NCBI GenBank assembly: GCA_947627365.1
Contig: CANQVT010000002.1
Coordinates: 1 to 64,000, forward strand
Direction: 5' to 3'
Length of the DNA stretch: 64,000 nt
Source of the DNA: an uncultured Lachnospiraceae bacterium
GTDB taxonomy: Bacteria > Bacillota > Clostridia > Lachnospirales > Lachnospiraceae
Shown here piece after piece: positions 1 through 64,000 of the stretch. A program made the position numbers and the translations under genes. The notes beneath the pieces are model-generated. The model was given only the letters and a program-made list of their open reading frames with translations, did no database searches and was not told where the DNA came from. Every line of letters begins with the position of its first letter. Position 1 is the first letter of the stretch.

Positions 1-72
<72 letters not shown>

Positions 73-375
73 AATGTGAGCGTTAAATTCTGCGGGCGGA
101 AAACGCGGATGTGCATCGGAAGCTCGCTTCCGTATGTGCATTCCGTTTTACGCACAGGCAGAATTGCGGACAGCGAGAAACCTCTGGTTTCGAGCTTCGC
201 AATTCTCGCAGGATTTAACTCCTGATCCGGTCAGATAACACCAACGCTATCTTCCCTTTTTACTGTTTTAAAGGTCAGTTCCCTTAAAAATAAAACTTTT
301 CAAGAATTTTCAAGGTTGTTTCACTGTTCAGTTATCAAGGTTCTGTTCGCTGCCTCCTGCGGAGACAGCTTTTAT
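73..375 (-). ncRNA. rRNA operon leader with boxA-like element
   Basis: This is the stretch between the rrn promoter and 16S. It holds no gene. On the minus strand, CCTTGATAACTGAACAG (324-340) resembles the boxA-type antitermination and processing element of Firmicutes rrn leaders. Closer to 16S are several short inverted repeats, such as the GGAAGC/GCTTCC hairpin around 117-131 and the GAGAAACC/GGTTTCG stem around 176-202, which probably pair with sequences beyond 16S to form the RNase III precursor stem. The processing role is inferred from rrn operons generally. Confidence 0.7.
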
Positions 376-404
376 AATGTACCATGCATCTTCGACTTTG
401 TCAA
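376..404 (-). promoter_or_regulatory. rRNA operon promoter
   Basis: On the minus strand there is a perfect -35 TTGACA (399-404), a 17-bp spacer and a -10 TACATT (376-381) followed by an AT-rich start region. It lies upstream of the leader and 16S, between the cellulase gene and rrs, so it should be the main rrn promoter. Confidence 0.85.
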
Positions 405-432
405 CACTTTCCTGAAAAAACTTTTTTCCCTG

Positions 433-1935
433 TTATTTTACGATTTTCACCGACGTCACTTTGTTGTTCGCAGATGCAGAGCTCACGATAAACCCGATGT
501 CCGTCACGGACTTTTTCGCGGAGATCTTCTTATTGAAGGCTTCCGGCTTAATGATAATGTATTTGCTCTTAAAGCTGTATTTGGCGCTCCACTGGCTGTT
601 CTTCCTGATCGGATACTTAAAGCTGACCTTCACCTTCCAGCTGGAGATATTTTTCTTGCTCTTATTTTTGACTGTCAGCGTATACTGTGTGTAATAGCGC
701 TGCCCGTCAGACCAGGAGCTCATCTTCTTCACCGAAGCCTTTGCATACTTCGAGGTAGCCTTCACTGACTTGGAGGATGTGGTGCTGGTCTTGTTTGTCG
801 TCGTAGTTTTTGAGGTCGTCGGCTTTGTCGTCGAAGCCGTATTTCCGTTGGTTGTAGGCTTTTTAGACGTAGTCGTCTTCTTTGTACTCGATGACGTCGT
901 GGCAGTCTTGGCAAGCTTGCCGCCGTATGTCTTCACCAGCCACTGTCCGGATTTGCTCAGGTTCGACCAGGTCCAGCCGGACTTTTTACTGGTGCTGCTC
1001 TTCAGCAGAGCGCTGGACTCGGCTTTGTTCGAGAGGTTCCACGCCACATAACCGATGCCGTTTTTGTTCAGGAAGCTGATCCACTTGTTGCCCTCCGAGG
1101 TGTTCAGGGATCCGTTTCCGGACGCGTCCGAGATACCGAATTCGCTCACAAGCAATGGCAGTCCGGCCTTGATCGCCGTCTGCGCCTTCTGACGATAAGA
1201 TTCCTTGTGCGTCCCCGCATAGAAATGCAGAGAGTAGACCAGATTGGAGCCGGAGAGAGGACTCTTCGCCACCTCGTCTACATCCTGGCACCAGGTAGGC
1301 GTACCCACGATGATAATCGCATCCTTGTCGATCTTGCGGATCGCTTTGATCACGGCTTTGGCGTAGCTCTTTACGTTGCTCCAGCTTCCCCCGTTGCCGC
1401 CGTTCGGTTCATTGCAGATCTCATAGAGCACATTTTTGTGATTCTTATATTTCTTCGCCATCTCCTTGAAGAAGCTGATGGCCGCCTTTTGCCCCGCTTT
1501 ATTGAACGGCTGGTTGTTGTCGTTCAGGATATGCCAGTCGATGATCACGTACATGCCGAGATCCGTCGCCGCCTTCACGCCCTCGTTGACCTTCGCCTTC
1601 AGGGCCGCCTGATTTCCTCCCGAGCGATATCCGCCGTATTCCGCCGTATACATTGCCAGGCGAATCGTATTTGCACCCCACTTATCGCGCAGGTCCTGAA
1701 ATGCCGCCTTGGACACGTACTCCGGGAACCAGGCCAATCCATGTGTGCTGACGCCTTTGATCTGGAAGACCTTTCCTTTTGCGTTCACGATGTGCGTCCC
1801 CTTGACCGAGAGTTTTCCGTTCGAGGAGAGCGGCGTCGCACCGGCCGTGCAGCTCATTGTCGCAAATCCGAGCACCAAAATAAGCACCAGAGTGCCAAGC
1901 CAAAGCAGTCCTTTTTTCTTATGCAGATGTTTCAT
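433..1935 (-). CDS. secreted GH5 endoglucanase with C-terminal CBM2-like domain
   Basis: Hydrolyses internal beta-1,4-glucan bonds outside the cell. The start at 1935 follows AGGAGGAGAGGG; an in-frame start 90 bases upstream has no such site. The 500-residue product has a basic, hydrophobic signal (about 1-30; Cys29 sits in a poor lipobox). The GH5 catalytic domain (about 35-340) contains acid/base Glu176 in NEP and nucleophile Glu265 in SEFG, and resembles subfamily GH5_2 of clostridial endoglucanases. A Thr/Ser/Lys-rich linker (about 343-392) leads to a beta-rich module (about 393-500) with a YTLTVKN...ISSWKVKVSF pattern and spaced Trp residues typical of CBM2. It reads toward the rRNA operon and appears to be a single gene. 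The substrate (cellulose versus mixed-linkage glucan) is inferred. Confidence 0.92.
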   Translation of the reverse strand: MKHLHKKKGLLWLGTLVLILVLGFATMSCTAGATPLSSNGKLSVKGTHIVNAKGKVFQIKGVSTHGLAWFPEYVSKAAFQDLRDKWGANTIRLAMYTAEYGGYRSGGNQAALKAKVNEGVKAATDLGMYVIIDWHILNDNNQPFNKAGQKAAISFFKEMAKKYKNHKNVLYEICNEPNGGNGGSWSNVKSYAKAVIKAIRKIDKDAIIIVGTPTWCQDVDEVAKSPLSGSNLVYSLHFYAGTHKESYRQKAQTAIKAGLPLLVSEFGISDASGNGSLNTSEGNKWISFLNKNGIGYVAWNLSNKAESSALLKSSTSKKSGWTWSNLSKSGQWLVKTYGGKLAKTATTSSSTKKTTTSKKPTTNGNTASTTKPTTSKTTTTNKTSTTSSKSVKATSKYAKASVKKMSSWSDGQRYYTQYTLTVKNKSKKNISSWKVKVSFKYPIRKNSQWSAKYSFKSKYIIIKPEAFNKKISAKKSVTDIGFIVSSASANNKVTSVKIVK

Positions 1936-2044
1936 AATCCCTCTCCTCCTTTGATAGGATCCCTCATCTCTGTCCGCCGCTTTACCGGAATACATAAAAG
2001 TCACACCCGGCCGAGGTCCGCCCAACAGCGTCCCCTATCGTCAC

Positions 2045-2725
2045 CTACAGAAGTCCTTTCACCACGAAAAACAAAATCGGAACAGCCAACGCAGGCAGCA
2101 TGTTGAGCGCCTTGCAATCCTTTATTTTAAGAATACCAAGTCCCGAACTAAAAATCAAGACCCCTCCGACAACACACAGCTCCGCGATCATGTCCTCCGA
2201 GAAAAAGCTCCCGGACAGATTGCGCGCGATCAGCCAGATCGAACCCTGCCAGCAAAAAAGAACCGGCGCAGCAAACGCCATACCGATGCCGTAGGTGGAA
2301 GCCAGCACGGTCGACGTGACAAAGTCAAGCGTCGCGTTCGTGAACAGATAGGTATTGTCCCCGTGCAGCGCACTCATCACCGGGCCGAGGATCGACAGCG
2401 TCCCGATACAGTACAGAAGGATCCCTGTCGAAAGTCCCTGGCCCAGATTGGACTTGGAATATTTCCCGACCAGTCCCTGGAACTTTGCATCAATGTCGAT
2501 GATCGTGCCGATCAGACTTCCGGCCGCCAGGCTGACGATGAAGAGCACCGGATATTTGCTCTTTGCCATGTTGCTGACGACAGCGTTGATACCGAGCACC
2601 GTGGCCGCCAGCCCCATCGCCGTGTACAACGCATCCTGATATTTCTCCTTAATCCCCTTGCGCAGGACGCTCCCGAGCACGCTGCCCGTCAGGATCGTCC
2701 CTGTATTTACAATTGTTCCAAGCAT
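2045..2725 (-). CDS. DUF554 family membrane protein
   Basis: A 226-residue integral membrane protein with about six to seven hydrophobic helices and the family signature GTIVNTGTILTGSVLG at the N-terminus. It matches the DUF554 family (YdfK/YqgA type) in length and pattern. No biochemical function is established; a transport role is often supposed. It lies downstream of citrate synthase on the same strand with a gap of about 108 bases, so co-transcription is possible but not shown. Nothing in its sequence is unusual. Confidence 0.85.
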   Translation of the reverse strand: MLGTIVNTGTILTGSVLGSVLRKGIKEKYQDALYTAMGLAATVLGINAVVSNMAKSKYPVLFIVSLAAGSLIGTIIDIDAKFQGLVGKYSKSNLGQGLSTGILLYCIGTLSILGPVMSALHGDNTYLFTNATLDFVTSTVLASTYGIGMAFAAPVLFCWQGSIWLIARNLSGSFFSEDMIAELCVVGGVLIFSSGLGILKIKDCKALNMLPALAVPILFFVVKGLL

Positions 2726-2833
2726 ATGGAATCTGCTTCCTCTTTTCTGTCCAAAGTATCTGCCGGCGATTCCCGCGCCGCAGGCAGATGCGCGCGATAC
2801 TGTCCGGCACGTTCCGGCAAACCAAGCGGATAC

Positions 2834-4174
2834 CTACAGCGTCTCGCGCTCTTCCATCACGCTTAAGTAGGCCGGGCGGATGATCTTGCCCATGCCGATC
2901 TGCTCCTCGATACGGTGCGCGCTCCAGCCGACGATACGCGCAATCGCAAAGATCGGCGTGTAGAGCTCTACCGGAATCCCGAGCATCTGGTATACAAAGC
3001 CGCTGTAAAAGTCGACGTTCGGGCTGACGCCCTTAAAGATCTTGCGCTTCTTCGCGATCAGCTTCGGCGCGATCTCTTCAATATTATTATAAAGCGCCAT
3101 GTCGACCTCGCGGTGCTTCTCCGTCGCGAGCATCTCCACAAATCCCTTGAAAATGCGCTCACGCGGATCGGACAGGGAGTACACCGCGTGTCCCATTCCG
3201 TAGATCAAGCCCTTCCGGTCAAACGCCTCGCCGTCAAGCAGCTTCGCCAGATATGCCTCGACCTCGTCCTTGTCCTCGTAGTCGTGGACATGGCTACGGA
3301 TGTCCTCCATCATCTCCATAACCTTGATATTCGCCCCGCCGTGCTTCGGCCCCTTGAGCGACGACATCGCCGCGGCCATCGCCGAGTACGTGTCAGAGCC
3401 GGAGGACGTCACGACGCGTGTCGTGAAGGTGGAATTGTTACCGCCGCCGTGCTCCATGTGCAGCATCAGCGCGATATCGAGCACCTTCGCCTCAAGCTTC
3501 GTGTACGAGCGATCCGGGCGCAGCATCATCAGGAGATTCTCCGCCGTGGAAAGCGCATGGTCCGGACGATGGATGTACATGCTGTCGTTGTGCTCGTAGT
3601 GGTTGTACGCGTGATATCCGTATACCGCCAACAGCGGAAATACGCTGATAAGCTGAAGGCACTGCCTCAGGCTGTTCGCAAGCTCCGTGTTTGTCGCATT
3701 GTCATCGTAGGACGCAAGCGTCAAGATGCTGCGGATCATGGAATTCATGATGTCACGGCTCGGCGCCTTCATGATCACGTCACGGGTGAAATTGGTCGGC
3801 AGGTCGCGCCCTTCCGCGAGAATCTGGCGAAACTCCAGCAGCTCCTGCTTATCCGGCTTCTCCCCGAACAGCAGAAGGTATGCCGTAGACTCAAAGCCAA
3901 AGCTGTCTTTGTCCAGCTCCTGGACAAGATGCTGCACCGGATAGCCCCGGTACCAGAGCTGACCGTCGCACGGAGTCTTGACTCCGTCCACATCCTGAAA
4001 TGAAACGATCTTCGAGATGCTGGTCAGGCCCGTCACAACGCCCTTGCCGTTTTGGTCTCTGAGTCCGCGGTACACTCCATACTCCTGAAACAGATGATCC
4101 GATATCTGGTCGTTTTTTCTGCAAAGCGCTTCTTTTTGTCCTGCGTAACTCATAATGTTCTTTTCATATCCCAT
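2834..4174 (-). CDS. citrate synthase
   Basis: Condenses acetyl-CoA with oxaloacetate to citrate in the cytoplasm. The start at 4174 follows AGGAGG with a 7-base spacer. The 446-residue protein keeps the catalytic set: His278 in KHGGAN, His329 in GMGHAVY and Asp388 in PNVDFYSG. The N-terminal extension of about 45 residues is typical of the citrate/2-methylcitrate synthase group in Lachnospiraceae. No aconitase or isocitrate dehydrogenase gene is nearby, so the flux (glutamate synthesis through a partial TCA branch) is inferred. 2-Methylcitrate synthase is the main alternative, but no propionate genes are present. Confidence 0.93.
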   Translation of the reverse strand: MGYEKNIMSYAGQKEALCRKNDQISDHLFQEYGVYRGLRDQNGKGVVTGLTSISKIVSFQDVDGVKTPCDGQLWYRGYPVQHLVQELDKDSFGFESTAYLLLFGEKPDKQELLEFRQILAEGRDLPTNFTRDVIMKAPSRDIMNSMIRSILTLASYDDNATNTELANSLRQCLQLISVFPLLAVYGYHAYNHYEHNDSMYIHRPDHALSTAENLLMMLRPDRSYTKLEAKVLDIALMLHMEHGGGNNSTFTTRVVTSSGSDTYSAMAAAMSSLKGPKHGGANIKVMEMMEDIRSHVHDYEDKDEVEAYLAKLLDGEAFDRKGLIYGMGHAVYSLSDPRERIFKGFVEMLATEKHREVDMALYNNIEEIAPKLIAKKRKIFKGVSPNVDFYSGFVYQMLGIPVELYTPIFAIARIVGWSAHRIEEQIGMGKIIRPAYLSVMEERETL

Positions 4175-4289
4175 CCTGCTGCCTCCTTTTCTTTGTGCGG
4201 TGTTTCCCTGTCACCATCTCCCTCTGCGCCACATACGCAACGAATATCAAAAATCATAACACATCTTTTTCCTTTCCGCAAGCTTATAG

Positions 4290-4318
4290 TTTACATAAGA
4301 TCACTTCCGTGCTAAAAT
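4290..4318 (+). promoter_or_regulatory. promoter of the DUF5722 gene
   Basis: TTTACA (4290-4295), a 17-bp spacer and TAAAAT (4313-4318) lie 47 bases upstream of the ATG at 4365, in the divergent gap with citrate synthase. Confidence 0.6.
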
Positions 4319-4364
4319 ATAATCGATTATTTTGTCGGGGTTTCACATTGGGGAGGATGTTTTT

Positions 4365-6497
4365 ATGCGATCTACAAAGAAGTGTATCTTGTCGTTTCTC
4401 ATGTTTCTGTTCCTGGCGTTCGTGTCCGGGACGCCACTTTGCGTCTCTGCCGCCACGAAGCCAGTCACGATCACGACGTGCAAGCTCTCATCCGCGGGCA
4501 AGGTCAAGGTCACAGCCACCGTTTCGAACACAAAAAAGATCAGCGGCCAAAAATGCTATCTTTTTGCGCTGACATTTTCCGAATCTGGCATCACACGGAA
4601 ATCCATGCCTCTTACCTCCGTAAAAAAGGCAAAGAAAATGACCTTTTCCGTAAAGCTGAACAACACAAAGGAATCAACTCTGCTGTACTCCAAGTTCGTG
4701 ATCGCCTCAAAAGCAAAAGACGGCACTTACAAGGCCATCAGCAGCGCAAAATATATTTCCAATCCCAAAAAGGCCGCGAAATACAAATATAAATTTCCTG
4801 TAGCAACATCCAAAAAGGGCCTGCAGGTAAGCTCAAATATGCTGGAGGATGCCATCGATCTGAACATCCAGCATGCCAGTCTGAATATCGTCTTATCGGA
4901 TCTGCTTCCGACGGCGGCAGAGCGGAACAATACTTTCTCGATTTCCTATCAATATCACGGGAAGACCTACTGGTTCCGCAAAGCGCTTGTCAACAGCTAT
5001 GACGCCCAGCTCACTGCCCTGCAGGAGAATAATGTCGTCGTGAGCGCGATCCTTCTGCTCGGTTGGCGCGAGGATCTCAAATCCCTGATCTATCCGTCCG
5101 GGCGGCAGGCCGGGCACTCCTTTTACGCCTGGAATACCTCCAACGCCTCCGCGCGCGAACAGCTTCAGGCGACGCTTTCCTTCCTTGGCTCGCGCTACGG
5201 AACTTCTTCCGCGAAGTACGGGCGCATCGTCAATTGGATCGTCGGCAATGAGGTAAACAATTACAATGTATACAATTATGCCGGACAGAAAACGCTGGCA
5301 CAGTATGCGAAGATCTATGCCAACGCATTTCGACTGACATACAATACCATAACAAGCATTTACGCAAACGCCCGCGTGTATATCTCCCTCGACCATCTCT
5401 GGAACACCCGTGTGAGCGGGAGCTTTACCTCCAGAGAAATGCTGGAGAAATTTGCCGCCACACTCAAGAAACAAGGCAATATCAACTGGAACCTTGCTTT
5501 CCATCCCTATGGCTCTCCACTGACGGAGCCGAAATTCTGGGCGAACGTAAATGGCCAGGCGATCCAGTCGCTGAGCTCTCCGGTCATTAGCATGAACAAT
5601 ATTGGAATCCTGACCTCCTATATTCGAAAAAACTACGGCTCGAACACACGCATCATCCTCTCCGAGCAGGGATATACCTCGGTGCGTCGCAGCTACGCAG
5701 GCCAGACCGACGCCCAGAAGGAGCAGTCGGCGGCCATCGCCTACAGCTATTATCTGACGGAAGCAGACGACATGATCGATTCATTCATCATGAACCGCCA
5801 CGTGGACCATCAGGCAGAGATCGACCAGGGGCTTGACCTGGGTCTGTGGACCACCGATCCCACGAGCAGTCTTCCGGAATGGGCCGATACGAAAAAGGAT
5901 TCCTGGAATGTATTCAAATACATGGACTCCAACAAAGCCAGCAAAGTGACCTCAGACTCGCTTTCCGTTATCGGCGTCAAAAAATGGAGCAGCGTGGTCA
6001 AGGGCTACAGCAAAAAGCTATACCAAAAAACAGTCTATACTACCTCCACATTGAGTCAGGTGCCAGGCTACACAAAATCTGCCTCCATCGCAGCCAGCTG
6101 GAAAATATACGGAGCTGCTTCGGCAGGTTCCACCGGAAACGGAACATATACCGCCATCCACGACAACAGCCGGAACCGCAATAGTCTCTGGGGCTTTACC
6201 CAGACTTTCAGCAAAAAGGTGAATTTCAATTCTTCGCCGTATTTCTACACAACACTCAATGTGCATGGAGCTGTCGCCGCGCAGGCACAGGTCACGGTAC
6301 GCTTCTACAATGGAAGCAAGATTCTCGAATGCAGTCGGGTAATCCCCTGCGACGCCCCCATTAACCTCGGCGTATCGCTCAAAAAATGGGCCGGCAGAAA
6401 AAGCGTGCAGAAGATTCAGGTGCTGATATCTCCGGTAAGCGGAAAATGGACCAGCGACGCCTATGTCACAATGAGCAAGCCTGTGAGAGGAAAGTAA
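4365..6497 (+). CDS. secreted DUF5722 protein, probable clan GH-A glycoside hydrolase
   Basis: A 710-residue exported protein. The ATG at 4365 follows GGGAGGAT; an in-frame TTG 33 bases upstream lacks a site. A signal peptide (about 1-30) is followed by a beta-rich region with many Lys and Thr (about 30-135) and then the DUF5722 core (about 150-510). In the core, WIVGNEVNN (Glu296) and ILSEQGYTS (Glu434) sit like the acid/base and nucleophile of TIM-barrel clan GH-A glycosidases. The last 170 or so residues look like a beta-sandwich module. The family has no established substrate that I know of; the hydrolase role is inferred from motif placement and from the neighbouring cellulase. A palindrome overlaps the stop codon. 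Confidence 0.8.
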   Translation: MRSTKKCILSFLMFLFLAFVSGTPLCVSAATKPVTITTCKLSSAGKVKVTATVSNTKKISGQKCYLFALTFSESGITRKSMPLTSVKKAKKMTFSVKLNNTKESTLLYSKFVIASKAKDGTYKAISSAKYISNPKKAAKYKYKFPVATSKKGLQVSSNMLEDAIDLNIQHASLNIVLSDLLPTAAERNNTFSISYQYHGKTYWFRKALVNSYDAQLTALQENNVVVSAILLLGWREDLKSLIYPSGRQAGHSFYAWNTSNASAREQLQATLSFLGSRYGTSSAKYGRIVNWIVGNEVNNYNVYNYAGQKTLAQYAKIYANAFRLTYNTITSIYANARVYISLDHLWNTRVSGSFTSREMLEKFAATLKKQGNINWNLAFHPYGSPLTEPKFWANVNGQAIQSLSSPVISMNNIGILTSYIRKNYGSNTRIILSEQGYTSVRRSYAGQTDAQKEQSAAIAYSYYLTEADDMIDSFIMNRHVDHQAEIDQGLDLGLWTTDPTSSLPEWADTKKDSWNVFKYMDSNKASKVTSDSLSVIGVKKWSSVVKGYSKKLYQKTVYTTSTLSQVPGYTKSASIAASWKIYGAASAGSTGNGTYTAIHDNSRNRNSLWGFTQTFSKKVNFNSSPYFYTTLNVHGAVAAQAQVTVRFYNGSKILECSRVIPCDAPINLGVSLKKWAGRKSVQKIQVLISPVSGKWTSDAYVTMSKPVRGK

Positions 6498-6512
6498 GAT
6501 CCCCTCTCACAG
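6481..6512. terminator. hairpin between convergent genes
   Basis: CTGTGAGAGG (6481-6490) pairs with CCTCTCACAG (6503-6512). It spans the stop codon of the DUF5722 gene and sits between two convergent genes. The T-tract is weak, so bidirectional termination is a moderate call. Confidence 0.5.
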
Positions 6513-6528
6513 ACAAAGACTTCATCTA

Positions 6529-7260
6529 TCACAAAAGCTGTGAGATTGATTCCAGCGAGTAGCCCTGCTGCCGGAGGTTTTTGATGATCGCCTCCAGCGC
6601 CGGCGCCGTGTTTTTGGCGCCGCCGTGCATGCGGACGATCGCCCCGGCAGCAAGCTGCTCATTCTGTGTGACCCGATTGACAATCGACTCGATGCCGTAA
6701 TCCTTCCAATCCTCCGAATCAACGCTCCAGCGCACCGGAAGATACCCCTCCGAAGCAGCAATCCCGACCAGCACACTGTTGTATTCCCCGTACGGCGCCC
6801 GGAAAAGCTTCATCCTGACTCCGGTCAGCTCCTGCACCCTACCGCTTATTTCTTCCAATATCTTCCGAACCTCTCTGGACGATTTTTCCGTCATACTCTC
6901 GCGGTCTGACCCACGGCTCCCGATGTCATGGCCTTCGTTCACGATCCGTCTTGTCTCCTCCGGATGCGCATTTACCCAATCCGCCGTCACGAAAAAAGAT
7001 GCTTTGACATCACATTTCTGAAGAATATTCAGGATCGTTTCGATGCTTCCGCTCCCTCCCGTCACATCAAAGCTCAGCGCGAGTGCGCCATCCTTCCCCT
7101 GTACGCAGCTGATCGGCATTGTCTGTGGGCTGACGATGCCATTCACCGCCTGGCTTCTTTGGTTTGCCAGATACGCTCCGAAAAAAAACACGAAGGAACA
7201 CAGGCACAAAAGCCCGAGTCCCCTCAAACGATACCATACAAAACTAATCTCTTTCTCCAT
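6529..7260 (-). CDS. membrane-anchored NodB-fold protein with degenerate metal site
   Basis: A 243-residue protein with an N-terminal membrane segment (about 12-31) and a NodB homology domain (about 58-243). The overall pattern is that of CE4 polysaccharide deacetylases: SFD (Asp65), RAPYG (154-158), a DSEDW block and VRMHGG. The usual DD pair of motif 1 is DV (Asp65-Val66), and the HxxxH metal pair of motif 2 is replaced by Arg116 and Arg120 in GSRGSDR. Two His and one Asp of the canonical site are therefore missing, so it is probably not a normal zinc deacetylase. It could be a binding or regulatory wall protein of the PdaB/YlxY kind. Confidence 0.82.
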   Translation of the reverse strand: MEKEISFVWYRLRGLGLLCLCSFVFFFGAYLANQRSQAVNGIVSPQTMPISCVQGKDGALALSFDVTGGSGSIETILNILQKCDVKASFFVTADWVNAHPEETRRIVNEGHDIGSRGSDRESMTEKSSREVRKILEEISGRVQELTGVRMKLFRAPYGEYNSVLVGIAASEGYLPVRWSVDSEDWKDYGIESIVNRVTQNEQLAAGAIVRMHGGAKNTAPALEAIIKNLRQQGYSLESISQLL

Positions 7261-7416
7261 TATGTCTGACCCGCCCCGGATAATCTTACTTAAACTATAT
7301 GAAAATTCCCAGGATTACATGCAATTGTCCAGGCCCGTGGTTTCTTACTTTTTATTACAACTTCATTTCCTGTCCGTTAAAAATACCCCGCATCGCAAAA
7401 AGACTCCGTGGAAACC

Positions 7417-8178
7417 TCACGCGAGTCCCAGCGCTTCCTTCCCAAAGGCAAGACGCTCGTCAAACTGCGCATAGAAATCAGCCTTCTCGTACGGACGAAC
7501 AAAGAACAGCTTCAACAGAAGAAGATTGGTCCGTTTCGCCCTCTCATCGTCGGCCGTCTCCATGCGCTCCTGTCCGAGCTGTCGCTGCACATCCTCCAGA
7601 AAATAGTGCCAGTCGCTTACGAAGCGTTCATAGCGGTCCAACTCTGGCGTGTCGATCCATTTGCCGACCTTCACCTTTGTCTTGTTAGGCATCGGGCACT
7701 CGTGCACCTGAAGGAAGTAGCGGAAGCCGTGCGTCCGCCGGCCTTGTGCATCCGTCTCGCGGATAGCTGCGTCCTCTGCTGTACCGATGCCCTTCCTGGC
7801 TCCGCCATCCTCTATCGGCGGATAATATCTCCCAAGCGGAAACAGACGGCAGATTCCCGGACGCTGCGCGTGGATGCTGCACCGCCCCGCCCCGTTCAGA
7901 AATGCGCAGGTCTCGCTCCCCTCGCTCATCTTCAGATTCGGCAGGATCACCCCGTCCACCACATTCAGCTCAATCTTGTCTGCCATCAGCTCTTCAAAGG
8001 TCGATCCCAGTCCGACCGTCAGTCGATAGATATCGAGCGGGTCCAGGATCACGGAGTTTCCCATTCCGCTGCAGCAGGCGGAACAGCCCTTGCAGTCGCC
8101 CGTGCATGCGCGCACCATATCATTTTTTCCATATAGCTTTCCGTCGGAGATTTCCTCCAGGCTCACCTGCCGTCTCAT
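7417..8178 (-). CDS. YkgJ family cysteine-cluster protein
   Basis: A 253-residue cytoplasmic protein. The N-terminal CTGDCKGCSACCSG cluster and later CSIHAQRPGICRLFPLG segment are the signature of the YkgJ (putative zinc/iron-chelating, UPF0153-like) family. All family cysteines appear to be present. The C-terminal 80 residues are helical and charged. Function is unknown; metal binding is inferred from the cysteines. It stands alone, between the NodB-like gene and the small coiled-coil gene, all on the minus strand. Confidence 0.85.
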   Translation of the reverse strand: MRRQVSLEEISDGKLYGKNDMVRACTGDCKGCSACCSGMGNSVILDPLDIYRLTVGLGSTFEELMADKIELNVVDGVILPNLKMSEGSETCAFLNGAGRCSIHAQRPGICRLFPLGRYYPPIEDGGARKGIGTAEDAAIRETDAQGRRTHGFRYFLQVHECPMPNKTKVKVGKWIDTPELDRYERFVSDWHYFLEDVQRQLGQERMETADDERAKRTNLLLLKLFFVRPYEKADFYAQFDERLAFGKEALGLA

Positions 8179-8311
8179 GCTCCGCCTCCCTTGTCCGTCT
8201 GATGTCCGGCAATCAACCTTTCAATATGCTTTAAAATATTATATAGGGGAAAGATTCACAAGGCAAGAAACAGTTCATAAATTTTGAGTTTTTTCTATGG
8301 CATAAGAAATC

Positions 8312-8339
8312 AGCCCTCCGCGCATATTCGCAGAGGGCT
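8312..8339 (-). terminator. terminator after the small coiled-coil gene
   Basis: AGCCCTC (8312-8318) pairs with GAGGGCT (8333-8339), with partial extension of the stem. It lies directly downstream of the minus-strand gene ending at 8373. The following T-tract is short. Confidence 0.6.
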
Positions 8340-8372
8340 TAAATAACACAAAATCCACATTCCTCAATGCTG

Positions 8373-8606
8373 TCATTTCGACTCATTGATCATGTCAATG
8401 ATCTCATCCACCGTTTTTTCACTGGCAAACACCGCAGCCATAATCCTCTTCTGGTCTTCTTCTGTTTTTTGACCGTTCAGTTTTTTTAACAAAGCCTTTT
8501 TCTCCTTGATCTGTCCCTGAAGTGCTTCGATCTCAGCGGCCACCTGTGCAATCCGCTCATCAACCGTAAGCGTAGATTTGTTTTTTGACCCTTTCGTACG
8601 CGGCAT
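8373..8606 (-). CDS. small basic coiled-coil protein, unknown function
   Basis: A 77-residue protein starting MPRTKGSKNK, a basic tail resembling an AT-hook-like DNA-binding segment. A predicted coiled coil of alternating E/K/L heptads (about 17-47) and a short acidic helix follow. A site (AAGGAATG) precedes the ATG and a terminator follows, which supports real expression. I recognise similar small proteins from Lachnospiraceae only as hypothetical; a nucleoid-associated or regulatory role would be guesswork. Confidence 0.6.
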   Translation of the reverse strand: MPRTKGSKNKSTLTVDERIAQVAAEIEALQGQIKEKKALLKKLNGQKTEEDQKRIMAAVFASEKTVDEIIDMINESK

Positions 8607-8696
8607 AGTATCATTCCTTTCTGTATATGGTAATAAATACTATAGCGGAATCTTTCAGGGAATGCAAGGCTTATTCTTTCGTGTTCAGGAATAAAT

Positions 8697-9599
8697 TTAG
8701 CATGGGTTCACATGCACCATGATGTGTTTCACCTGGGTGAACTGCTTCTCGATCCCTTCGTGCACGCGCTCCGCGATCCCATGCGCCTCGCGCAGCGTCA
8801 TATCTCCGTTCGCAGTGATATCGACATCCACATAAATCCGGCTGCCAAAAGTCCTCGTGCGAAGCAGGTCGACACCTTGCACACCCTGCTGGCGCAGCAC
8901 GAACTCACGCAGCTCCTGCTCAAGAGACGGATCGCAGGCCGTGTCCAGCATCTTATCGATTGCATCCCGGAAAATATCATACGCCGCCTTTAGAATAAAC
9001 AGACAGATCACGACGCTCGCAAGTGGATCCATCACTGGAAAGCCTAGACGTGCCCCGAGGATACCGACGAACGCGCCGACCGACGAGAGCGAATCTGAAC
9101 GGTGATGCCAAGCATCTGCCATCAGCGCGGACGAGTTGATCTTTTTCGCGTAAAATCGCGTATACCAGTACATCCATTCCTTGACCGCGACTGAGATCAC
9201 GGCCGCGGCGAGCGCAAGCACGCCCGGAACTGCAAGGCTCTCATAATGCCCGGCCACGATCTTCTTCAGTCCGGACACTCCGATCTCCCAACCGGTGATC
9301 GCCAGGACTACAGCGAGCAGGATCGCGGCGACGCACTCCATGCGCTCGTGCCCATATGGATGTTCCCGATCAGCCTCCTTGCCCGAAAGGCGGATCCCTA
9401 TCATAACCAGAATCGTGCTGAACACGTCCGAAGCGGAGTGAACCGCATCGGAGATCATCGCCCCAGAAGCCGCAAAAACTCCGGCGAGAAGCTTCGCGAC
9501 CGAAAGAAGCAGATTTACCAGGATACTGACCCGCGACACACACATCGCCGTCTGCTCCATCGCGCTGATATTTTTTTCCTTTACCATCAACTTCCCCAT
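8697..9599 (-). CDS. cation diffusion facilitator (CDF) metal exporter
   Basis: Exports divalent metal by proton antiport across the membrane. The 300-residue protein has six predicted helices and a C-terminal cytoplasmic domain of about 80 residues. The two metal-binding helices carry HSASD (about residues 49-53) and HHRSD (about 163-167), both containing the HxxxD pattern of the zinc/cobalt type. AGGGG precedes the start at 9599. Its leader holds a NiCo riboswitch, so cobalt or nickel is the likely regulated cargo. Zinc or manganese efflux would be the alternative from the protein alone. Confidence 0.92.
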   Translation of the reverse strand: MGKLMVKEKNISAMEQTAMCVSRVSILVNLLLSVAKLLAGVFAASGAMISDAVHSASDVFSTILVMIGIRLSGKEADREHPYGHERMECVAAILLAVVLAITGWEIGVSGLKKIVAGHYESLAVPGVLALAAAVISVAVKEWMYWYTRFYAKKINSSALMADAWHHRSDSLSSVGAFVGILGARLGFPVMDPLASVVICLFILKAAYDIFRDAIDKMLDTACDPSLEQELREFVLRQQGVQGVDLLRTRTFGSRIYVDVDITANGDMTLREAHGIAERVHEGIEKQFTQVKHIMVHVNPC

Positions 9600-9702
9600 A
9601 TTTACCCCTGTTCTTCCTACTTTATGCCGGCAGTGCTGGACCTGCTACAGACCCGCAGAGGTTTGCCTGTCAATCCGAATGCAAGCTCTCTTTTTCTTAT
9701 GT

Positions 9703-9750
9703 TAAAAAGCACCTGCGGAACACTCGTAATCTACTGTCCCGCAGATGCTT
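9703..9750 (-). terminator. riboswitch expression-platform terminator
   Basis: On the minus strand, AAGCATCTGCGG (9739-9750) pairs with CCGCAGGTGCTT (9707-9718), followed by TTTTT (9704-9708). The 5' arm is also the 3' strand of aptamer helix P4, so aptamer and terminator exclude each other. Confidence 0.8.
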
Positions 9751-9813
9751 CCTTATCCCATCCACTGTCCTGAAAAGACCCGGCCAGACGGCTTCCGCCG
9801 CCGCCTGTTCAGC
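9731..9813 (-). ncRNA. NiCo riboswitch (czcD motif) upstream of the CDF gene
   Basis: The minus-strand leader contains GCTGAACAGGC (9803-9813), hairpin GGCGGC-GGAA-GCCGTC, a CTGGCCGGGTC segment, hairpin GTGGATG...CATCTGC, and the conserved GGGACAGT (9733-9740) that closes P1 against GCTG. This four-way-junction layout, with CAGGC after the first P1 strand and GGGACAG before the second, is that of the NiCo (czcD) family as I remember it. Binding of Co2+ or Ni2+ should keep the P4 strand from forming the following terminator and so switch on the CDF exporter. Identification is by eye, supported by the downstream gene type. Confidence 0.8.
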
Positions 9814-9874
9814 TTATACCGTACTGTATCTGCCAATGAAATATGCTCTATTGCAGTGCAAATGATTTCTAAGA

Positions 9875-9903
9875 AGAATATCAGACGGCCGGATTCTTGT
9901 CAA
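9875..9903 (-). promoter_or_regulatory. promoter of the riboswitch-CDF transcript
   Basis: On the minus strand: TTGACA (9898-9903), a 17-bp spacer and TATTCT (9875-9880). The start would lie near 9868, about 55 bases before the aptamer and about 270 before the CDF start. The remaining gap up to the aminopeptidase stop (9904-10032) shows nothing I recognise. Confidence 0.75.
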
Positions 9904-10032
9904 GATGTATCATCAACTAACTTTTTGTTGCCTCAACTAACTCCGTCCAAATTCCTGAATCGCAACGGTTTCTCATAATTCGGGCTGCCCCACCTCCGCA
10001 AACATCTCCAACGGTTCAGGCGACTACGCGAG

Positions 10033-11496
10033 TTATGCCTCCTGCAGAAACGCCTTGTAACCGCGGTACGCCTCGTAGACGTCCGCCTTGCTCGTGACCT
10101 CCATCGGCGCGTGCATGTTCAGCACCGCGACACCGCTGTCGATGACCTCCATCCCATACAGCGCAGAGATGTAAGCGATCGTGCCGCCGCCTCCGACGTC
10201 CACCTTGCCGAGCTCCGCCGTCTGGAACGCCACGCCGTGCTTGTCGAGCATCGCGCGGACCGCCGCCACGTACTCGGCGTTTGCGTCGTTGCTGCCGCTC
10301 TTGCCGCGCGCGCCGGTGTACTTGTTGAACACAAGACCCTTGCCGAAATAGGCGCTGTTGCGCTTATCGTAGTAAACCGCATACAGCGGATCGTAAGCCG
10401 CGCTCACGTCCGACGAGAGCATACGGCAGGAGCTTAAGGTCCTGCGCAGGCCGAGCTCGCTGTACGTCCCGGTAAGCTCCATGAGCTCCGCAACGGTGTT
10501 CTCAAAGAATCTGGACTGCATGCCGGTCGCGCCGACGCTCCCGATCTCCTCCTTGTCCACGAGCAGGCAGCAGCAGGTGTACGCCTGCGTCTGGGTGTCG
10601 AGCTGCGCCGCCAGCGAAGTGTACGCGCAGACACGATCGTCCTGCCCGTAAGCCATGATCATGCTGCGATCGAGCCCGCAGTCCCTTGCCTTGTCCGCCG
10701 GGACAATCTCAAGCTCCGCGGAGAGGAAATCCTCCTCTTCCATGCCATACTTCTCCTTGAGGATCGCGAGGATATTGGCTTTCACGGCCTCCTTCTGAGC
10801 CTTTTTATCCGCGGAGTTTTCACTCGCGTCTTCGGAAGCTCCCGTCGGGCTTTCCTTCGATTTTCCCTCGGCCGCTCCATCTTTCACCGGCGCCGGTCGG
10901 CTTCCAATCAGGATATCAAGATTCTCACCGGCAATGAAAATGTTCGCTTTCTTGCTCATCTGCTTGCCTGCAAGATGGATCAGCAGATCCGAGACGAGCA
11001 CGACCGGATCGTCCTCCTTCTCTCCGACGCAGACATCGACCACCGAGCCGTCCTTCTTCACGACGACGCCGTGGAGCGCCAGCGGAATCGTCACCCACTG
11101 GTATTTCTTCACACCGCCGTAGTAATGCGTGTCAAGATAAGCCAGACCCGTGTCCTCGTACAGCGGATTCTGCTTGATGTCCAAGCGCGGGGAATCGATG
11201 TGCGCCCCGAGGATGCGCATACCCTCCTGAAGCGGCTTTTCGCCGATGTGAAACAGCGCCATCATCTTGCCCATATACGTCGCGTAGACCTTATCACCGG
11301 CAGAGAGCTTCTTTCCGGAGCTCTTCGCCTTCTCCATGCTGACATAGCCCTGCGCCTCGGCGAGCTTCACCGCCTCCTTCACGCACTCGCGCTCCGTCTT
11401 TCCCGCGTCCAGAAACGCCTTGTAGGAATCCGTAAGAGATTTCAGCTCCGCAAGCTGCGCCTCACTGTAGCCCGTCCATGCATTTTTCCGTTCCAT
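10033..11496 (-). CDS. M18 family aminopeptidase
   Basis: Removes N-terminal residues from peptides in the cytoplasm, using two metal ions. The start at 11496 follows AAAGGAG with a 9-base spacer; in-frame codons further upstream lack this. The 487-residue product keeps the M18 ligands: His and Asp in GAHIDSPRLD, Glu-Glu in DKEEIGSVGATG, Asp in GSNDANAEY and His in LNMHAPME. A low-complexity acidic and Ser/Lys-rich insert (about residues 225-260) interrupts the dodecamer-type fold and is unusual. It is a single gene with AT-rich upstream sequence. Confidence 0.93.
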   Translation of the reverse strand: MERKNAWTGYSEAQLAELKSLTDSYKAFLDAGKTERECVKEAVKLAEAQGYVSMEKAKSSGKKLSAGDKVYATYMGKMMALFHIGEKPLQEGMRILGAHIDSPRLDIKQNPLYEDTGLAYLDTHYYGGVKKYQWVTIPLALHGVVVKKDGSVVDVCVGEKEDDPVVLVSDLLIHLAGKQMSKKANIFIAGENLDILIGSRPAPVKDGAAEGKSKESPTGASEDASENSADKKAQKEAVKANILAILKEKYGMEEEDFLSAELEIVPADKARDCGLDRSMIMAYGQDDRVCAYTSLAAQLDTQTQAYTCCCLLVDKEEIGSVGATGMQSRFFENTVAELMELTGTYSELGLRRTLSSCRMLSSDVSAAYDPLYAVYYDKRNSAYFGKGLVFNKYTGARGKSGSNDANAEYVAAVRAMLDKHGVAFQTAELGKVDVGGGGTIAYISALYGMEVIDSGVAVLNMHAPMEVTSKADVYEAYRGYKAFLQEA

Positions 11497-11774
11497 ACTG
11501 CTTCGCTCCTTTTGTAAAATGAATTTTGTCCAGACTTTTAAATCATATCTTTTCTCAAATATCTTGTTCATTTTAGGAGATATCCTCCATGATGTCAAGA
11601 CTGAGCACTATCGAAAATATATGAAAGACATGTAATTGGCATTTCAAAATATCTCAAAAATATAATTACTAAAATGAGTAAATAATATATAATTTGAGAT
11701 AATAATGATTGGCATATAGGCAAAAAGATGTTATCATGCAAAAAACATGAAGAAACAAAGCAGGAGGTATAGCT

Positions 11775-11963
11775 GTGGCTACTTCGAGTATTTTTTCCAA
11801 CATCGAAATATCCGATCCCAAAGCGGCAGAGCGTTTCATAACTGCTTTGGAAGAATCCGAAAGAGCACAGGCCGGGAAGAAATTGGCTGCGCCTGCTATT
11901 CAGATTCTGAGAGACGAAAATGAAATTCGCAAGCTGATGTCCAAGAGGTTTCCGAGAAAATGA
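11775..11963 (+). CDS. small protein upstream of broken GNAT gene, possible antitoxin
   Basis: A 62-residue protein beginning with GTG after a strong CAGGAGGT site (11761-11768). It is mostly helical, with an EISDPKAAERFITALEES segment and a basic end (MSKRFPRK). Its stop overlaps the next ATG as ATGA, so translation is coupled to the GNAT-like gene. Small helical proteins placed this way before GNAT genes are commonly antitoxins; here that is inferred from position, not from a recognised domain. Confidence 0.65.
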   Translation: MATSSIFSNIEISDPKAAERFITALEESERAQAGKKLAAPAIQILRDENEIRKLMSKRFPRK

Positions 11964-12544
11964 ATGATTACATGTCAGTAAATATTCTTGATCTGATTAA
12001 AATAATCGGAGAGGACAATGTGAATCAGCTCCTCTCCGATTTTTTATGTCCGAAGAATCCCGAAATTGAAAACTTTATCAGAAAAAATGCGCTTGACTTT
12101 GCCAAACGTAAAATATCCGTGACACATTTGATTCTAAATAAAAATGACAATCTGGACGCTATTTTTGTATTGACACATAAAGCTGTAAAAATCCGGGATG
12201 CGGCACTCTCCTCTACGCTCAAAAGGAAAATCAAAAGATACGCCTAATTTGACGAAACTACCGGCAGCTACATGGTTTCGGCGTTTCTTATTGCTCAATT
12301 AGGGAAAAATTACAAAGAGCGGGAAACAGGGTCCGTGCAGGGAAACGATCTGATGGACAGCGCTATGTCGGTTTTAAGCACTGTGCAACATGAAATTGGC
12401 GGCGGCGTAGTTTATCTGGAATGTGAAGATAAACCGCAATTACTGTCATTTTATCAAAATACCAATAATTGTTTCAGGGTTTTCGGTGAACGCTTTTCTG
12501 ATATTGATAACACAAAATACATACAGCTTCTACGATTTTTCTAA
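11960..12544 (+). pseudogene. GNAT-type acetyltransferase, interrupted by an in-frame stop
   Basis: Reading from ATG 11960 to the stop at 12542-12544 gives one continuous frame except for a single TAA at 12245-12247. The two halves (95 and about 98 residues) form one GNAT fold: the first has the N-terminal strands, and the second has VSAFLIAQLGKNY, the acetyl-CoA loop region and the VYLECEDKPQLLSFYQ segment typical of small GNAT proteins paired with antitoxin-like ORFs. One base change would restore the gene. It overlaps the small upstream gene by four bases. Reinitiation at ATG 12272 would yield only the C-terminal half. Confidence 0.82.
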
Positions 12545-12562
12545 CCTTAAACTTTACAACAA

Positions 12563-12604
12563 AAACGCATGGAACAATTGTTATATTCCATGCGTTTTCT
12601 TTAT
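12563..12604. terminator. bidirectional terminator between GNAT pseudogene and metG
   Basis: AACGCATGGAA and TTCCATGCGTT form an 11-bp stem flanked by A and T runs on both sides. It can serve both convergent genes. Confidence 0.85.
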
Positions 12605-12618
12605 CTTATTTAATATAC

Positions 12619-14658
12619 TCAGCAGATCTCCGCTCCGGAGGGCATCGCTCGCTCCGGCGTCACCAGGGAAAGCTTCCCGTCCGCGTCCTCGGCACACAGC
12701 AACATGCCCTCAGACTTTACGCCCGCGAGCGTAGCAGGCTTCAGGTTCGTGAGCACCATGACCTTCTTGCCGACCATCTCCTCGGCCGTATAATGGGCCT
12801 TGATGCCGGACACGATCTGGCGCACCTGGCTACCGATCTTCACCTGAGAACAGAGCAGCTTGCGCGACTTCGGAACCTCCTCACAGGCGATGATCTCGCC
12901 CACCTGGAACTGCAACTTCGCGAAATCGTCGTATGTGATCTCCGCCTTCGGCTCGAGATCGATTGCGGACTCTGTCCCAGCTGCGTCCGCGGAATGATCG
13001 CATGCGCACTTCTCATCGATTGTTTTTTTCTGAACATCCGCGCCGCCTTTTGCGGCTTCCTCCGCCGCGTTCTGCGCAGCCTGCGCTTTTGCGATCTCCT
13101 CTGCCTTCGCCAGCACTTCCTTCAGGTCGAGGCGCGCGAAGAGGATCTCCGGCTTCTCCGTCACCTTCGTGCCGGACTCGTACAGGCCGTACTGCGCCAT
13201 CTCGTCGAGCGAGCGCTTTCTCGTGTTCAGCTGCGCGAGGATCTTCGCGGAAGTCTCCGGCATGAAGGATTCCAGCAGCGCCGCGCCGATTGAGATGCAC
13301 TCAGTCAGATTGTAGAGTACGGTCGCGAGGCGGTCCTGCTTCGTCTCGTCCTTCGCGAGCGCCCAGGGCATCGTCTCGTCGATGTATTTGTTGCAACGCT
13401 TGAACAGCGTAAAGATCTCAGTAATCGCATCCGCCACGCGCAGGTCGTCCATCTTTTTACTCACCGTGCCCGGCACCGCCAGCGCCAGCGCCTTCAGCTC
13501 CTCGTCGACCGGCTCCGCCGCGCCGCGGTTCTCCACCACGCCGCCGAAATATTTGTTCGTCATCGAGATCGTGCGGTTCACGAGGTTGCCCAGCGTGTTC
13601 GCGAGGTCGGAATTTACGCGCTCCACCATCAGCTCCCAGGAGATCACGCCGTCGTTGTCGAACGGCATCTCATGCAGCACGAAGTAACGCACCGCATCCA
13701 CGCCGAAGACGTCCACGAGGTCGTCCGCATAGAGCACGTTGCCCTTCGACTTGCTCATCTTGCCGTCGCCCTGCAGCAGCCACGGATGTCCGAACACCTG
13801 CTTCGGCAGTGGCAGCCCGAGCGCCATCAGGAAGATCGGCCAGTAGATCGTGTGGAAGCGGATGATGTCCTTACCGATCAGGTGCAGGTCGGCCGGCCAG
13901 TTTTTCTTGAACTGCTCCGTGCTCTCTCCGTCGCAGTCGTAGCCGATGCCAGTGATGTAGTTCGAGAGCGCGTCCAGCCAGACGTAGACGACATGCTTCT
14001 CGTCGAAGGTCACCGGGATGCCCCACTTGAACGAAGTGCGGGACACACAGAGATCCTGCAGACCAGGGAGCAGGAAATTGTTCATCATCTCATTTTTGCG
14101 CGACACCGGCTGAATAAACTCCGGATGTGTATTGATGTGCTCGATCAGGCGGTCGGCATACTTGCTCATCTTGAAGAAGTACGCCTCCTCCTTCGCGGGC
14201 TTCACCTCGCGCCCGCAGTCCGGACATTTGCCGTCCACGAGCTGGGACTCGGTCCAGAAAGACTCGCAGGGCGTACAGTACAGCCCCTCGTACGCGCCCT
14301 TGTAGATGTCGCCCTGCTCATAGAATTTCTTGAACATCTTCTGGATCTGGCGCTCGTGGTCCGCATCAGTCGTGCGGATAAACTTGTCATAGGACGTGTT
14401 CATCAGATCCCAGATGCGGCGGATCTCGCCTGCCACATTGTCCACAAATTCCTTTGGCGTGACGCCCGCCTCGGCGGCCTTCAGCTCGATCTTCTGGCCG
14501 TGCTCGTCGGTACCGGTCTGGAAAAATACGTCGTAGCCCTGCTCCCTGCGGAAGCGCGCGATGCTGTCCGCCAGCACGATCTCGTAGGTGTTGCCGATGT
14601 GCGGCTTGCCCGAGGTGTAGGCGATCGCCGTCGTCATGTAATACTTAGGTTTGCTCAT
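12619..14658 (-). CDS. metG: methionyl-tRNA synthetase
   Basis: Charges tRNA-Met with methionine. The 679-residue class I enzyme has the HIGH motif as PHIGN (about 20-24), a zinc knuckle with CTPC and CPDC (about 127-148), KMSKS in GKMSKSKGN (about 297-305), an anticodon-binding helical domain and a C-terminal Trbp111-like tRNA-binding domain (about 575-679). A charged Ala/Lys-rich linker (about 525-565) joins the last domain. An upstream T-box leader makes expression respond to uncharged tRNA-Met. Confidence 0.98.
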   Translation of the reverse strand: MSKPKYYMTTAIAYTSGKPHIGNTYEIVLADSIARFRREQGYDVFFQTGTDEHGQKIELKAAEAGVTPKEFVDNVAGEIRRIWDLMNTSYDKFIRTTDADHERQIQKMFKKFYEQGDIYKGAYEGLYCTPCESFWTESQLVDGKCPDCGREVKPAKEEAYFFKMSKYADRLIEHINTHPEFIQPVSRKNEMMNNFLLPGLQDLCVSRTSFKWGIPVTFDEKHVVYVWLDALSNYITGIGYDCDGESTEQFKKNWPADLHLIGKDIIRFHTIYWPIFLMALGLPLPKQVFGHPWLLQGDGKMSKSKGNVLYADDLVDVFGVDAVRYFVLHEMPFDNDGVISWELMVERVNSDLANTLGNLVNRTISMTNKYFGGVVENRGAAEPVDEELKALALAVPGTVSKKMDDLRVADAITEIFTLFKRCNKYIDETMPWALAKDETKQDRLATVLYNLTECISIGAALLESFMPETSAKILAQLNTRKRSLDEMAQYGLYESGTKVTEKPEILFARLDLKEVLAKAEEIAKAQAAQNAAEEAAKGGADVQKKTIDEKCACDHSADAAGTESAIDLEPKAEITYDDFAKLQFQVGEIIACEEVPKSRKLLCSQVKIGSQVRQIVSGIKAHYTAEEMVGKKVMVLTNLKPATLAGVKSEGMLLCAEDADGKLSLVTPERAMPSGAEIC

Positions 14659-14788
14659 TTTTCTCGTCCTCCTTTTACGTTCTCCCTTAATCCATTTTCC
14701 TTTACTCGCCGCGCAACCCGCGTGCTGTAATCCTAAAAGATCAGCCTCATATTAACGGCAGTCGATCTTCACACGCGAATCAGCGCAC

Positions 14789-14823
14789 AAAAAAGCTCAT
14801 CTTCCCTGTACAAGAAGACGAGC
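14789..14823 (-). terminator. T-box terminator hairpin
   Basis: On the minus strand, GCTCGTCTTC (14814-14823) pairs with GAAGATGAGC (14795-14804), followed by TTTTTT. It is the regulated terminator of the metG leader. Confidence 0.85.
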
Positions 14824-15060
14824 ATGCCCGTGTTACCACTTCTCTTCGCCTGCGCCTCGCAACACAGACCTCTGCGGGTACTGACGTCATAACGCAATAC
14901 CCTGCCGCTGTAACAGGCGGACCTGTCGCAGCTTAACGGCCGCTGCCGCTCGGCTGCACCCCTCGGAAGCCATCTTCGGCACACATTTCCGCTCTCCCTC
15001 TCACCGTTGGGAAATTCTCTGTAACGTTCCTGTGCGCTTACTCTTTTCGTCATTGGGTTT
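14795..15060 (-). ncRNA. T-box riboswitch of metG
   Basis: The minus-strand leader shows the T-box order: an AGAGTA motif close to the 5' end (about 15038-15045), a long stem I with an ATG in the AAGATGGC context (14967-14974), which I take as the Met specifier, a GC-rich stem II/III region, and the T-box AGTGGTAACACGG (14829-14841) just before the terminator. TGGT pairs with an ACCA 3' end, and discriminator A fits tRNA-Met. Uncharged tRNA-Met should stabilise the antiterminator. The specifier position is the least certain part. Confidence 0.85.
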
Positions 15061-15070
15061 TTTGTTTTCT

Positions 15071-15099
15071 AACTTACCATAACGGAATTTAGCTGTCAA
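15071..15099 (-). promoter_or_regulatory. metG promoter
   Basis: On the minus strand: TTGACA (15094-15099), a 17-bp spacer and TAAGTT (15071-15076). The start falls near 15064, right at the beginning of the T-box. Confidence 0.8.
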
Positions 15100-15141
15100 G
15101 GCATGTTCCTTTTTTTCTCGTCATAAACTGTCTTTAAGAGA

Positions 15142-17268
15142 ATGTCCCGGAGTATATTTTCCATGTTCAATCAGCAATCTACGCCATTTTCCCATACAAG
15201 GCGGTTACCAGAGAAAGAGGATGCCCGCACAGGACGAACGGCGGGGCAGAACGCCGCGGCGGAAAAAACCGGACAGTCCGCCGGAAAACTTTCACGCTTC
15301 CTCATCCCGGCGCTGGCGGCAGTCCTGTTCATCCTGCTTGCCCGGATTTGCTACGTCCATTCTTTCCCGGCTTTCCTGTTCTCCGAAGACCGGAAATTCG
15401 AGCGCTTCACCGACAAGGTCTTCCGCGAGGAGCTGAACGGCAATACACTCAACCGGCATTATATCGTAGCTGATCCCTCGAACTATGGCCTCGACACGAA
15501 GCAGGTGTCTCTCGGGAACGCCAGTCTCGGCGCGCGAAGAAAGGCTTGTACGACGGCGGAGAATTATCTGGATAAACTGGAGACCTTTGATTACGAGAAG
15601 CTCTCTGAAAAGCATAGGCTCACCTACGATCTTTTTCGGGATTGTCTGAAAACCGAGCTCGAAGGCGCCGACTGGCTGCTCTACGACGAACCGCTCGGGC
15701 CGACGCTCGGCATACAGGCGCAGCTTCCGGTGCTGCTCGCAGAGTACAGCTTCCGAACCAAAGGTGACATCGAGGATTACCTGACACTGCTGTCGCAAAT
15801 CCCAGACTATTTTTCTTCCGTCCTTGCCTTCGAGCAGGCAAAATCTGAGGAGGGTCTTTTCATGAGCAGCGAGTGCGCAGACGAGGTCGTGAAGCAATGC
15901 CGGGAATTCATCGAAGAGCCCGATTCCAACTACCTGATCGGGATCTTCGACGAGAAAATCGACGCTGTAAAAAATCTGACCGCGGACGAGAAGATCGCCT
16001 ACAAGAGCCGCAATCAGTCGGTCCTGAGCGGATACGTGATCCCGGCCTACGAGACCATGATAAACGCGCTTGAGAAGTTTTCCGGAAGCGGTACGAACAC
16101 GCAGGGGCTCTGCTATTACCCGGAGGGAAAAGAGTATTACCGCTGGCTTGTAAAGAGTACGGTCGGCGACGACCGCCCGATCGAGGAGATTGAGGAGGCT
16201 GTAAAGGTGCAGATGGTGAAGGATTTCACAGCGATCCAGGAGCTGATGAAGCGAACCGGCGCCGCAGAGAGCGGCTCTGCAGACGCCAGCGAAAGCGGCG
16301 GTGAAAACAGCAGCGAGAGCAGCACTGAAAGCGGCAACGAAAACGCCAATGCATCCGAAAATACCGGTAGCGAACTCGAAGCGGCATCCACGGTTGAGGC
16401 ATGGAGTGATTCCGTGACAGCCATGTCCGGACAAAATAATATTTTTGAAAAAACAAGCGAGGCGCTGGACACACTGGTTTTCGGAACTGCCAACAAAGGC
16501 GCAGACTCAGAAAAGAGCGCAGGAAGCGGCTCAGAAAACGACCCGGGAGCTCCCTCCGCGATGCTCGACGAGCTTCGGGAGAAAATCACCAAGGACTTCC
16601 CATTGCTTCCGAACGTGTCCTGCACCGTCAAATATGTGCACGAATCCCTGCAGGACTACTTAAGCCCGGCTTTCTACCTGTCGCCCACGATCGACGACTA
16701 CACCCACAATGTCATATACATCAACCCGGCAAGCAATTACAGCGATCTCGAGCTTTTTACAACGCTCGCGCACGAGGGCTATCCGGGGCATCTGTATCAG
16801 TCCGTCTACTTCAACGCGCAGGAACCGGAGCTTCTGCGGAATCTGCTCGACGTCGGCGGCTACACGGAGGGCTGGGCCACCTATGTCGAGATGTATGCCT
16901 ATTCCCTGTGGGAAGACGATCCCGTGCTCGCGGCGCTGTCTCAACGGAACCGCTCGTTCACGCTCGGCCTTGCGTCCCTGCTCGACATCGGCATTCACTA
17001 CCGGGGTTATTCGCTTGATCAGGTCAAAGCCTTCCTGGAGCAACTCGGCTTCGGGAGCAGCACGGCGGAATCGCTTTACCGCACAATACTGGAGGCTCCG
17101 GCCAACTATCTGCAGTATTACGTGGGCTGCCTGAACTTCTGCTCTCTGCGCGACGAGCTGAAGCGGGCTCAGGGCGAGCGCTTCTCCCTGAAGGAATTTC
17201 ACCGTCTCGTGCTCGAAAACGGTCCCGCGCCGTTCTACATCCTGCGGAAGCGGCTTGTTCGTGGTTAG
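15142..17268 (+). CDS. DUF885 family membrane-anchored putative metallopeptidase
   Basis: A 708-residue protein with a polar N-terminus, one membrane segment (about 50-72) and a large extracellular DUF885 domain. HEGYPGH (His544, Glu545, His549) is the zinc-binding signature of this family, which is related to M2/M3-like metallopeptidases; no substrate is known. A Ser/Glu/Asn/Gly-rich insert (about 370-475) interrupts the domain and looks disordered. ATG 15163 has a better ribosome site (CGGAG) than ATG 15142 and may be the real start. spmB follows after 27 bases, probably in the same operon. Confidence 0.87.
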   Translation: MSRSIFSMFNQQSTPFSHTRRLPEKEDARTGRTAGQNAAAEKTGQSAGKLSRFLIPALAAVLFILLARICYVHSFPAFLFSEDRKFERFTDKVFREELNGNTLNRHYIVADPSNYGLDTKQVSLGNASLGARRKACTTAENYLDKLETFDYEKLSEKHRLTYDLFRDCLKTELEGADWLLYDEPLGPTLGIQAQLPVLLAEYSFRTKGDIEDYLTLLSQIPDYFSSVLAFEQAKSEEGLFMSSECADEVVKQCREFIEEPDSNYLIGIFDEKIDAVKNLTADEKIAYKSRNQSVLSGYVIPAYETMINALEKFSGSGTNTQGLCYYPEGKEYYRWLVKSTVGDDRPIEEIEEAVKVQMVKDFTAIQELMKRTGAAESGSADASESGGENSSESSTESGNENANASENTGSELEAASTVEAWSDSVTAMSGQNNIFEKTSEALDTLVFGTANKGADSEKSAGSGSENDPGAPSAMLDELREKITKDFPLLPNVSCTVKYVHESLQDYLSPAFYLSPTIDDYTHNVIYINPASNYSDLELFTTLAHEGYPGHLYQSVYFNAQEPELLRNLLDVGGYTEGWATYVEMYAYSLWEDDPVLAALSQRNRSFTLGLASLLDIGIHYRGYSLDQVKAFLEQLGFGSSTAESLYRTILEAPANYLQYYVGCLNFCSLRDELKRAQGERFSLKEFHRLVLENGPAPFYILRKRLVRG

Positions 17269-17295
17269 TTCACAGCCCGGCAAAAGGAGACACTT

Positions 17296-17823
17296 ATGCA
17301 GTTCATTTTATATTTGTCGCGATTCATGATCCCGTTCCTGATCTTTTATGTCATCGGATACGGTCTGCTCGCAAAGGTACCGGTCTACGACAGCTTCATC
17401 CGCGGCGCGCGTGAAGGACTGGAGACCGTCGTAAAGATCGTACCGACGCTGATCGGGCTGATGGTCGCTGCTGGCGTGCTGCGCGCTTCCGGCTTCCTGG
17501 ATCTTCTGGCGTCTCTGCTTGAGCGGGCGGCTTCCGGAAGTCCGTTTCCGGCAGCTCTCATTCCGCTCGCCCTGCTCCGCATGTTTTCCTCAAGCGCGGC
17601 GACCGGCCTTTTGCTGGACGTCTACAAAGAATACGGTCCCGACTCCTCTGTCGGGCTGATCGCTTCCCTGATGATGTGCTGCACCGAGACGATCTTTTAT
17701 ACAATGAGCCTCTATTTCATGACCGCGGGCATTAAAAAGACGCGCCACACTCTTGGTGGCGCGTTGCTCGCTACGTTCGCAGGACTTGCCGCCTGCGTCG
17801 TGCTTGCCGGGATGATGGCCTGA
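17296..17823 (+). CDS. spmB: spore maturation protein B
   Basis: A 175-residue membrane protein with about five helices and the nucleoside-recognition (Gate) domain pattern of SpmB, including the LRMFSSSAATG and MMCCTETIFYT segments. In Bacillus SpmA and SpmB act together in spore core dehydration. It follows the DUF885 gene closely, with AAAGGAG before the ATG. No spmA is adjacent, so it may act alone or in a non-sporulation role; nothing else in the window shows that this organism forms spores. Confidence 0.88.
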   Translation: MQFILYLSRFMIPFLIFYVIGYGLLAKVPVYDSFIRGAREGLETVVKIVPTLIGLMVAAGVLRASGFLDLLASLLERAASGSPFPAALIPLALLRMFSSSAATGLLLDVYKEYGPDSSVGLIASLMMCCTETIFYTMSLYFMTAGIKKTRHTLGGALLATFAGLAACVVLAGMMA

Positions 17824-17862
17824 CCGATAACACCGATCCTGCTCTCTCCCATGCAAAAATGC

Positions 17863-19440
17863 TTAAAACAGTACCCTTCTTTGTACCTGATGTGAGACAT
17901 AATAGCCGCCTGCTCCGTAGATTCCTCTGGCCCATCCTGCATACTGTGCCTCGGGATCATAGTAGGCTCCGTTTATCTGCACCCATGCATGCCGTGTCAT
18001 GCCATCCGCCGCTCCATCCCTGGAGCCGCTCACTCTTCCGCAGACAATGTAGGGCGAATATCCGACTTCCTTCGCAAGCGCGGCAAAGGCGCACGCAAAG
18101 CTATAGCAATTGCCCCAGTGGTTGTTGAACATATGCAGCGCCGTCTCCTTCTGCCAGCCGCCCTGGTTCAGGTTCGGATAGCGCGAGCCGTAGGAGAACC
18201 GGCCTCCCACCACATAGTTCCAGCACGCCCTCAGCTTCTGGCTCTTCGACATTTTGCCGTTCGTGATGGAGGAGATAATGCTCATCGTCTTGATCTTCAG
18301 ACGTGCGGCAGTCGTACTCTCCGCCGCGCAGGTCTTTGAGAACTTAATACCGTTGTACGTTCTGTTCTGGTAGAGCAGGCCGGTCTTCGTATCTGCATAG
18401 TACAGCTTGCCTCCCACGACGTGCCAGCCTGTGATCGCGCATCCCTTCTTGTCGACATAGTATTTCCTGATCCCGATTGTCAGGATACGGCTCTTCTTTC
18501 CTGTCTTCAGCTGCCCCTTCTTGTTGAATACGTACAGCTTTCCATCAATCTTTGCGCTGTAGGTCTTGGCCTTTCCGTTCTTCCCAAAATAATAGGAATA
18601 GCCGTCGATCTTCTTCCATTTGTTCTTCAGCTTTTTGCCGTCTTTCTGGTAGTAATAATAGCTGCCTTTGATCTCAACAAGACCGCGTTTTTTCTGCTCG
18701 GTTTTTTCTGATTCCGTCTGCGGCTGGGTATTCTCTGTGCCGGTATTCGCGGCTTCCGTGCTCTGTGTCTCGCCCGTCGTACCTGTCTGCGGGGCAGGCG
18801 CTGTCGTCTCCGCCTTGGGAGGATCCTTTCTGGCATCCGCATTCACGCTGACGATCGTCGTTTTTCCCTTCTTGTCCGTAAAGAGCTGTACCATGAAGCC
18901 GGAATAATACAGGACGCTGTCCTTTCCATCGCCATAGCAGCTATCCGGATAATCCTCCCGGCTGAGCGGATCTCCGACCAGCTTTTTCAGCAGCGCAAGC
19001 AGCGTCGTTGTCTTCTGTCCTGTCTTCGCCGCGGCGCGCAGCTGCTTCGTCGTGGAAGACTTATACGCGCCATCCCTGGAGCTGAACAAATAAAACTCGT
19101 CATTGATCACATAAAGGCCCTTCACCATACGGCCTTTATTGTCAAAGCCATAGCTCTTTCCTGAGATCTTATAAACCTTCGGGATCACAATGCTGCCCGA
19201 TTTCTTTCCGGTAATCGCTGCCCCGGTCTTATCGAAATAGTACTTGTCCTCCCCGACCGTCTTCCATTTATTTTTAATTTTCTTTCCTTTCACATAGAAA
19301 TAAATCTTGCCCTTCTCTGTCTTGAGCCCTTCCTTGGCAGCCGCCTTTGCCGTAGCTGGGCCGATCCCCGGCATCGCCGCCATCTGCGAGAAGCCGAGGC
19401 ACAACAGCAACAGCAATAATATCCGTTTGCATTTTCTCAT
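17863..19440 (-). CDS. secreted transglutaminase-like protein with cell-wall-binding repeats
   Basis: A 525-residue exported protein. ATG 19440 follows GGTAGGTG; a GTG nine bases upstream is less likely. A signal peptide (about 1-36) is followed by wall/choline-binding type repeats (GKIYFYVKGKKIKNKWK, YYFDKTG and similar) in two blocks, separated by a Thr/Glu-rich linker (about 215-250). The C-terminal domain (about 395-525) has a transglutaminase-like triad: Cys in GNCYSFA, His in TRHAWV and Asp in YYDPEA. It probably binds the envelope and cleaves or crosslinks peptide or protein there. It is convergent with spmB and close in design to the protein at 20599-21423. Confidence 0.88.
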   Translation of the reverse strand: MRKCKRILLLLLLCLGFSQMAAMPGIGPATAKAAAKEGLKTEKGKIYFYVKGKKIKNKWKTVGEDKYYFDKTGAAITGKKSGSIVIPKVYKISGKSYGFDNKGRMVKGLYVINDEFYLFSSRDGAYKSSTTKQLRAAAKTGQKTTTLLALLKKLVGDPLSREDYPDSCYGDGKDSVLYYSGFMVQLFTDKKGKTTIVSVNADARKDPPKAETTAPAPQTGTTGETQSTEAANTGTENTQPQTESEKTEQKKRGLVEIKGSYYYYQKDGKKLKNKWKKIDGYSYYFGKNGKAKTYSAKIDGKLYVFNKKGQLKTGKKSRILTIGIRKYYVDKKGCAITGWHVVGGKLYYADTKTGLLYQNRTYNGIKFSKTCAAESTTAARLKIKTMSIISSITNGKMSKSQKLRACWNYVVGGRFSYGSRYPNLNQGGWQKETALHMFNNHWGNCYSFACAFAALAKEVGYSPYIVCGRVSGSRDGAADGMTRHAWVQINGAYYDPEAQYAGWARGIYGAGGYYVSHQVQRRVLF

Positions 19441-19667
19441 CTCAATCACCTACCGTATTTTTCTTATCACTACACATAAACATACTCCATAAGCCACTGC
19501 GGATATCTTACCACAGATTTCCTCCCAAGCCAACAGAAATTTAAACGCAAAAAATTTATCCGGAAATTTAACAATTGCGGTACCTGTATATTTATGATAA
19601 GATGTTGTTGCGAATAGGCCCGGCGCGCCTGACGCGCGAATCCGGCAAACAATCGGAGGAGAATATT

Positions 19668-20564
19668 ATGAAGAGAGTAGCGATTGTCACAGACAGCAAC
19701 AGCGGCATCACCAGAGCCCTCGGCGATGAGCTCGGCATCTATGTCCTGCCAATGCCATTTTATATCAATGAAGAATTGTACTATGAGGATATCACCCTGA
19801 CGCAGGAGGAATTCTACGAACATCTGAAAAACGATTCCAACATATCTACCTCCATGCCCTCGCTCAACGATGTGACGGAGCTGTGGGACAAGCTTCTGAA
19901 GGATTACGAGGAGATCGTACACATCCCGATGTCGAGTGGACTGAGCGGATCCTGCAATGCGGCGCAGGCACTTGCGCAGGACTATGAAGGAAAGGTGTTT
20001 GTCGTGGACAATCGCCGCATCTCCATCACCCAGAAGCAGTGCGCCATCGATGCAAAGGCGCTCGCGGACGCCGGCTGGGGTGGAGCCGAGATCGCAAAAT
20101 ATCTGGAGGACACAGCCGCGGACTCCAGCATCTATATCACCTTAAATACCTTGTACTATCTGAAAAAGGGCGGTCGTATCACGCCCGCCGCAGCCGCGCT
20201 TGGCACATTGCTGCGCTTAAAGCCGGTGCTCCAGATCCAGGGCGACAAGCTGGACGCCTACGCGAAGAGCCGCACGATGAAGGCGGCGCGCACCACGATG
20301 CTCGAAGCGATCCACAAAGATATCACGGAGCGCTTCCACTCGCCTGCGGATGGCTCCGAATTCAATATCATGCTCGCCTACTCTGGGACGGACCTTACCG
20401 AGGTCAATTCCTGGAAGGAAGAGGTGCTAACTCACTATCCGGATCATGCGCCGATGATGTGCGACCCGCTGTCGCTGAGCGTATCCTGCCACATCGGGGA
20501 CGGATCGATCGCGATCGCAATCGCAAAGAAGCTCCCGGAGGAGCTTCTTCACAGATATCAGTAG
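19668..20564 (+). CDS. DegV family fatty-acid-binding protein
   Basis: The ATG at 19668 follows CGGAGGAG; an in-frame start 93 bases upstream lacks a site. The 298-residue protein has the DegV fold: IVTDSNSGI at the N-terminus, MPSLNDV and MSSGLSGS in the lipid-binding half, and LYYLKKGGRI near the middle. Members of this family (FakB type) present fatty acids to a kinase for phospholipid synthesis. The FakA kinase is not in the window, so the partner is inferred. Confidence 0.93.
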   Translation: MKRVAIVTDSNSGITRALGDELGIYVLPMPFYINEELYYEDITLTQEEFYEHLKNDSNISTSMPSLNDVTELWDKLLKDYEEIVHIPMSSGLSGSCNAAQALAQDYEGKVFVVDNRRISITQKQCAIDAKALADAGWGGAEIAKYLEDTAADSSIYITLNTLYYLKKGGRITPAAAALGTLLRLKPVLQIQGDKLDAYAKSRTMKAARTTMLEAIHKDITERFHSPADGSEFNIMLAYSGTDLTEVNSWKEEVLTHYPDHAPMMCDPLSLSVSCHIGDGSIAIAIAKKLPEELLHRYQ

Positions 20565-20598
20565 AAGTAGAGCTTCTTTACAGATACGAACAGAACTA

Positions 20599-21423
20599 TT
20601 ACAGTTCTACGTCCGCGGTTCCCTTAAGCTCTCCTTCGAGCTTGAAGTATTTTTTCGCCGTGCCGGATTTCTGCATGTACCAGTTTATCTTTTTTTCGTT
20701 CACTTTCCGCGTCGAGTAGCAGGCCGCGTTTGTGTCGAACGTATACCATTTTCCGCTGATCTTGACCTCGACCCACGCGTGGTTCTGCCAGGTGTTCTTG
20801 TTGAACGCGTTGCTCTGTCCCCAGCAGATGTGGACCGGATAGCCGGTAGCCCGCTTCGCAAGAAAAGCAAAGGTGGCTGCGTAATGATAGCAGCTTCCTT
20901 TTTTGTTGGTGAGCATCTGCTTTGCGTATGTATACTCCCATCCCTTCGGACAATTAAAACCGCGCTCTGCCCGCAGATAGCCGAATTTCGATTTATTTGA
21001 AACATAGTTAAACAGCAGCTTCAGCGCATCCTTCTTACTCGTACTTGCCTTCACTCCGGCCTTCTTGATGGCGCTGTCCATTTTCTTGAGCAGATTTGCA
21101 TTGATCGACTTGGTCTTTTTCGACTGAAAAACGCCCTGGGAATCGAAATAGTAGGATTTATTTTTCACCGAATACCAGCCGGTTTTGCGCACGCCGTCGG
21201 CCCCGAAATAATATTTCTTTCCCTTGATCGTCTTCATGCAATTGACGTACTTCTTGCCGGCCTTGTAATAATAGCAGTATCCTCCTGCCTCTTTAACCCA
21301 GCCCGTCTTTGCTTTGGAAGAGGCCGCGGATACTCTTACCGTATTCATGCCGCTCTGGACCGGTCCCAGACAGAGGCAGACAGCCAGCAATAGAAATATG
21401 ATTTTTTTAACAAATTGTTTCAT
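20599..21423 (-). CDS. secreted transglutaminase-like protein with short wall-binding repeats
   Basis: A 274-residue exported protein. The signal peptide (about 1-34) is followed by three or four wall-binding repeats (TGWVKEAGGYCYYY, KKYYFGADG, KSYYFDSQG; about 38-95) and a transglutaminase-like domain (about 100-240) with Cys in GSCYHYA, His in QNHAWVEV and Asp in YTFDTN. It is a smaller version of the protein at 17863-19440. The genes flank degV and look like dispersed paralogues. A structural envelope role is inferred. Confidence 0.88.
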   Translation of the reverse strand: MKQFVKKIIFLLLAVCLCLGPVQSGMNTVRVSAASSKAKTGWVKEAGGYCYYYKAGKKYVNCMKTIKGKKYYFGADGVRKTGWYSVKNKSYYFDSQGVFQSKKTKSINANLLKKMDSAIKKAGVKASTSKKDALKLLFNYVSNKSKFGYLRAERGFNCPKGWEYTYAKQMLTNKKGSCYHYAATFAFLAKRATGYPVHICWGQSNAFNKNTWQNHAWVEVKISGKWYTFDTNAACYSTRKVNEKKINWYMQKSGTAKKYFKLEGELKGTADVEL

Positions 21424-21487
21424 CTCTGCATCTCCTTGTTATATGTTTGTAAGAATTATAACATGTTTTAAAGTAAATGCAAGCAAC

Positions 21488-21544
21488 AAAAAAAACGCCA
21501 TACAAGGCACGTTTTTCCCTGTCCCCGCGCGCTCTTGTATGGCG
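21488..21544 (-). terminator. terminator after the GH3-deacetylase operon
   Basis: On the minus strand, CGCCATACAAG pairs with CTTGTATGGCG around a GC-rich loop, followed by eight T. It lies directly after the gene ending at 21568. Confidence 0.9.
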
Positions 21545-21567
21545 AATAGTCTTGTATAACAAAAGAT

Positions 21568-22338
21568 TTACAGGATTCTGCGCTCGCCGTCGATCTCTGC
21601 GTAGATCGGGGTTGCCGACAGATTCCGAACGCGCGTGCCATCCGCGCTGAACAGCAGACCGCGCGCCGCGTTTATATAATCGACGTAGTCGATGTTCGTC
21701 GTGTACCAGACGTCATCCCGGCCGCTCATCTTCTCGCAGAACGCCTCCATCTTATCCCAGGTGTTCTCGCGGTCGAACTCGAAGCTGTGTCCCCACACAT
21801 AGAAGAGCGAGAGCCTGCTGAATCCCGGCGTGTTCAGGAAACAGTCCGACAGCTCGCCGAACGCGTCGTTGTGATGGCAGCTCGGCCTCCAGCGGATGAA
21901 CTCCTCCGGCACCCGAAAATTCCCGAGCGAGTCCACGGTTCTGCAGTACGCGAAGCCAAGCGTCTTCAGGGTATTGACCACCCTCGCGTCATACTCTCCG
22001 TACGCATAGGAACAGCCGCGGATGATCCGCCCCGTGCACGCTTCGAGCGTCAGGCGGTCCTGGTAGAATTCCTGCACGAGCCGCTCCTGCGCCAGATGTG
22101 TCGGGAACTCGTGCAGCACGCCGTGGCACGCGATCTCGTGTCCCTCGAACAGCGCCGCGATCTCCTCTTTTTTCAGAAAGCCTTCTGTATCCAACGTCCC
22201 GGAATTCAGGTGGAATGTCGCTTTCAGCCCAAAGCGGTTGAAGATCTCCACCAGCCTGCGGTCGAAAATCTGGCCATCGTCGTAGCTGAAGGTCAGCGCC
22301 TTGTTCTTAAACTCCGGATAGCAAAGTCTAAAGCTCAT
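21568..22338 (-). CDS. cytoplasmic CE4-type polysaccharide deacetylase
   Basis: A 256-residue protein with a complete NodB metal site: Asp20-Asp21 in FSYDDG and His72/His76 in CHGVLH, plus a CSYAYGEYD block in place of the usual RxPYG. It has no signal peptide, so it should act in the cytoplasm on imported acetylated sugars. The ATG overlaps the end of the GH3 gene by 11 bases, and GGAGGTG within that gene serves as its ribosome site. This coupling suggests joint action on acetylated xylo- or gluco-oligosaccharides, which is inference. Confidence 0.87.
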   Translation of the reverse strand: MSFRLCYPEFKNKALTFSYDDGQIFDRRLVEIFNRFGLKATFHLNSGTLDTEGFLKKEEIAALFEGHEIACHGVLHEFPTHLAQERLVQEFYQDRLTLEACTGRIIRGCSYAYGEYDARVVNTLKTLGFAYCRTVDSLGNFRVPEEFIRWRPSCHHNDAFGELSDCFLNTPGFSRLSLFYVWGHSFEFDRENTWDKMEAFCEKMSGRDDVWYTTNIDYVDYINAARGLLFSADGTRVRNLSATPIYAEIDGERRIL

Positions 22339-24484
22339 AGCACACCTCCGCCGGCGCGTGGCCCGTCAGCTCCCGGCTCCTATCGTCCGGCTGGCTGCAG
22401 CCCGCGTAAAATGCGAATTTCCGACCGTCCACCTTGCGGCAGCCCGCCTCGTCTACTATAGTGAACGCCTGCCCCGGGATCTCCACCGACACGGTCTTCG
22501 TCTCTCCGGCTCCCACACGCACGCGCTGAAACGCGCAGAGCGACGGATGAAGCGGCGCAAATTCCGAGTCGAGGCATTTGACGTAGATCTGTACCACGTC
22601 CTCGGTCGGGACGCTGCCAGCGTTTTCTACTGTTATATTCATATGTACCGAAGCCGGCATAGCCACGGTCTTCGCACCATTCCCCATGTCTTCCGCACTG
22701 CCCTGCGCCCCGGACATGCCGCCGGAGACGAGCCGCGCGTCCTTCACGTACACATCTCCGTAGGTCAGGCCATAGCCGAACGGATACTGCGCCTTCTCTG
22801 TCATATAACGGTACGTCCTGCCCTGCATCGAATAATCCTCGAAATCAGGCAGCTCTTCGAGCGTCTCATAGAATGTGACCGGAAGCTTACCGGAGGGCGA
22901 GACGTCCCCGAACAAAAGCTCCGCCACGGCTTCTCCGCCCTGCGCGCCCGGATACCAGACCTGCAGCACCGCCCCGAACTGCTCTGAGGCGCGTCCAAGA
23001 TCCACGTCGCTGCCCGTCATCACGCAGAGTACGGTCGGCGTGCCCGTCGAGGCGATCGCGTCCATCAGGTCCCGCTGCACCTGCGGGAGCTGAAGATCCG
23101 GCTTGTCCCCGGATGCGTAGCTGTTGCCAGTGTCGCCCTCTTCGCCCTCGAGCGTCTCGTCCAGGCCCACACACAGGATCACCACATCGCTGTGCGAGGC
23201 GACGATCTTCGCCTCGGAGATGCGGTCTCCGGCGAAAGCCAGATTCTCCGTGCGGTCTTTGAAGAGCTCGCAGCCCGGCGTCGTCAGCACGCGCACGTCG
23301 TCGCCGAGATAATCCTGCAGCCCCTCCTGTACCGTCACATAGCGGGAAGCCGTGCCGTGGTAGTTGCCCACCAGAGCCGCGCGGCTGTCCGCGTTCGGTC
23401 CGATGACGCCCACGGTCTTCAGTTTGTCCTTCTTAAGCGGCAGAATGCCGTCGTTCTTCAGCAATACCACGCTCTCGAGCGCGGCCTTCTTCGCCAGCGC
23501 CAGATGCTCCTTCGACTCGACTTCCTCGTAGGGAATCGCGTCGTACTCACTGCCGTCAAAGAGTCCGAGCATGTAACGCGTCGTGAACAGGCGCACAGCC
23601 GATTCCGTGATCGTCTCCTCGGTGACGAGCCCGTTCTTATATGCGTTCAGGATATGAAGATATGTATTTCCGCAGTTCAGATCGCAGCCGTTGTTGATCG
23701 CCAGCGCCGCGGACTCCTTCGCCGACGAGGTCACCATGTGGTGCTCGTGGAAATCGCGGATCGCCCAGCAGTCCGAGACAAAGTGTCCCTTGAAGCCCCA
23801 CTCGCCGCGCAGCTTCTTCTGCAGCGACGGGCTCCCGCAGCACGGCTCGCCGTTCGTGCGGTTGTACGCGCCCATCACGGCCTCCACGTCCGCCTCCTCG
23901 ACGAGCGCCTGGAACGCCGGCAGGTAGGTCTCTCCCATGTCCTTCGGCGTCGCCTTCGCGTCGAACTCGTGGCGGACGCCCTCCGGCCCCGAGTGCACAG
24001 CGAAATGCTTCGCGCAGGCCGCGGCCTTCATCGTCTCTCCATCCCCCTGCAGCCCCTTCACAAAAGCCACGCCAAGACGGCTCGTCAGATACGGATCCTC
24101 CCCGTAGGTCTCATGCCCGCGCCCCCAGCGGGGATCGCGAAAGATATTGACGTTCGGGGACCAGAAGGTCAGCCCCTTATAGATGTCGCGGTCCTCCTGC
24201 GCGGAGTACGCGTTGTACTTAGCGCGCCCCTCCGTCGCAATCACGTCCGCGATCTCGCCCACAAGCTCGGTATCGAACGTCGCCCCGACGCCGATCGCCT
24301 GCGGGAATACCGTCGCCTGTCCTGCCCTGGCCACGCCGTGCAGACCCTCGTTCCACCAGTTGTACGCGGGCACGCCGAGCCTGCTGATCGCCGGCGCGTC
24401 ATACCGCAGCTGGCTCGCCTTCTCCTCCAGCGTCATCTGCGCGACAAGCGCTTCTGCTCTTTTTCTCGCCTCTTCTCTTTTCAT
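22328..24484 (-). CDS. GH3 family beta-glycosidase (beta-xylosidase/beta-glucosidase)
   Basis: A 718-residue cytoplasmic enzyme; no signal peptide is seen. It has the GH3 barrel (about 1-330) with the nucleophile region GHFVSDCW (Asp238), an (alpha/beta) sandwich domain, and the C-terminal fibronectin-like domain (about 600-718). The N-terminus (YNWWNEGLHGVAR) and the KHFAVHSGPE motif are those of the plant-type beta-xylosidase branch, so it probably trims xylo-oligosaccharides; glucosidase activity is possible. It leads a two-gene operon with the deacetylase. Confidence 0.9.
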   Translation of the reverse strand: MKREEARKRAEALVAQMTLEEKASQLRYDAPAISRLGVPAYNWWNEGLHGVARAGQATVFPQAIGVGATFDTELVGEIADVIATEGRAKYNAYSAQEDRDIYKGLTFWSPNVNIFRDPRWGRGHETYGEDPYLTSRLGVAFVKGLQGDGETMKAAACAKHFAVHSGPEGVRHEFDAKATPKDMGETYLPAFQALVEEADVEAVMGAYNRTNGEPCCGSPSLQKKLRGEWGFKGHFVSDCWAIRDFHEHHMVTSSAKESAALAINNGCDLNCGNTYLHILNAYKNGLVTEETITESAVRLFTTRYMLGLFDGSEYDAIPYEEVESKEHLALAKKAALESVVLLKNDGILPLKKDKLKTVGVIGPNADSRAALVGNYHGTASRYVTVQEGLQDYLGDDVRVLTTPGCELFKDRTENLAFAGDRISEAKIVASHSDVVILCVGLDETLEGEEGDTGNSYASGDKPDLQLPQVQRDLMDAIASTGTPTVLCVMTGSDVDLGRASEQFGAVLQVWYPGAQGGEAVAELLFGDVSPSGKLPVTFYETLEELPDFEDYSMQGRTYRYMTEKAQYPFGYGLTYGDVYVKDARLVSGGMSGAQGSAEDMGNGAKTVAMPASVHMNITVENAGSVPTEDVVQIYVKCLDSEFAPLHPSLCAFQRVRVGAGETKTVSVEIPGQAFTIVDEAGCRKVDGRKFAFYAGCSQPDDRSRELTGHAPAEVCYEL

Positions 24485-24626
24485 GTCCGTCTCCTTGTCA
24501 TATTTGTATTATGATATTGAGTGCTTTCAGACTGATTATACTATAGCAAAACCCGTTTGTCATTTCTTTTAAATCCTTATTTTATTTTTTATTGAAATTA
24601 TGAAAAGGCGATCTCTTACGAATGCC

Positions 24627-24655
24627 TTGACACGCGAAAATGCGTATGCTATATT
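24627..24655 (+). promoter_or_regulatory. promoter of the cytoplasmic GH5 gene
   Basis: TTGACA (24627-24632), a 17-bp spacer and TATATT (24650-24655) lie 45 bases upstream of the ATG at 24701. This is a near-consensus promoter. Confidence 0.85.
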
Positions 24656-24700
24656 ACGGGCAAAAAGGGGAAAGCCACCCACAAGAGGGAGGATTTACAC

Positions 24701-25741
24701 ATGCGAAGATTCGAAGGATTTCAGCGGGGCGTCAATCTGGGCGGATGGATCTCCCAGTGCGTCAACCGCAGCAAAGAGCATTTTGACACATTCATCACGA
24801 AAAAGGATATTGAACAGATCGCGGGCTGGGGGCTCGACCATGTTCGCCTGCCGATCGACTACGACGTCGTCATGAACGAGGACGACACGTTTATTGAAGA
24901 CGGTTTCGCGCTCATCGACAACTGCATCGCCTGGTGTCGGGAGTGCGGTCTGCACATCATTCTCGACGTACATAAGGCGAAGGGCTACATGTTCGACAAG
25001 CAAGCCGTGCCGGATCCGGACGCCTTCTTCCTCAGCAGCAAGCTGCAGGACAGCTTCATCCATCTGTGGAAGGAGCTCGCGCGCCGCTACGGCAAGGACT
25101 CGGATATCGCCGCGTTCGAGCTGCTCAATGAAATTGTCAACCCTGCTATGAGCGACATCTGGAACAAGATCGCACGCCGCGCGGTCGAGGCAATCCGCGG
25201 CATCGCGCCGGATACCTACATCTTGATCGGCGGCGTTTGCTACAACAGCGTCGCAAACGTACCAGATCTCGACGCGCCCTATGACGACAAGATCGTCTAC
25301 AACTTCCACTGCTACGCGCCGCTTATGTTCACGCATCAGAATGCCCACTGGATCGAGGATATGCCGAAGGATTTCCACACCGGTTACCCGCAGACGGCTA
25401 CCGAATTCCGCATCATCGGGAACAGGGTCGAGCAGGCTCGCGTAGACGCGGTCACCGGAGATTTTATCGATCCGGAGGATTCCGGCGCGATCATTTTCGA
25501 GAAGATGTTCGCGGTCGCGATCGAGTACGCTGACAAGATGAATGTCCCGCTCTACTGCGGCGAGTATGGCGTGATCGACCAGGCGCCCCTTCCGGACACG
25601 GTTCGCTGGTTCGACGACATCCATTCCGTGTTCGAGAAATTCGGCATCGGCCGGGCGGTCTGGAACTATAAGAATAAAGACTTCGGGCTCGTAGACGAGC
25701 ACTACGCGCCGATAAGAGAAGAACTTGTGAAGAGGCTGTAG
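24701..25741 (+). CDS. GH5 family glycosidase, cytoplasmic
   Basis: A 346-residue single-domain enzyme with no signal peptide. RGVNLGGWIS starts the barrel, Glu144 in LLNEIVNP is the acid/base and Glu288 in YCGEYG is the nucleophile. The pattern resembles the exo-acting or oligosaccharide-hydrolysing GH5 enzymes (CelC-like) rather than the secreted cellulase at 433-1935. GGGAGG precedes the ATG. It is divergent from the GH3 gene and probably completes oligosaccharide breakdown inside the cell. Exact specificity is unknown. Confidence 0.88.
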   Translation: MRRFEGFQRGVNLGGWISQCVNRSKEHFDTFITKKDIEQIAGWGLDHVRLPIDYDVVMNEDDTFIEDGFALIDNCIAWCRECGLHIILDVHKAKGYMFDKQAVPDPDAFFLSSKLQDSFIHLWKELARRYGKDSDIAAFELLNEIVNPAMSDIWNKIARRAVEAIRGIAPDTYILIGGVCYNSVANVPDLDAPYDDKIVYNFHCYAPLMFTHQNAHWIEDMPKDFHTGYPQTATEFRIIGNRVEQARVDAVTGDFIDPEDSGAIIFEKMFAVAIEYADKMNVPLYCGEYGVIDQAPLPDTVRWFDDIHSVFEKFGIGRAVWNYKNKDFGLVDEHYAPIREELVKRL

Positions 25742-25818
25742 ATACGATGTCAGTCGCATATTCTCCGCGGAAGAGCTCTGCAGCCAGATCGCGTAAAAAG
25801 AACAATGCTTCAATTGAG
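25742..25818 (+). pseudogene. 3' relic of an Rpn-type gene
   Basis: Immediately after the GH5 stop, positions 25761-25796 encode FSAEELCSQIA and a stop in frame, matching the SSVEEFCSQIA end of the Rpn gene at 26210-27274. The match continues past the stop codon into the terminator (GCGTAAAAAGAACA, then the GGCCTGTCCGG hairpin). Only the last dozen or so codons remain, so this is the tail of a lost second copy. Confidence 0.75.
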
Positions 25819-25860
25819 CAGGCCTGTCCGGGGATCCGCCTGGGCGGGCCTGTTTCTTTT
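25819..25860 (+). terminator. terminator attached to the Rpn relic
   Basis: CAGGCC (25819-25824) pairs with GGCCTG (25847-25852), followed by TTTCTTTT. It now probably serves the GH5 gene and is a sequence relative of the hairpin at 27298-27329. Confidence 0.7.
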
Positions 25861-25902
25861 GCTCATTTTTGAAATTTGCTATATCAAATCAATATATTTT
25901 TC

Positions 25903-25930
25903 TTGACTTTTTCTTTTTAAGTCGTATAAT
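25903..25930 (+). promoter_or_regulatory. promoter upstream of the Rpn gene
   Basis: TTGACT (25903-25908), a 16-bp spacer and a perfect TATAAT (25925-25930) lie here. The predicted leader of about 270 bases before the Rpn start is AT-rich and contains no gene or riboswitch I recognise. Confidence 0.7.
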
Positions 25931-26209
25931 ATATGTGATAGTTGTTTTGTGGTATTTTATATCATGCTTTATCTGTAATTCTACTTATCTGTCTGTTTTC
26001 GGCAATTGATAACTCGGCATTTTGAACGGGTGTTTCCCTATAGGCATCCATCTCCGATTCCGGCACTTATCCTCCAAACAATCTGCAAAAATCTTTATAA
26101 ATATATTGTGTTTTTGAGGCAAAAAGAGTAGAATAGATGGAACAGAAGGAACGAAAATCACCGCAAAGCATTACACATTTCATATTCTCTTGTAAGGTGG
26201 TGATTTTCA

Positions 26210-27274
26210 ATGGGCAAAAAAGACATTATTACAAAAGAATACATGCGGGATCGCAATACCTTCGCAGATGCATTCAACTATCTGCTCTACGGCGGCAGAT
26301 CCGTGATTGATCCGGGTGCGCTCCGTTCGCTCGACACAACGGTTACCGGCATTCCTTACGGCAAAGAAGGTACGGACACGCCGGTGCAGAAGTTCCGCGA
26401 CGAACTGAAGGGGCTCACCCTGATGGAAGACAGTTCGGCGATCTACCTACTGCTCGGCATCGAGAACCAGAGCGACGTAAATTACGCAATGCCTGTAAAG
26501 GATATGGTCTACGATGCCTTACAGTATGCCGCACAAGTTGAGCAGACCGCCAAGTCACACCGAGAAGCAGCAAAGGCTTCCGTCGCAAAGCCGGAACCCC
26601 AAGCGGGCATGTCCGGTGCAGCAGGCACACTCGGTAGTACGAATCGTCCGCCCAAAATCGGTGTTTCCAGCGGTGAATATCTGACTGGCTTCTATAAGGA
26701 CGACCACCTGATCCCCGTGATAACACTCGTCGTGTTCTTCTCGGCAGAAAAATGGGACGGCCCCAGATGCATCCATGACATGTTCTCCGTGACAGACCCT
26801 AAGCTTCTCTCGTTCATCCCAAACTACCGGATCAACCTGATCGCTCCCGGCGAGATGAGTGATACGGAGCTCGACAAGTTCACGACCAGCCTGCGCGAAG
26901 TTCTTCTGTTCATTAAATATTCCAAAGATAAAAACCGGCTTCGTACACTCGTCTCCGAGGATCAGCGTTTCCAGTCGGTAGAAAAAAACGCTGCGAAAGT
27001 AATAAACGCAGTAACACAATCAAACCTGATATTTTTCAATGAAGAAGAGGAGGCATCCGACGTGTGCAAAGCAATCGATGATATGAGAGCCGAAGCCCGT
27101 GCTGAGGGCAAGGCCGAAAGTATAGTGGAACTTCTGGGCTGTCTACCCGGCATTCTCCCGGAAACGATGCGCACATCCATCATGGCGGAGCGTGACACCG
27201 GCATACTTAGCAAGTATCTGCGGCTCGCCGCCGCATCATCTTCCGTGGAGGAGTTCTGCAGCCAGATCGCGTAA
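26210..27274 (+). CDS. Rpn family recombination-promoting nuclease/putative transposase
   Basis: A 354-residue protein of the PD-(D/E)XK Rpn/transposase_31-like type that is abundant in Lachnospiraceae. The N-terminal half shows LLLGIENQSDVNYAMPVKDMVYDALQY, the family's nuclease core (shown here in part), and a second block has VITLVVFFSAEKWDG. The C-terminal part holds AEARAEGKAES and an EEFCSQIA tail. AAGGTGGTG precedes the ATG. It lies at the 3' border of the phosphonate polysaccharide operon and next to a relic of a second copy, which fits a locus prone to rearrangement. Confidence 0.82.
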   Translation: MGKKDIITKEYMRDRNTFADAFNYLLYGGRSVIDPGALRSLDTTVTGIPYGKEGTDTPVQKFRDELKGLTLMEDSSAIYLLLGIENQSDVNYAMPVKDMVYDALQYAAQVEQTAKSHREAAKASVAKPEPQAGMSGAAGTLGSTNRPPKIGVSSGEYLTGFYKDDHLIPVITLVVFFSAEKWDGPRCIHDMFSVTDPKLLSFIPNYRINLIAPGEMSDTELDKFTTSLREVLLFIKYSKDKNRLRTLVSEDQRFQSVEKNAAKVINAVTQSNLIFFNEEEEASDVCKAIDDMRAEARAEGKAESIVELLGCLPGILPETMRTSIMAERDTGILSKYLRLAAASSSVEEFCSQIA

Positions 27275-27297
27275 AAAGAACATCATTTCAAAAGGGA

Positions 27298-27335
27298 AGG
27301 CCTGTCCGGAGATCTATCCGCGCAGGCCTGATTCT
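27298..27335. terminator. bidirectional hairpin between Rpn gene and polysaccharide operon
   Basis: AGGCCTG (27298-27304) pairs with CAGGCCT (27323-27329). The sequence resembles the hairpin at 25819-25852. It sits between two convergent genes. Confidence 0.65.
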
Positions 27336-28481
27336 TCATCTGCTCTGTGATGTATCCACATCAGGATTCTGGCAAAGCTTCAGCGCATCCATAAACGCCC
27401 GCTTATTTTCCTGTGGCGTAGTCGTCGGGCGGCCAAGATCTGCGCGCGATCCAATCGCACATTTCACTTCAATGAAGCTCAATTCGTTCCGTCTTTTCGC
27501 TTCCAGCAACGCCTTATCCAGCGATACAATATCCTCCACGCAAATCACGTTCGGATAGCCGCAGCCCTGTACAATCTTCACCAGATCAATTTCCTCGGCA
27601 ACGGTCGGCATACCTCCCACCGATTCATGCGCTCCGTTATTGATGACTATGTGAATCAGATTCCCGGGCTTGTTCGCCCCGATCACCGCCATCGCACCCA
27701 TGTGCATCAACACGGCTCCATCTCCGTCAATGACCCAGACTTTTTTCTCCGGCTTCTGCAGTGCAATGCCAAGGGCGATCGAAGAGCTGTGTCCCATCGA
27801 ACCCACCGTCAGAAAATCCGTCCCATGCGGCTGTCTGTCCGCCTCCCGTATCTCAAAAAGCTCCCGGCTCGCCTTGCCCGTAGTGGAGACAATCAAATCC
27901 TCCTCTGCCACCGCTGCAATATGCCGAATGACGTCCTCCCGCAGCATGATGTTCCCATTTTTATATTCCGCTTTCTTCTCATATTCCAACGCGCCCTTAC
28001 ATACAACAAGCGCAGTTTGCTTTCCCTCTGCCCACAGCGGTCGGAAAGAAGCCAGCGCCCGTTCCAGTTCCTCCGCCGTCGTCTCCCTCCTGATCACAAA
28101 AGAAGAAATATTCATATCCTCCAGAAGCTTCAACGTCACCTTCCCCTGAAAAATGTGCTGCGGCTCATCGTGTACTCCCGGTTCGCCTCGCCACCCAATA
28201 ATAAAAAGGCAAGGAATCCCGTACACCTCCTCATTCATCAGGGACGCCAACGGATTGATGATGTTTCCTTCTCCGGAATTCTGCAGATATACGACCGGGA
28301 CTTTGCCCGTAGCCAAATGATATCCGGCCGCCAGGGCCACGGCATTACCCTCGTTTGCCGCTATGATATGATGTCGCGCATCCGCCCCATATGTGTCCAT
28401 CAGGTAATCGCACAGCGGACGTAGCTGAGAATCCGGCACGCCGGTGAAAAAATCGAAATCTTTCAAAAAATCGAGTCGCAT
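27336..28481 (-). CDS. phosphonopyruvate decarboxylase
   Basis: Converts 3-phosphonopyruvate to phosphonoacetaldehyde with thiamine diphosphate and Mg2+, the step that pulls the unfavourable PEP mutase reaction forward. The 381-residue product (ATG 28481 after AAAGGG; a TTG six bases upstream is less likely) has FFTGVPDSQL and ANEGNAVALAAGYHLATG at the N-terminus, VHDEPQH in the middle and the ThDP motif GDGAVLMHMG...INN in the C-terminal half. These are the hallmarks of Ppd/AepY. It is the last gene of the polysaccharide operon, two bases after the reductase. Confidence 0.92.
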   Translation of the reverse strand: MRLDFLKDFDFFTGVPDSQLRPLCDYLMDTYGADARHHIIAANEGNAVALAAGYHLATGKVPVVYLQNSGEGNIINPLASLMNEEVYGIPCLFIIGWRGEPGVHDEPQHIFQGKVTLKLLEDMNISSFVIRRETTAEELERALASFRPLWAEGKQTALVVCKGALEYEKKAEYKNGNIMLREDVIRHIAAVAEEDLIVSTTGKASRELFEIREADRQPHGTDFLTVGSMGHSSSIALGIALQKPEKKVWVIDGDGAVLMHMGAMAVIGANKPGNLIHIVINNGAHESVGGMPTVAEEIDLVKIVQGCGYPNVICVEDIVSLDKALLEAKRRNELSFIEVKCAIGSRADLGRPTTTPQENKRAFMDALKLCQNPDVDTSQSR

Positions 28482-28483
28482 GG

Positions 28484-29605
28484 TCAATCCCTTTCCGCTT
28501 TCAAAATATGCCGGTACAAATTCATTATCGTATTCTCGTTCAGTTTTACCGGATTGTTGTCTAGCCTTGCCGGATCTACCGATTTTGTCAACGTCTCTAA
28601 TACTTTCTGTCGCTGATGTTCCGTCGGTTTGTCTATCCCGAATTCCCGCAGCAGCATGCGGAACCGCTCAATCGCCCTCTGGGAGTCCCCGCCGCCCATA
28701 GTGCGAGCGATATCAACCAGCACTCTCCGAACGTATTCCACGCCCCGCGAATCAATGCACTGCTCCAGATGTGTGCTCATATAATCCCACACCTCCGGCA
28801 GGCAGAGCGCCACCGCGTGTCCGTGAGGCAAACGGTATAAAGACGTCAGCTTATAGCTCATCGCATGAGGCGCAGTCGTCTGCGTGATATTGATCGCTCG
28901 CCCCGAATAGTTGGCTGCCTGCAATATTTTTTCAGCGGCCTCCCGGCTGTTCCTCTGAATGTAATCCTCCTGCCATTGCAGGATCATTTCTATCGCCTGT
29001 TTTGAATATTCGGTGCTCTCTTCTGTCGATTTCACGGACCACCACGATTCAATCGCCTGGCACAGTGCGTCCAATAACGTACATTTTTTCTGATACAACG
29101 GCAAAGTCCTCAACAAATCCGCGTCTAATATTACATAATCCGGAAGCATACTTCTCTGAGCAACCGAATACTTTCTGCCGTTCTTATAAACTACCGCAAA
29201 ATGCGTCGACTCACTCCCGGTTCCGGCTGTAGTGGGAACCGCGATCATCGGTATCCGGCTGTCTTGATATTCCTGCGCCAGATAATCCTTAGAAGAATCC
29301 AGTACAGAAAACTGTCTGACGCACTTCGCAACATCAATCGCGCTCCCTCCGCCGACTGCAACAATCGTATCACAACACTCCCGACGAAACAAGTCTACTC
29401 CTCTGCATACATCTTCATATACCGGATTCGATGTAAATCCACTAAAGCGCACGTATGACGTTCCGATATTCTCAAAAAAAACGCGAAGAGGTAACCGGTC
29501 AAACGGACTGCCGCAAATCAGAAAGAACTTCCCTGCGCCGAGCGTTCGAAAAATCTCCGCGAGTTGTCTCCGGCTTTGTTCCCCGGAAATAATTGTCTGT
29601 GGCAT
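28484..29605 (-). CDS. phosphonoacetaldehyde reductase (iron-type alcohol dehydrogenase)
   Basis: Predicted to reduce phosphonoacetaldehyde to 2-hydroxyethylphosphonate with NAD(P)H. The 373-residue protein is a group III, iron-type alcohol dehydrogenase: VAVGGGSAIDVAK binds the cofactor, TAGTGSE is conserved, and HAMSYKL and LPHGHAVAL contain metal-ligand histidines. In phosphonate gene clusters this family member (PhpC-like) sits beside PEP mutase and Ppd exactly as here. No transaminase for 2-aminoethylphosphonate is present, so the alcohol branch is favoured. Assignment rests on family plus context. Confidence 0.88.
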   Translation of the reverse strand: MPQTIISGEQSRRQLAEIFRTLGAGKFFLICGSPFDRLPLRVFFENIGTSYVRFSGFTSNPVYEDVCRGVDLFRRECCDTIVAVGGGSAIDVAKCVRQFSVLDSSKDYLAQEYQDSRIPMIAVPTTAGTGSESTHFAVVYKNGRKYSVAQRSMLPDYVILDADLLRTLPLYQKKCTLLDALCQAIESWWSVKSTEESTEYSKQAIEMILQWQEDYIQRNSREAAEKILQAANYSGRAINITQTTAPHAMSYKLTSLYRLPHGHAVALCLPEVWDYMSTHLEQCIDSRGVEYVRRVLVDIARTMGGGDSQRAIERFRMLLREFGIDKPTEHQRQKVLETLTKSVDPARLDNNPVKLNENTIMNLYRHILKAERD

Positions 29606-29606
29606 T

Positions 29607-31616
29607 TCACTCCTCCGGAATCAAGGTAATAATATCCTTAATCGGCATGCAAAGTTCCTCGCACTCTTTCCCTCTGTGATTTTCCAGAATGCTTTGCGCT
29701 GCCTTCTGCATGGCAGGGAAACCGCTGCGTGTGAGCTGATTGGCATAGATGATCACATTTACACCACACATTTTAAATTCCTCTTCTGTCACCGTATTAT
29801 AAGAAGTCGGCACCACCACCAGCGGCGTATGCGAATCCTGCTCCCGGAAAAGACTGACAAACTTGAAAATCTCCGACGGATCTGCCTTGCGGCTGTGAAT
29901 CATGATCGCGTCCGCTCCGGCTTCGGTATACGCAAACGCACGGGCCAGAGCATCCTCCATTCCCTGTTCCAAAATCAGACTCTCAATGCGCGCGCAGATC
30001 ATAAAATCTTTTGTTTTCTGAGCCTTCTTTCCCGCTGCAATTTTTGCACAAAAGCCTTCTATCGTATCCTGTGTCTGCTCCGCTTCCGTTCCAAATAGGG
30101 AATTCCTTTTCAGTCCGACCTTATCCTCAATGATTACCATGGAAACGCCCATACGCTCTAAGCTCCGCACCGTGTAGACAAAATGCTCTGCCAAACCTCC
30201 GGTATCTCCGTCAAAAATAATGGGCTTCGTAGTGACCTCCATGATGTCGTCAACCGTGCGGAAACGGGAAGTCATATCCACCAGCTCAATGTCCGGCTTC
30301 CCTTTCGCAGTCGAATCACACAGAGAACTCAGCCACATGGCGTCGAACTGGTATGTCTTCCCCTCCCTCAAAACAGTGGTCTTCTCCGCAATCAGCCCCG
30401 TAATTCCACTGTGCGCTTCGATGGCGTTGACGCAGCCTTTCATCTCGATCAGCTTTTTCAACCTGCCCCGCCGATAGTCCGGCATCGCAAGCTGCTGGCG
30501 GGATTGTCTTTCCAGCTCTCTGTATTTTTCATCCTTTGCATAGGGAAATTCCACAAGTCTTCCGCCATATTCTGCCAGCACCCGAATCACTTCGTCCCGT
30601 ATCGGCTGCTGAAATCCTGTACGCCAGTCGTCTCCATGAACGACAAAATCCGGCCGGAGTTCCCGCAGATTATCCGCATAGCTGAGCGTCTTCTGCTCCA
30701 CCACGCGATACACGCCAGAAATGTTTTTCATAACTGTCCTACGCTCTTCAAAAGATAACAGCGGAAAACGTTTATAGCTGGCAACCGCCTCGTCCGACAA
30801 AACGCCAATGATAAGCTTCCCTAACCGCTCCGCTTTTTTGATAATCGCAATATGTCCGCTGTGAATGACATCTGTAGAAAAGCACATATAGACAGTCCGA
30901 CTCTCAATCTCCCGGAGCCGGACCGAAACCTGCGTCAGATCCTCAGGCGTATCAATCTCCGCGCACAACGCCTCTTTCACGTCGAAAGGCGCAATATAAC
31001 ATCTGTCTGACACTTCATTAAACGCATTTTCCGCATAACAGTCTCGCCAACCGCTCTCACAAAATTCGCAGATCGCATCCAGCCAGATCTTCCAGTCGTC
31101 TTTGTTCAGCTTATAAAGAGGCTGCGCGGCAAGCGCCTGCTCGAAATATTCGATCCCAATCCTGCTGATCCGGCCATCCTGCACGACAGCTTTAAAATCC
31201 TTTTCAGGAAGCTCTACAACCGAACTGACCGTCATACAGCTTGTCCTGCTTCCTAAAACCCCATCAAGCACACCGAGCTCGAATACCAGATCCCCATGCA
31301 TTAGAATGATGTCTTCATCTTTAAAATACTCTCTGGCGCAATAGATTGAATATATGTAGTTTGTATCGGCATACAACGGATTTTTGACAAAAGCAATCTG
31401 CAGGGGCAGATCCAGAGAATCACAGTAGTTTGCCAGAACATCATCATAATATCCGGTCGTCATAACCACTTCTGAAATGCCTGCCTCGGCAAGCAGACGG
31501 AGCTGCCGGCTTACAATCGTCTCCCTCGCAGAAACCTCAGTCATACATTTAGGTTGTTCCGACGTCAGCACACCCATGCGATGGCCAAGGCCGGAGTTTA
31601 GGATCAATGCTTTCAT
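29607..31616 (-). CDS. three-domain nucleotidyltransferase / cytidylyltransferase-like / PEP mutase fusion
   Basis: A 669-residue fusion. Domain 1 (about 1-235) is a GT-A-fold NTP transferase of the LicC/PntC kind: LNSGLGHRMG (6-15), PK at 22-23, GD at 108-109. Domain 2 (about 240-365) is a HIGH-superfamily cytidylyltransferase-like unit with HSGH (252-255), but where related PEP mutases carry a GISST-type motif it has KDEKYREL (361-368). Domain 3 (about 385-660) is PEP mutase: SLCDSTAKGKPD, DGDTGG (469-474) and EDKVGLKRNS (497-506), the diagnostic PepM motif. It should make phosphonopyruvate and activate the phosphonate as a CMP derivative. It starts in a TAATG overlap with the flippase gene. 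Confidence 0.9.
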   Translation of the reverse strand: MKALILNSGLGHRMGVLTSEQPKCMTEVSARETIVSRQLRLLAEAGISEVVMTTGYYDDVLANYCDSLDLPLQIAFVKNPLYADTNYIYSIYCAREYFKDEDIILMHGDLVFELGVLDGVLGSRTSCMTVSSVVELPEKDFKAVVQDGRISRIGIEYFEQALAAQPLYKLNKDDWKIWLDAICEFCESGWRDCYAENAFNEVSDRCYIAPFDVKEALCAEIDTPEDLTQVSVRLREIESRTVYMCFSTDVIHSGHIAIIKKAERLGKLIIGVLSDEAVASYKRFPLLSFEERRTVMKNISGVYRVVEQKTLSYADNLRELRPDFVVHGDDWRTGFQQPIRDEVIRVLAEYGGRLVEFPYAKDEKYRELERQSRQQLAMPDYRRGRLKKLIEMKGCVNAIEAHSGITGLIAEKTTVLREGKTYQFDAMWLSSLCDSTAKGKPDIELVDMTSRFRTVDDIMEVTTKPIIFDGDTGGLAEHFVYTVRSLERMGVSMVIIEDKVGLKRNSLFGTEAEQTQDTIEGFCAKIAAGKKAQKTKDFMICARIESLILEQGMEDALARAFAYTEAGADAIMIHSRKADPSEIFKFVSLFREQDSHTPLVVVPTSYNTVTEEEFKMCGVNVIIYANQLTRSGFPAMQKAAQSILENHRGKECEELCMPIKDIITLIPEE

Positions 31617-33049
31617 TACAGCCCATCCTCCATCTTCAGTTTCTCTAACGTTGGCAACATCCTCGTCTTAGTATAAATCATTGCAATAGCCACAATAGCC
31701 AAAGCAACCGCATACCGTATAATTTTCATCTGATATACTAAATTGCTAAATAGCGATACGCTTATTACCACTAAAGATAATCCCCCAAGATACTTCATAT
31801 CATAAACAGGTTCTGCTACTACCCTCTTCATTGCAAAATAATCTATTATTGCCTGTAATAAATAGCAAACAAACGTTGTATACCCTGCAGCAATATATCC
31901 ATATTTCCGTATGAATATCAAATTCAATACAATATTCAAAAGACATGCGCTTACACTGGCATACATCACATATTTGGGGCGCTTATAATAATATACAATA
32001 TTAGCATAAATAAAATATTGAACCTGAAAGAAAACACCCCCTACAACCGATGGTATCACATAAACCGCCTTCTGATAGTCCTTCGTCGCCATTATGGTCA
32101 CTACCTCCGGCGCCAGCATAATTACAAGTATACACAATATAGCTATTACAGTCAGAATTGGCATAGTCACCATAGAGATAGACTTATAGTCTTTTGCCTT
32201 GCATCTTTCATACGTAAAAGGAATAAGTGACGCGTTGATAGAAGACCATATAATAGACGCGATCGACGCTACCGAATATGCCACACTGTAATGAGCGGTC
32301 GCTGTATCATTTACAATTCTGGATATCATAAGCTTATCTGAGCTTCCAAGTAAATTTGTGGACAAATAGTGTGGAATCAATGGCAAATTAAAAAGAAACG
32401 CTGCTTTCCAATACTTTACCTCAACCTTGCCTTTGGCCCTGATCGCCAGATAAATATAAAACCCGGCATATAACACAATCAAAGGTATTTCTGCTCCAAA
32501 TAGTCTCGCATATAGTCGATTATCCTGAAAATAGTAAATGCAGACAATCGCAATCGTTGGTGAAAGAATTGCAGATGTAACTGTCCAGAAAACCATTGCT
32601 TTGTATTTCAATTCATATCGCTGTCTGCTTGTCCAAAAATTATAGGCAGGCTGAAACAAATATACAACTCCCATCAAAAAAAGCAAAGGTAAATCCAGAC
32701 CAAACCATGTTCCAAAAAAACAATAGATAAACAATACAACACAAAATGTAAGTATAGTGATCAGATTAGAAAATACAAGCATCGAATAGGAATATTCGTT
32801 TCTTTGATTTGCATAATCCATCATACCATTATTAAACACACCATAAGAAAGGCAGAACATTGCAATAATGCCCAAAAGATTCATCCATGTTAAGAATACT
32901 GAAGCCTGGCCATATTCCTCCGCTGTTAATAACCTTGTGTAAAACGGTGTCGTAAGATAGGAAATACCTTTCGAGACTACCGTCGCAAGAAATAATGACG
33001 TTGACGCCTTTACGCTGCGTGGAATCTTATTTAGTATATTTCTTTTCAT
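31616..33049 (-). CDS. Wzx-type polysaccharide flippase
   Basis: A 477-residue membrane protein with 12-14 predicted helices, of the PST/MOP flippase group: IPRSVKASTSLFLATVVSKG at the start and alternating hydrophobic segments to the end. It should move the undecaprenyl-linked repeat unit across the membrane for polymerisation. The gene is distinctly AT-rich compared with the phosphonate genes that follow. The ribosome site is weak. Its stop overlaps the PEP mutase fusion start, so the two are translationally coupled. Confidence 0.9.
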   Translation of the reverse strand: MKRNILNKIPRSVKASTSLFLATVVSKGISYLTTPFYTRLLTAEEYGQASVFLTWMNLLGIIAMFCLSYGVFNNGMMDYANQRNEYSYSMLVFSNLITILTFCVVLFIYCFFGTWFGLDLPLLFLMGVVYLFQPAYNFWTSRQRYELKYKAMVFWTVTSAILSPTIAIVCIYYFQDNRLYARLFGAEIPLIVLYAGFYIYLAIRAKGKVEVKYWKAAFLFNLPLIPHYLSTNLLGSSDKLMISRIVNDTATAHYSVAYSVASIASIIWSSINASLIPFTYERCKAKDYKSISMVTMPILTVIAILCILVIMLAPEVVTIMATKDYQKAVYVIPSVVGGVFFQVQYFIYANIVYYYKRPKYVMYASVSACLLNIVLNLIFIRKYGYIAAGYTTFVCYLLQAIIDYFAMKRVVAEPVYDMKYLGGLSLVVISVSLFSNLVYQMKIIRYAVALAIVAIAMIYTKTRMLPTLEKLKMEDGL

Positions 33050-33068
33050 AAGTGTCTATAGCCTCAAG

Positions 33069-34097
33069 TTAAAATGGCATGCAACTATGTTGCGGTTTGC
33101 ATTCAAATCTCTCAAATGGATAAATATACTCTGCCAGCTCTTTCTCAATCTGTTGAATATCGCCCGATAGTTCCGGGTGCTTTAAAAAAAGCTGTGTATT
33201 ATTAATTGACACTGCAGGATCAAAATATTTCTTTCTTTCCCATCCATCTGTTGTAAATTCTAAAAAATCCATAAGTTTTCTCGCAGTTGCTTCATAATCA
33301 TAAATCATGTTTTCATATCTTATACAACAAATATCAGTGCTATCTGGTATATTATTCCGGACAAGCTTATGGTACTTAATAAAATTCTCTACATTATCCG
33401 TAGGAATAAAATTCCCTTTACTCTTTAGGTAACATTTTGCAAGTACATAAATATCTCTGGGATCTCTGTCCACCAGTACAGCTTTGGGAGAATCAAAAAA
33501 TTTCATACTTCGTTGTGGTTCGTAGACGTCAAATGGCTGATTCAATAGAATAGTTTTGCTCAAATCAAAACCTAACATTTCTATAATATCTCGCAAATAG
33601 TGTTTTACTTTATCGTAAAACTCTTTCGGATCAACAGATAAATACATGATACTACGCTTAGAATAGGGCCATTTTTTATCTGTTAATTTTTCATATAAAC
33701 GAACAATTCTCAGTTTTACCCCAATTAAACGTTGATAAAACCACCGTTCACAATACTTTTCCAACGGAACATAGCCGCGCCAGGTCACCTGTGATAGCTC
33801 ATCAATGAATTCCAGCGAGCGGGTTCTAAAGCAATTCCCGGTCAGTTTTCGATAATAGCTTCTTGGACTATCCAGACCGCAGATAAGCTTCTTGTAATCT
33901 TTCAATGCTGCATTAGACGACAAATATCTTGTCTTTCTAATTAATAATTGATATTCAAGGTCCTGAATTCCATGCGGCAGATATAAAAAATCAAACTCCG
34001 GAATATTCAAATTGCAACTGCATGTGTTCCATTCACACAAAAAGTCCAACACAGCTCCACTTCCACTATAGCCATAACCGCAAACGCCGATTACCAT
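33069..34097 (-). CDS. sulfotransferase-like protein
   Basis: A 342-residue P-loop protein. GYGYSGSGAVLDFL near the N-terminus fits the 5'-phosphosulfate loop, and VLVDRDPRDIYV (about 230-241) fits the 3'-phosphate binding RDPRD motif of PAPS-dependent sulfotransferases. No signal peptide is seen, so it would act in the cytoplasm on a nucleotide- or lipid-linked sugar. PAPS synthesis genes are not in the window. It could instead transfer another group using the same fold; in this operon the phosphonate is a candidate. AAGGGAAAACG precedes the ATG. Confidence 0.7.
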   Translation of the reverse strand: MVIGVCGYGYSGSGAVLDFLCEWNTCSCNLNIPEFDFLYLPHGIQDLEYQLLIRKTRYLSSNAALKDYKKLICGLDSPRSYYRKLTGNCFRTRSLEFIDELSQVTWRGYVPLEKYCERWFYQRLIGVKLRIVRLYEKLTDKKWPYSKRSIMYLSVDPKEFYDKVKHYLRDIIEMLGFDLSKTILLNQPFDVYEPQRSMKFFDSPKAVLVDRDPRDIYVLAKCYLKSKGNFIPTDNVENFIKYHKLVRNNIPDSTDICCIRYENMIYDYEATARKLMDFLEFTTDGWERKKYFDPAVSINNTQLFLKHPELSGDIQQIEKELAEYIYPFERFECKPQHSCMPF

Positions 34098-34126
34098 CGT
34101 TTTCCCTTCTCTACATAATAAAATGT

Positions 34127-35320
34127 TTAATAAAAAACAAACTTGATTTTTGGTTCTCTGCCCGGTATATTATCAAGCTGCTTTTCTATCTCTTCAATAT
34201 GATATGCTATAGTAATAATACCAAAGAGCATAGTCATTGTTGTAATCGCTTCAATTTGTCCAACAATAAAAAAGCATAATAGTGTATCTAAAATGATAAA
34301 TTTATATTTTCTATTATTAGCGTTAGCCAATGGACCATTTAATAATATGAGAATACGCAAAAAACTTATCATCCCCACAATTCCGGATTGATATAAAATT
34401 TGCAAAAAATGATTATGGCAATGCGAGAACCCATTTAATCGCAAGCGAGTAATATCCGTATCTACATATCCCCATCCCAACAATGGGCGTTGAATAAACA
34501 TGTGAATGGCAATGTCCCATCTGCTGGTTCGGTTTGAAAAAGTCAAACTTTTCCCCAGAATATCAACTATAAGCCATTTAAACAAAATTTGAATACGTGC
34601 AACAACAATGGCAAAGAAAAATGCTATATGTACGCCTAATATTGTCCATACGTTCAACATGAGGCTGCTGTTTGTTACCTCAGAAAAAATCCACAAAAAA
34701 ATCCAAACCGTCACCGCAACAACCGATGCTCCCGAAAACGTAATGTATATAGAAGCAGAATAAATAATGATCATACACAACTTTGCTAAAAAAGATAGTT
34801 GCCTGTATTCTGCATATATTATCCCCACGCATAGCGCCGGAAAAATGAAATTGTAATGAGTATTGTCGTATCCTAGAAGCCAGTTATTTGTAAAAGATGT
34901 TACATACATTCCCTGAGGAAAAAAGCAAACAGCAATTAGATTAGAAATTACCACTATACCCAAAATATAATGAAGAAACGTCACTAGCATTCTGCCATCA
35001 TATTCTATCAACAACTCTATTAGCATACAAAAAGCAATCATCTTTCCAAATGTAACAAAATAATGCCAGTAATCGCCTCGATTAATTAATGTACTTAACA
35101 AAGAAACTCCCATATATGCTATTATTGCAAGCATAATTTTTGACCATTTACCATTCAAAACGTATATCATTAAGGTTATCATGACTGATATCATAATCCA
35201 TGCATCTATAATCCTATCAAGTTCTGGAAATAAATGCAGAATTCCAGGTGGGCATAAATGCGGTAAAATCAATAGCATAAAAATACCCTTTCTCAAGAAA
35301 ATTGAAGTTCTCTCAACCAT
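34127..35320 (-). CDS. Wzy-like polysaccharide polymerase / O-antigen ligase family protein
   Basis: An integral membrane protein of about 397 residues with 10-12 helices. The large loop near the C-terminus contains LGWGYVDTD and GFSHCHNHFLQILYQSG, the HNxFLQ pattern of the Wzy_C/O-antigen ligase family. It should join repeat units on the outer face of the membrane. A TTG six bases upstream of ATG 35320 has better ribosome-site spacing (GGGAG) and may be used instead. Strongly AT-rich, like its neighbours. Confidence 0.85.
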   Translation of the reverse strand: MVERTSIFLRKGIFMLLILPHLCPPGILHLFPELDRIIDAWIMISVMITLMIYVLNGKWSKIMLAIIAYMGVSLLSTLINRGDYWHYFVTFGKMIAFCMLIELLIEYDGRMLVTFLHYILGIVVISNLIAVCFFPQGMYVTSFTNNWLLGYDNTHYNFIFPALCVGIIYAEYRQLSFLAKLCMIIIYSASIYITFSGASVVAVTVWIFLWIFSEVTNSSLMLNVWTILGVHIAFFFAIVVARIQILFKWLIVDILGKSLTFSNRTSRWDIAIHMFIQRPLLGWGYVDTDITRLRLNGFSHCHNHFLQILYQSGIVGMISFLRILILLNGPLANANNRKYKFIILDTLLCFFIVGQIEAITTMTMLFGIITIAYHIEEIEKQLDNIPGREPKIKFVFY

Positions 35321-35392
35321 ATACAATCACAACTCCCAGTTAAATTTTATAATCATCGCTTCGAAAAAATAAAATTATATCTTCTAAATATT

Positions 35393-36520
35393 TTATCCAT
35401 ATAATTTTTCCAATGCTTGTGCTGTTAATCTATTTTCATATCCTGCTTCTTGAACTTTGTGCCAAGCTTCTTCTCGCTTCACGCGATAATTCATATTTCT
35501 ATATCTAAGAATATGGTCAACCCATACTCCTGGATTATTTAAAGGAAGAAATTCCACCTTACCAGATATATCTGCCTCCTTGGGCACCTGATTGGAGACA
35601 ATACAAGGCAACCCTGATGCCTGTGCCTCAAGGTTGACAATCCCAAACCCTTCCCAAAAGCTTGGCAAAACAAATACATCCATTGCACAGTAGAATTTAT
35701 TTGTTTCTACGGTTACTCCTGCAAAAACAACTTTTTTCTCCAATCCTAAGTCTTTTACAAGCGCATGTACCTCCTTTTCCAGATCGCCTTCTCCCAATAA
35801 CAACAATTTTGCCGTTTTGCACTTTTGTATTATTTCATAGAATACTTTTATTAAAAATCGATGATTTTTCTGTTCTGCAAAGCGTCCTACGTGGCCAATG
35901 ACAAAATCTTCGGCAGAAAAATCAAGCACTTCACGACATTTATAGCGCGCATCTATGCTAAATTTAAACCTATAGGCATCTATTCCATATTTCATTATTA
36001 TTGCTTTTTCTGCAAATTTTTTACCAAACAATGAAATTGCTGCCGGATAAGAACATGCTATCAAATCTGTCGCATTTGCTAAGAGCATTTTACGAAAACC
36101 TGCCCGCACAATATCTTCTCTCCGCCCTGTATTATGCGAATGTGAAATGCGCTTCGGGATTCCAAAAAGACGGCCTATTAGCACCGAATAGGCTTGTACA
36201 GAAATAGGATCTGTATTTACGTGAATAACATCATAATGCTTTTGTCTGCATAAATATATAAGATGTTTTAAAAATCTAATATGAAACAATATCTTTTCCA
36301 AGATAAATGTATTTTTTTCAAATTTTTTCATTCCGAGCTCAATAAAATTAATTCCCATCTCTTTCATTTGTTCTGCGCCTATATGATTTACAATCTTGCC
36401 CGGACATATATAATCCAAAGAATACTTTGATACATCTATAATTCCTAACGCATTAGTTAAGAAATTCTCTGTACCGCCTGTATTGAAATTTATTGTGCCT
36501 ACCAAAAGAATCCTTTTCAT
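35393..36520 (-). CDS. GT4 family glycosyltransferase
   Basis: A 375-residue GT-B fold enzyme. The N-terminal domain has NTGGTENFL, and the C-terminal domain has HVGRFAEQKNH, LLGEGDLEKEV and the EX7E element in PSFWEGFGIVNLEAQASG. This is the pattern of EpsF-like retaining transferases that use nucleotide sugars. The acceptor is the growing lipid-linked repeat unit; the sugar is unknown. It lies within the AT-rich middle of the operon. Confidence 0.9.
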   Translation of the reverse strand: MKRILLVGTINFNTGGTENFLTNALGIIDVSKYSLDYICPGKIVNHIGAEQMKEMGINFIELGMKKFEKNTFILEKILFHIRFLKHLIYLCRQKHYDVIHVNTDPISVQAYSVLIGRLFGIPKRISHSHNTGRREDIVRAGFRKMLLANATDLIACSYPAAISLFGKKFAEKAIIMKYGIDAYRFKFSIDARYKCREVLDFSAEDFVIGHVGRFAEQKNHRFLIKVFYEIIQKCKTAKLLLLGEGDLEKEVHALVKDLGLEKKVVFAGVTVETNKFYCAMDVFVLPSFWEGFGIVNLEAQASGLPCIVSNQVPKEADISGKVEFLPLNNPGVWVDHILRYRNMNYRVKREEAWHKVQEAGYENRLTAQALEKLYG

Positions 36521-36552
36521 TCCCTTTGCACACGTCCTTATATAAATATTTA

Positions 36553-37578
36553 TTATTTTTCAAATAAAGATTTCTTTGGCAAAATATGATTAAATGCATT
36601 AATTACTATGTTTTTATTTTTTAAAAAATCCTTTTGTGTCATTTCCCCATCATTGAGCACAACTATTTTACCCCTTTGCTTTTTTATATAAGCTACGCAA
36701 TCCTGAATACTATCCCTGTCCTTTTCGATAAAAAATGTCTTTCCAATATTAGCTTTCCGCGGGACAAAATTTCCACTTGCCAGTTGCCAGTTTCTCATAA
36801 CCCACTGATTATAATCTAATTTTGTCCGAAAACGATTATTACACGTCTCTTGAAGCAAATCCGGCTCCATTTCCCAAATAATGTCAAAAGTACTTTTTAA
36901 AAAGGAACTTGGCAAATGATACTGCAGAATACCAGGAAATCTGGGACATGGCAATAAATACAGAGTCCTCAGCAAATCTTTCCCATATTTCAAATTAAAC
37001 CATTTGCCTGGGTTCTTTCGGATAACCTGATGCATGTTAAAGTATTTATTTGTTATCTGGATTGCCTGTTGCGGGTAATAATTGAATCCAGCGTTTATCT
37101 CAGGGCAATGCACACTTAAGACAGCAGAATCACAAGGAAGACCATTTTTAAAGAAATCTGTCTCCTTAGTCTCATTGATCAAAAACATATCATCATTAAA
37201 ATAGACAAACTGTTCCGATAGTCCTTTAATCTTATGCAAGTTCAATTCTAATGGCTGACTATTAAACGTAGGTAAATAGCAATCAGGCATATAATCTGTA
37301 TGCTTCACAATCACCAGCTTGGGATGGTCTGTGTTAAGCCATGGAGGAAGATGTCCCCATGTGATAAAAAAAATTTTGTGTACCCATGGAGCAAACTTTT
37401 CTACACCTCGGAACCAATACTGAAGATTATCCCAATCGCGATATCTCTGTGGTCTGGTATCCGTCTGCTGCCCCGGTATATATTTATTTTTTTCCTTCTG
37501 CCATTTAGGATCATTCCCGTCTACCCATAAAATCACAAAATCAATTGGCAGATTTTCCAATACATTTTTGCTAGTCAT
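36553..37578 (-). CDS. Stealth family sugar-phosphate transferase
   Basis: A 341-residue protein with the Stealth conserved regions in order: CR1 IDFVILWVDGNDPKW (about 13-27), CR2 around RDWDNLQYWFRGVEKFAPWV, CR3 QFVYFNDDMFL (about 127-137) and a C-terminal CR4-like part. Known members (capsule polymerases such as SacB) transfer hexose-1-phosphate and create phosphodiester bonds in polysaccharides. Here it predicts phosphate linkages, or possibly transfer of a phosphonate, in the polymer. The ribosome site is weak and the gene is AT-rich. Confidence 0.9.
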   Translation of the reverse strand: MTSKNVLENLPIDFVILWVDGNDPKWQKEKNKYIPGQQTDTRPQRYRDWDNLQYWFRGVEKFAPWVHKIFFITWGHLPPWLNTDHPKLVIVKHTDYMPDCYLPTFNSQPLELNLHKIKGLSEQFVYFNDDMFLINETKETDFFKNGLPCDSAVLSVHCPEINAGFNYYPQQAIQITNKYFNMHQVIRKNPGKWFNLKYGKDLLRTLYLLPCPRFPGILQYHLPSSFLKSTFDIIWEMEPDLLQETCNNRFRTKLDYNQWVMRNWQLASGNFVPRKANIGKTFFIEKDRDSIQDCVAYIKKQRGKIVVLNDGEMTQKDFLKNKNIVINAFNHILPKKSLFEK

Positions 37579-37648
37579 ATTTATTAGATTTCATGATGTT
37601 TTATCGAAAACATCTACACTCCATTCCCTCAGTGTATTCTCTCAATTT

Positions 37649-38710
37649 CTATCTATTATCTTTCAATCGATGAAATATCGCCGGGTTATGTTTCCTTATC
37701 TGATAAATCAATTTCCCCATCACATACGCTCCTGAAGGCCAGTTCCAGCGTATTGGGAGAACAAATATCCTCATCTTTACGGAACGGCATCTGGCATACT
37801 GCACCGCTTCCCTGACATCCGGATGTCCGATCAATGCTTTGATTTTTCTATACTTTTGCCTGGCAGTAAGTTGCTTTTTTGCATGGAAAAGGTTCTCGAT
37901 ACAACCTGCAATCCGCTCGACAAATTCCCGGCTCGTGTATTCCCTGGCCTTCTCGTCCCACACCCCAAGTTCCTTAAAATGATACTGAAATTCTTGATAT
38001 TCTTTATATCTGATATCAAAAAAATTTTCCCTATACTTTTCTGTTGTAGATCCGACACGTTCCCGCACATAATCGTACAGGCAACATTCGGTAAAAGCTA
38101 CCGACTGTGTTTTGGATAAGAATAGCCGATTAAAAACACGATCTTCCGTATAGACATGACCATCCCGAAACCGTATTCCATATTTACGGATTGTTCCCAT
38201 ACGATAAAGCTTATGCCAGACATAAGAGAGCATTTCTGCATCCCATATATCAATATAATCATTTTTTATGTCTTCTAAGCTATAGTAGACAGACGCACGC
38301 CAAGTCTTATTTTCTAGGTAATCCTGTCCTTTCTCAGAGCCTTCGACCTTTATTCGATAGCCGCAGACCGCCATATCTGTATGTTTTTCTTCTATTACGG
38401 AAACCAACGTTTCAATCATTTCCGGATGATACTCGTCGTCTACATCCAAAAATATAATATACGCACCTTTCGCTGCATCAAGTCCTGCGTTTCTTGCCCT
38501 TGCGGTCCCCTCATTTTCCTGATTAATCAGTCTAAACCGCTCATCCTCTGTTACAACTTTTTTGCATACGTTCAAACTTTGATCTGTCGATCCGTCATTT
38601 ACAAAGAATACTTCTATATTCTGATAGGTTTGGCTGCAAAGGTATCTCGCGCAGTTTTCAATGTATTTTTCTCCGTTATAAACGGGAATAACAACACTAA
38701 CCAGTTCCAT
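37649..38710 (-). CDS. GT2 family glycosyltransferase
   Basis: A 353-residue GT-A enzyme: ELVSVVIPVYNGEKYI at the start, NDGSTDQS, and the metal-binding DVDD in FLDVDDEYHPEM (about 90-93). The C-terminal 150 residues are helical. It should add a sugar to the lipid-linked intermediate. GTG codons 6 and 12 bases upstream of ATG 38710 are possible starts, the nearer of them with better spacing from AAGGA. Confidence 0.9.
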   Translation of the reverse strand: MELVSVVIPVYNGEKYIENCARYLCSQTYQNIEVFFVNDGSTDQSLNVCKKVVTEDERFRLINQENEGTARARNAGLDAAKGAYIIFLDVDDEYHPEMIETLVSVIEEKHTDMAVCGYRIKVEGSEKGQDYLENKTWRASVYYSLEDIKNDYIDIWDAEMLSYVWHKLYRMGTIRKYGIRFRDGHVYTEDRVFNRLFLSKTQSVAFTECCLYDYVRERVGSTTEKYRENFFDIRYKEYQEFQYHFKELGVWDEKAREYTSREFVERIAGCIENLFHAKKQLTARQKYRKIKALIGHPDVREAVQYARCRSVKMRIFVLPIRWNWPSGAYVMGKLIYQIRKHNPAIFHRLKDNR

Positions 38711-38762
38711 TTTCACCCACACACTTTTCCTTTTAGATCATATGTGTATTGAAAGAATTAAT

Positions 38763-39398
38763 TTAACAAGCACCATCTCCACTGATTACACTGAAAAAAG
38801 TTTTACACAATATTTTTATATCATTCCATATGCTCTCTTCTTTAATATACTTCAGATCCAATTCTACCCACTGCTGAAAAGGTATTTTATTTCTTCCGCT
38901 GCACTGCCAATAACATGTCAGTCCTGGTTTGACCAGCATTCTCTGCCTCTGATACGCGTTCAACCTCGCTGTTTCATACGTCGGCAATGGCCTTGGTCCG
39001 ACAAAACTCATCTCTCCTCTCAGGATATTGACGAGCTGCGGCAATTCGTCCAGACTCATTCTTCTTAAAAATCGACCGACACGTGTAATACGCGGATCAT
39101 TCTTTATTTTAAAGGCCGGTCCGTCTAATTCATTCCGGAACTCTAACCCCTTCCGAAACTCTGGGGCATCCTGAAACATTGTGCGGAATTTCCATATTAT
39201 AAACACTTTTCCATTTAATCCGTTTCTCTCTTGGAAGAAAAGAACCGGACCCGGATTGTCGATAAATATTGCAACAGCTATAAGCAAATGGGCAGGAACA
39301 AATATAATCAGGCCTATAATACTGAAAAAGATGTCAAACGCCCTCTTGCAAAAGCGATGTCCTGTTTTTCGATTGGGTATGACGATTTTCTCGTCCAT
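38763..39398 (-). CDS. polyprenyl-phosphate sugar-1-phosphate transferase (priming enzyme)
   Basis: Starts the repeat unit by moving a sugar-1-phosphate onto undecaprenyl phosphate. The 211-residue protein has one N-terminal membrane segment (about 18-45) and the catalytic domain motifs WKFRTM, DELPQL and GPRPLP of the small (PglC-type) bacterial sugar transferase family. ATG 39398 follows GGGGTGAG; an in-frame GTG 12 bases upstream is less likely. It sits between cpsD and the GT2 gene, the usual order in Gram-positive Wzy-dependent clusters. Confidence 0.93.
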
Positions 39399-39418
39399 TG
39401 ATATTCTCACCCCATATT

Positions 39419-40138
39419 TCAGCGAACGGTTTTTTCATTTTCATTTCCATAATAAGAGCCATAGTACTCCCCGTAGCGCTTCCCATAATACTTCCCATAG
39501 TATCGACTCGACGACAGCTCCACCTCGTTCAGCACGCACCCAAGGATCTTTGCTCCGGCCGTCTCGATCTGTCCTTTGATCCTCTGTGCCAAACGGTAGC
39601 TGACCTCCCCATCCCGCAACACCAGCACCACACCGTCGCAGTTTCTCGCCACCACCGCGGCATCGATCACGCTTCCAACCGGAGGCGTGTCAATGATGAC
39701 CATGTCAAAGACATCCCTTGCAGATTTCACCAAAGTGTTGAATCGCTCGCTCCCCAACAGTTCGCTTGGGTTTGGAGGTTGTTGCCCTGCAAACATGATA
39801 TAGAGATCCTGCACGGTTGTCCGGTATATGATATCGTCCATGGAGTTTCGCCCGATCAGGTAATGTGTCAGTCCGTACTCTGGTTTTCCGTATCTGATAT
39901 GCTTCTGCATGACAGATTTTCGCAGGTCAGCGTCGATCAGGAGTGTCTTCTTTCCATTTTCAGCAAAAGCGCACGCCAGTTCAAAGCTGATGGTCGATTT
40001 CCCGTCTCCGGGCAGCGCGCTCGTCACGCAGATCACCTTCACATCCTCGCCGGAGAATTCTATATTGGATCTTAGTGTTTTGAATGCCTCCTGTACCTGG
40101 AAGCTGTTTTGGTTTTCCCGAATCTCTATCGTTTCCAT
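39419..40138 (-). CDS. CpsD/CapB-type tyrosine autokinase
   Basis: A 239-residue BY-kinase. Walker A GDGKST (about 43-48), Walker A' LLIDADLRKS and Walker B VIIDTPPVGS are intact. The C-terminus ends in a Tyr-rich tail with eight or more tyrosines in YYGK/RYGE/YYGS steps, the autophosphorylation cluster that controls chain length through CpsC. GAGGAG precedes the start. The matching phosphotyrosine phosphatase (CpsB/Wzb) is not in the window. Confidence 0.94.
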   Translation of the reverse strand: METIEIRENQNSFQVQEAFKTLRSNIEFSGEDVKVICVTSALPGDGKSTISFELACAFAENGKKTLLIDADLRKSVMQKHIRYGKPEYGLTHYLIGRNSMDDIIYRTTVQDLYIMFAGQQPPNPSELLGSERFNTLVKSARDVFDMVIIDTPPVGSVIDAAVVARNCDGVVLVLRDGEVSYRLAQRIKGQIETAGAKILGCVLNEVELSSSRYYGKYYGKRYGEYYGSYYGNENEKTVR

Positions 40139-40159
40139 GCGTTCAGATCTCCTCTGTTC

Positions 40160-40912
40160 TCACTTTCTATTCTTCCTGATTTCAGCTCCGGATTTCTTTT
40201 TTCCCCGTGAGGATTTCCCTGAAGCAGATGTCTCCATCCTCGGAATCATCGCCAGGGTCGAGAGATTCAGATATTTCTTGATGTCGTCCGCACTTTTTAT
40301 CGTATCGTCCATCAGAAATCTTACGATCAGTATTATAAACACGACCATAAATCCGATCAGAACCGAGACGACCGCCCAGATCATTTTGGACGGTGAAGAC
40401 GGCTCCTCCGGCAGGTTTGCCTCCTCCGCCACATTAACAGCTTCCACATCAGTCACGGCGCGGATATGCTTCGCCGCGGTCTCCCGAATGCTTGCTGCGA
40501 TCTTCTGCGCCATCTCCGGGGAAGGATCCTCTACAGTGATAGATAGGATACGTGTGTCTGTCATGTTTTCCACAGTAACTCGTTCATACAGATCCTTGTA
40601 TTCATCCTCAAGTCCACACTCGCGAATCACTGCTTCCAGGACGTCCCGGCTCACAATCAGCGCCTCATAGTCCTTCGTCAGCTGGCTCGACATCTGCATA
40701 TCACTGTACGTGAGCGTGCCTGTCGTCTGCTTGTTGAGGATGATGATTTTCGTCGTGGATTCATACTTCGGGGTGATCACAAACAGGCAGATGCCCATGC
40801 CGATTGTACCGGTCAGCAGCATCGCCGCCAGAAACAGGTACCAGCGCCGCGCCAAGTAAAAGAATAGCTCTACCACATTGATTTCAATGACGTCTCTGTT
40901 GTTATTTCGCAT
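40160..40912 (-). CDS. Wzz/CpsC chain-length regulator
   Basis: A 250-residue membrane protein with two helices (about 18-40 and 188-212) flanking an extracellular domain, the topology of polysaccharide co-polymerases of the Gram-positive CpsC type. It activates the neighbouring CpsD kinase through its C-terminal cytoplasmic tail, which here is short and Lys/Arg-rich. It lies 22 bases before cpsD on the same strand. Confidence 0.92.
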   Translation of the reverse strand: MRNNNRDVIEINVVELFFYLARRWYLFLAAMLLTGTIGMGICLFVITPKYESTTKIIILNKQTTGTLTYSDMQMSSQLTKDYEALIVSRDVLEAVIRECGLEDEYKDLYERVTVENMTDTRILSITVEDPSPEMAQKIAASIRETAAKHIRAVTDVEAVNVAEEANLPEEPSSPSKMIWAVVSVLIGFMVVFIILIVRFLMDDTIKSADDIKKYLNLSTLAMIPRMETSASGKSSRGKKKSGAEIRKNRK

Positions 40913-41036
40913 ACATGAAATATCTCCTTGCCTTTTCCTGATAGCTTTCTATATAGTCCCGAAACCTGACGGCTCTATAACGAGATACCTTCCATTGAGA
41001 TTCCAGAGACGGATCTGCGCTTTTTCCATGCAACAG

Positions 41037-41981
41037 CTATATTGTTATACTCTGTCTGAAATACTGTATCGTACTCTCCAGGCCTTCTTTCAAAGCGATT
41101 GTTGGCTTCCAGCCCAATTCCCTCTCCGCCAGACTGATATCCGGCTTTCTCTGGGTCGGATCGTCCTCCGGAAGCGGCATATAAATCAGCTTCGATTTTG
41201 AGCCGGTCGTCTGCAGCACCAACTCCGCAAGCTCAAGCATCGTAAATTCCTTGGGATTACCGAGGTTCACCGGCCCGGTGAAACCATCCCGGCTGTTCAT
41301 CATCCGGATCAGGCCGTCCACCAGATCGTCCACATAGCAAAAACTTCTGGTCTGCTCTCCGCTACCATAGATCGTGATATCCTCGCCTCTGAGCGCCTGC
41401 ACGATGAAATTAGACACGACGCGTCCATCGTCCGGACGCATCCGCGGACCGTATGTATTGAAGATGCGCACGACCTTGATATCCAGACCGTGCTGCCTGT
41501 GATAATCAAAGAATAATGCCTCCGCCATGCGCTTGCCCTCGTCATAGCAGGAGCGCACGCCGTGCGGATTCACATTCCCCCAGTAGTCCTCTGTCTGAGG
41601 GTGAATCGCTGGATCGCCGTACACCTCGCTCGTGCTCGCCTGAAGAATCCGCGCATGGCAGCGTTTCGCAAGGCCGAGCATATATAACGCGCCGATCACA
41701 CTGGTCTTGGCTGTCTTGATCGGATCGTATTGATAATGAATCGGGCTTGCCGGGCAGGCCAGATTATAGATCTGGTCACACTCCACATACACCGGCTCCA
41801 GCACGTCATGCCGGACAAATTCAAAATACGGATGATTCATCAGATGGCGAATATTGTCCTTGCGCCCGGTAAACAGATTGTCCAGGCAGATGACTTCGTT
41901 CCCCTCCTCCAGCAGTTTTTCACATAAATGCGAACCGATGAAGCCGGCTCCTCCGGTAACCAGAATTCTATTATGTTCCAT
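41037..41981 (-). CDS. UDP-glucuronate decarboxylase (UDP-xylose synthase)
   Basis: Makes UDP-xylose from UDP-glucuronate with bound NAD+. The 314-residue SDR-fold enzyme has GGAGFIGS (10-17), the UXS-specific [10 protein letters not shown] segment, catalytic Ser in ASTSEVYGD and YDEGK for the YxxxK pair. It is the first gene of the polysaccharide operon, directly after the promoter with direct repeats, and AGGGGATA precedes the ATG. It predicts xylose or a xylose-derived sugar in the polymer; UDP-glucuronate must come from genes elsewhere. Confidence 0.95.
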
Positions 41982-42026
41982 ACTTATCCCCTATTATCTA
42001 TTTTATAGTTCAAAAAATGTAATTGT

Positions 42027-42054
42027 ATTTTATAAAATAGAAATGTTCTGTCAA
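42027..42054 (-). promoter_or_regulatory. promoter of the phosphonate polysaccharide operon
   Basis: On the minus strand: a perfect -35 TTGACA (42049-42054), a 16-bp spacer and a -10 TAAAAT (42027-42032), about 45 bases before the UXS start. It should drive the whole 41981-27336 operon; no other clear promoter is seen within the operon. Confidence 0.7.
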
Positions 42055-42061
42055 CAAGTCT

Positions 42062-42093
42062 GGAACCGATTGCACTTTTGAGGGAACCGATTG
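42062..42093. promoter_or_regulatory. direct repeat, probable LytTR-regulator binding site
   Basis: GGAACCGATTG occurs twice, at 42062-42072 and 42083-42093: an 11-bp perfect direct repeat with 21-bp start-to-start spacing, the spacing typical of LytTR sites. It ends 8 bp upstream of the -35 box. On the minus strand each copy contains a GTT core (CAATCGGTTCC). The gene for a LytTR regulator lies directly alongside. Confidence 0.65.
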
Positions 42094-42109
42094 TCGGATA
42101 AGATAAGCT

Positions 42110-42877
42110 TTAGTCGTTCTGCAGCCCATCATATTCTCCGTTCAAGTCCTCACAATAATAGTCAAGATAGCTCTTCCGCAGACCTCGATAGGCGCCCCTC
42201 GGGAGGTAGATTGTTGTTCCGTCATCCAATATAAGTTCATTGATGTTAACACTGTCGATATGCTCCAGATTCACAATATAGCTGTTTGCGATTCGCAGAA
42301 TTTCCGGGTAAGACGACAGCAGTTCCTCCAACCCGATCATGCTCATATGCAGACAATACGTCGTACCGTCCGCCAAATGCAGATACTGGTTCTTTTTTTG
42401 TGCTTCGCAGTATACGATATCGCGAATCGCAATCCGGCACTTTCTGTTGTCTACGCTGAGCAAAACATATTTTTTTCGCTCGTTCTCGATTTCCGCAAGC
42501 AGTCGGTCGAGCAGCTGGTGCAGACGATGCTCCGAAATCGGCTTCACCAAATACTGCGTTGCATCTACCTGGAATGCATCCAGCGCAAAGTCTGTGGAGC
42601 TGGTAAGGAAAACAATCCTGCAGTCATTCCCATTCAGGCGCAGCTCCTTCGCCGCCTCTATCCCTGACATTCCCGGCATATAGATGTCCAGAAACAAAAT
42701 GTCCGGCAGATACTTCTGCTTATTGATCGCAGCGAGAAGCTCCTCCACGCTCTCAAATTGTCTGACGGAAAACACACAGTCGGGATGGGCCTCACGATAG
42801 GAATCCAACATTTTCCGCGTTTTGTCCATCTCAGCGGTTTCATTGTCACAAAGGGCGATCTGGCATATATTACCCAT
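42110..42877 (-). CDS. LytTR family response regulator
   Basis: A 255-residue regulator. The receiver domain (about 1-128) has the phospho-acceptor Asp in LFLDIYMPGMSG and acidic DNE near the N-terminus; the LytTR DNA-binding domain (about 145-245) contains IVYCEAQKKNQYLHL and NLEHIDSVN. It lies 128 bases upstream of the polysaccharide operon, facing the same way, and a direct repeat with LytTR spacing stands in between. It is therefore the likely regulator of that operon. No sensor kinase gene is adjacent, so the signal is unknown. Confidence 0.93.
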   Translation of the reverse strand: MGNICQIALCDNETAEMDKTRKMLDSYREAHPDCVFSVRQFESVEELLAAINKQKYLPDILFLDIYMPGMSGIEAAKELRLNGNDCRIVFLTSSTDFALDAFQVDATQYLVKPISEHRLHQLLDRLLAEIENERKKYVLLSVDNRKCRIAIRDIVYCEAQKKNQYLHLADGTTYCLHMSMIGLEELLSSYPEILRIANSYIVNLEHIDSVNINELILDDGTTIYLPRGAYRGLRKSYLDYYCEDLNGEYDGLQND

Positions 42878-43148
42878 TTATCTTCACACTTTCATTCTGT
42901 TTTTTGTCCGCACAGGTTGAACGTGCAATGCTGTTCTTATGTATTCTATCATACTATATTATATAATTGCGTAATTTTTTTAAAAAAAAGTGGGTTTATG
43001 CATATTTCTTGCAGAGGGGAAATTTGAGACAGTGAGAAGCGACTTCGCTTCATCTCGGTCGCGGCATTTGCTTCTAATTTATGAGCCGTGCTGCAACCTC
43101 GAGAAACCTTCGGTTTCCCTCGGTCGCGGGCATTCGCCCTATCATCCA
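42878..43148. repeat. intergenic region with two related hairpin repeats
   Basis: This gap contains no gene. Two related units, 43032-43071 and 43099-43138, each consist of a small hairpin (GAAGCGACTTCGCTTC; GAAACCTTCGGTTTC) followed by CTCGGTCGCGGCATT or a near copy. The stretch 42944-43000 is very AT-rich and may hold the LytTR gene promoter. The function of the repeats is unknown. Confidence 0.55.
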
Positions 43149-43196
43149 AAGAAAAAACAGACGCATGTGAGCTAGCTCACGCGTCTGTTTTTTCTT
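43149..43196. terminator. long bidirectional palindromic terminator after tRNA-Lys
   Basis: AAGAAAAAACAGACGC (43149-43164) pairs with GCGTCTGTTTTTTCTT (43181-43196) around the palindrome GTGAGCTAGCTCAC, with two unpaired bases. T-tracts flank both sides, so it can stop transcription from tRNA-Lys and from the other strand. Confidence 0.88.
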
Positions 43197-43275
43197 CGTC
43201 TGGCACGGCTCATTGCTTACGCGTAAAAAAAACACCGTCCCCGGTGCTCATTCGTCATCGAAAACAGTGCTTTAG

Positions 43276-43348
43276 TGCGCGATCAGGGGCTCGAACCCTG
43301 GACACCCTGATTAAGAGTCAGGTGCTCTACCAACTGAGCTAATCGCGC
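43276..43348 (-). tRNA. tRNA-Lys (anticodon CUU)
   Basis: A 73-nucleotide cloverleaf on the minus strand: acceptor GCGCGAT/ATCGCGC, D-arm GCTCAGTTGGTAGAGC, anticodon arm CCTGA-CTCTTAA-TCAGG giving CUU, T-arm CAGGG-TTCGAGC-CCCTG and discriminator A. The 3' CCA is not encoded. A strong terminator follows about 80 bases downstream. Confidence 0.97.
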
Positions 43349-43464
43349 ATTCCTTATGAACAAATGCTATTATAATACAAGGTTTCCCAAATTGCAATCC
43401 ACATTTTATACTTTTTTCATTTTTAAATTTTACTTTTTTTAGTTTTTTTTCACAATTTTAAGGC

Positions 43465-43493
43465 TTGAATCAAAGCCTGAAATCCTCTATACT
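43465..43493 (+). promoter_or_regulatory. promoter of the AI-2E family transporter gene
   Basis: TTGAAT (43465-43470), a 17-bp spacer and TATACT (43488-43493). The leader to ATG 43657 is about 155 bases and contains a modest GCCCTG/CAGGGC inverted repeat (about 43529-43569); I see no known riboswitch. The rest of the 43349-43656 gap is AT-rich without a gene. Confidence 0.65.
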
Positions 43494-43656
43494 GAATCAT
43501 AACCGATGCAGAAAATAACGCGAAAGTGCCCTGAAACACTGTAATTAAAAACCTCAAAGGACAGGGCTGTTTGTCTTTTCGGCTGTTAACCTCCCTGCAT
43601 TACCCGGTGGACTGTGCCAGAATAATCAAATCACCTGACAAAGAAAGATACTCGCC

Positions 43657-45003
43657 ATGAACAAAAAATCAGTACCCCAAAAGCATAACCCCGTAAAGCC
43701 TGCCGTATCTGACGCGTCTCTGACCTCGCAGGATCAGGAAACCTTCGCGAAAGCCGTACAGGCCTCCGCCGCGCCTGATTCCTCCCGGAAGAGGCAGCGC
43801 TTCATCAAGAACAACCAATATTTCACGATCTGTATTTACGCCGGCGTTATGGTATTGATCGCCGCGATTATTTTCAAGTGCGTTATTGACTTCGACAAGA
43901 CCAAGGCGTGGTTTGGACAGATCATCGGTATGCTATCGCCTTTTATTCTGGGCGCGCTGCTTGCCTACGTGCTCAATCCGATGGTGCGTATGTTTTCCCG
44001 CTGGATCGACAGACTCTGCGACCGTCTGAAATTCAAGCATTTTAAACTGAAACGCGGGGTTCGCACAGTGCTTGCGATCTTGATCACGTACATTATCGTG
44101 ATTGGCTTCGTCGTGCTTACGCTGCTGTATGTATTCCCGGAAATCGCCAAGAATATCGTGGACTTCGTTAATTATTTGCCGACGGCCTACAATACTGTAC
44201 TGGACCTTCTGGCCCGCCTGCAGAAGCGTTTTCCGAATCTTGAGATCAGCATGATCCGGGATTATCTGGCTAATGCGATGCCGGAGCTGGCCTCGTATTT
44301 GCAGAATTTCGCGACCAACATGGTGCCCGCGCTCTACACGATTTCAATGTCGATCGTCGACTGGGTCGTCAATCTCTTCGTCACCCTGATCGTGTCGATT
44401 TACATGCTGTACGACAAGCATCGAATCATGCATGCGGCCTGGCGCCTGATTTATGCGTTTCTTCCGAAGAAACATATTCCGGCATGTCAAGAGATCCTGG
44501 CTGAATGCAACCGCCTGTTCAGCAGCTTTGTCGTCGGCAAATTTATCGACTCGCTGATCATCGGAATCCTGTGCTTCATATTGATGACAATTCTGCGGCT
44601 GCCGTACACACTTCTGATCAGTATCGCCATCGGCGTCACAAACATGATCCCGTACTTCGGACCGTTCATCGGCGCGATCCCGGGCATCCTGATTATATTA
44701 TTCATCAGTCCTCTCCAGGCGTTTATATTCACGATCATGATCCTCTGCCTGCAACAGTTTGACGGACTGATCCTCGGCCCGAAGATCATTGGCAATTCCA
44801 CGGGTATGAAGCCCCTCTGGATCATCTTCGCGATCACGATCGGCGGGCATCTCGCCGGGCTCATCGGCATGTTCCTCGGAGTCCCGGTTGTGGCGATCCT
44901 CAGCTACCTCTTCGACCTTTATCTCGCGCACCGGCTTTCCCGGAGAAACATCTCCGACGAGATGGTCGAGAGTGCATTGCAAAAAATGGAGCTGGACGAC
45001 TGA
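43657..45003 (+). CDS. AI-2E/PerM family transporter
   Basis: A 448-residue membrane protein with about eight helices. A polar N-terminus of about 55 residues precedes the first helix; the conserved blocks include LSPFILGALLAYVLNPMV, FPEIAKNIVDFVNYLP, NMIPYFGPFIGAIPG and LQQFDGLILGPKIIGNSTG, the signature of the AI-2E (YtvI/PerM) family. Substrates of most members are unknown; Na+/H+ exchange has been shown for some, autoinducer export for one. It is a single gene with its own promoter. Confidence 0.9.
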   Translation: MNKKSVPQKHNPVKPAVSDASLTSQDQETFAKAVQASAAPDSSRKRQRFIKNNQYFTICIYAGVMVLIAAIIFKCVIDFDKTKAWFGQIIGMLSPFILGALLAYVLNPMVRMFSRWIDRLCDRLKFKHFKLKRGVRTVLAILITYIIVIGFVVLTLLYVFPEIAKNIVDFVNYLPTAYNTVLDLLARLQKRFPNLEISMIRDYLANAMPELASYLQNFATNMVPALYTISMSIVDWVVNLFVTLIVSIYMLYDKHRIMHAAWRLIYAFLPKKHIPACQEILAECNRLFSSFVVGKFIDSLIIGILCFILMTILRLPYTLLISIAIGVTNMIPYFGPFIGAIPGILIILFISPLQAFIFTIMILCLQQFDGLILGPKIIGNSTGMKPLWIIFAITIGGHLAGLIGMFLGVPVVAILSYLFDLYLAHRLSRRNISDEMVESALQKMELDD

Positions 45004-45042
45004 GTCCGGCTCCTTGTTTTTTGTGCGCTTACCTGCCCATGC

Positions 45043-45201
45043 TTATCTGCATTTGTTCTTATTGTTTTTCCTGTGTCCTACATTATCCAGCAGCCTCCGC
45101 ACTTCCTCGAGTGAACAGGAGATCTGCAATACCTTCTTGTGTATATCCGGCCGGTCGTACGCGAGCCGATACAGCTTTTTCTGAATTCCACCTCTTCGCA
45201 T
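45043..45201 (-). CDS. possible 52-residue protein, unknown
   Basis: A short frame from ATG 45201, preceded by GGGAG with five-base spacing. The product is basic and helical (RRGGIQKKLYRLAYDRPDIH, then an EEVRRLLDNV segment). The reading frame stays open further upstream, but that part looks unlike protein. No family is recognised. It fills a gap of about 370 bases between the AI-2E transporter and trmB that otherwise shows no feature; it may be a decayed gene. Confidence 0.3.
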   Translation of the reverse strand: MRRGGIQKKLYRLAYDRPDIHKKVLQISCSLEEVRRLLDNVGHRKNNKNKCR

Positions 45202-45371
45202 AGCAACTCCCACAAGATCGCCGTCGCCCGTCCCGACACCGGCAAAACGGTAGCCGCAGCCCCCGTCTATCGACGCTGAGACATCCTGTGACCAGCAATG
45301 CAAAATCCTCTGTCACCACTATACTATGCGCAAATTCCCCGGCCGCAACATATTTATCCCGCAGCCGTCCC

Positions 45372-46022
45372 TCATCCTCTGCTCAGCACCAGCTTGCAAA
45401 TCGGATTTCCCTGCGAGGAAAACCGCTCCTCGTACTCGGTCATGATGTTTCCCTGCATCATCTGCTCGTCGTGATGCAGGTCAAACGTGCATTGCTGCAC
45501 CGTCCATCCGGCCGCCTCCGCCTCTGCGAGGGCGAATTCAAACAGCGTCCGGTTGTCCGTCTTGAATTCCACGCGGCCGCACGGCGCAAGGACGCGGTCA
45601 TAACGTGCCAGAAATTCCCGGCTCGGCAGACGGCGCTTCGCGTGGCGGTCCTTCGGCCACGGGTCGGAGAAATTCAGATAGATCCCGGCGACCTCGCCCT
45701 CGCCGAACACATCGGTCAGTTCCTCGGCCTCCATGCGCAGGAACAGCAGATTCGTCAGCTGCGGGTTCTCGCTCCTTTTCTCCAGCGCGCGCAACAGCAC
45801 GCTTGAATACTTCTCGATCCCCACGTAATTGCGATCCGGATGCCGCAGCGCCAGCTCCGTGATGAATCGCCCTTTGCCCATGCCAATCTCCAGATACAGG
45901 GGGCTGTCGTTCCCGAACACCTCGCCCCAGCACCCCTTCTTCTCGCGCATCACGTCCTCGTGCACCACATATTCGCTCGCGGCGATCGCCTCCCGCGATC
46001 CCGGGATATTTCTTAATCTCAT
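45372..46022 (-). CDS. trmB: tRNA (guanine-N7-)-methyltransferase
   Basis: Methylates G46 of tRNA using S-adenosylmethionine. The 216-residue protein has the SAM motif LEIGMGKGRF (about 46-55), NYVGIEKYSSV, and the TrmB signature NFSDPWPKDRHAKRR (about 117-131). GAGGAG precedes the start. It is a single gene. The gap 46023-46294 upstream has no gene or site I can support. Confidence 0.96.
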   Translation of the reverse strand: MRLRNIPGSREAIAASEYVVHEDVMREKKGCWGEVFGNDSPLYLEIGMGKGRFITELALRHPDRNYVGIEKYSSVLLRALEKRSENPQLTNLLFLRMEAEELTDVFGEGEVAGIYLNFSDPWPKDRHAKRRLPSREFLARYDRVLAPCGRVEFKTDNRTLFEFALAEAEAAGWTVQQCTFDLHHDEQMMQGNIMTEYEERFSSQGNPICKLVLSRG

Positions 46023-46294
46023 ATCTCTCTCCTCATTGATATGGCCGCGCCGTCTTCAGACCCCATGTAAGGTCGCACACTCTTCCCTGTTTTGTCCCGG
46101 CAATATGACCATGTCGTTCTTTAATCCTTGCTGTCCGCCAATCCTGCTGCGCTTCATTCAGGCCGCAGATATCTGCAGATATTTTAAGCGATATTTCCCG
46201 CAAGGTCAACCGGCTCTGCCGTCTCTGCCCACACAAACCCCACACAAACGTATTGTTTCGTCCGCATAAGCAGATTATTTTAAAAATTTACCGA

Positions 46295-46319
46295 CAAAAA
46301 AGGCTGCCCGCCGGCAGCC
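46295..46319 (-). terminator. terminator of the first ABC importer operon
   Basis: On the minus strand, GGCTGCCGG pairs with CGGGCAGCC, followed by TTTTTT. It lies just after the YesL-like gene. Confidence 0.88.
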
Positions 46320-46325
46320 CTGAAT

Positions 46326-46976
46326 TTATTCCTCTTCCTCTTCTTCTCTTTGTCCCTTTTCCGTCTTCCGGAACACTGCAACCATCAGCATCGCGATCAC
46401 ATAGCCCGGATAGGCCAGCCCATACAGCCCCCAGAGCCAGAAGAAATAATCCGACAGCAATGTCAACGCCAGCGGAAACAGCATGATAACCACCATGCAC
46501 AGGCTTCTCGGGAAAAATGCAAAGGAAAGCAGGAACGCGTTTTTCACTGTCTGTCTGAGTCCGTTTTCATATCTTGCAAGCAGCGCAAAAATATAATTGC
46601 TGACCATCACCGTCAGAAACAGAATGGCGACAATGAGTACGAGGGATACCTTCTTCACTACGCCATAGCCGTCCAGAATCCCCTGCCTGAGGAGATAAAG
46701 GTTGTACAGGTACACGAACATGATCCCCAGATCGCAGAGCCACACCTTTGTGGCACTTTTGAAATTCTCTCGGAACGCCCGGAAAAAGCCTCTGGTGAGC
46801 GCGCCCTGATCATCCTCCGCCATCCGCAGCAGCAGATAATACATCGCGGAAAATGACGCGCCCGCCGTAACGACGGGCAGCGCACACAGCAAGGTCAGAA
46901 TATTAACCCATATCAAGTCAACCAGTTTCCCGACAGTGCGGAAAAAAATGTTGTCCATACTAAACAGATGATCCAT
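46326..46976 (-). CDS. YesL (DUF624) family membrane protein
   Basis: A 216-residue protein with about five helices and the YesL/DUF624 pattern (LVDLIWVNILTLLCALPVVTAGASFSAMYY at the start, given here in part by its LPVVTAG core). Members usually accompany carbohydrate ABC importers of the YtcP/YesPQ kind; the molecular role is unknown. It is the last gene of the importer operon, 21 bases after the second permease, with AGGGGA before the ATG. Confidence 0.87.
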   Translation of the reverse strand: MDHLFSMDNIFFRTVGKLVDLIWVNILTLLCALPVVTAGASFSAMYYLLLRMAEDDQGALTRGFFRAFRENFKSATKVWLCDLGIMFVYLYNLYLLRQGILDGYGVVKKVSLVLIVAILFLTVMVSNYIFALLARYENGLRQTVKNAFLLSFAFFPRSLCMVVIMLFPLALTLLSDYFFWLWGLYGLAYPGYVIAMLMVAVFRKTEKGQREEEEEE

Positions 46977-46997
46977 TGAACATATCCCCTGTTTCTG

Positions 46998-47840
46998 TTA
47001 TCCCTTGACTCCACCCAGCGCTACGCCGGCGATAATGTACTTCGACAACAAGAAGTAGACAATGAACAACGGAAGCACCGTCAGAGTCAGACCCATGTAA
47101 ATCGAGCCGTACTCCGTCTTGTAGATATCGCCCTTCAGCAGGCTGACCATAATCGGCATCGTGTATTTCTCCTGTCTCGTCAGAAGGATCAACGGCAAGA
47201 ACAGGTTGTTCCACGAACTCACGAACGAAAAGATTGCCTGCGTCGCAATGGCCGGCTTCATGATCGGCAACACGATGTGGTTGAAGGTGTAGAACTCCCT
47301 CGAACCATCGATTCTCGCGGAAGCGACAATGTCCAGCGGAAGAGCCGAGAGCATGAACTGTCTCATGAAAAAGACCATGGTCGGCGCTGCGATCGAAGGA
47401 AGGATCAGCGCCAGGAAATTATTCGTCATATGAATCTGATACATGAACTGGTAGAAACCGATGCTCATCACCTGTGCCGGGATCATCATGATCGCCATGA
47501 TAAAGGTAAAGAACGGCTGCCTCAGCTTCCAGGTATACACGACAACCGCGTAAGCCGTCAGAGTAGAAAAGTACACTGCGCAAGCTGTCGAGCCGGTCGA
47601 GATAATCATCGAGTTCAGGAAGCCCCTGAGCGGATTAAAGCTCTTGCCGGTCAGAATCTGAAAATTGTTCAGCAGATGCGAAGACGGAATCAGTGAGATC
47701 GCGTGCTGCTGAATCTCAGTCGTGCTTCTCGTCGCGTTGATCACCATGATGAGGAACGGCATAATGCTGAGTATGGTAAGGATGCCGCAAATAATATAAA
47801 CAATCGTCAAAAAACCCTTTGAAGCTTTCTTGTTCGTCAT
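46998..47840 (-). CDS. carbohydrate ABC transporter permease (MalG type)
   Basis: A 280-residue permease with six helices. The EAA-like loop is SARIDGSREFYTFNHIVLPIMKP (core SARIDGSREFY), which contacts the ATPase. It forms a heterodimer with the permease encoded just before it; its start overlaps that gene's stop as TAATG. No ATPase gene is in either ABC operon here, so a shared MsmK-like ATPase elsewhere is expected. Confidence 0.94.
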   Translation of the reverse strand: MTNKKASKGFLTIVYIICGILTILSIMPFLIMVINATRSTTEIQQHAISLIPSSHLLNNFQILTGKSFNPLRGFLNSMIISTGSTACAVYFSTLTAYAVVVYTWKLRQPFFTFIMAIMMIPAQVMSIGFYQFMYQIHMTNNFLALILPSIAAPTMVFFMRQFMLSALPLDIVASARIDGSREFYTFNHIVLPIMKPAIATQAIFSFVSSWNNLFLPLILLTRQEKYTMPIMVSLLKGDIYKTEYGSIYMGLTLTVLPLFIVYFLLSKYIIAGVALGGVKG

Positions 47841-48823
47841 TACGCCATCCCCCTCTCTTCCAGTTTTCTCTTCTTCTTCAGTTCCTTCGCAACCTTCTTC
47901 AACTGCTTACGCTCACGGACCTCATAGCGATCCTGCATCAGGAAGAAGACGACAGCAGAGAGAACACAGATGATCAGGAACATGATAACGCTTGCGGCCG
48001 ACGCACGGTTGTACAGGTAACTGCCGCTGAACGCCTGATTGTAAATAAATACGCTCGCTGTGAGAGTCGCATTGTTCGGTCCGCTCTTCGTGACAAGAAG
48101 CTGCGGGATATCGAACATCTGCAGACCACCGATCAGGCTGGTCACCAGCGTATAGATCAGGATCGTTCTCAGGTTCGGCATCGTAATATAGAAGAACTTT
48201 TGCCAACCGCTCGCTCCATCGATCTCTGCAGCCTCGAACCACTCCGGACTCATACCCAGAATACCGGAGATCAGTACGATCATTGTGTAGCCATACCACA
48301 TCCAGAACTGGATGAATGCGACGACGCCTCTCGCGATCCACTTATTCCGGAAGAACTCAATCGGTCCGTCGGACAGATGCAGCGAAGCGAACAAGTCGTT
48401 CATCGGGCCCATCGGATATCCGAACAGCGCACCGAACAGGATTGCTACCGTAGCCGCCGTAATAATATTCGGCATATAAAATACGACCTTGAAGAAGCCC
48501 TGTCCCTTTACCTTAAAGAGCGTCCCCGAGAACCACGCTGCCAGCACCAGCGCAAGTAAAATCTGCGGGATGAAGTTCATGCCCCACATCAGGAACGTAT
48601 TTCCGAGAGCCGTGCGGAACGTCGGCGTATTTATGATCGTCTGGAAATTCTGCAGCGGATTCTCTAAAAAATGAAAATTTACTGCCCCTATGCCCTTGAA
48701 ATCCGTGAAACCCAGCAGAACCGTAAAGATCACCGGGTACAGCGTAAACAGGCAAAAAGCAATAACAAACGGAATACTGAAAATATATCCGTATTTCGCG
48801 TATGATAGCTTTTTCCTTTTCAT
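47840..48823 (-). CDS. carbohydrate ABC transporter permease (MalF type)
   Basis: A 327-residue permease with six helices and the EAA loop AAEIDGASGWQKFFYITMP (about 216-234). ATG 48823 has GGAGG at six bases; the ATG two codons earlier touches the ribosome site. It lies between the binding protein and the second permease. The C-terminal tail is basic and charged. Confidence 0.94.
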   Translation of the reverse strand: MKRKKLSYAKYGYIFSIPFVIAFCLFTLYPVIFTVLLGFTDFKGIGAVNFHFLENPLQNFQTIINTPTFRTALGNTFLMWGMNFIPQILLALVLAAWFSGTLFKVKGQGFFKVVFYMPNIITAATVAILFGALFGYPMGPMNDLFASLHLSDGPIEFFRNKWIARGVVAFIQFWMWYGYTMIVLISGILGMSPEWFEAAEIDGASGWQKFFYITMPNLRTILIYTLVTSLIGGLQMFDIPQLLVTKSGPNNATLTASVFIYNQAFSGSYLYNRASAASVIMFLIICVLSAVVFFLMQDRYEVRERKQLKKVAKELKKKRKLEERGMA

Positions 48824-48855
48824 ACTCATCCTCCAAAAAGTCGATACAGTAAAAT

Positions 48856-48888
48856 GGGGAGACGATCCCTTGCCAAGACCGTCTCCCC
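48856..48888 (-). terminator. hairpin between binding-protein and permease genes
   Basis: GGGGAGACG and CGTCTCCCC form a perfect 9-bp stem on the minus strand, followed by ATTTTACT. It probably acts as a partial terminator or mRNA-stabilising element that raises binding protein over permease levels. Confidence 0.7.
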
Positions 48889-48903
48889 TGTAATTTCTAA
48901 GAC

Positions 48904-50253
48904 TTACTCAACAATTACGTCCAGGTTGTCAGCAACGTTCTGCTTGAATGCAGCAATTGCGTCTTCCTTGGAAAGGTTGCCGGCCGTGTACTCACGAACC
49001 GCATCTCTCCAGTACTGGTTGATCGTCTCATCATACTGTGTGCAGTTCTTGCCGTTTGCGAACGCGTTCGCCGGAACGAATACATCAAACATGTTCTGTC
49101 CGCCGAGGAAGTCAACCTCGCCGTTGGACATAGCCATAACCGTACCGGAAGCTACGCAGTCCTTCGTACCCTGCTCACCGTCAACCATGGTGCCGTTTGC
49201 CCAGTAATACTGAAGACCTGTCTCAGAGCAGTCAAGCGTGATCCAGTCGATGATCTGCTTCACAGCGTCAACCTTCTGAGTATCCTTGTTCGCAAGAAGC
49301 CATGTGCCGCCCCAGAAGAAACCGATCGGGGATTCGCAGACAGCCCAGTCGCCGTATGTGCCTTCGCCAACAGCCTCGCCGCCGCAGTTCGGAGCCATCG
49401 TGTAGTTGATCAGCCATGCCGGTCCGAAGAAACCGAAGATACCCTTCGCGCCCTCGCCCTTCATGTCAGCGAACCATGCATCCTGCCAGTCCTGCGTATC
49501 GTTGTGGTAATCGTTCTCTTTGAGCTGCATGGACAGATCCATGAAAGCTTCTCTCTTCGGGTCGATGTTCAGCTTGCCGTCTACGATCCAGCCCGTGTCG
49601 GAGCTGTTCTCAACTGCGTGCCAGAGATCGCCGTCACCGGATACGATGCCGTAGCCCTTTGCCTTCAGCTCCTCAGCCGCTGCAAAGAACTGATCCCAGC
49701 TGCCGCTGCCGCCGCCGATCTTAGCAGAGATCTCTGCCGGATCGTCAGTTCCCCATACGTCCTGAGCGATGGAACGACGATAGATGAAAGCGCCGCCCGT
49801 AGCCTGATAGCCAAGTCCTACAACCTTGCCATCCGGGTTGGTTCCGATATCTACGCTGTACTGCGCGATGTCAGCAGCCTCGAGCTCAGCAGCAACATCG
49901 ATGCCAAGATCTTCGTAAGGCATAGCATAGCCAGCAGCATCGCCCTGCGTATACTTCAGAACGAAAGCAGCCTCTGCACAGTAGATATCCGGAGCGTCTT
50001 CGCCGCCTGCCGCCAGAGCCTGGTCAAGAGCCGGCTGGTAAGCGCCGTCTGTGGTAGCGATGATAGTAGAATTGATCGTGATGCCGCAATCCGGATGTGT
50101 ATCAATGTATTTCTGGATCATATTCGGAACCTCGTCCGTGAACGCATATACATTGAGCACGGTCTCTTCTGCCATAGCAACGCTGCCTGTGCCTGCGCAC
50201 ATGGTCACTGCCATAGCAAGACCAAGTGCAGTTGCGATGAGTTTCTTTTTCAT
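48904..50253 (-). CDS. extracellular carbohydrate-binding protein (ABC importer)
   Basis: A 449-residue solute-binding protein of family 1. ATG 50253 follows GGAGGTAAAG. The signal peptide ends near SVAMA-EE; Cys19 sits in VTMC, which is a poor lipobox, so lipid anchoring is doubtful. The mature part has the usual two-lobed pattern, with VLNVYAFTDEVPNMIQ at the start and a WGTDDPAEIS segment common in clostridial sugar-binding proteins. It is the first gene of the operon, divergent from an AraC regulator. The sugar is not predictable. Confidence 0.92.
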   Translation of the reverse strand: MKKKLIATALGLAMAVTMCAGTGSVAMAEETVLNVYAFTDEVPNMIQKYIDTHPDCGITINSTIIATTDGAYQPALDQALAAGGEDAPDIYCAEAAFVLKYTQGDAAGYAMPYEDLGIDVAAELEAADIAQYSVDIGTNPDGKVVGLGYQATGGAFIYRRSIAQDVWGTDDPAEISAKIGGGSGSWDQFFAAAEELKAKGYGIVSGDGDLWHAVENSSDTGWIVDGKLNIDPKREAFMDLSMQLKENDYHNDTQDWQDAWFADMKGEGAKGIFGFFGPAWLINYTMAPNCGGEAVGEGTYGDWAVCESPIGFFWGGTWLLANKDTQKVDAVKQIIDWITLDCSETGLQYYWANGTMVDGEQGTKDCVASGTVMAMSNGEVDFLGGQNMFDVFVPANAFANGKNCTQYDETINQYWRDAVREYTAGNLSKEDAIAAFKQNVADNLDVIVE

Positions 50254-50283
50254 GTACTTTACCTCCATTTTTTTGATAAGTTC

Positions 50284-50289
50284 ATTATA
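50284..50289 (-). promoter_or_regulatory. extended -10 promoter of the first ABC importer operon
   Basis: TATAAT preceded by TG one base away on the minus strand, about 30 bases before ATG 50253. There is no good -35, which suits a promoter needing an activator such as the divergent AraC protein. Confidence 0.6.
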
Positions 50290-50320
50290 TCAGCCCTTTT
50301 TATGCAAAGATACAAGATAA

Positions 50321-50360
50321 TTGCCCTATCGATATAATATTCTTGCTATTTCGCATAAAA
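50321..50360. promoter_or_regulatory. direct repeats, probable AraC operator
   Basis: TTGCCCTATCGATATAAT (50321-50338) and TTGCTATTTCGCATAAAA (50343-50360) agree at about 12 of 18 positions and are spaced 22 bp apart, as in AraC-family operators. They lie upstream of the extended -10 promoter of the importer operon and between the two divergent genes. Confidence 0.5.
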
Positions 50361-50375
50361 ATAATATAATTCTAA

Positions 50376-50404
50376 TTGATTATATTTGCAATTCTTGCTA
50401 TAAT
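50376..50404 (+). promoter_or_regulatory. promoter of the AraC regulator gene
   Basis: TTGATT (50376-50381), a 17-bp spacer and TATAAT (50399-50404), 54 bases before ATG 50458. Confidence 0.75.
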
Positions 50405-50457
50405 AACAACTGTAAACCGCAATTTTTTCAAATAGTTACCAATTAAGAGGTATTATT

Positions 50458-51372
50458 ATGTACACAGATCACTTTGTAAGCCTGCATGAAAATGTAGAAT
50501 TTCCTGAGAACCCGCACATCGCTGTGCATCTGAATGACGAGACCCGGAATTTTCCTACACACTGGCACACTCCTATGGAGATCCTGATGCCCATCGACAA
50601 TACATACACTGCCTTCATTAATAATAAGGAATACATCCTTCAGCCATACGATATTCTGTTCGTTGCACCGAATGTACATCATTCCTATGTCGCCCCGGAA
50701 TCCGGGCAGCGCTATTTCATTCTGGCGGACATGTCCGTGCTGTCGAACATTTTGGACTTTCAGGAAATTCTTTCCTATATCAATCCGACCGCGCTTTTCA
50801 CTGCAGAAGAGTCCTCTGACGTCTATCTGCCGCTTAAGTCCCTGTTTCTGGAAGTCTGCGACATTTATCTTGAACATGAGAATGTATATGCTTCTGCGCC
50901 ATCCTCTGAGTCTGACGCTGTACAGACCCGCTCTGTCAGCCTCACCGAATCCCTCATCTACTCGAGGCTGCTCGAGATGCTGGCGCTGATCGTCCGGAGC
51001 CGGGATCATTCCCAGCGCATCGGATTCTCCTCCGGGAAACAGCAGGACTACATCAATCAGTTTGTCATCATCTGCAACTATATCGATACGCACTGCACCG
51101 AGAACCTCTCTCTGGACGGCGCGGCAGAAATGTCCGGCTTCAGCAAATATCACTTTGCAAGGCTGTTCAAAGAGTTCACGAATGAATCCTTCTACAAATA
51201 TGTCAACAAGAAGAGAATCCAGTACTCCGAACAGCTGCTGCTCCACCAGAAGATGTCCGTCACTGAAGTCGCGCTTTCCTCGGGCTTCTCGAACACTTCA
51301 TCCTTCATCCGCATGTTCAAGCTGATCAACGGCTGCACACCACGTGAATTTCGCAAGAACCGCGCTGGCTGA
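50458..51372 (+). CDS. AraC family transcriptional regulator
   Basis: A 304-residue regulator. The N-terminal half is a cupin sugar-sensing domain (HLNDETRNFPTHWHTPMEI, here by its HWHTPME core); the C-terminal domain (about 200-300) has two helix-turn-helix units, LSLDGAAEMSGFSKYHFARLFK (core MSGFSKYHFARLF) and VTEVALSSGFSNTSSFIRMFK (core SSGFSNTSSFIRMF). AAGAGG precedes the ATG. It is divergent from the importer operon and probably controls it in response to the imported sugar. Confidence 0.93.
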   Translation: MYTDHFVSLHENVEFPENPHIAVHLNDETRNFPTHWHTPMEILMPIDNTYTAFINNKEYILQPYDILFVAPNVHHSYVAPESGQRYFILADMSVLSNILDFQEILSYINPTALFTAEESSDVYLPLKSLFLEVCDIYLEHENVYASAPSSESDAVQTRSVSLTESLIYSRLLEMLALIVRSRDHSQRIGFSSGKQQDYINQFVIICNYIDTHCTENLSLDGAAEMSGFSKYHFARLFKEFTNESFYKYVNKKRIQYSEQLLLHQKMSVTEVALSSGFSNTSSFIRMFKLINGCTPREFRKNRAG

Positions 51373-51392
51373 GATATTCGGCAAAACCGGCA

Positions 51393-53126
51393 TCAGTCGA
51401 CGATCTCGAAGGCCAGGAACTCGCCCGGCTGAATCGGGATCCGGCATGTCCACTCCTGCTTCGCCTGCCTCGGATAGAGAGGACTCTCCTTCTGAAGCGA
51501 AACCGTGCGTTTGCCGTCCAGCGTCCGGATGGCGGCGGCCTCCTTCAGAAGATGCAGCGTCACGGTCTCCGGAGTACTGCCCTCTCCGGCGTAGCAATAC
51601 AGGACAAAAGTATTGTTGTCATACAGGAAGAGCGAGACATTCCTGGCGCTGAGGAACATGTCATTCGCGCACAGAACGCGGCGGAACTCATCCTTCACCG
51701 GCACGGGAAGGTCGGACAGCGCCGCAAACATGTCAGGCACCGCCAGCGTGTACAGCGTTCCGCTTCCATATGTATCCTGCAGCAGCAGGGAGCTGTGATA
51801 ATCGCCAGAGCCCGCGTTCACATAGGACCACGACGCGTTATTTCCGAACTGCAGCTCGGGGAATACGATGGTGGCGTCCTCCTTGTAATAGCCGCAGGGA
51901 TCGTCCGTCACCTGATACCGGTCTGCCAGAAGCTGCCTGCCGCTGAAACGGACGGTGGAGAACTTCTCCCACTGCTCGGGAGGCAGCACCGCCACAAAGC
52001 CGGTAGTGACGACCGCCGTCTTGCCGGACAGCAGGTAGTGCTCCAGCTTCTCCAAAATGGCTTCGTCTCTCGCCGCGGCCCTGGTGAGCAGGATGAGATC
52101 TGCATCCTCCGGGAAATCCGGTACCGGCTCCAGCGGGATGCCGAGCATGCCCAGGTGATCCTCCAGATGGTTCTCTCCGCAGGAGGCAAAGGGCAGATAC
52201 ACGGGTATACCGACAGGCTTGCCGGCCTTTTCCAGGATCCGATCAATTTTTGTCAGCTGTATGCCAAGCGGCGTCACGAGCTTGTTCTCGAAGAGATCGC
52301 CCCACTGAAACAGCGTGATCTCCTGCGGACGGGAGAGCGCCGTGAGGTATCCCTGCTCCAGATAGCAGTCGGTCGGCCAGCACTGGTACGTGTCGAACCA
52401 GCCGCCCCGGTTCCTTCCCGGCGCCACGTTCTCCATATAGCGCATCAGCGAGTAGCTGAGGTAGCGCGGCAAATGCTGATCCGTAAGGGCCGTGTTGCGC
52501 GTCTCGGTCCCGGTGTAGATATAATCGAACATTTCACGCTGTCTCTCCGGATAGTAGCCCGTCTCGTGGTAGGACTCCCTCCAGTTCGGATATTTGATTG
52601 TGACGCGGGCGTTCGGATTCTTCTTTCTCGCCGGCTCAAGGATCAGGTTTTTGGAGACCTCTTCCATCTTCGCGGCGCGGAACTCCTCCCAGCTCATATT
52701 GCCCTTCTCGTGGATGCAGTCCTCACAGCGGCAAGCCGTGAAGAAGAAATCATCCAAAATAAATTCATCAAACAGCTCGGCCGTGTACTCGACCACTCTC
52801 TTCAGGCGATCTCTCATCTCTGGATTTGAATAGCAGAAGGTATGTAGAAGCCGATGACGCTTCCGATCCTCCGGAGTCAGATCCGGGGTCACTGTGGTAA
52901 TGCCGCCGGCGACCTCCACGCCATGCTGCTGGAAAAATTTGATCAGCATTTCCATGTGATCGCGCTCCACGTAAGCCTCGCCGCGGTAAGTCTCCAGATA
53001 GACCTTATCGACCCCCACATATTTCTCCAGATACGCCCATTCCGCTTCCAGGCGCTCTTCTGTCAGACGGGAAAGTGTCTGTGCCGTACAGTAAACTCCC
53101 AGTTTAAAATGATTGAAGTGTCCCAT
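51393..53126 (-). CDS. uncharacterised protein of ABC operon, probable TIM-barrel sugar enzyme
   Basis: A 577-residue cytoplasmic protein with no family that I recognise. The N-terminal two thirds look like a TIM barrel: KVYLETYRGE, GVEVAGGITTV, and FILDDFFFTACRCEDC (about 137-152), where paired Asp and a CxC..C cluster follow a strand as in several glycoside hydrolase families. A flavodoxin/glutamine-amidotransferase-like middle (about 330-420) and a beta-rich C-terminus follow. It is the last gene of the LacI-controlled importer operon, about 200 bases after the binding-protein gene, which suggests a role in breaking down the imported sugar. Confidence 0.7.
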   Translation of the reverse strand: MGHFNHFKLGVYCTAQTLSRLTEERLEAEWAYLEKYVGVDKVYLETYRGEAYVERDHMEMLIKFFQQHGVEVAGGITTVTPDLTPEDRKRHRLLHTFCYSNPEMRDRLKRVVEYTAELFDEFILDDFFFTACRCEDCIHEKGNMSWEEFRAAKMEEVSKNLILEPARKKNPNARVTIKYPNWRESYHETGYYPERQREMFDYIYTGTETRNTALTDQHLPRYLSYSLMRYMENVAPGRNRGGWFDTYQCWPTDCYLEQGYLTALSRPQEITLFQWGDLFENKLVTPLGIQLTKIDRILEKAGKPVGIPVYLPFASCGENHLEDHLGMLGIPLEPVPDFPEDADLILLTRAAARDEAILEKLEHYLLSGKTAVVTTGFVAVLPPEQWEKFSTVRFSGRQLLADRYQVTDDPCGYYKEDATIVFPELQFGNNASWSYVNAGSGDYHSSLLLQDTYGSGTLYTLAVPDMFAALSDLPVPVKDEFRRVLCANDMFLSARNVSLFLYDNNTFVLYCYAGEGSTPETVTLHLLKEAAAIRTLDGKRTVSLQKESPLYPRQAKQEWTCRIPIQPGEFLAFEIVD

Positions 53127-53261
53127 CGTATGCTCCTTTCGAAATAAAGTATTGTATGATTGGAAATAGTATGTCTGATTGCGGTTTCATTATAGCAAAT
53201 CCGCAGTTGACTGTCTATACTGAAATTGCACAATTAATTCGCAAAATAGACAAAATGATAA

Positions 53262-53285
53262 GGGCTCCGGCATACGCCGAAGCCC
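53262..53285 (-). terminator. terminator after the DUF3502 binding-protein gene
   Basis: A GC-rich hairpin, GGGCTTCGGC/GCCGGAGCCC on the minus strand, about 40 bases after the stop. The T-tract is weak, so some readthrough into the 577-residue gene is likely. Confidence 0.6.
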
Positions 53286-53322
53286 CATATCTGAAAAATC
53301 TTTTTTCCTTGTTCCGAAAGGA

Positions 53323-54807
53323 TTACTTGGTAGCCTTCCAGTTCTCATACTGAGTGGTGAACTCAGCCAGGATATCCTGATAGCCTGCGCCATCAAGAGC
53401 AGCCTGGTAATCCTGGATCGTGGTCTCAACGTCAGCAGACGGGATGCCACCATTCTCAAGGATGAAGCCGTACTCTTCGAATACGCTCTGGCATGCGCTG
53501 AACTGAGCCGCAACCGGAGTCTTGTCGAAACGGAAGCCTGCTGCACAGGAGGTCTCAGCACCGCCGTTGAAATCCTTGTACAGTTCAGCCTTGTTATCCG
53601 GCTCAGAAGTAAGCGGAGTAACGATCGTAGCGGAAGCGGACTCCCACATGGAGTGGTTGTAGTTCGTTCCAAGGCCTTCCTGAACGTCTGCGCTCTGCTC
53701 AACATGACCATCTACATAGATGAAGTCCTCGCCCTCGATACCGAAGGTGTACATATCAGCAAGCTTGCTGTCCGTGTACAGAAGACCCATGAAATCGATA
53801 CAAGCCTGAGCCTGCTCGTCCGTGCTGTTCGCGGTAACCGCGTAGCAGGAACCAAGAGCAGAAGTGGAATGAGCCCATCTCTTGGTAGCCGGAGTCATAA
53901 CAACTTCCTGGCCATAACGAGAATTAGCCTCTGCGTTTACAGGGATATCTGTCCACCAGGAGAAGCCCCAGTCCTGAGACTGTGTCGTGGTGTCTGTGGT
54001 AACCTTCGTTACATCATCCTCAGAGATATAGCCTTCCTCAGCCCACTTCGCCATCAACTGGCAGAACTCCTTGTACTCATCCGTCAGGATCGTGTCAACA
54101 ACCGTGTCGGTCTCTCTGTCAACTGCTACCCAGTTCGCGGTAGAGTCAGCCGTGAAGAAATCGAAGCTGTCGATGTACCATCTGTAGAACATAGCGGTCT
54201 TCTGGGTCAGATACGGATACTTGAGGCCTTCAGCCGCACAGTCAGCCAGCATCGGCTCGATGTCAGCAAGCTTCGTAACTGTGGAAAGATCCCAGCCGTA
54301 CTTGTCAACAAGCTCTTTACGAGCCATGATGTCGTAGCCCTCTACGTTGTCCTTGTATACCGGAATGAAGTAGTTCTTTCCGTCATACTTGGTAGCTTCC
54401 CACTGGCTCGCATCCATAGAATCATAGAGCGGAGTGCCCGGAAGAAGATCGGTGATGTCTCTCACTGCGTTGTTCGGAACCAGATCGTTGGTGCCGACAG
54501 TGCCCTGCCAGGAAGCGGTCCACAGAAGGTTCACTTCGTTGTTCGCCAGAGCTAGGTTCGCCTTATCTGCGTACTCACCGGAAGCGATATCGGTCAGGTT
54601 GATCTGAACGTTGATCTTGTCCTTGATGTACTCGTTGATGGCGTCCTGAACCTTCTTTGTCTGGTCCGTATTCACGGTGCCAAGGTTGAAGCAGGCTCTC
54701 ATCAGGTTAATGGTTACAGGTTCTTCAGCACTTGCAATCATGCTGGGGCTCACGGTTGCCGTCATTGCGCCGGCAAGCACCAGAGCCAGGAGTTTTTTCA
54801 CTCTCAT
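53323..54807 (-). CDS. DUF3502-type extracellular binding protein (ABC importer)
   Basis: A 494-residue solute-binding protein with a C-terminal DUF3502 domain, the LipO/YtcQ group paired with LplB/LplC-like permeases. AAGGAGG precedes the ATG. The signal peptide appears to end at MIASA-EE with no cysteine at all near it, so the mature protein would lack a lipid anchor, unlike most Gram-positive binding proteins. It follows the two permeases in the operon. The ligand is an oligosaccharide of unknown type. Confidence 0.92.
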   Translation of the reverse strand: MRVKKLLALVLAGAMTATVSPSMIASAEEPVTINLMRACFNLGTVNTDQTKKVQDAINEYIKDKINVQINLTDIASGEYADKANLALANNEVNLLWTASWQGTVGTNDLVPNNAVRDITDLLPGTPLYDSMDASQWEATKYDGKNYFIPVYKDNVEGYDIMARKELVDKYGWDLSTVTKLADIEPMLADCAAEGLKYPYLTQKTAMFYRWYIDSFDFFTADSTANWVAVDRETDTVVDTILTDEYKEFCQLMAKWAEEGYISEDDVTKVTTDTTTQSQDWGFSWWTDIPVNAEANSRYGQEVVMTPATKRWAHSTSALGSCYAVTANSTDEQAQACIDFMGLLYTDSKLADMYTFGIEGEDFIYVDGHVEQSADVQEGLGTNYNHSMWESASATIVTPLTSEPDNKAELYKDFNGGAETSCAAGFRFDKTPVAAQFSACQSVFEEYGFILENGGIPSADVETTIQDYQAALDGAGYQDILAEFTTQYENWKATK

Positions 54808-54888
54808 TTTAAAGGATCCTCCTTTTAGTGTATTTATTTCTAATCCTCCACACTATTGTGTCAGATCGAAATCAGATTGAAAACTGTA

Positions 54889-55821
54889 TCAGCCCTTCAC
54901 GGAACCGACCGTAAGGCCCTTGACGAAATACTTCTGGAAGAACGGGTATACGATCATGATCGGCCCGATTACGACCAGCACCGTCGCCATCGTCGAGGAG
55001 TACTGCGGAATGTTGCCGCCCATGGCCGCTCTCGCGGACGCCGGCACGTTGGAGTTGTTCAGCAGGAACTCGATGCTCTTCTGAATATTGACCAGAAGGA
55101 GCTGCAGCGGCTTCTTGTTGTTGCTCGTGATATACAGCAGAGCGTTCTGCCAGTCGTTCCAGTACGCGGTAGCCATCATGAAACCGACGGCCGCCAGCGA
55201 GGGCTTCAGAAGCGGCAGAGTGATCTGGAAGAACGTGCGGTACTCGCCCGCGCCGTCGATCTTGGCTGCCTCCATCAGCTCGCTCGGGATACTGTTCACT
55301 ATGTAGGTCCGGAGAATGATCACGTTCATCGTGGACACGCAGAGCGGCAGGATCAGAAGCCACAGGCTGTCCTTCAGATGATAATAGGATGTGAACACGA
55401 TGTATCCGGAAAGCGTACCGCCGTTGAACAGCATCGGGATCAACAGGAACACGGACAGGAATCTGGAAAGCTTGAAATCCTTGCGGCTAATGGAGTAAGC
55501 AAACATACTCATCACCAGCAGTCCGAGCGCTGTGCCCGCCACTGTGATAAAAATCGTCACGCCGTAGGACACCAGCAGCTGCTGCCCATAGCGCAGCACG
55601 GAATTCATGCCTGCCATAGACCACTTCTCCGGGAAGAAGCTGAATCCGTTCGCATTGATGGACGCCTCATCCGTAAAAGCGGATATGATCACCAGCACAA
55701 CCGGCAGCGCGCAGAACAGCGTGTAAAGCAGAAGACAAAATCCTAATATAACCTGACCAATTCCCTTTTTCTCTCTCCTGGACGGAGCAAGATCAGCCAC
55801 ATTTCCTTTTTTCTTACTCAT
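54889..55821 (-). CDS. carbohydrate ABC transporter permease (LplC/YtcP type)
   Basis: A 310-residue permease with six helices and the EAA loop AAKIDGAGEYRTFFQITLP (about 208-226). The N-terminus is charged and cytoplasmic. AAGGAG precedes the ATG. It follows the partner permease by 18 bases and the binding-protein gene comes next, so the three make one importer lacking its ATPase. Confidence 0.94.
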   Translation of the reverse strand: MSKKKGNVADLAPSRREKKGIGQVILGFCLLLYTLFCALPVVLVIISAFTDEASINANGFSFFPEKWSMAGMNSVLRYGQQLLVSYGVTIFITVAGTALGLLVMSMFAYSISRKDFKLSRFLSVFLLIPMLFNGGTLSGYIVFTSYYHLKDSLWLLILPLCVSTMNVIILRTYIVNSIPSELMEAAKIDGAGEYRTFFQITLPLLKPSLAAVGFMMATAYWNDWQNALLYITSNNKKPLQLLLVNIQKSIEFLLNNSNVPASARAAMGGNIPQYSSTMATVLVVIGPIMIVYPFFQKYFVKGLTVGSVKG

Positions 55822-55839
55822 CTCTCAGCTCTCCTTCCG

Positions 55840-56745
55840 TCAGAATAACGCATTTTCCGGTGCGATCTTGCGAACCATGCCGTTTGCGAACAGCATGAGC
55901 AGCAGACCTACAACGGACTGGAACAAGCTGGTAGCCGCCACGAATCCGAAGTTCGAATTCTTAAAGATGGCATTCAGCACGTAAGAGTCGATAACCTGCG
56001 TGGTGGAGTACAGCGTACCGCTGTTTCTCGTAACCTGATAGAAAAGACCTGTGTCGGAACGCATCACGCTACCTACGGAGAGCAGGAGCATAACCGTGAT
56101 CATCGGAACCAAAGCCGGAACCGTAATATGTATGATCCTCTGCCACTTGTTCGCGCCGTCGATCTCGGCAGCCTCATAGAGCTCTGTATCGATACCGGCC
56201 AGCACAGACATATAAAGAACGGAGCCGTAACCCACGCTGTTCCAGATCTTGACGACGGTCAGGATCAGCGGCCAGTAGCCCGCCTGAGAATAGAAGCGGA
56301 TGTTCATGCCCAGCGCATTGTTCAGAATACCGGTATCCGTGCTGATGAACGCGTAAACGATGAACTGAACCGCGGCGTAGGAGATGAAAACCGGGATGAT
56401 CATCAGCGTCTGCATCGTCTTGGCTACTCTTTTGAATACGAACTGATCGATCGCGATTGCCAGCACTACATTCAAGAAAGTACCGACAGCGGTAAAGATC
56501 ACGTAGTACATCAACGTGTTCGTAGTCATGTTGATGAAGATATTCTTAGATGTGATCAGGAACTTGAAATTATCCAGGCCGGCCCAGGGGCTTCCCCAGA
56601 TACCCTTCGAGTAGTCGAAGCTCTTGAATGCCATCACAAGGCCTGCCATAGGCACATACATGATGAAAAACAAGATCAGGAAGACCGGCAGCGCCATGAT
56701 AACATGGGCTCTGTGCTTCCATGTGTTTTTCAGAAAAGCTTTCAT
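55840..56745 (-). CDS. carbohydrate ABC transporter permease (LplB/YteP type)
   Basis: A 301-residue permease with six helices; YVPMAGLVMAFKSFDYSKG and the EAA loop AAEIDGANKWQRIIHITVP (about 197-215) are typical of the LplB/YteP group. ATG 56745 follows AAGGAGGG; an in-frame start 57 bases upstream lacks a site. First gene of the operon, downstream of a LacI-type operator at 56827-56840. Confidence 0.94.
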   Translation of the reverse strand: MKAFLKNTWKHRAHVIMALPVFLILFFIMYVPMAGLVMAFKSFDYSKGIWGSPWAGLDNFKFLITSKNIFINMTTNTLMYYVIFTAVGTFLNVVLAIAIDQFVFKRVAKTMQTLMIIPVFISYAAVQFIVYAFISTDTGILNNALGMNIRFYSQAGYWPLILTVVKIWNSVGYGSVLYMSVLAGIDTELYEAAEIDGANKWQRIIHITVPALVPMITVMLLLSVGSVMRSDTGLFYQVTRNSGTLYSTTQVIDSYVLNAIFKNSNFGFVAATSLFQSVVGLLLMLFANGMVRKIAPENALF

Positions 56746-56826
56746 AACATTCCCTCCTTGTACGCCTTCCGCCTCCGGCGTGTAACGGATACTTACCGCC
56801 AAAAGCCGTAACTATAGCGATTTCTT

Positions 56827-56840
56827 TACGAAATCGTTTA
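56827..56840. promoter_or_regulatory. LacI-type operator at the importer promoter
   Basis: TACGAAATCGTTTA contains arms ACGA/TCGT around AA. On the minus strand it lies directly after the -10 TATAAT (56841-56846), so bound repressor would block the start of the second ABC operon. It is nearly identical to the site at 58171-58182. Confidence 0.75.
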
Positions 56841-57065
56841 ATTATATTAAATATACATCAAATTGCGCAATACTTCAATATAGAATTTGAGTTTTTTATA
56901 CATTTTGACATATTTCACAATTATTGCTCTGGAAGAACATAAAAATTGCTTTTCCTGAATCAGTTTTGGCTTATTTTTCGGGCGTTTTCTGTTTTGTGCA
57001 ATTTTCCCTATAGATGCCCGCATCATATGTGCAGAAAGACCACAGCTTTCATACCGCGATACCCG

Positions 57066-58076
57066 TCAGCCAAGCTTTCGAACCGACTCCCCGCGCACCA
57101 ACTCGCCCGGCACCAGAATCTTCTCCGCGAGCGTCGTCCTGGGATTCTCGATCAGGCTGATCAGCTCCTCGGCCGACCGGCGCCCAATCGTCCGCGTGTC
57201 CTGACGAACCGTGGTCAGCCGCGGCTCGAGCACCTGCGAGAGCGTGATCCCGTCGTAGCCGACAACCGAGATGTCCTCCGGTATCCGGAGCCCCCGGCTC
57301 TGCACGGCGCGAATACAGCCGAGCGCAGAGAAATCGTCCGGGCAGATGATGCAGGTCGGCCGGTCCGGCAGATCCAGAAGCTCGTATGTAAGCCGCTCCG
57401 TGCCCTCTGTGTCGCGGTAAGCCGCCTGTCGGACATACTCGTCCCGCGGCTCGATCCCATAGTCCGCAAGCACGCGGTAGAAGCTCGTGAGCCTGTCCCT
57501 CGTCGTCGAGGAATCCAGGCCGTGGATGTACGCGATCTTCCTGTGCCCCATACCGCAGATGTACTCCATCAGCTCCCGCATCCCGCGCACATTGTCCGAG
57601 GCGACCGAGGGCCGGCCGTCGAACACATAGTCGACCGTGACCACCGGCAGATCGCTGCGGATCAGTTCCTGCGCCTCCGGCGTATAGAAATCAATACACG
57701 CGATCACGATCCCCTCCAGACCGCGGTACCTGCAGTGCTCATAATAACTGCGCCCGTGCCGGGGCGTGCTGCAGTTCACGAAGGTGATGTCGTATCCCTT
57801 CGCCTCCGCCGTCACCTTAAAGCTCTCGATGATGCTGCTGAAGTAATCGTGCGTGAGACCGCTCTGGGCCTCATCCACAAACAGGATCCCCAGATTGTAG
57901 GTGCGCTTCGTCTTCAGGGCACGAGCCGACAGGTTCGGCAGATAGCCCATGCGCCTCGCGGTCTCCTTGATCTCCCGCCGCTTCTCCTCTCCGACGTCGC
58001 TGTAGTCGTTCAGCGCCTTGCTGACCGTCGCCACGGAAACGCCGCACTCCTTTGCCACATCCTTCATCGACACCAT
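57066..58076 (-). CDS. LacI family transcriptional regulator
   Basis: A 336-residue repressor. The N-terminal helix-turn-helix is MKDVAKECGVSVATVSKALN (about 4-23) with a hinge helix, then a periplasmic-binding-like sensor domain (LGILFVDEAQSGLTHDYF onward) that keeps the VVGYDGITLSQVLEPRLTTV core. GGAGAG precedes ATG 58076. It reads toward the second ABC operon and is divergent from cellobiose phosphorylase. A palindrome in its own promoter matches one at the ABC operon, suggesting autoregulation and control of both. Confidence 0.95.
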   Translation of the reverse strand: MVSMKDVAKECGVSVATVSKALNDYSDVGEEKRREIKETARRMGYLPNLSARALKTKRTYNLGILFVDEAQSGLTHDYFSSIIESFKVTAEAKGYDITFVNCSTPRHGRSYYEHCRYRGLEGIVIACIDFYTPEAQELIRSDLPVVTVDYVFDGRPSVASDNVRGMRELMEYICGMGHRKIAYIHGLDSSTTRDRLTSFYRVLADYGIEPRDEYVRQAAYRDTEGTERLTYELLDLPDRPTCIICPDDFSALGCIRAVQSRGLRIPEDISVVGYDGITLSQVLEPRLTTVRQDTRTIGRRSAEELISLIENPRTTLAEKILVPGELVRGESVRKLG

Positions 58077-58170
58077 AATTTTCTCTCTCCACAGTAGAAC
58101 AATAAAAGATCAATAGGGACGCCCATCCGGAGACACTCCCGGCCTTTGTCCCGTCCACTCATCGATCAAT

Positions 58171-58182
58171 AACGAAATCGTT
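58171..58182. promoter_or_regulatory. LacI-type operator in the lacI promoter
   Basis: AACGAAATCGTT has perfect arms AACGA/TCGTT around AA and lies about 15 bp downstream of the -10 of the lacI promoter, over its start region. It shares ACGAAATCGTTT with the site at 56827-56840. Confidence 0.75.
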
Positions 58183-58196
58183 TTAGTTAGTGTCTT

Positions 58197-58225
58197 ATTA
58201 TAGTATAATCCCGTCAAAAACTCAA
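58197..58225 (-). promoter_or_regulatory. lacI promoter
   Basis: On the minus strand: TTGAGT, a 17-bp spacer and a perfect TATAAT (58197-58202), with the operator just downstream. Confidence 0.7.
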
Positions 58226-58332
58226 TGCTTACTTTGCTTTTTGTGCCCTTCTATGCACATATTTGCTGTTTTGTCCAAATTTTCTTTTCTCATTTTGTGT
58301 ATTTCTTCCTAATTTTTTGAAATTCGTTTCTA

Positions 58333-58361
58333 TTGATTTCCATATTAAAATAGGATATACT
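58333..58361 (+). promoter_or_regulatory. cellobiose phosphorylase promoter
   Basis: TTGATT (58333-58338), a 17-bp spacer and TATACT (58356-58361), 74 bases before ATG 58436. Confidence 0.75.
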
Positions 58362-58387
58362 TAATGCACTAAGGCTCGTCTGAGTCA

Positions 58388-58400
58388 CGTAAACGTTTTC
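58388..58400. promoter_or_regulatory. cre/LacI-type palindrome before cellobiose phosphorylase
   Basis: GTAAACGTTTTC with core palindrome AAACGTTT lies about 20 bp after the predicted transcription start. It resembles a CcpA cre site and shares TAAACG with the two operators of the adjacent LacI regulator, so either protein could bind. Confidence 0.5.
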
Positions 58401-58435
58401 TTTACAAAGCACACATACATAAAAGGAGAATGGCT

Positions 58436-60871
58436 ATGAAATTTGGTTATTTCGACGATGCGCACAAAGAGTACGTCATCACCACACCCAAGACTCCGCT
58501 GCCCTGGATCAACTATCTCGGCAGCAACGATTTCTTTTCCCTGGTGTCCAACACCTGCGGCGGCTACAGCTTCTACAAGGACGCGAAGCTGCTGCGCATC
58601 ACGCGGTACCGCTACAACGACGTACCGTACGATTCCAACGGCAAATACTACTATATTAAAGAGAACGGCACGACCTGGAATCCGGGCTGGCAGCCGACTC
58701 AGACAGAGCTGGACAGCTACGAGTGCCGCCACGGCATCGGCTATTCCAGGTTTACGTCATCCAAGAACGGCCTGAAGGCCGAGCTGCTGAACTTCGTCCC
58801 GTTCGACGCGACCTGTGAGGTCAATCAGCTCACCGTGACGAACGACACAGACGCCGAGAAGAAGTTCCAGATCTTTTCCTACGTGGAGTTCTGCCTCTGG
58901 AACGCGACCGACGACATGACGAACTACCAGAGAAACTTAAGCACCGGCGAGGTCGAGGTGATCGGCTCCACGATCTACCACAAGACCGAGTACCGCGAGC
59001 GCCGGAATCACTATTCCTACTTCTCGGTGAACACGCCGGTGGACGGCTTTGACACGAGCAGGGACGCATTTCTCGGCGCCTACCGCCCGGCGGCCAATCC
59101 GGTCGTCGTAGAGAATGGCAAGTGCACCGGTTCCGTCGCAAGCGGCTGGTATCCGATCGCGAGCCATCAGCTCGATGTGACGCTCGCTCCGGGCGAGAGC
59201 AAGAGCTTCGTCTTCGTGCTCGGCTACGCGGAGAATCCGAATGAAGAGAAGTTCGAGGCTCCGAATGTGATCAACAAGCGTCCGGCGCAGGCACTCCTCT
59301 CCCGCTTCCAGACGACGGAGCAGGTGGCGGAGGCATTCAAGGCGCTGAACGATTACTGGAACGGTCTGCTCGCGAAGTACACAGTGAAGTCCTCCGACGA
59401 GAAGCTCGACCGCATGGTGAACATCTGGAACCAGTACCAGTGCATGGTGACCTTCAATATGTCCCGCTCGGCTTCCTATTATGAGTCCGGCACCGGCCGC
59501 GGCATGGGCTTCCGCGATTCCTGCCAGGATCTGCTCGGCTTCGTACACCTGATCCCGGACCGCGCGCGGGAGCGCATCATCGACATCGCCTCCACGCAGT
59601 TCGAGGACGGCAGCGCGTACCATCAGTACCAGCCGCTCACAAAGAAGGGCAATCTCGACATCGGCAGCGGTTTCAACGACGACCCGCTCTGGCTGATCGC
59701 CGGCACGGCTGCCTATATTAAGGAAAGCGGCGATATGTCCATTCTCGACGAGATGGTTCCGTTCGACAACGACGAGTCCAAGGCTGCTCCGCTCTTTGAG
59801 CACCTGACCCGTTCCTTCGATTATATTACAACGCACAAGGGGCCGCACGGACTGCCGCTCATCGGGCGCGCAGACTGGAACGACTGCCTGAACCTGAACT
59901 GCTTCTCCGACACGCCGGGCGAGTCCTTCCAGACGACAGGCCCGTCCGAGGGTCCGGTTGCAGAGTCCGTGTTCATCGCCGGTATGTATGTCAAGTACGG
60001 CCGTGAGTACGCGAAGCTGTGCGAGATGCGCGGCGAGACCGAGAAGGCTGCGGCAGCTCTGAAGAATGTGGACGAGATGTATCAGGCCACGATCACGGCC
60101 GGCTGGGACGGCGAGTGGTTCGTCCGCGCATATGACGCTTCCTCTCAGAAGGTCGGTTCCAAAGAGTGCGAAGAGGGCCAGATCTACATCGAGCCGCAGG
60201 GCTTCTGCGTGCTAGCGGGCATCGGCGTCGAGGAGGGTCTTGCAGTCAAGGCCCTGGATTCCGTCAAGGAGCGCCTCGATACCAAGTACGGCATCATGAT
60301 CCTTCAGCCGGCCTACACGAAGTACTACCTGAACCTCGGCGAGATTTCCTCTTACCCGCCGGGATACAAGGAGAACGCAGGTATTTTCTGCCACAACAAT
60401 CCTTGGGTATCCATCGCGGAGACGGTCGTCGGGCGCGGCAGCCGCGCGTTTGAGATCTACCGCAAGACCTGCCCGGCTTACCTCGAGGACATCAGCGAGA
60501 TCCACTGCACCGAGCCGTACGTCTACTCGCAGATGGTGGCGGGCCGCGACGCCTACTACCATGGCCAGGCGAAGAACAGCTGGCTGACCGGCACGGCGGC
60601 GTGGACATTCGTCAACGTCTCCCAGCATATCCTCGGCGTACAGCCGCAGTATGACGGCCTCGGCATCGACCCGTGCGTGCCGAAGGGCTTCGGAGGCTTC
60701 AAGCTGACCCGTAAGTTCCGTGGCGCAGACTACGAGATCGAGATCCAGAACCCGGACGACGTAGAGAAGGGCGTGAAGAAGCTGATCGTGGACGGCAAGG
60801 AAGTCGCCGGCTGTGTCATCCCGTTCGAGGAAGGCAAGAAGTCTTACAAGGTCACGGTAGTGATGGGCTGA
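58436..60871 (+). CDS. cellobiose phosphorylase (GH94)
   Basis: Splits cellobiose with phosphate into alpha-glucose-1-phosphate and glucose in the cytoplasm, saving ATP. The 811-residue product (ATG 58436; AAAGGAG at good spacing, whereas ATG 58430 is too close) has the usual length. [15 protein letters not shown] and [17 protein letters not shown] are the family's N-terminal pattern; the catalytic Asp is the second one in the [11 protein letters not shown] block, and [16 protein letters not shown] lines the active site. It is divergent from lacI, is followed by a strong terminator and is probably induced by cellodextrins. Confidence 0.96.
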
Positions 60872-60932
60872 AGCTAAAAAGGTCCTGCAATATTACAATA
60901 GTATGGGCTAAAGTGTCATAATATTTACATGT

Positions 60933-60963
60933 GAGAGACTGCTGCGGCAGTCTCTCCTTTTTT
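60933..60963 (+). terminator. terminator of cellobiose phosphorylase
   Basis: GAGAGACTGC (60933-60942) pairs with GCAGTCTCTC (60947-60956), followed by a T-tract (60958-60963). Confidence 0.92.
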
Positions 60964-61037
60964 CGCCGGGTACCAAATGTGTCGATTTTGTGACGCCTTT
61001 TCAGCATTTTTTTCTTACATTTTCTGTTAGCTACTTG

Positions 61038-61066
61038 TTGACATTTTATTAAATATCGAGTAATAT
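61038..61066 (+). promoter_or_regulatory. promoter of the NlpC/P60 gene
   Basis: TTGACA (61038-61043), a 17-bp spacer and TAATAT (61061-61066), about 60 bases before ATG 61127. Confidence 0.8.
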
Positions 61067-61126
61067 TTTAGAGTAGGATTTAATGGAATTGTAATTTTTT
61101 GTGTCAGAATCATGAGGGAAAGATAT

Positions 61127-63100
61127 ATGAAAAAATACAGGACACTGTTACTGTTTTCAATGATAGGAATTCTTTCGTTTAGTCTCCCGTCTCTAAAGGC
61201 GAACGCTGAATGGGTCAACACTGCTGGCGGCAAGATGTACAGGCAGAACGCCTCCTCCAGCTACGTGACCGGTCTGCAAAAAATAGGAAACTATACCTAT
61301 TATTTTAATAGTCAGGGCATCATGCAGACCGGCTTTCAGACGATCGACAAAAACAGGTACTATTTCAACGCGTTGGGTCAGATGCAGGTCGGCCGCTTCG
61401 TCGCGTCAGACGGGAAAACCTATTACGGCAACAAATCCACCGGCGTCCTTGTCACAAACAAATGGGTGAGCAAGCGCTATTACCAGGCCGACGGCTCCAT
61501 GGCCGTCAACACCTGGATCAACAGAAAATATGTCGGGGCAGACGGCCGCTACACCGGCACCAAGCGAAGTGTCGGCTGGGTCACCAGCGGAAAGCAGAAG
61601 TATTATTACACCGCGGACGGCACTATGGTCAAGGGCAAAATGAAGCTCGATGGCAAGCTCTACTATTTCGACACCTCCACCGGAGCGATGAAGACCGGCT
61701 GGTTCAAGGTTGGAAAGAAATATTACTACGCCAAATCAAGCGGCGTGCTCGTCACCAACAAATGGAAGGACGGAAAATACCTCAAGAGCAACGGCGCCGC
61801 GGCAACCGGCTGGAAAGTGATCAAGGGCAAGACCTATCTGTTCAATTCCTCCGGCAACAAGCGCAACGGATGGACCAAATACAAAAAGGTCTACTATTAC
61901 TGTGTGGACGGAGTCGTCCAGAAGAGCTGCTGGATCGACAAGAACAAATATTATGTCCTGCCAAACGGAGCAAGAGCGTACGGTTGGCAGAATATCGGAA
62001 ACCATACTTATTACTTTGATCCCTCGACCGGCATCCGTAAGACCGGCTGTGTCAAGATCGATACACTCCGGTATTTCTTTGACAACAAGGGTCGACTGTG
62101 CAAAGGCTCCTGGGCCAGCTCAAAGAAGTATTACGCATCCGCTTCCGGTGCCCTGCTCACCGGGCTGCAGGATATCAACGGCAAACTATATTTCTTCAAA
62201 TCGAACGGAAAAAAAGTCACTAATACGCTGAAGACGATCAATTCAGACACGTATTATTTTACAAAGGATGGCTCCGCTGCCCAAAAGCTGTGGGTGAAGC
62301 TGAATTCCAAATACTATTTTTTCCAGAAGAGCGGAAAGCTGGCCAAGAATAAATGGGTCGGAAACTGGTATGTGGATCTGAGCGGAGCACGGACAAACGA
62401 GACCAAAAAGACTGGATGGCAGACCAGCAACGACAAGAAATATTATTATACGAAGAAAGGCTCCTTGGTTCTCGGATGGAAGACCATCGACGGAAGCAAG
62501 TATTACTTCAATAAGACCAATGGAGAAATGCTTACCGGACTGCAGACGATCGACAACCTGAAACACTATTTCTACACGGACGGACGGCTGGCTACCTCCA
62601 TCACGATTGCGGTCGGCCTGAAGGAATACACGATTGACGCTGAAGGTGTCATCACCGCGGAGAAGAGCATCAAGATCTCCGGCAATTCGACCGGAGTCAA
62701 GATCGTAAACTACGCTCTGCAGTATGTCGGCAATCCGTATGTCTGGGGCGGCACAAGCCTTACAAAGGGAGCGGACTGCTCCGGCTTCGTGCAGACGGTA
62801 TTTGCCCACTTTGATATCAAGCTGCTTCGTGTCGCGGATGACCAGATGAAAGGGCCTTCCTCTGCTATCTCTCAGGAATACAAGCGTCCTATCGTCGTAG
62901 ACCTGTCTGATATCAACAACCTGCAGCCAGGAGATCTGCTCTTCTACGGCGCGCCTACCTATGCGTCACACGTAGCAATCTATATGGGCGATAAAAAGAT
63001 CGTACACGCGAGCAATTCGCAGCCGTACCCGGCCGGAGGAATTAAGATTTCCGAATATGACTACTCAACGCCGGTTCGCGCTATGCGGTACTGGTCATAA
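61127..63100 (+). CDS. secreted NlpC/P60 hydrolase with many cell-wall-binding repeats
   Basis: A 657-residue exported protein; ATG 61127 follows AGGGA. The signal peptide (about 1-28) is followed by some twenty degenerate wall-binding repeats with GW...YYF cores (about 30-520) and a C-terminal NlpC/P60 domain (about 535-657). The domain keeps Cys in GADCSGF, His in ASHVAIYMG and a polar third residue in VHASNS. It should cleave peptidoglycan stem peptides while held on the wall. The repeats are of the same kind as in the two transglutaminase-like proteins of this window. Confidence 0.93.
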   Translation: MKKYRTLLLFSMIGILSFSLPSLKANAEWVNTAGGKMYRQNASSSYVTGLQKIGNYTYYFNSQGIMQTGFQTIDKNRYYFNALGQMQVGRFVASDGKTYYGNKSTGVLVTNKWVSKRYYQADGSMAVNTWINRKYVGADGRYTGTKRSVGWVTSGKQKYYYTADGTMVKGKMKLDGKLYYFDTSTGAMKTGWFKVGKKYYYAKSSGVLVTNKWKDGKYLKSNGAAATGWKVIKGKTYLFNSSGNKRNGWTKYKKVYYYCVDGVVQKSCWIDKNKYYVLPNGARAYGWQNIGNHTYYFDPSTGIRKTGCVKIDTLRYFFDNKGRLCKGSWASSKKYYASASGALLTGLQDINGKLYFFKSNGKKVTNTLKTINSDTYYFTKDGSAAQKLWVKLNSKYYFFQKSGKLAKNKWVGNWYVDLSGARTNETKKTGWQTSNDKKYYYTKKGSLVLGWKTIDGSKYYFNKTNGEMLTGLQTIDNLKHYFYTDGRLATSITIAVGLKEYTIDAEGVITAEKSIKISGNSTGVKIVNYALQYVGNPYVWGGTSLTKGADCSGFVQTVFAHFDIKLLRVADDQMKGPSSAISQEYKRPIVVDLSDINNLQPGDLLFYGAPTYASHVAIYMGDKKIVHASNSQPYPAGGIKISEYDYSTPVRAMRYWS

Positions 63101-63139
63101 GGAAGATTTGTATATTTACATATGTTTATTCAGAATATT

Positions 63140-63171
63140 CTGTCAGTGTATATAATACACTGACAGTTTTT
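63140..63171 (+). terminator. terminator of the NlpC/P60 gene
   Basis: CTGTCAGTGTA (63140-63150) pairs with TACACTGACAG (63156-63166), followed by TTTTT. Confidence 0.93.
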
Positions 63172-63281
63172 CTGTCAACCCCTTCCGCGGATTTCTTTTC
63201 ACTTTCCCTGAATTTATCAAAATCCACAAAACGTCTGTTCTCGAAAAAACCTATGTAAACCATTTTTTTAACCGCTTTTTT

Positions 63282-63353
63282 TGTGGATAATGTGGATAAG
63301 TCAGTGTATAATTCCATCTTGTCTGCTTTTCTGTTCTCCGAAGCTGTGGATAA
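63282..63353 (+). promoter_or_regulatory. three perfect DnaA boxes
   Basis: TGTGGATAA, the complement of the DnaA box TTATCCACA, occurs at 63282-63290, 63291-63299 (back to back) and 63345-63353, all in one orientation, in an AT-rich gap of 476 bases without a gene. Neither dnaA nor dnaN is present, so this is not a normal oriC; it may be a DnaA-titrating or regulatory site. Confidence 0.6.
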
Positions 63354-63576
63354 ACCATAAATATTATGTCGACTTTTGTCTTTTCCCTCAGACTTTGTTC
63401 TTTTCAACTTTGTGCAGATTTACTCTTTTGCCGCTTCGCAGAACATACTTTCTGCCAAACGCCCTTTTTTATTTTCTGACTTCTTTTCGAATTGAATAAT
63501 CATCTTTGTATTGCAAGACAGACCACTTCTTTGTCTGCAAGGCAGCCCGCAATTTCCCAATTTTCCTGTAGGCTGC

Positions 63577-64000
63577 TTACAGATCGGTCTTTAGATAGGA
63601 TACAAAGCGATTTCCGGCCTGTTCAAACAGCGCTTTGCTGTCCTGCGGACCGTAGAAATAGGTCTCCGTCTCGCCCGGCTTCAAAAGGATCGTGTTGCCG
63701 AAATCGTCGTATCCGGTAATGATGACGACACCATCCGGCGTCGCCGCGAGCACCGGCTGTCCCTGTCCGACGAAATACAGCACCTGCTCCAGCGTACATC
63801 CTGTCAGGCTGACCGCATCCTTGCCGAGCGAAGCCTCCAGGGTTTCGATATCCATCGTACCGCTCTTGACGACCTCCGGAATATTCTCCACCTTGATCTT
63901 GGCCGTCTCCGCCCGATTGCCGCGCTCCCAGACAAACTCTTTCGCATGATCGATCACCACGCCAACCTTCTCATCCGCTCTGCGGATCGCTTCCGCGGCT
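63577..64000 (-). CDS. C39-like cysteine peptidase domain, C-terminal part (partial)
   Basis: The frame is open across the right edge (…AEAIRRADEKVGV before GTG 63960), so only the last 141 or so codons are visible and the start is outside. The visible part resembles a C39-like/papain-fold domain in its second half: LYFVGQGQPVLAATPDG, IITGYDDFGNTILLKPG (the GYDD element common in Peptidase_C39_2), and FVSYL at the end. The catalytic Cys would lie off the window. Many such proteins are membrane-anchored; this cannot be seen here. Confidence 0.65.
   Translation of the reverse strand, partial: AAEAIRRADEKVGVVIDHAKEFVWERGNRAETAKIKVENIPEVVKSGTMDIETLEASLGKDAVSLTGCTLEQVLYFVGQGQPVLAATPDGVVIITGYDDFGNTILLKPGETETYFYGPQDSKALFEQAGNRFVSYLKTDL

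Follow-up and report, generated by a model that had tools for sequence, protein, structure and literature searches.

Thirteen minus-strand genes, running from 41981 to 27336 of the 64,000-nucleotide stretch of DNA analysed here (the window), form a Wzx/Wzy capsule operon, the last three of which, the phosphonate genes, follow the others without a gap. The features are:

42027..42054, minus strand: sigma-70-like promoter match TTGACA-16-TAAAAT, 11/12, about 45 bp upstream of the operon's first gene (consensus match only)
41037..41981, minus strand: UDP-glucuronate decarboxylase (UDP-xylose synthase), 432 bits to UDP-glucuronic acid decarboxylase 1 structures
40160..40912, minus strand: CpsC/Wzz chain-length protein
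39419..40138, minus strand: CpsD tyrosine autokinase, TIGR01007, 232 bits, above cut-off
38763..39410, minus strand: priming sugar-phosphate transferase (Bac_transf), 225 bits
37649..38722, minus strand: GT2 glycosyltransferase
36553..37578, minus strand: Stealth protein with CR1, CR2 and CR3
35393..36520, minus strand: GT4 glycosyltransferase
34127..35326, minus strand: Wzy polymerase / O-antigen ligase family
33069..34097, minus strand: sulfotransferase-like protein, weak by Pfam, motifs conserved
31616..33049, minus strand: Wzx flippase
29607..31616, minus strand: triple fusion N-M-PepM, 669 aa (LicC-like nucleotidyltransferase, Fom1-like cytidylyltransferase and PEP mutase)
30912..31616, minus strand: N domain, LicC/PntC-like nucleotidyltransferase, proposed CTP:2-hydroxyethylphosphonate (HEP) cytidylyltransferase, His107 at the place of the amine-contacting Glu of Tde-PntC
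30483..30908, minus strand: M domain, Fom1-type cytidylyltransferase, 55% identity to Fom1 over 121 residues, HSGH and GDDW
29613..30461, minus strand: PEP mutase domain, EDKVGLKRNS, TIGR02320
28484..29605, minus strand: Fe/Zn-type alcohol dehydrogenase (ADH), proposed phosphonoacetaldehyde reductase; nearest solved sequence, sulfoacetaldehyde reductase BkTauF (6jko)
27336..28487, minus strand: phosphonopyruvate decarboxylase (Ppd), TIGR03297

A priming transferase, glycosyltransferases, Wzy, Wzx and CpsC/CpsD are all present, which places the operon among the Wzx/Wzy-dependent ones. For its first gene the runner-up structure match, UDP-glucose 4-epimerase, reaches 162 bits, and a UDPG_MGDP_dh-family dehydrogenase is encoded elsewhere in the same genome. 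An earlier note on this DNA had described a capsule set running straight into phosphonate genes, and coordinates, strand and families all confirm it. The three phosphonate genes that it named are indeed there, but their actual order is fusion, ADH, decarboxylase, and the gene taken for PEP mutase, while containing this domain, had been overlooked as a triple fusion.

Intergenic distances in operon order are 124, 21, 8, 40, 70, 32, 66, 29 and 19 bp, followed by a one-base overlap (−1 bp) between Wzx and the fusion gene and by spacings of +1 and −4 bp within the cassette. Since a MAG labelled Lapin-007 (locus L102) repeats the whole stretch from priming transferase through decarboxylase, ten genes, in identical order and with 96.0–99.7% protein identity, its contig stopping just upstream of them, the coupling can be called conserved. 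A promoter-like match within Wzx (31921-31892, 10/12) and a terminator-like match within the fusion gene (31412-31395) speak weakly against a single transcript; such matches are numerous in the region (61 promoter-like sites versus 38.7 in shuffles, sd 6.8, and 16 terminator-like sites versus 12.4, sd 3.9) and are therefore not strong evidence.

The window fusion is 66–76% identical to 11 relatives and 75% identical to Segatella copri WP_006848642.1. Its PEP mutase domain scores 400.6 bits with the equivalog model TIGR02320 (cut-off 319.55) and reads EDKVGLKRNS at the EDKxxxxxNS motif, while the decarboxylase reaches 468.6 bits with its own equivalog (cut-off 312.5). The ADH stays below the cut-off of NCBIfam TIGR03405, phosphonate-linked Fe-ADH (144.8 versus 423.7 bits), and is not classed there, yet may have the same function: its metal ligands Asp, Gln, His and His align as in BkTauF (PMC6616044), as expected of an M-ADH for acidic aldehydes. 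M retains the Fom1 motifs HxGH and HGDDW as HSGH and GDDW. N bears the LicC-like nucleotidyltransferase signature (GxG..R, PK, D109, E220/D222; 6pd1 profile match 2.5e-9), and its residues G9, G11, R13, K23, D109, E220 and D222 are invariant in 95/95 alignment rows (91 distinct sequences). The carboxylate at the Glu104 position of PntC, a mark of AEP specificity, is replaced by His in all 95 rows, position 107 being located by means of the printed 6pd1 alignment. Among 16 more distant LicC-like proteins, all from M-PEP-mutase loci, 14 have Glu there and 2 have Ser.

These differences are accompanied by a difference in partner genes. Among about 120 compared loci, Fe-ADH was registered in 72 of the 80 best N-type loci versus 1 of 28 containing only M-PEP-mutase, and AEP transaminase in 5/80 versus 17/28, respectively. 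The GDDW Asp of Fom1 is kept by M in 75/78 proteins from ADH-only loci (GDNW in L046, L049 and L141) and replaced by Asn in 15/16 from transaminase-only loci (GDDW in L073), with 22 of 116 M rows coming from loci with both partners or neither; this residue and position 107 may also reflect clades rather than substrates. N is also found fused to ADH: N-M-ADH is one 761-aa protein in L165 and N-ADH one 594-aa protein in L076. ADH-LicD forms one 945-aa frame in L049. The comparison thus supports the HEP branch and, as far as signatures of N and M that track ADH and not AEP transaminase can tell, the proposal of the earlier note that PEP is converted through phosphonopyruvate and phosphonoacetaldehyde to HEP and then activated with CMP, the predicted activating domains being in fact fused to PEP mutase.

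Based on gene order, fusions and the correlations of motifs with partners, we infer HEP as substrate and product and the capsule as its destination, and consider it quite likely that the last three genes are a portable, self-contained HEP donor cassette whose product is CMP-activated and loaded onto the capsule. PEP mutase would form phosphonopyruvate, decarboxylation by Ppd would drive this formation forward, and ADH would reduce phosphonoacetaldehyde to HEP. N, a His-type relative of PntC, would move CMP from CTP to give CMP-HEP, and the Fom1-like M may be a second HEP cytidylyltransferase, dispensable and decaying in some lineages. M lacks HxGH in three relatives (L115, L180 and S. copri DSM 18205), and no M match was found in the 99% complete genome G123, though N is present there, with N-ADH, PEP mutase and Ppd. 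Finally, a phosphotransferase would put HEP from CMP-HEP on the sugar units that the Wzx/Wzy genes upstream produce. LicD or a transferase of the CDP-glycerol type probably does this in many relatives; candidates for the present operon are its Stealth protein or LicD acting in trans.

LicD occurs in 36/70 cassette loci versus 1/32 control capsule loci; because it is frequent in M-PEP-mutase loci as well (8/24), it is not HEP-specific. The other 34 of 70 cassette loci show no LicD, none was found among the proteins of the window operon or of its near-copy L102, and two LicD genes lie elsewhere in the window's genome. Tentatively, Stealth itself may move HEP from CMP-HEP in this operon, attacking the outer phosphorus as Stealth enzymes do on UDP-sugars, although we regard this as unlikely. 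It is the operon's only phosphotransferase-type protein besides the priming transferase (CR1 50.3 and CR2 149.4 bits, above cut-off; CR3 24.2, at cut-off; CR4 not reported), and L102 keeps this arrangement. However, ordinary Stealth proteins transfer sugar-1-phosphates, Stealth was detected in only 3/70 cassette loci, L102 included, versus 0/32 controls, which is not significant, and in the full set of 93 three of the four Stealth-bearing cassette loci also hold LicD. Among 46 genomes with a Stealth homolog (the window's own included), G332 alone besides the window has it next to a PEP mutase gene. Neither Stealth nor the sulfotransferase-like protein, the attachment candidates of the earlier note, finds support in the comparison of loci.

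It is rather improbable that a surface phosphonate is made but the attached unit is not HEP, being either HEP modified further or AEP from a transaminase encoded elsewhere. The few N-type loci with transaminase are in line with this, and mixed pathways do exist, since L165, L141 and L178 combine N-M and ADH with a neighbouring, independent PEP mutase fusion of AEP type. Of the eight loci without ADH among the 80 best N-type ones, L119, L124, L173 and L180 are cut by contig ends, while uncut L106, L107, L162 and L181 had room for the gene and show none, a glycosyltransferase occupying its usual place in L162. Against this alternative, transaminase is absent from the window operon and from 13/13 same-family triple loci, and signatures of both N and M differ between ADH and transaminase loci.

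Even less probable, in our estimate, is a small diffusible antibiotic-like phosphonate or a phosphonolipid, merely co-transcribed with capsule genes. Fosfomycin synthesis begins with the same early steps, those of Fom1, Ppd and alcohol dehydrogenase (HEP, CMP-HEP), and in S. copri the DNA 8–12 kb downstream of the fusion encodes an acyl carrier protein, an alanine racemase, an acetyltransferase of the AAC(3) family and a protein with an adenylation domain. A PPM/PPD/ADH cluster of a marsupial gut archaeon was also interpreted as an antibiotic pathway (PMC10035134). However, the cassette adjoins polysaccharide genes of highly diverse composition in relatives (Wzy, flippase and glycosyltransferases in S. 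copri DSM 18205), no enzyme of late phosphonate-antibiotic synthesis was conspicuous among the 25 most frequent neighbour families that each tally listed, and in the window Wzx and the fusion gene share a base.

Attachment by the sulfotransferase-like protein, also proposed earlier, is highly improbable: its gene immediately precedes Wzx and the only two sulfotransferase-bearing cassette loci in the set of 93 (L102 and L176) show no LicD, but these give 2/70 versus 1/32 controls, not significant, and of 10 other genomes of the family with homologs only G029 has the cassette, on a different contig. The protein scores 22.4 bits in Pfam (cut-off 27), and the closest solved structure is matched at E 0.089. 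Its P-loop-like and RDPRD motifs, of the kind present in PAPS sulfotransferases, are conserved across 14 aligned rows representing 13 genes, and contig C75 of the genome encodes PAPS supply through CysNC (APS kinase) and, next to it, a protein of the PAPS_reduct family that is probably CysD. Ordinary sulfation of the polymer by a PAPS-dependent enzyme fits better than phosphonate attachment and is the probable role of this protein.

Returning to the proposed HEP donor cassette, it is common in gut bacteria (548 relatives), which include the human gut species S. copri; its presence in the cultured strain DSM 18205 makes the prediction testable at once. The chances seem to us evenly balanced for the wider reading, that HEP is a common surface-glycan decoration in bacteria of the mammalian gut and that the cassette travels across Bacillota and Bacteroidota, joining capsule loci that are not related to one another. 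The working activator would then be PntC of the His107 type, a substrate class new to that family; the Fom1-like domain would duplicate this activity and be fading, and more than one unrelated kind of phosphotransferase would have been recruited for CMP-HEP. The fusions and residue swaps allow a prediction of the cytidylyltransferase, out of two, that uses HEP, and LicD and CDP-glycerol-type proteins are named as candidate transferases. HEP esters resist hydrolysis and could change recognition by host lectins, antibodies, phages and glycan-degrading neighbours; HEP glycans could also act as a phosphorus pool of the gut.

The earlier note knew of no published case with this gene set in a fibre-degrading gut anaerobe. 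Our literature search returned no described HEP glycan from a gut bacterium, but the cassette itself is frequent there. 'Phosphonoglycans' (BGC0000806) are among the cluster types shared across mammal gut metagenomes, the available part of that report giving neither genes nor HEP (PMC11448209). Triple fusions PF12804-PF01467-PF13714, which share the architecture of the window fusion, make up 42 of 1485 PEP mutases in Rice 2019 (PMC6697681), where steps toward phosphonyl modification of cell surfaces are called unknown; substrate or partner genes are not given in the accessible portion of that paper, and the tie to the ADH/Ppd cassette is added here. N resembles PntC (Tde1415, Ari1348) in fold family, nucleotidyltransferase signature and the tie to PEP mutase and surface glycans, and the PntC-transaminase fusion of T. 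denticola parallels the N-ADH fusions (PMC6697681). It differs in having His for the amine-contacting Glu104 and ADH, not transaminase, as a partner.

The start of the fosfomycin pathway (Fom1/Fom2/alcohol dehydrogenase) is similar in its PEP mutase-cytidylyltransferase fusion, Ppd and alcohol dehydrogenase, M being close to the Fom1 enzyme (for its step see PMC6697681). Here, unlike there, a LicC-like domain and a capsule-operon setting are added, and later fosfomycin enzymes are absent from the window operon. HEP on polysaccharide, as predicted here, is reportedly found in phosphonoglycans of Glycomyces and Stackebrandtia, which Yu is said to have described in 2014; we know of no triple fusion from these or from marine HEP systems. 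HEP esters occur in marine polysaccharide (PMC5649143, PMC9381506). Those HEP systems belong, unlike the present one, to Actinobacteria and sea water. Like the bacterium studied here, for which a capsule phosphonate is predicted, Bacteroides fragilis is a gut anaerobe. Its capsule bears AEP (PMC6697681), made via transaminase, whereas HEP made via ADH is proposed for the operon of the window.

The earlier note had described a polysaccharide operon that runs directly into phosphonate genes, and this gene set stands: 13 genes on the minus strand, from UDP-xylose synthase (41981) to phosphonopyruvate decarboxylase, Ppd (27336). Their families follow in the order UDP-xylose synthase, CpsC, CpsD, priming transferase, GT2, Stealth, GT4, Wzy, sulfotransferase-like, Wzx and the phosphonate genes; no internal gap exceeds 124 bp, and at the last three junctions, starting with that after Wzx, neighbouring genes touch or overlap (−1, +1, −4 bp). 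The ten genes that begin with the priming transferase recur at 96.0–99.7% protein identity in a near-copy of the operon (L102) from a MAG labelled "Lapin", which we take to mean rabbit. The window's genome (2.82 Mb in 104 contigs, 84.5% complete) has one PEP mutase. This enzyme is indeed present, as previously stated, but it is not a single-domain protein, since the 669-aa product of the minus-strand gene is a fusion of three domains.

Domains of the 669-aa triple fusion (family and profile matches)
Residues 1–235: N domain, LicC/PntC-like
Residues 237–378: M domain, Fom1-like cytidylyltransferase
Residues 386–668: PEP mutase domain

Among solved structures M is best matched by the Fom1 CyTase (5x3d), with E 7.7e-42 and 55% identity across 121 residues. 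Rice et al. 2019 (PMC6697681) assign the synthesis of CMP-HEP (HEP, 2-hydroxyethylphosphonate) to Fom1 CyTase and that of CMP-AEP (AEP, 2-aminoethylphosphonate) to PntC. Both domain types occur in the fusion, and activation is therefore built into the same polypeptide; the activation step, only guessed before, thus finds its cytidylyltransferase domains within the PEP mutase protein itself. The fusion, Ppd and an Fe/Zn-type alcohol dehydrogenase (ADH, the proposed phosphonoacetaldehyde reductase) form the cassette. Directly upstream of the operon, on its strand, lies a LytTR response regulator gene (42110–42877), and a convergent Transposase_31 (YhgA-like) gene (26210–27274) has its end just past the cassette 3′ end. 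At another locus, L038, a PDDEXK_2 transposase-type gene directly precedes the fusion.

Partner genes and residues of both nucleotidyltransferase domains support HEP rather than AEP as the probable substrate. Loci with an N domain (N-type), taken as the best 80 of 548 relatives and therefore skewed to close ones, with a few near-copies among them (L155–L157, L134/L137, L119/L120), contain ADH in 72 cases, Ppd in 69 and AEP transaminase in 5. For 28 two-domain loci, having only the M–PEP mutase form, the counts are 1 for ADH (L058, where transaminase is also found) and 17 for transaminase. These and the LicD counts were made over all six frames, because the ORF caller chose antisense frames in some loci. 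Eight N-type loci lack ADH; four are cut by contig ends, while L106, L107, L162 and L181 are genuine exceptions as far as the compared sequence extends. At L162 (8724–9875) the triple fusion is followed by a DUF3880/glycosyltransferase gene and then Ppd, with LicD directly upstream and ADH absent. The residue of N aligned to Glu104 of Tde-PntC, placed at the AEP amine in the available text of Rice et al. 2019 (PMC6697681), reads His in every one of the 95 N domains compared (91 distinct); a set of 16 LicC-like proteins, from two-domain loci without exception, has Glu (14) or Ser (2). The second Asp of Fom1 GDDW is kept by M in 75 of 78 proteins from ADH-only loci (Asn in L046, L049 and L141, the last a separate M–PEP mutase protein) and gives way to Asn in 15 of the 16 from transaminase-only loci (Asp in L073); 22 more M rows belong to loci with both partners or neither. 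Such signatures support substrate specificity without proving it, because they could be clade markers. Phosphonate genes of the AEP type stand next to those of the HEP type within a single locus in L178 and L165.

As to which domain makes CMP-HEP, the signature residues of N are kept in 95 of 95 cases and HxGH of M is found in 81 of 84 triple-fusion rows. HxGH is lost while N is intact in L115 (NSAH), L180 (LGAH) and Segatella copri DSM 18205 (L239:14001–16010, NSAH); the motif of L168 is HSAH. One 99% complete genome (G123) encodes an N–ADH protein together with Ppd and a stand-alone PEP mutase, and M has no match anywhere in it. Because M can be absent or lose HxGH while the N signature is invariant, we propose that N would be the essential CMP-HEP synthase and M a second copy open to loss. 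Gene fusions elsewhere also concern N: N, M and ADH form one 761-aa protein at L165, with PEP mutase apart; an N–M protein adjoins ADH and a separate M–PEP mutase at L141 and L178; L076 has a direct N–ADH fusion. In these four loci N, or N with M, goes with ADH rather than with PEP mutase. L107 encodes an N–M protein without ADH or PEP mutase, and a 945-aa frame of L049 joins an ADH-like part to LicD. An N-type nucleotidyltransferase is fused to a Rhomboid-family membrane domain at a PEP mutase locus in which ADH was not detected (L077:6476–8329, genome G129), and a MarR-type winged helix lies N-terminal to the LicC-like domain at L165:12287–13195 and L178:8916–9878. The solved sequence closest to ADH is BkTauF (6jko), a reductase of sulfoacetaldehyde, the compound that corresponds to phosphonoacetaldehyde with sulfur for phosphorus; the two enzymes have the Asp/Gln/His/His metal set in common.

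For attachment of the phosphonate the Stealth and sulfotransferase-like proteins had been named as candidates, and the neighbourhood counts point elsewhere. LicD, a CDP-choline-type transferase family, was found in 36 of the 70 cassette loci that reach 14 kb or more; for control capsule loci the figure is 1 of 32 (Fisher p 4.9e-7). It was scored within 14–20 kb stretches, where presence is no proof of a shared operon, and possibly under-called in controls because the profile was seeded from cassette loci. This count leaves out 23 of 93 cassette loci (below 14 kb, or the duplicates L112 and L156); without exclusions the values are 44/93 and 1/40. The controls, all from one family, are 40 priming-transferase sites (the best one from each of 30 genomes in which PEP mutase gave no match, plus a second from 10 of these), and the count used the 32 that span 14 kb or more. 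In the family to which the window belongs LicD is found in 5 of 11 cassette loci versus 1/32 controls (p 0.0025), and among two-domain loci in 8 of 24. Stealth (3/70 versus 0/32) and sulfotransferase (2/70 versus 1/32) are not significantly enriched, L102 being one of the three and one of the two. Since CDP-glycerol-transferase-type proteins also occur in 10 of 28 two-domain loci, the predicted usual partner of the cassette is LicD or a CDP-glycerol-type enzyme. One representative of the latter, from a cluster of 11 loci, is a 645-aa YidC (60KD_IMP)–Glyphos_transf fusion (L052:8885–10822), recurrent in AEP-type loci and a candidate phosphonate transferase.

Neither enzyme was found among the window operon proteins, nor LicD in L102. 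When 121 neighbour proteins, picked from 166 of 41 LicD-free loci, were tallied by Pfam family, no single substitute transferase stood out in the 25 most frequent of the 197 families, which include Glyphos_transf (4) and NTP_transf_5 (3). For this operon the candidates are Stealth, a rather doubtful one, a LicD acting in trans, or a member of some further family. A special Stealth clade of cassette loci was rejected, because the nearest Stealth relatives do not adjoin a PEP mutase: that of G261 lies 24 kb from it and that of G087 on another contig. Action in trans of a LicD from a second capsule-like locus of the same genome (contig C14) is possible but unsupported; the genome's PF12804 and PF01467 matches are all off C14. 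The LicD of contig C77 adjoins IspD-like and CDP-glycerol-transferase genes, therefore has its own donor chemistry and was dismissed. Among neighbours of triple fusions at L037–L045, Flagellin and MptE-like were each matched by 2 of 73 proteins, and a flagellin glycan might be the target in some genomes.

The sulfotransferase-like protein itself can be read as a probable sulfotransferase: all 14 aligned rows (13 genes) have (D)RD-RD and a P-loop-like start of GSS/GSG, and solved sulfotransferases match weakly (E 0.089 and above). Its homologs in 10 other genomes showed no linkage to PEP mutase. In the window's genome a CysNC gene is present, and the PAPS_reduct-family gene next to it probably encodes CysD. 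On this reading the polymer may carry sulfate as well as phosphonate. At L032:9661–12479 (genome G022) the triple fusion is directly preceded by a CysN–CysC fusion and a probable CysD of the PAPS_reduct family, which hints at the two modifications together.

A match at E ≤ 1e-20 was registered in 71 of 397 genomes of the window's family; the end-to-end triple fusion occurs in 13 of them at 14 places, the window's own counted, and the two-domain form in about 30. Against 84,980 species genomes the N-domain alignment gave 572 pattern matches, 548 of them relatives. By record title the best 80 comprise 63 Bacillota, 15 Bacteroidota, 1 Melainabacteria and 1 unplaced; 25 titles name a gut organ or faeces, the "Lapin" set accounts for 16, and three look like isolates (Ruminococcus sp. 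FC2018, Butyrivibrio sp. AE3009, bacterium D16-50). S. copri carries a 75% identical fusion on a 167-kb record filed as plasmid, followed by aepY, a gene annotated as phosphonoacetaldehyde reductase, a CDP-glycerol-transferase-like gene (product WP_006848639.1), Wzy and flippase; of 392 plasmid records matching part of the fusion, it is the only one covering at least 80% of its length. A search of viral contigs with the N-domain alignment gave 153 pattern matches and zero relatives. An 82-row tree, built by quick search with no bootstrap, places the window and L102 inside a 26-row set (SH-aLRT 98) that consists of the window, 12 Bacillota and 13 Bacteroidota, and spreads the Lachnospiraceae over separate positions; such mixing, in a quick tree of MAG bins that can hold foreign contigs, suggests horizontal transfer of the cassette without proving it.

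The window cassette is thus a real, well-conserved system. Its pathway up to CMP-HEP we regard as quite likely, and delivery of the phosphonate to the operon's polysaccharide as likely. Within the full-text literature within our reach, which leaves out most subscription papers, no HEP glycan cassette is described for gut bacteria. A gut-metagenome survey, in its accessible part, lists phosphonoglycan-type clusters on database similarity (PMC11448209). Closest in print, as far as the available texts extend, are this survey, the Methanocorpusculum paper (PMC10035134) and Rice et al. 2019 (PMC6697681), where 42 triple fusions of this kind are counted among 1485 PEP mutases.
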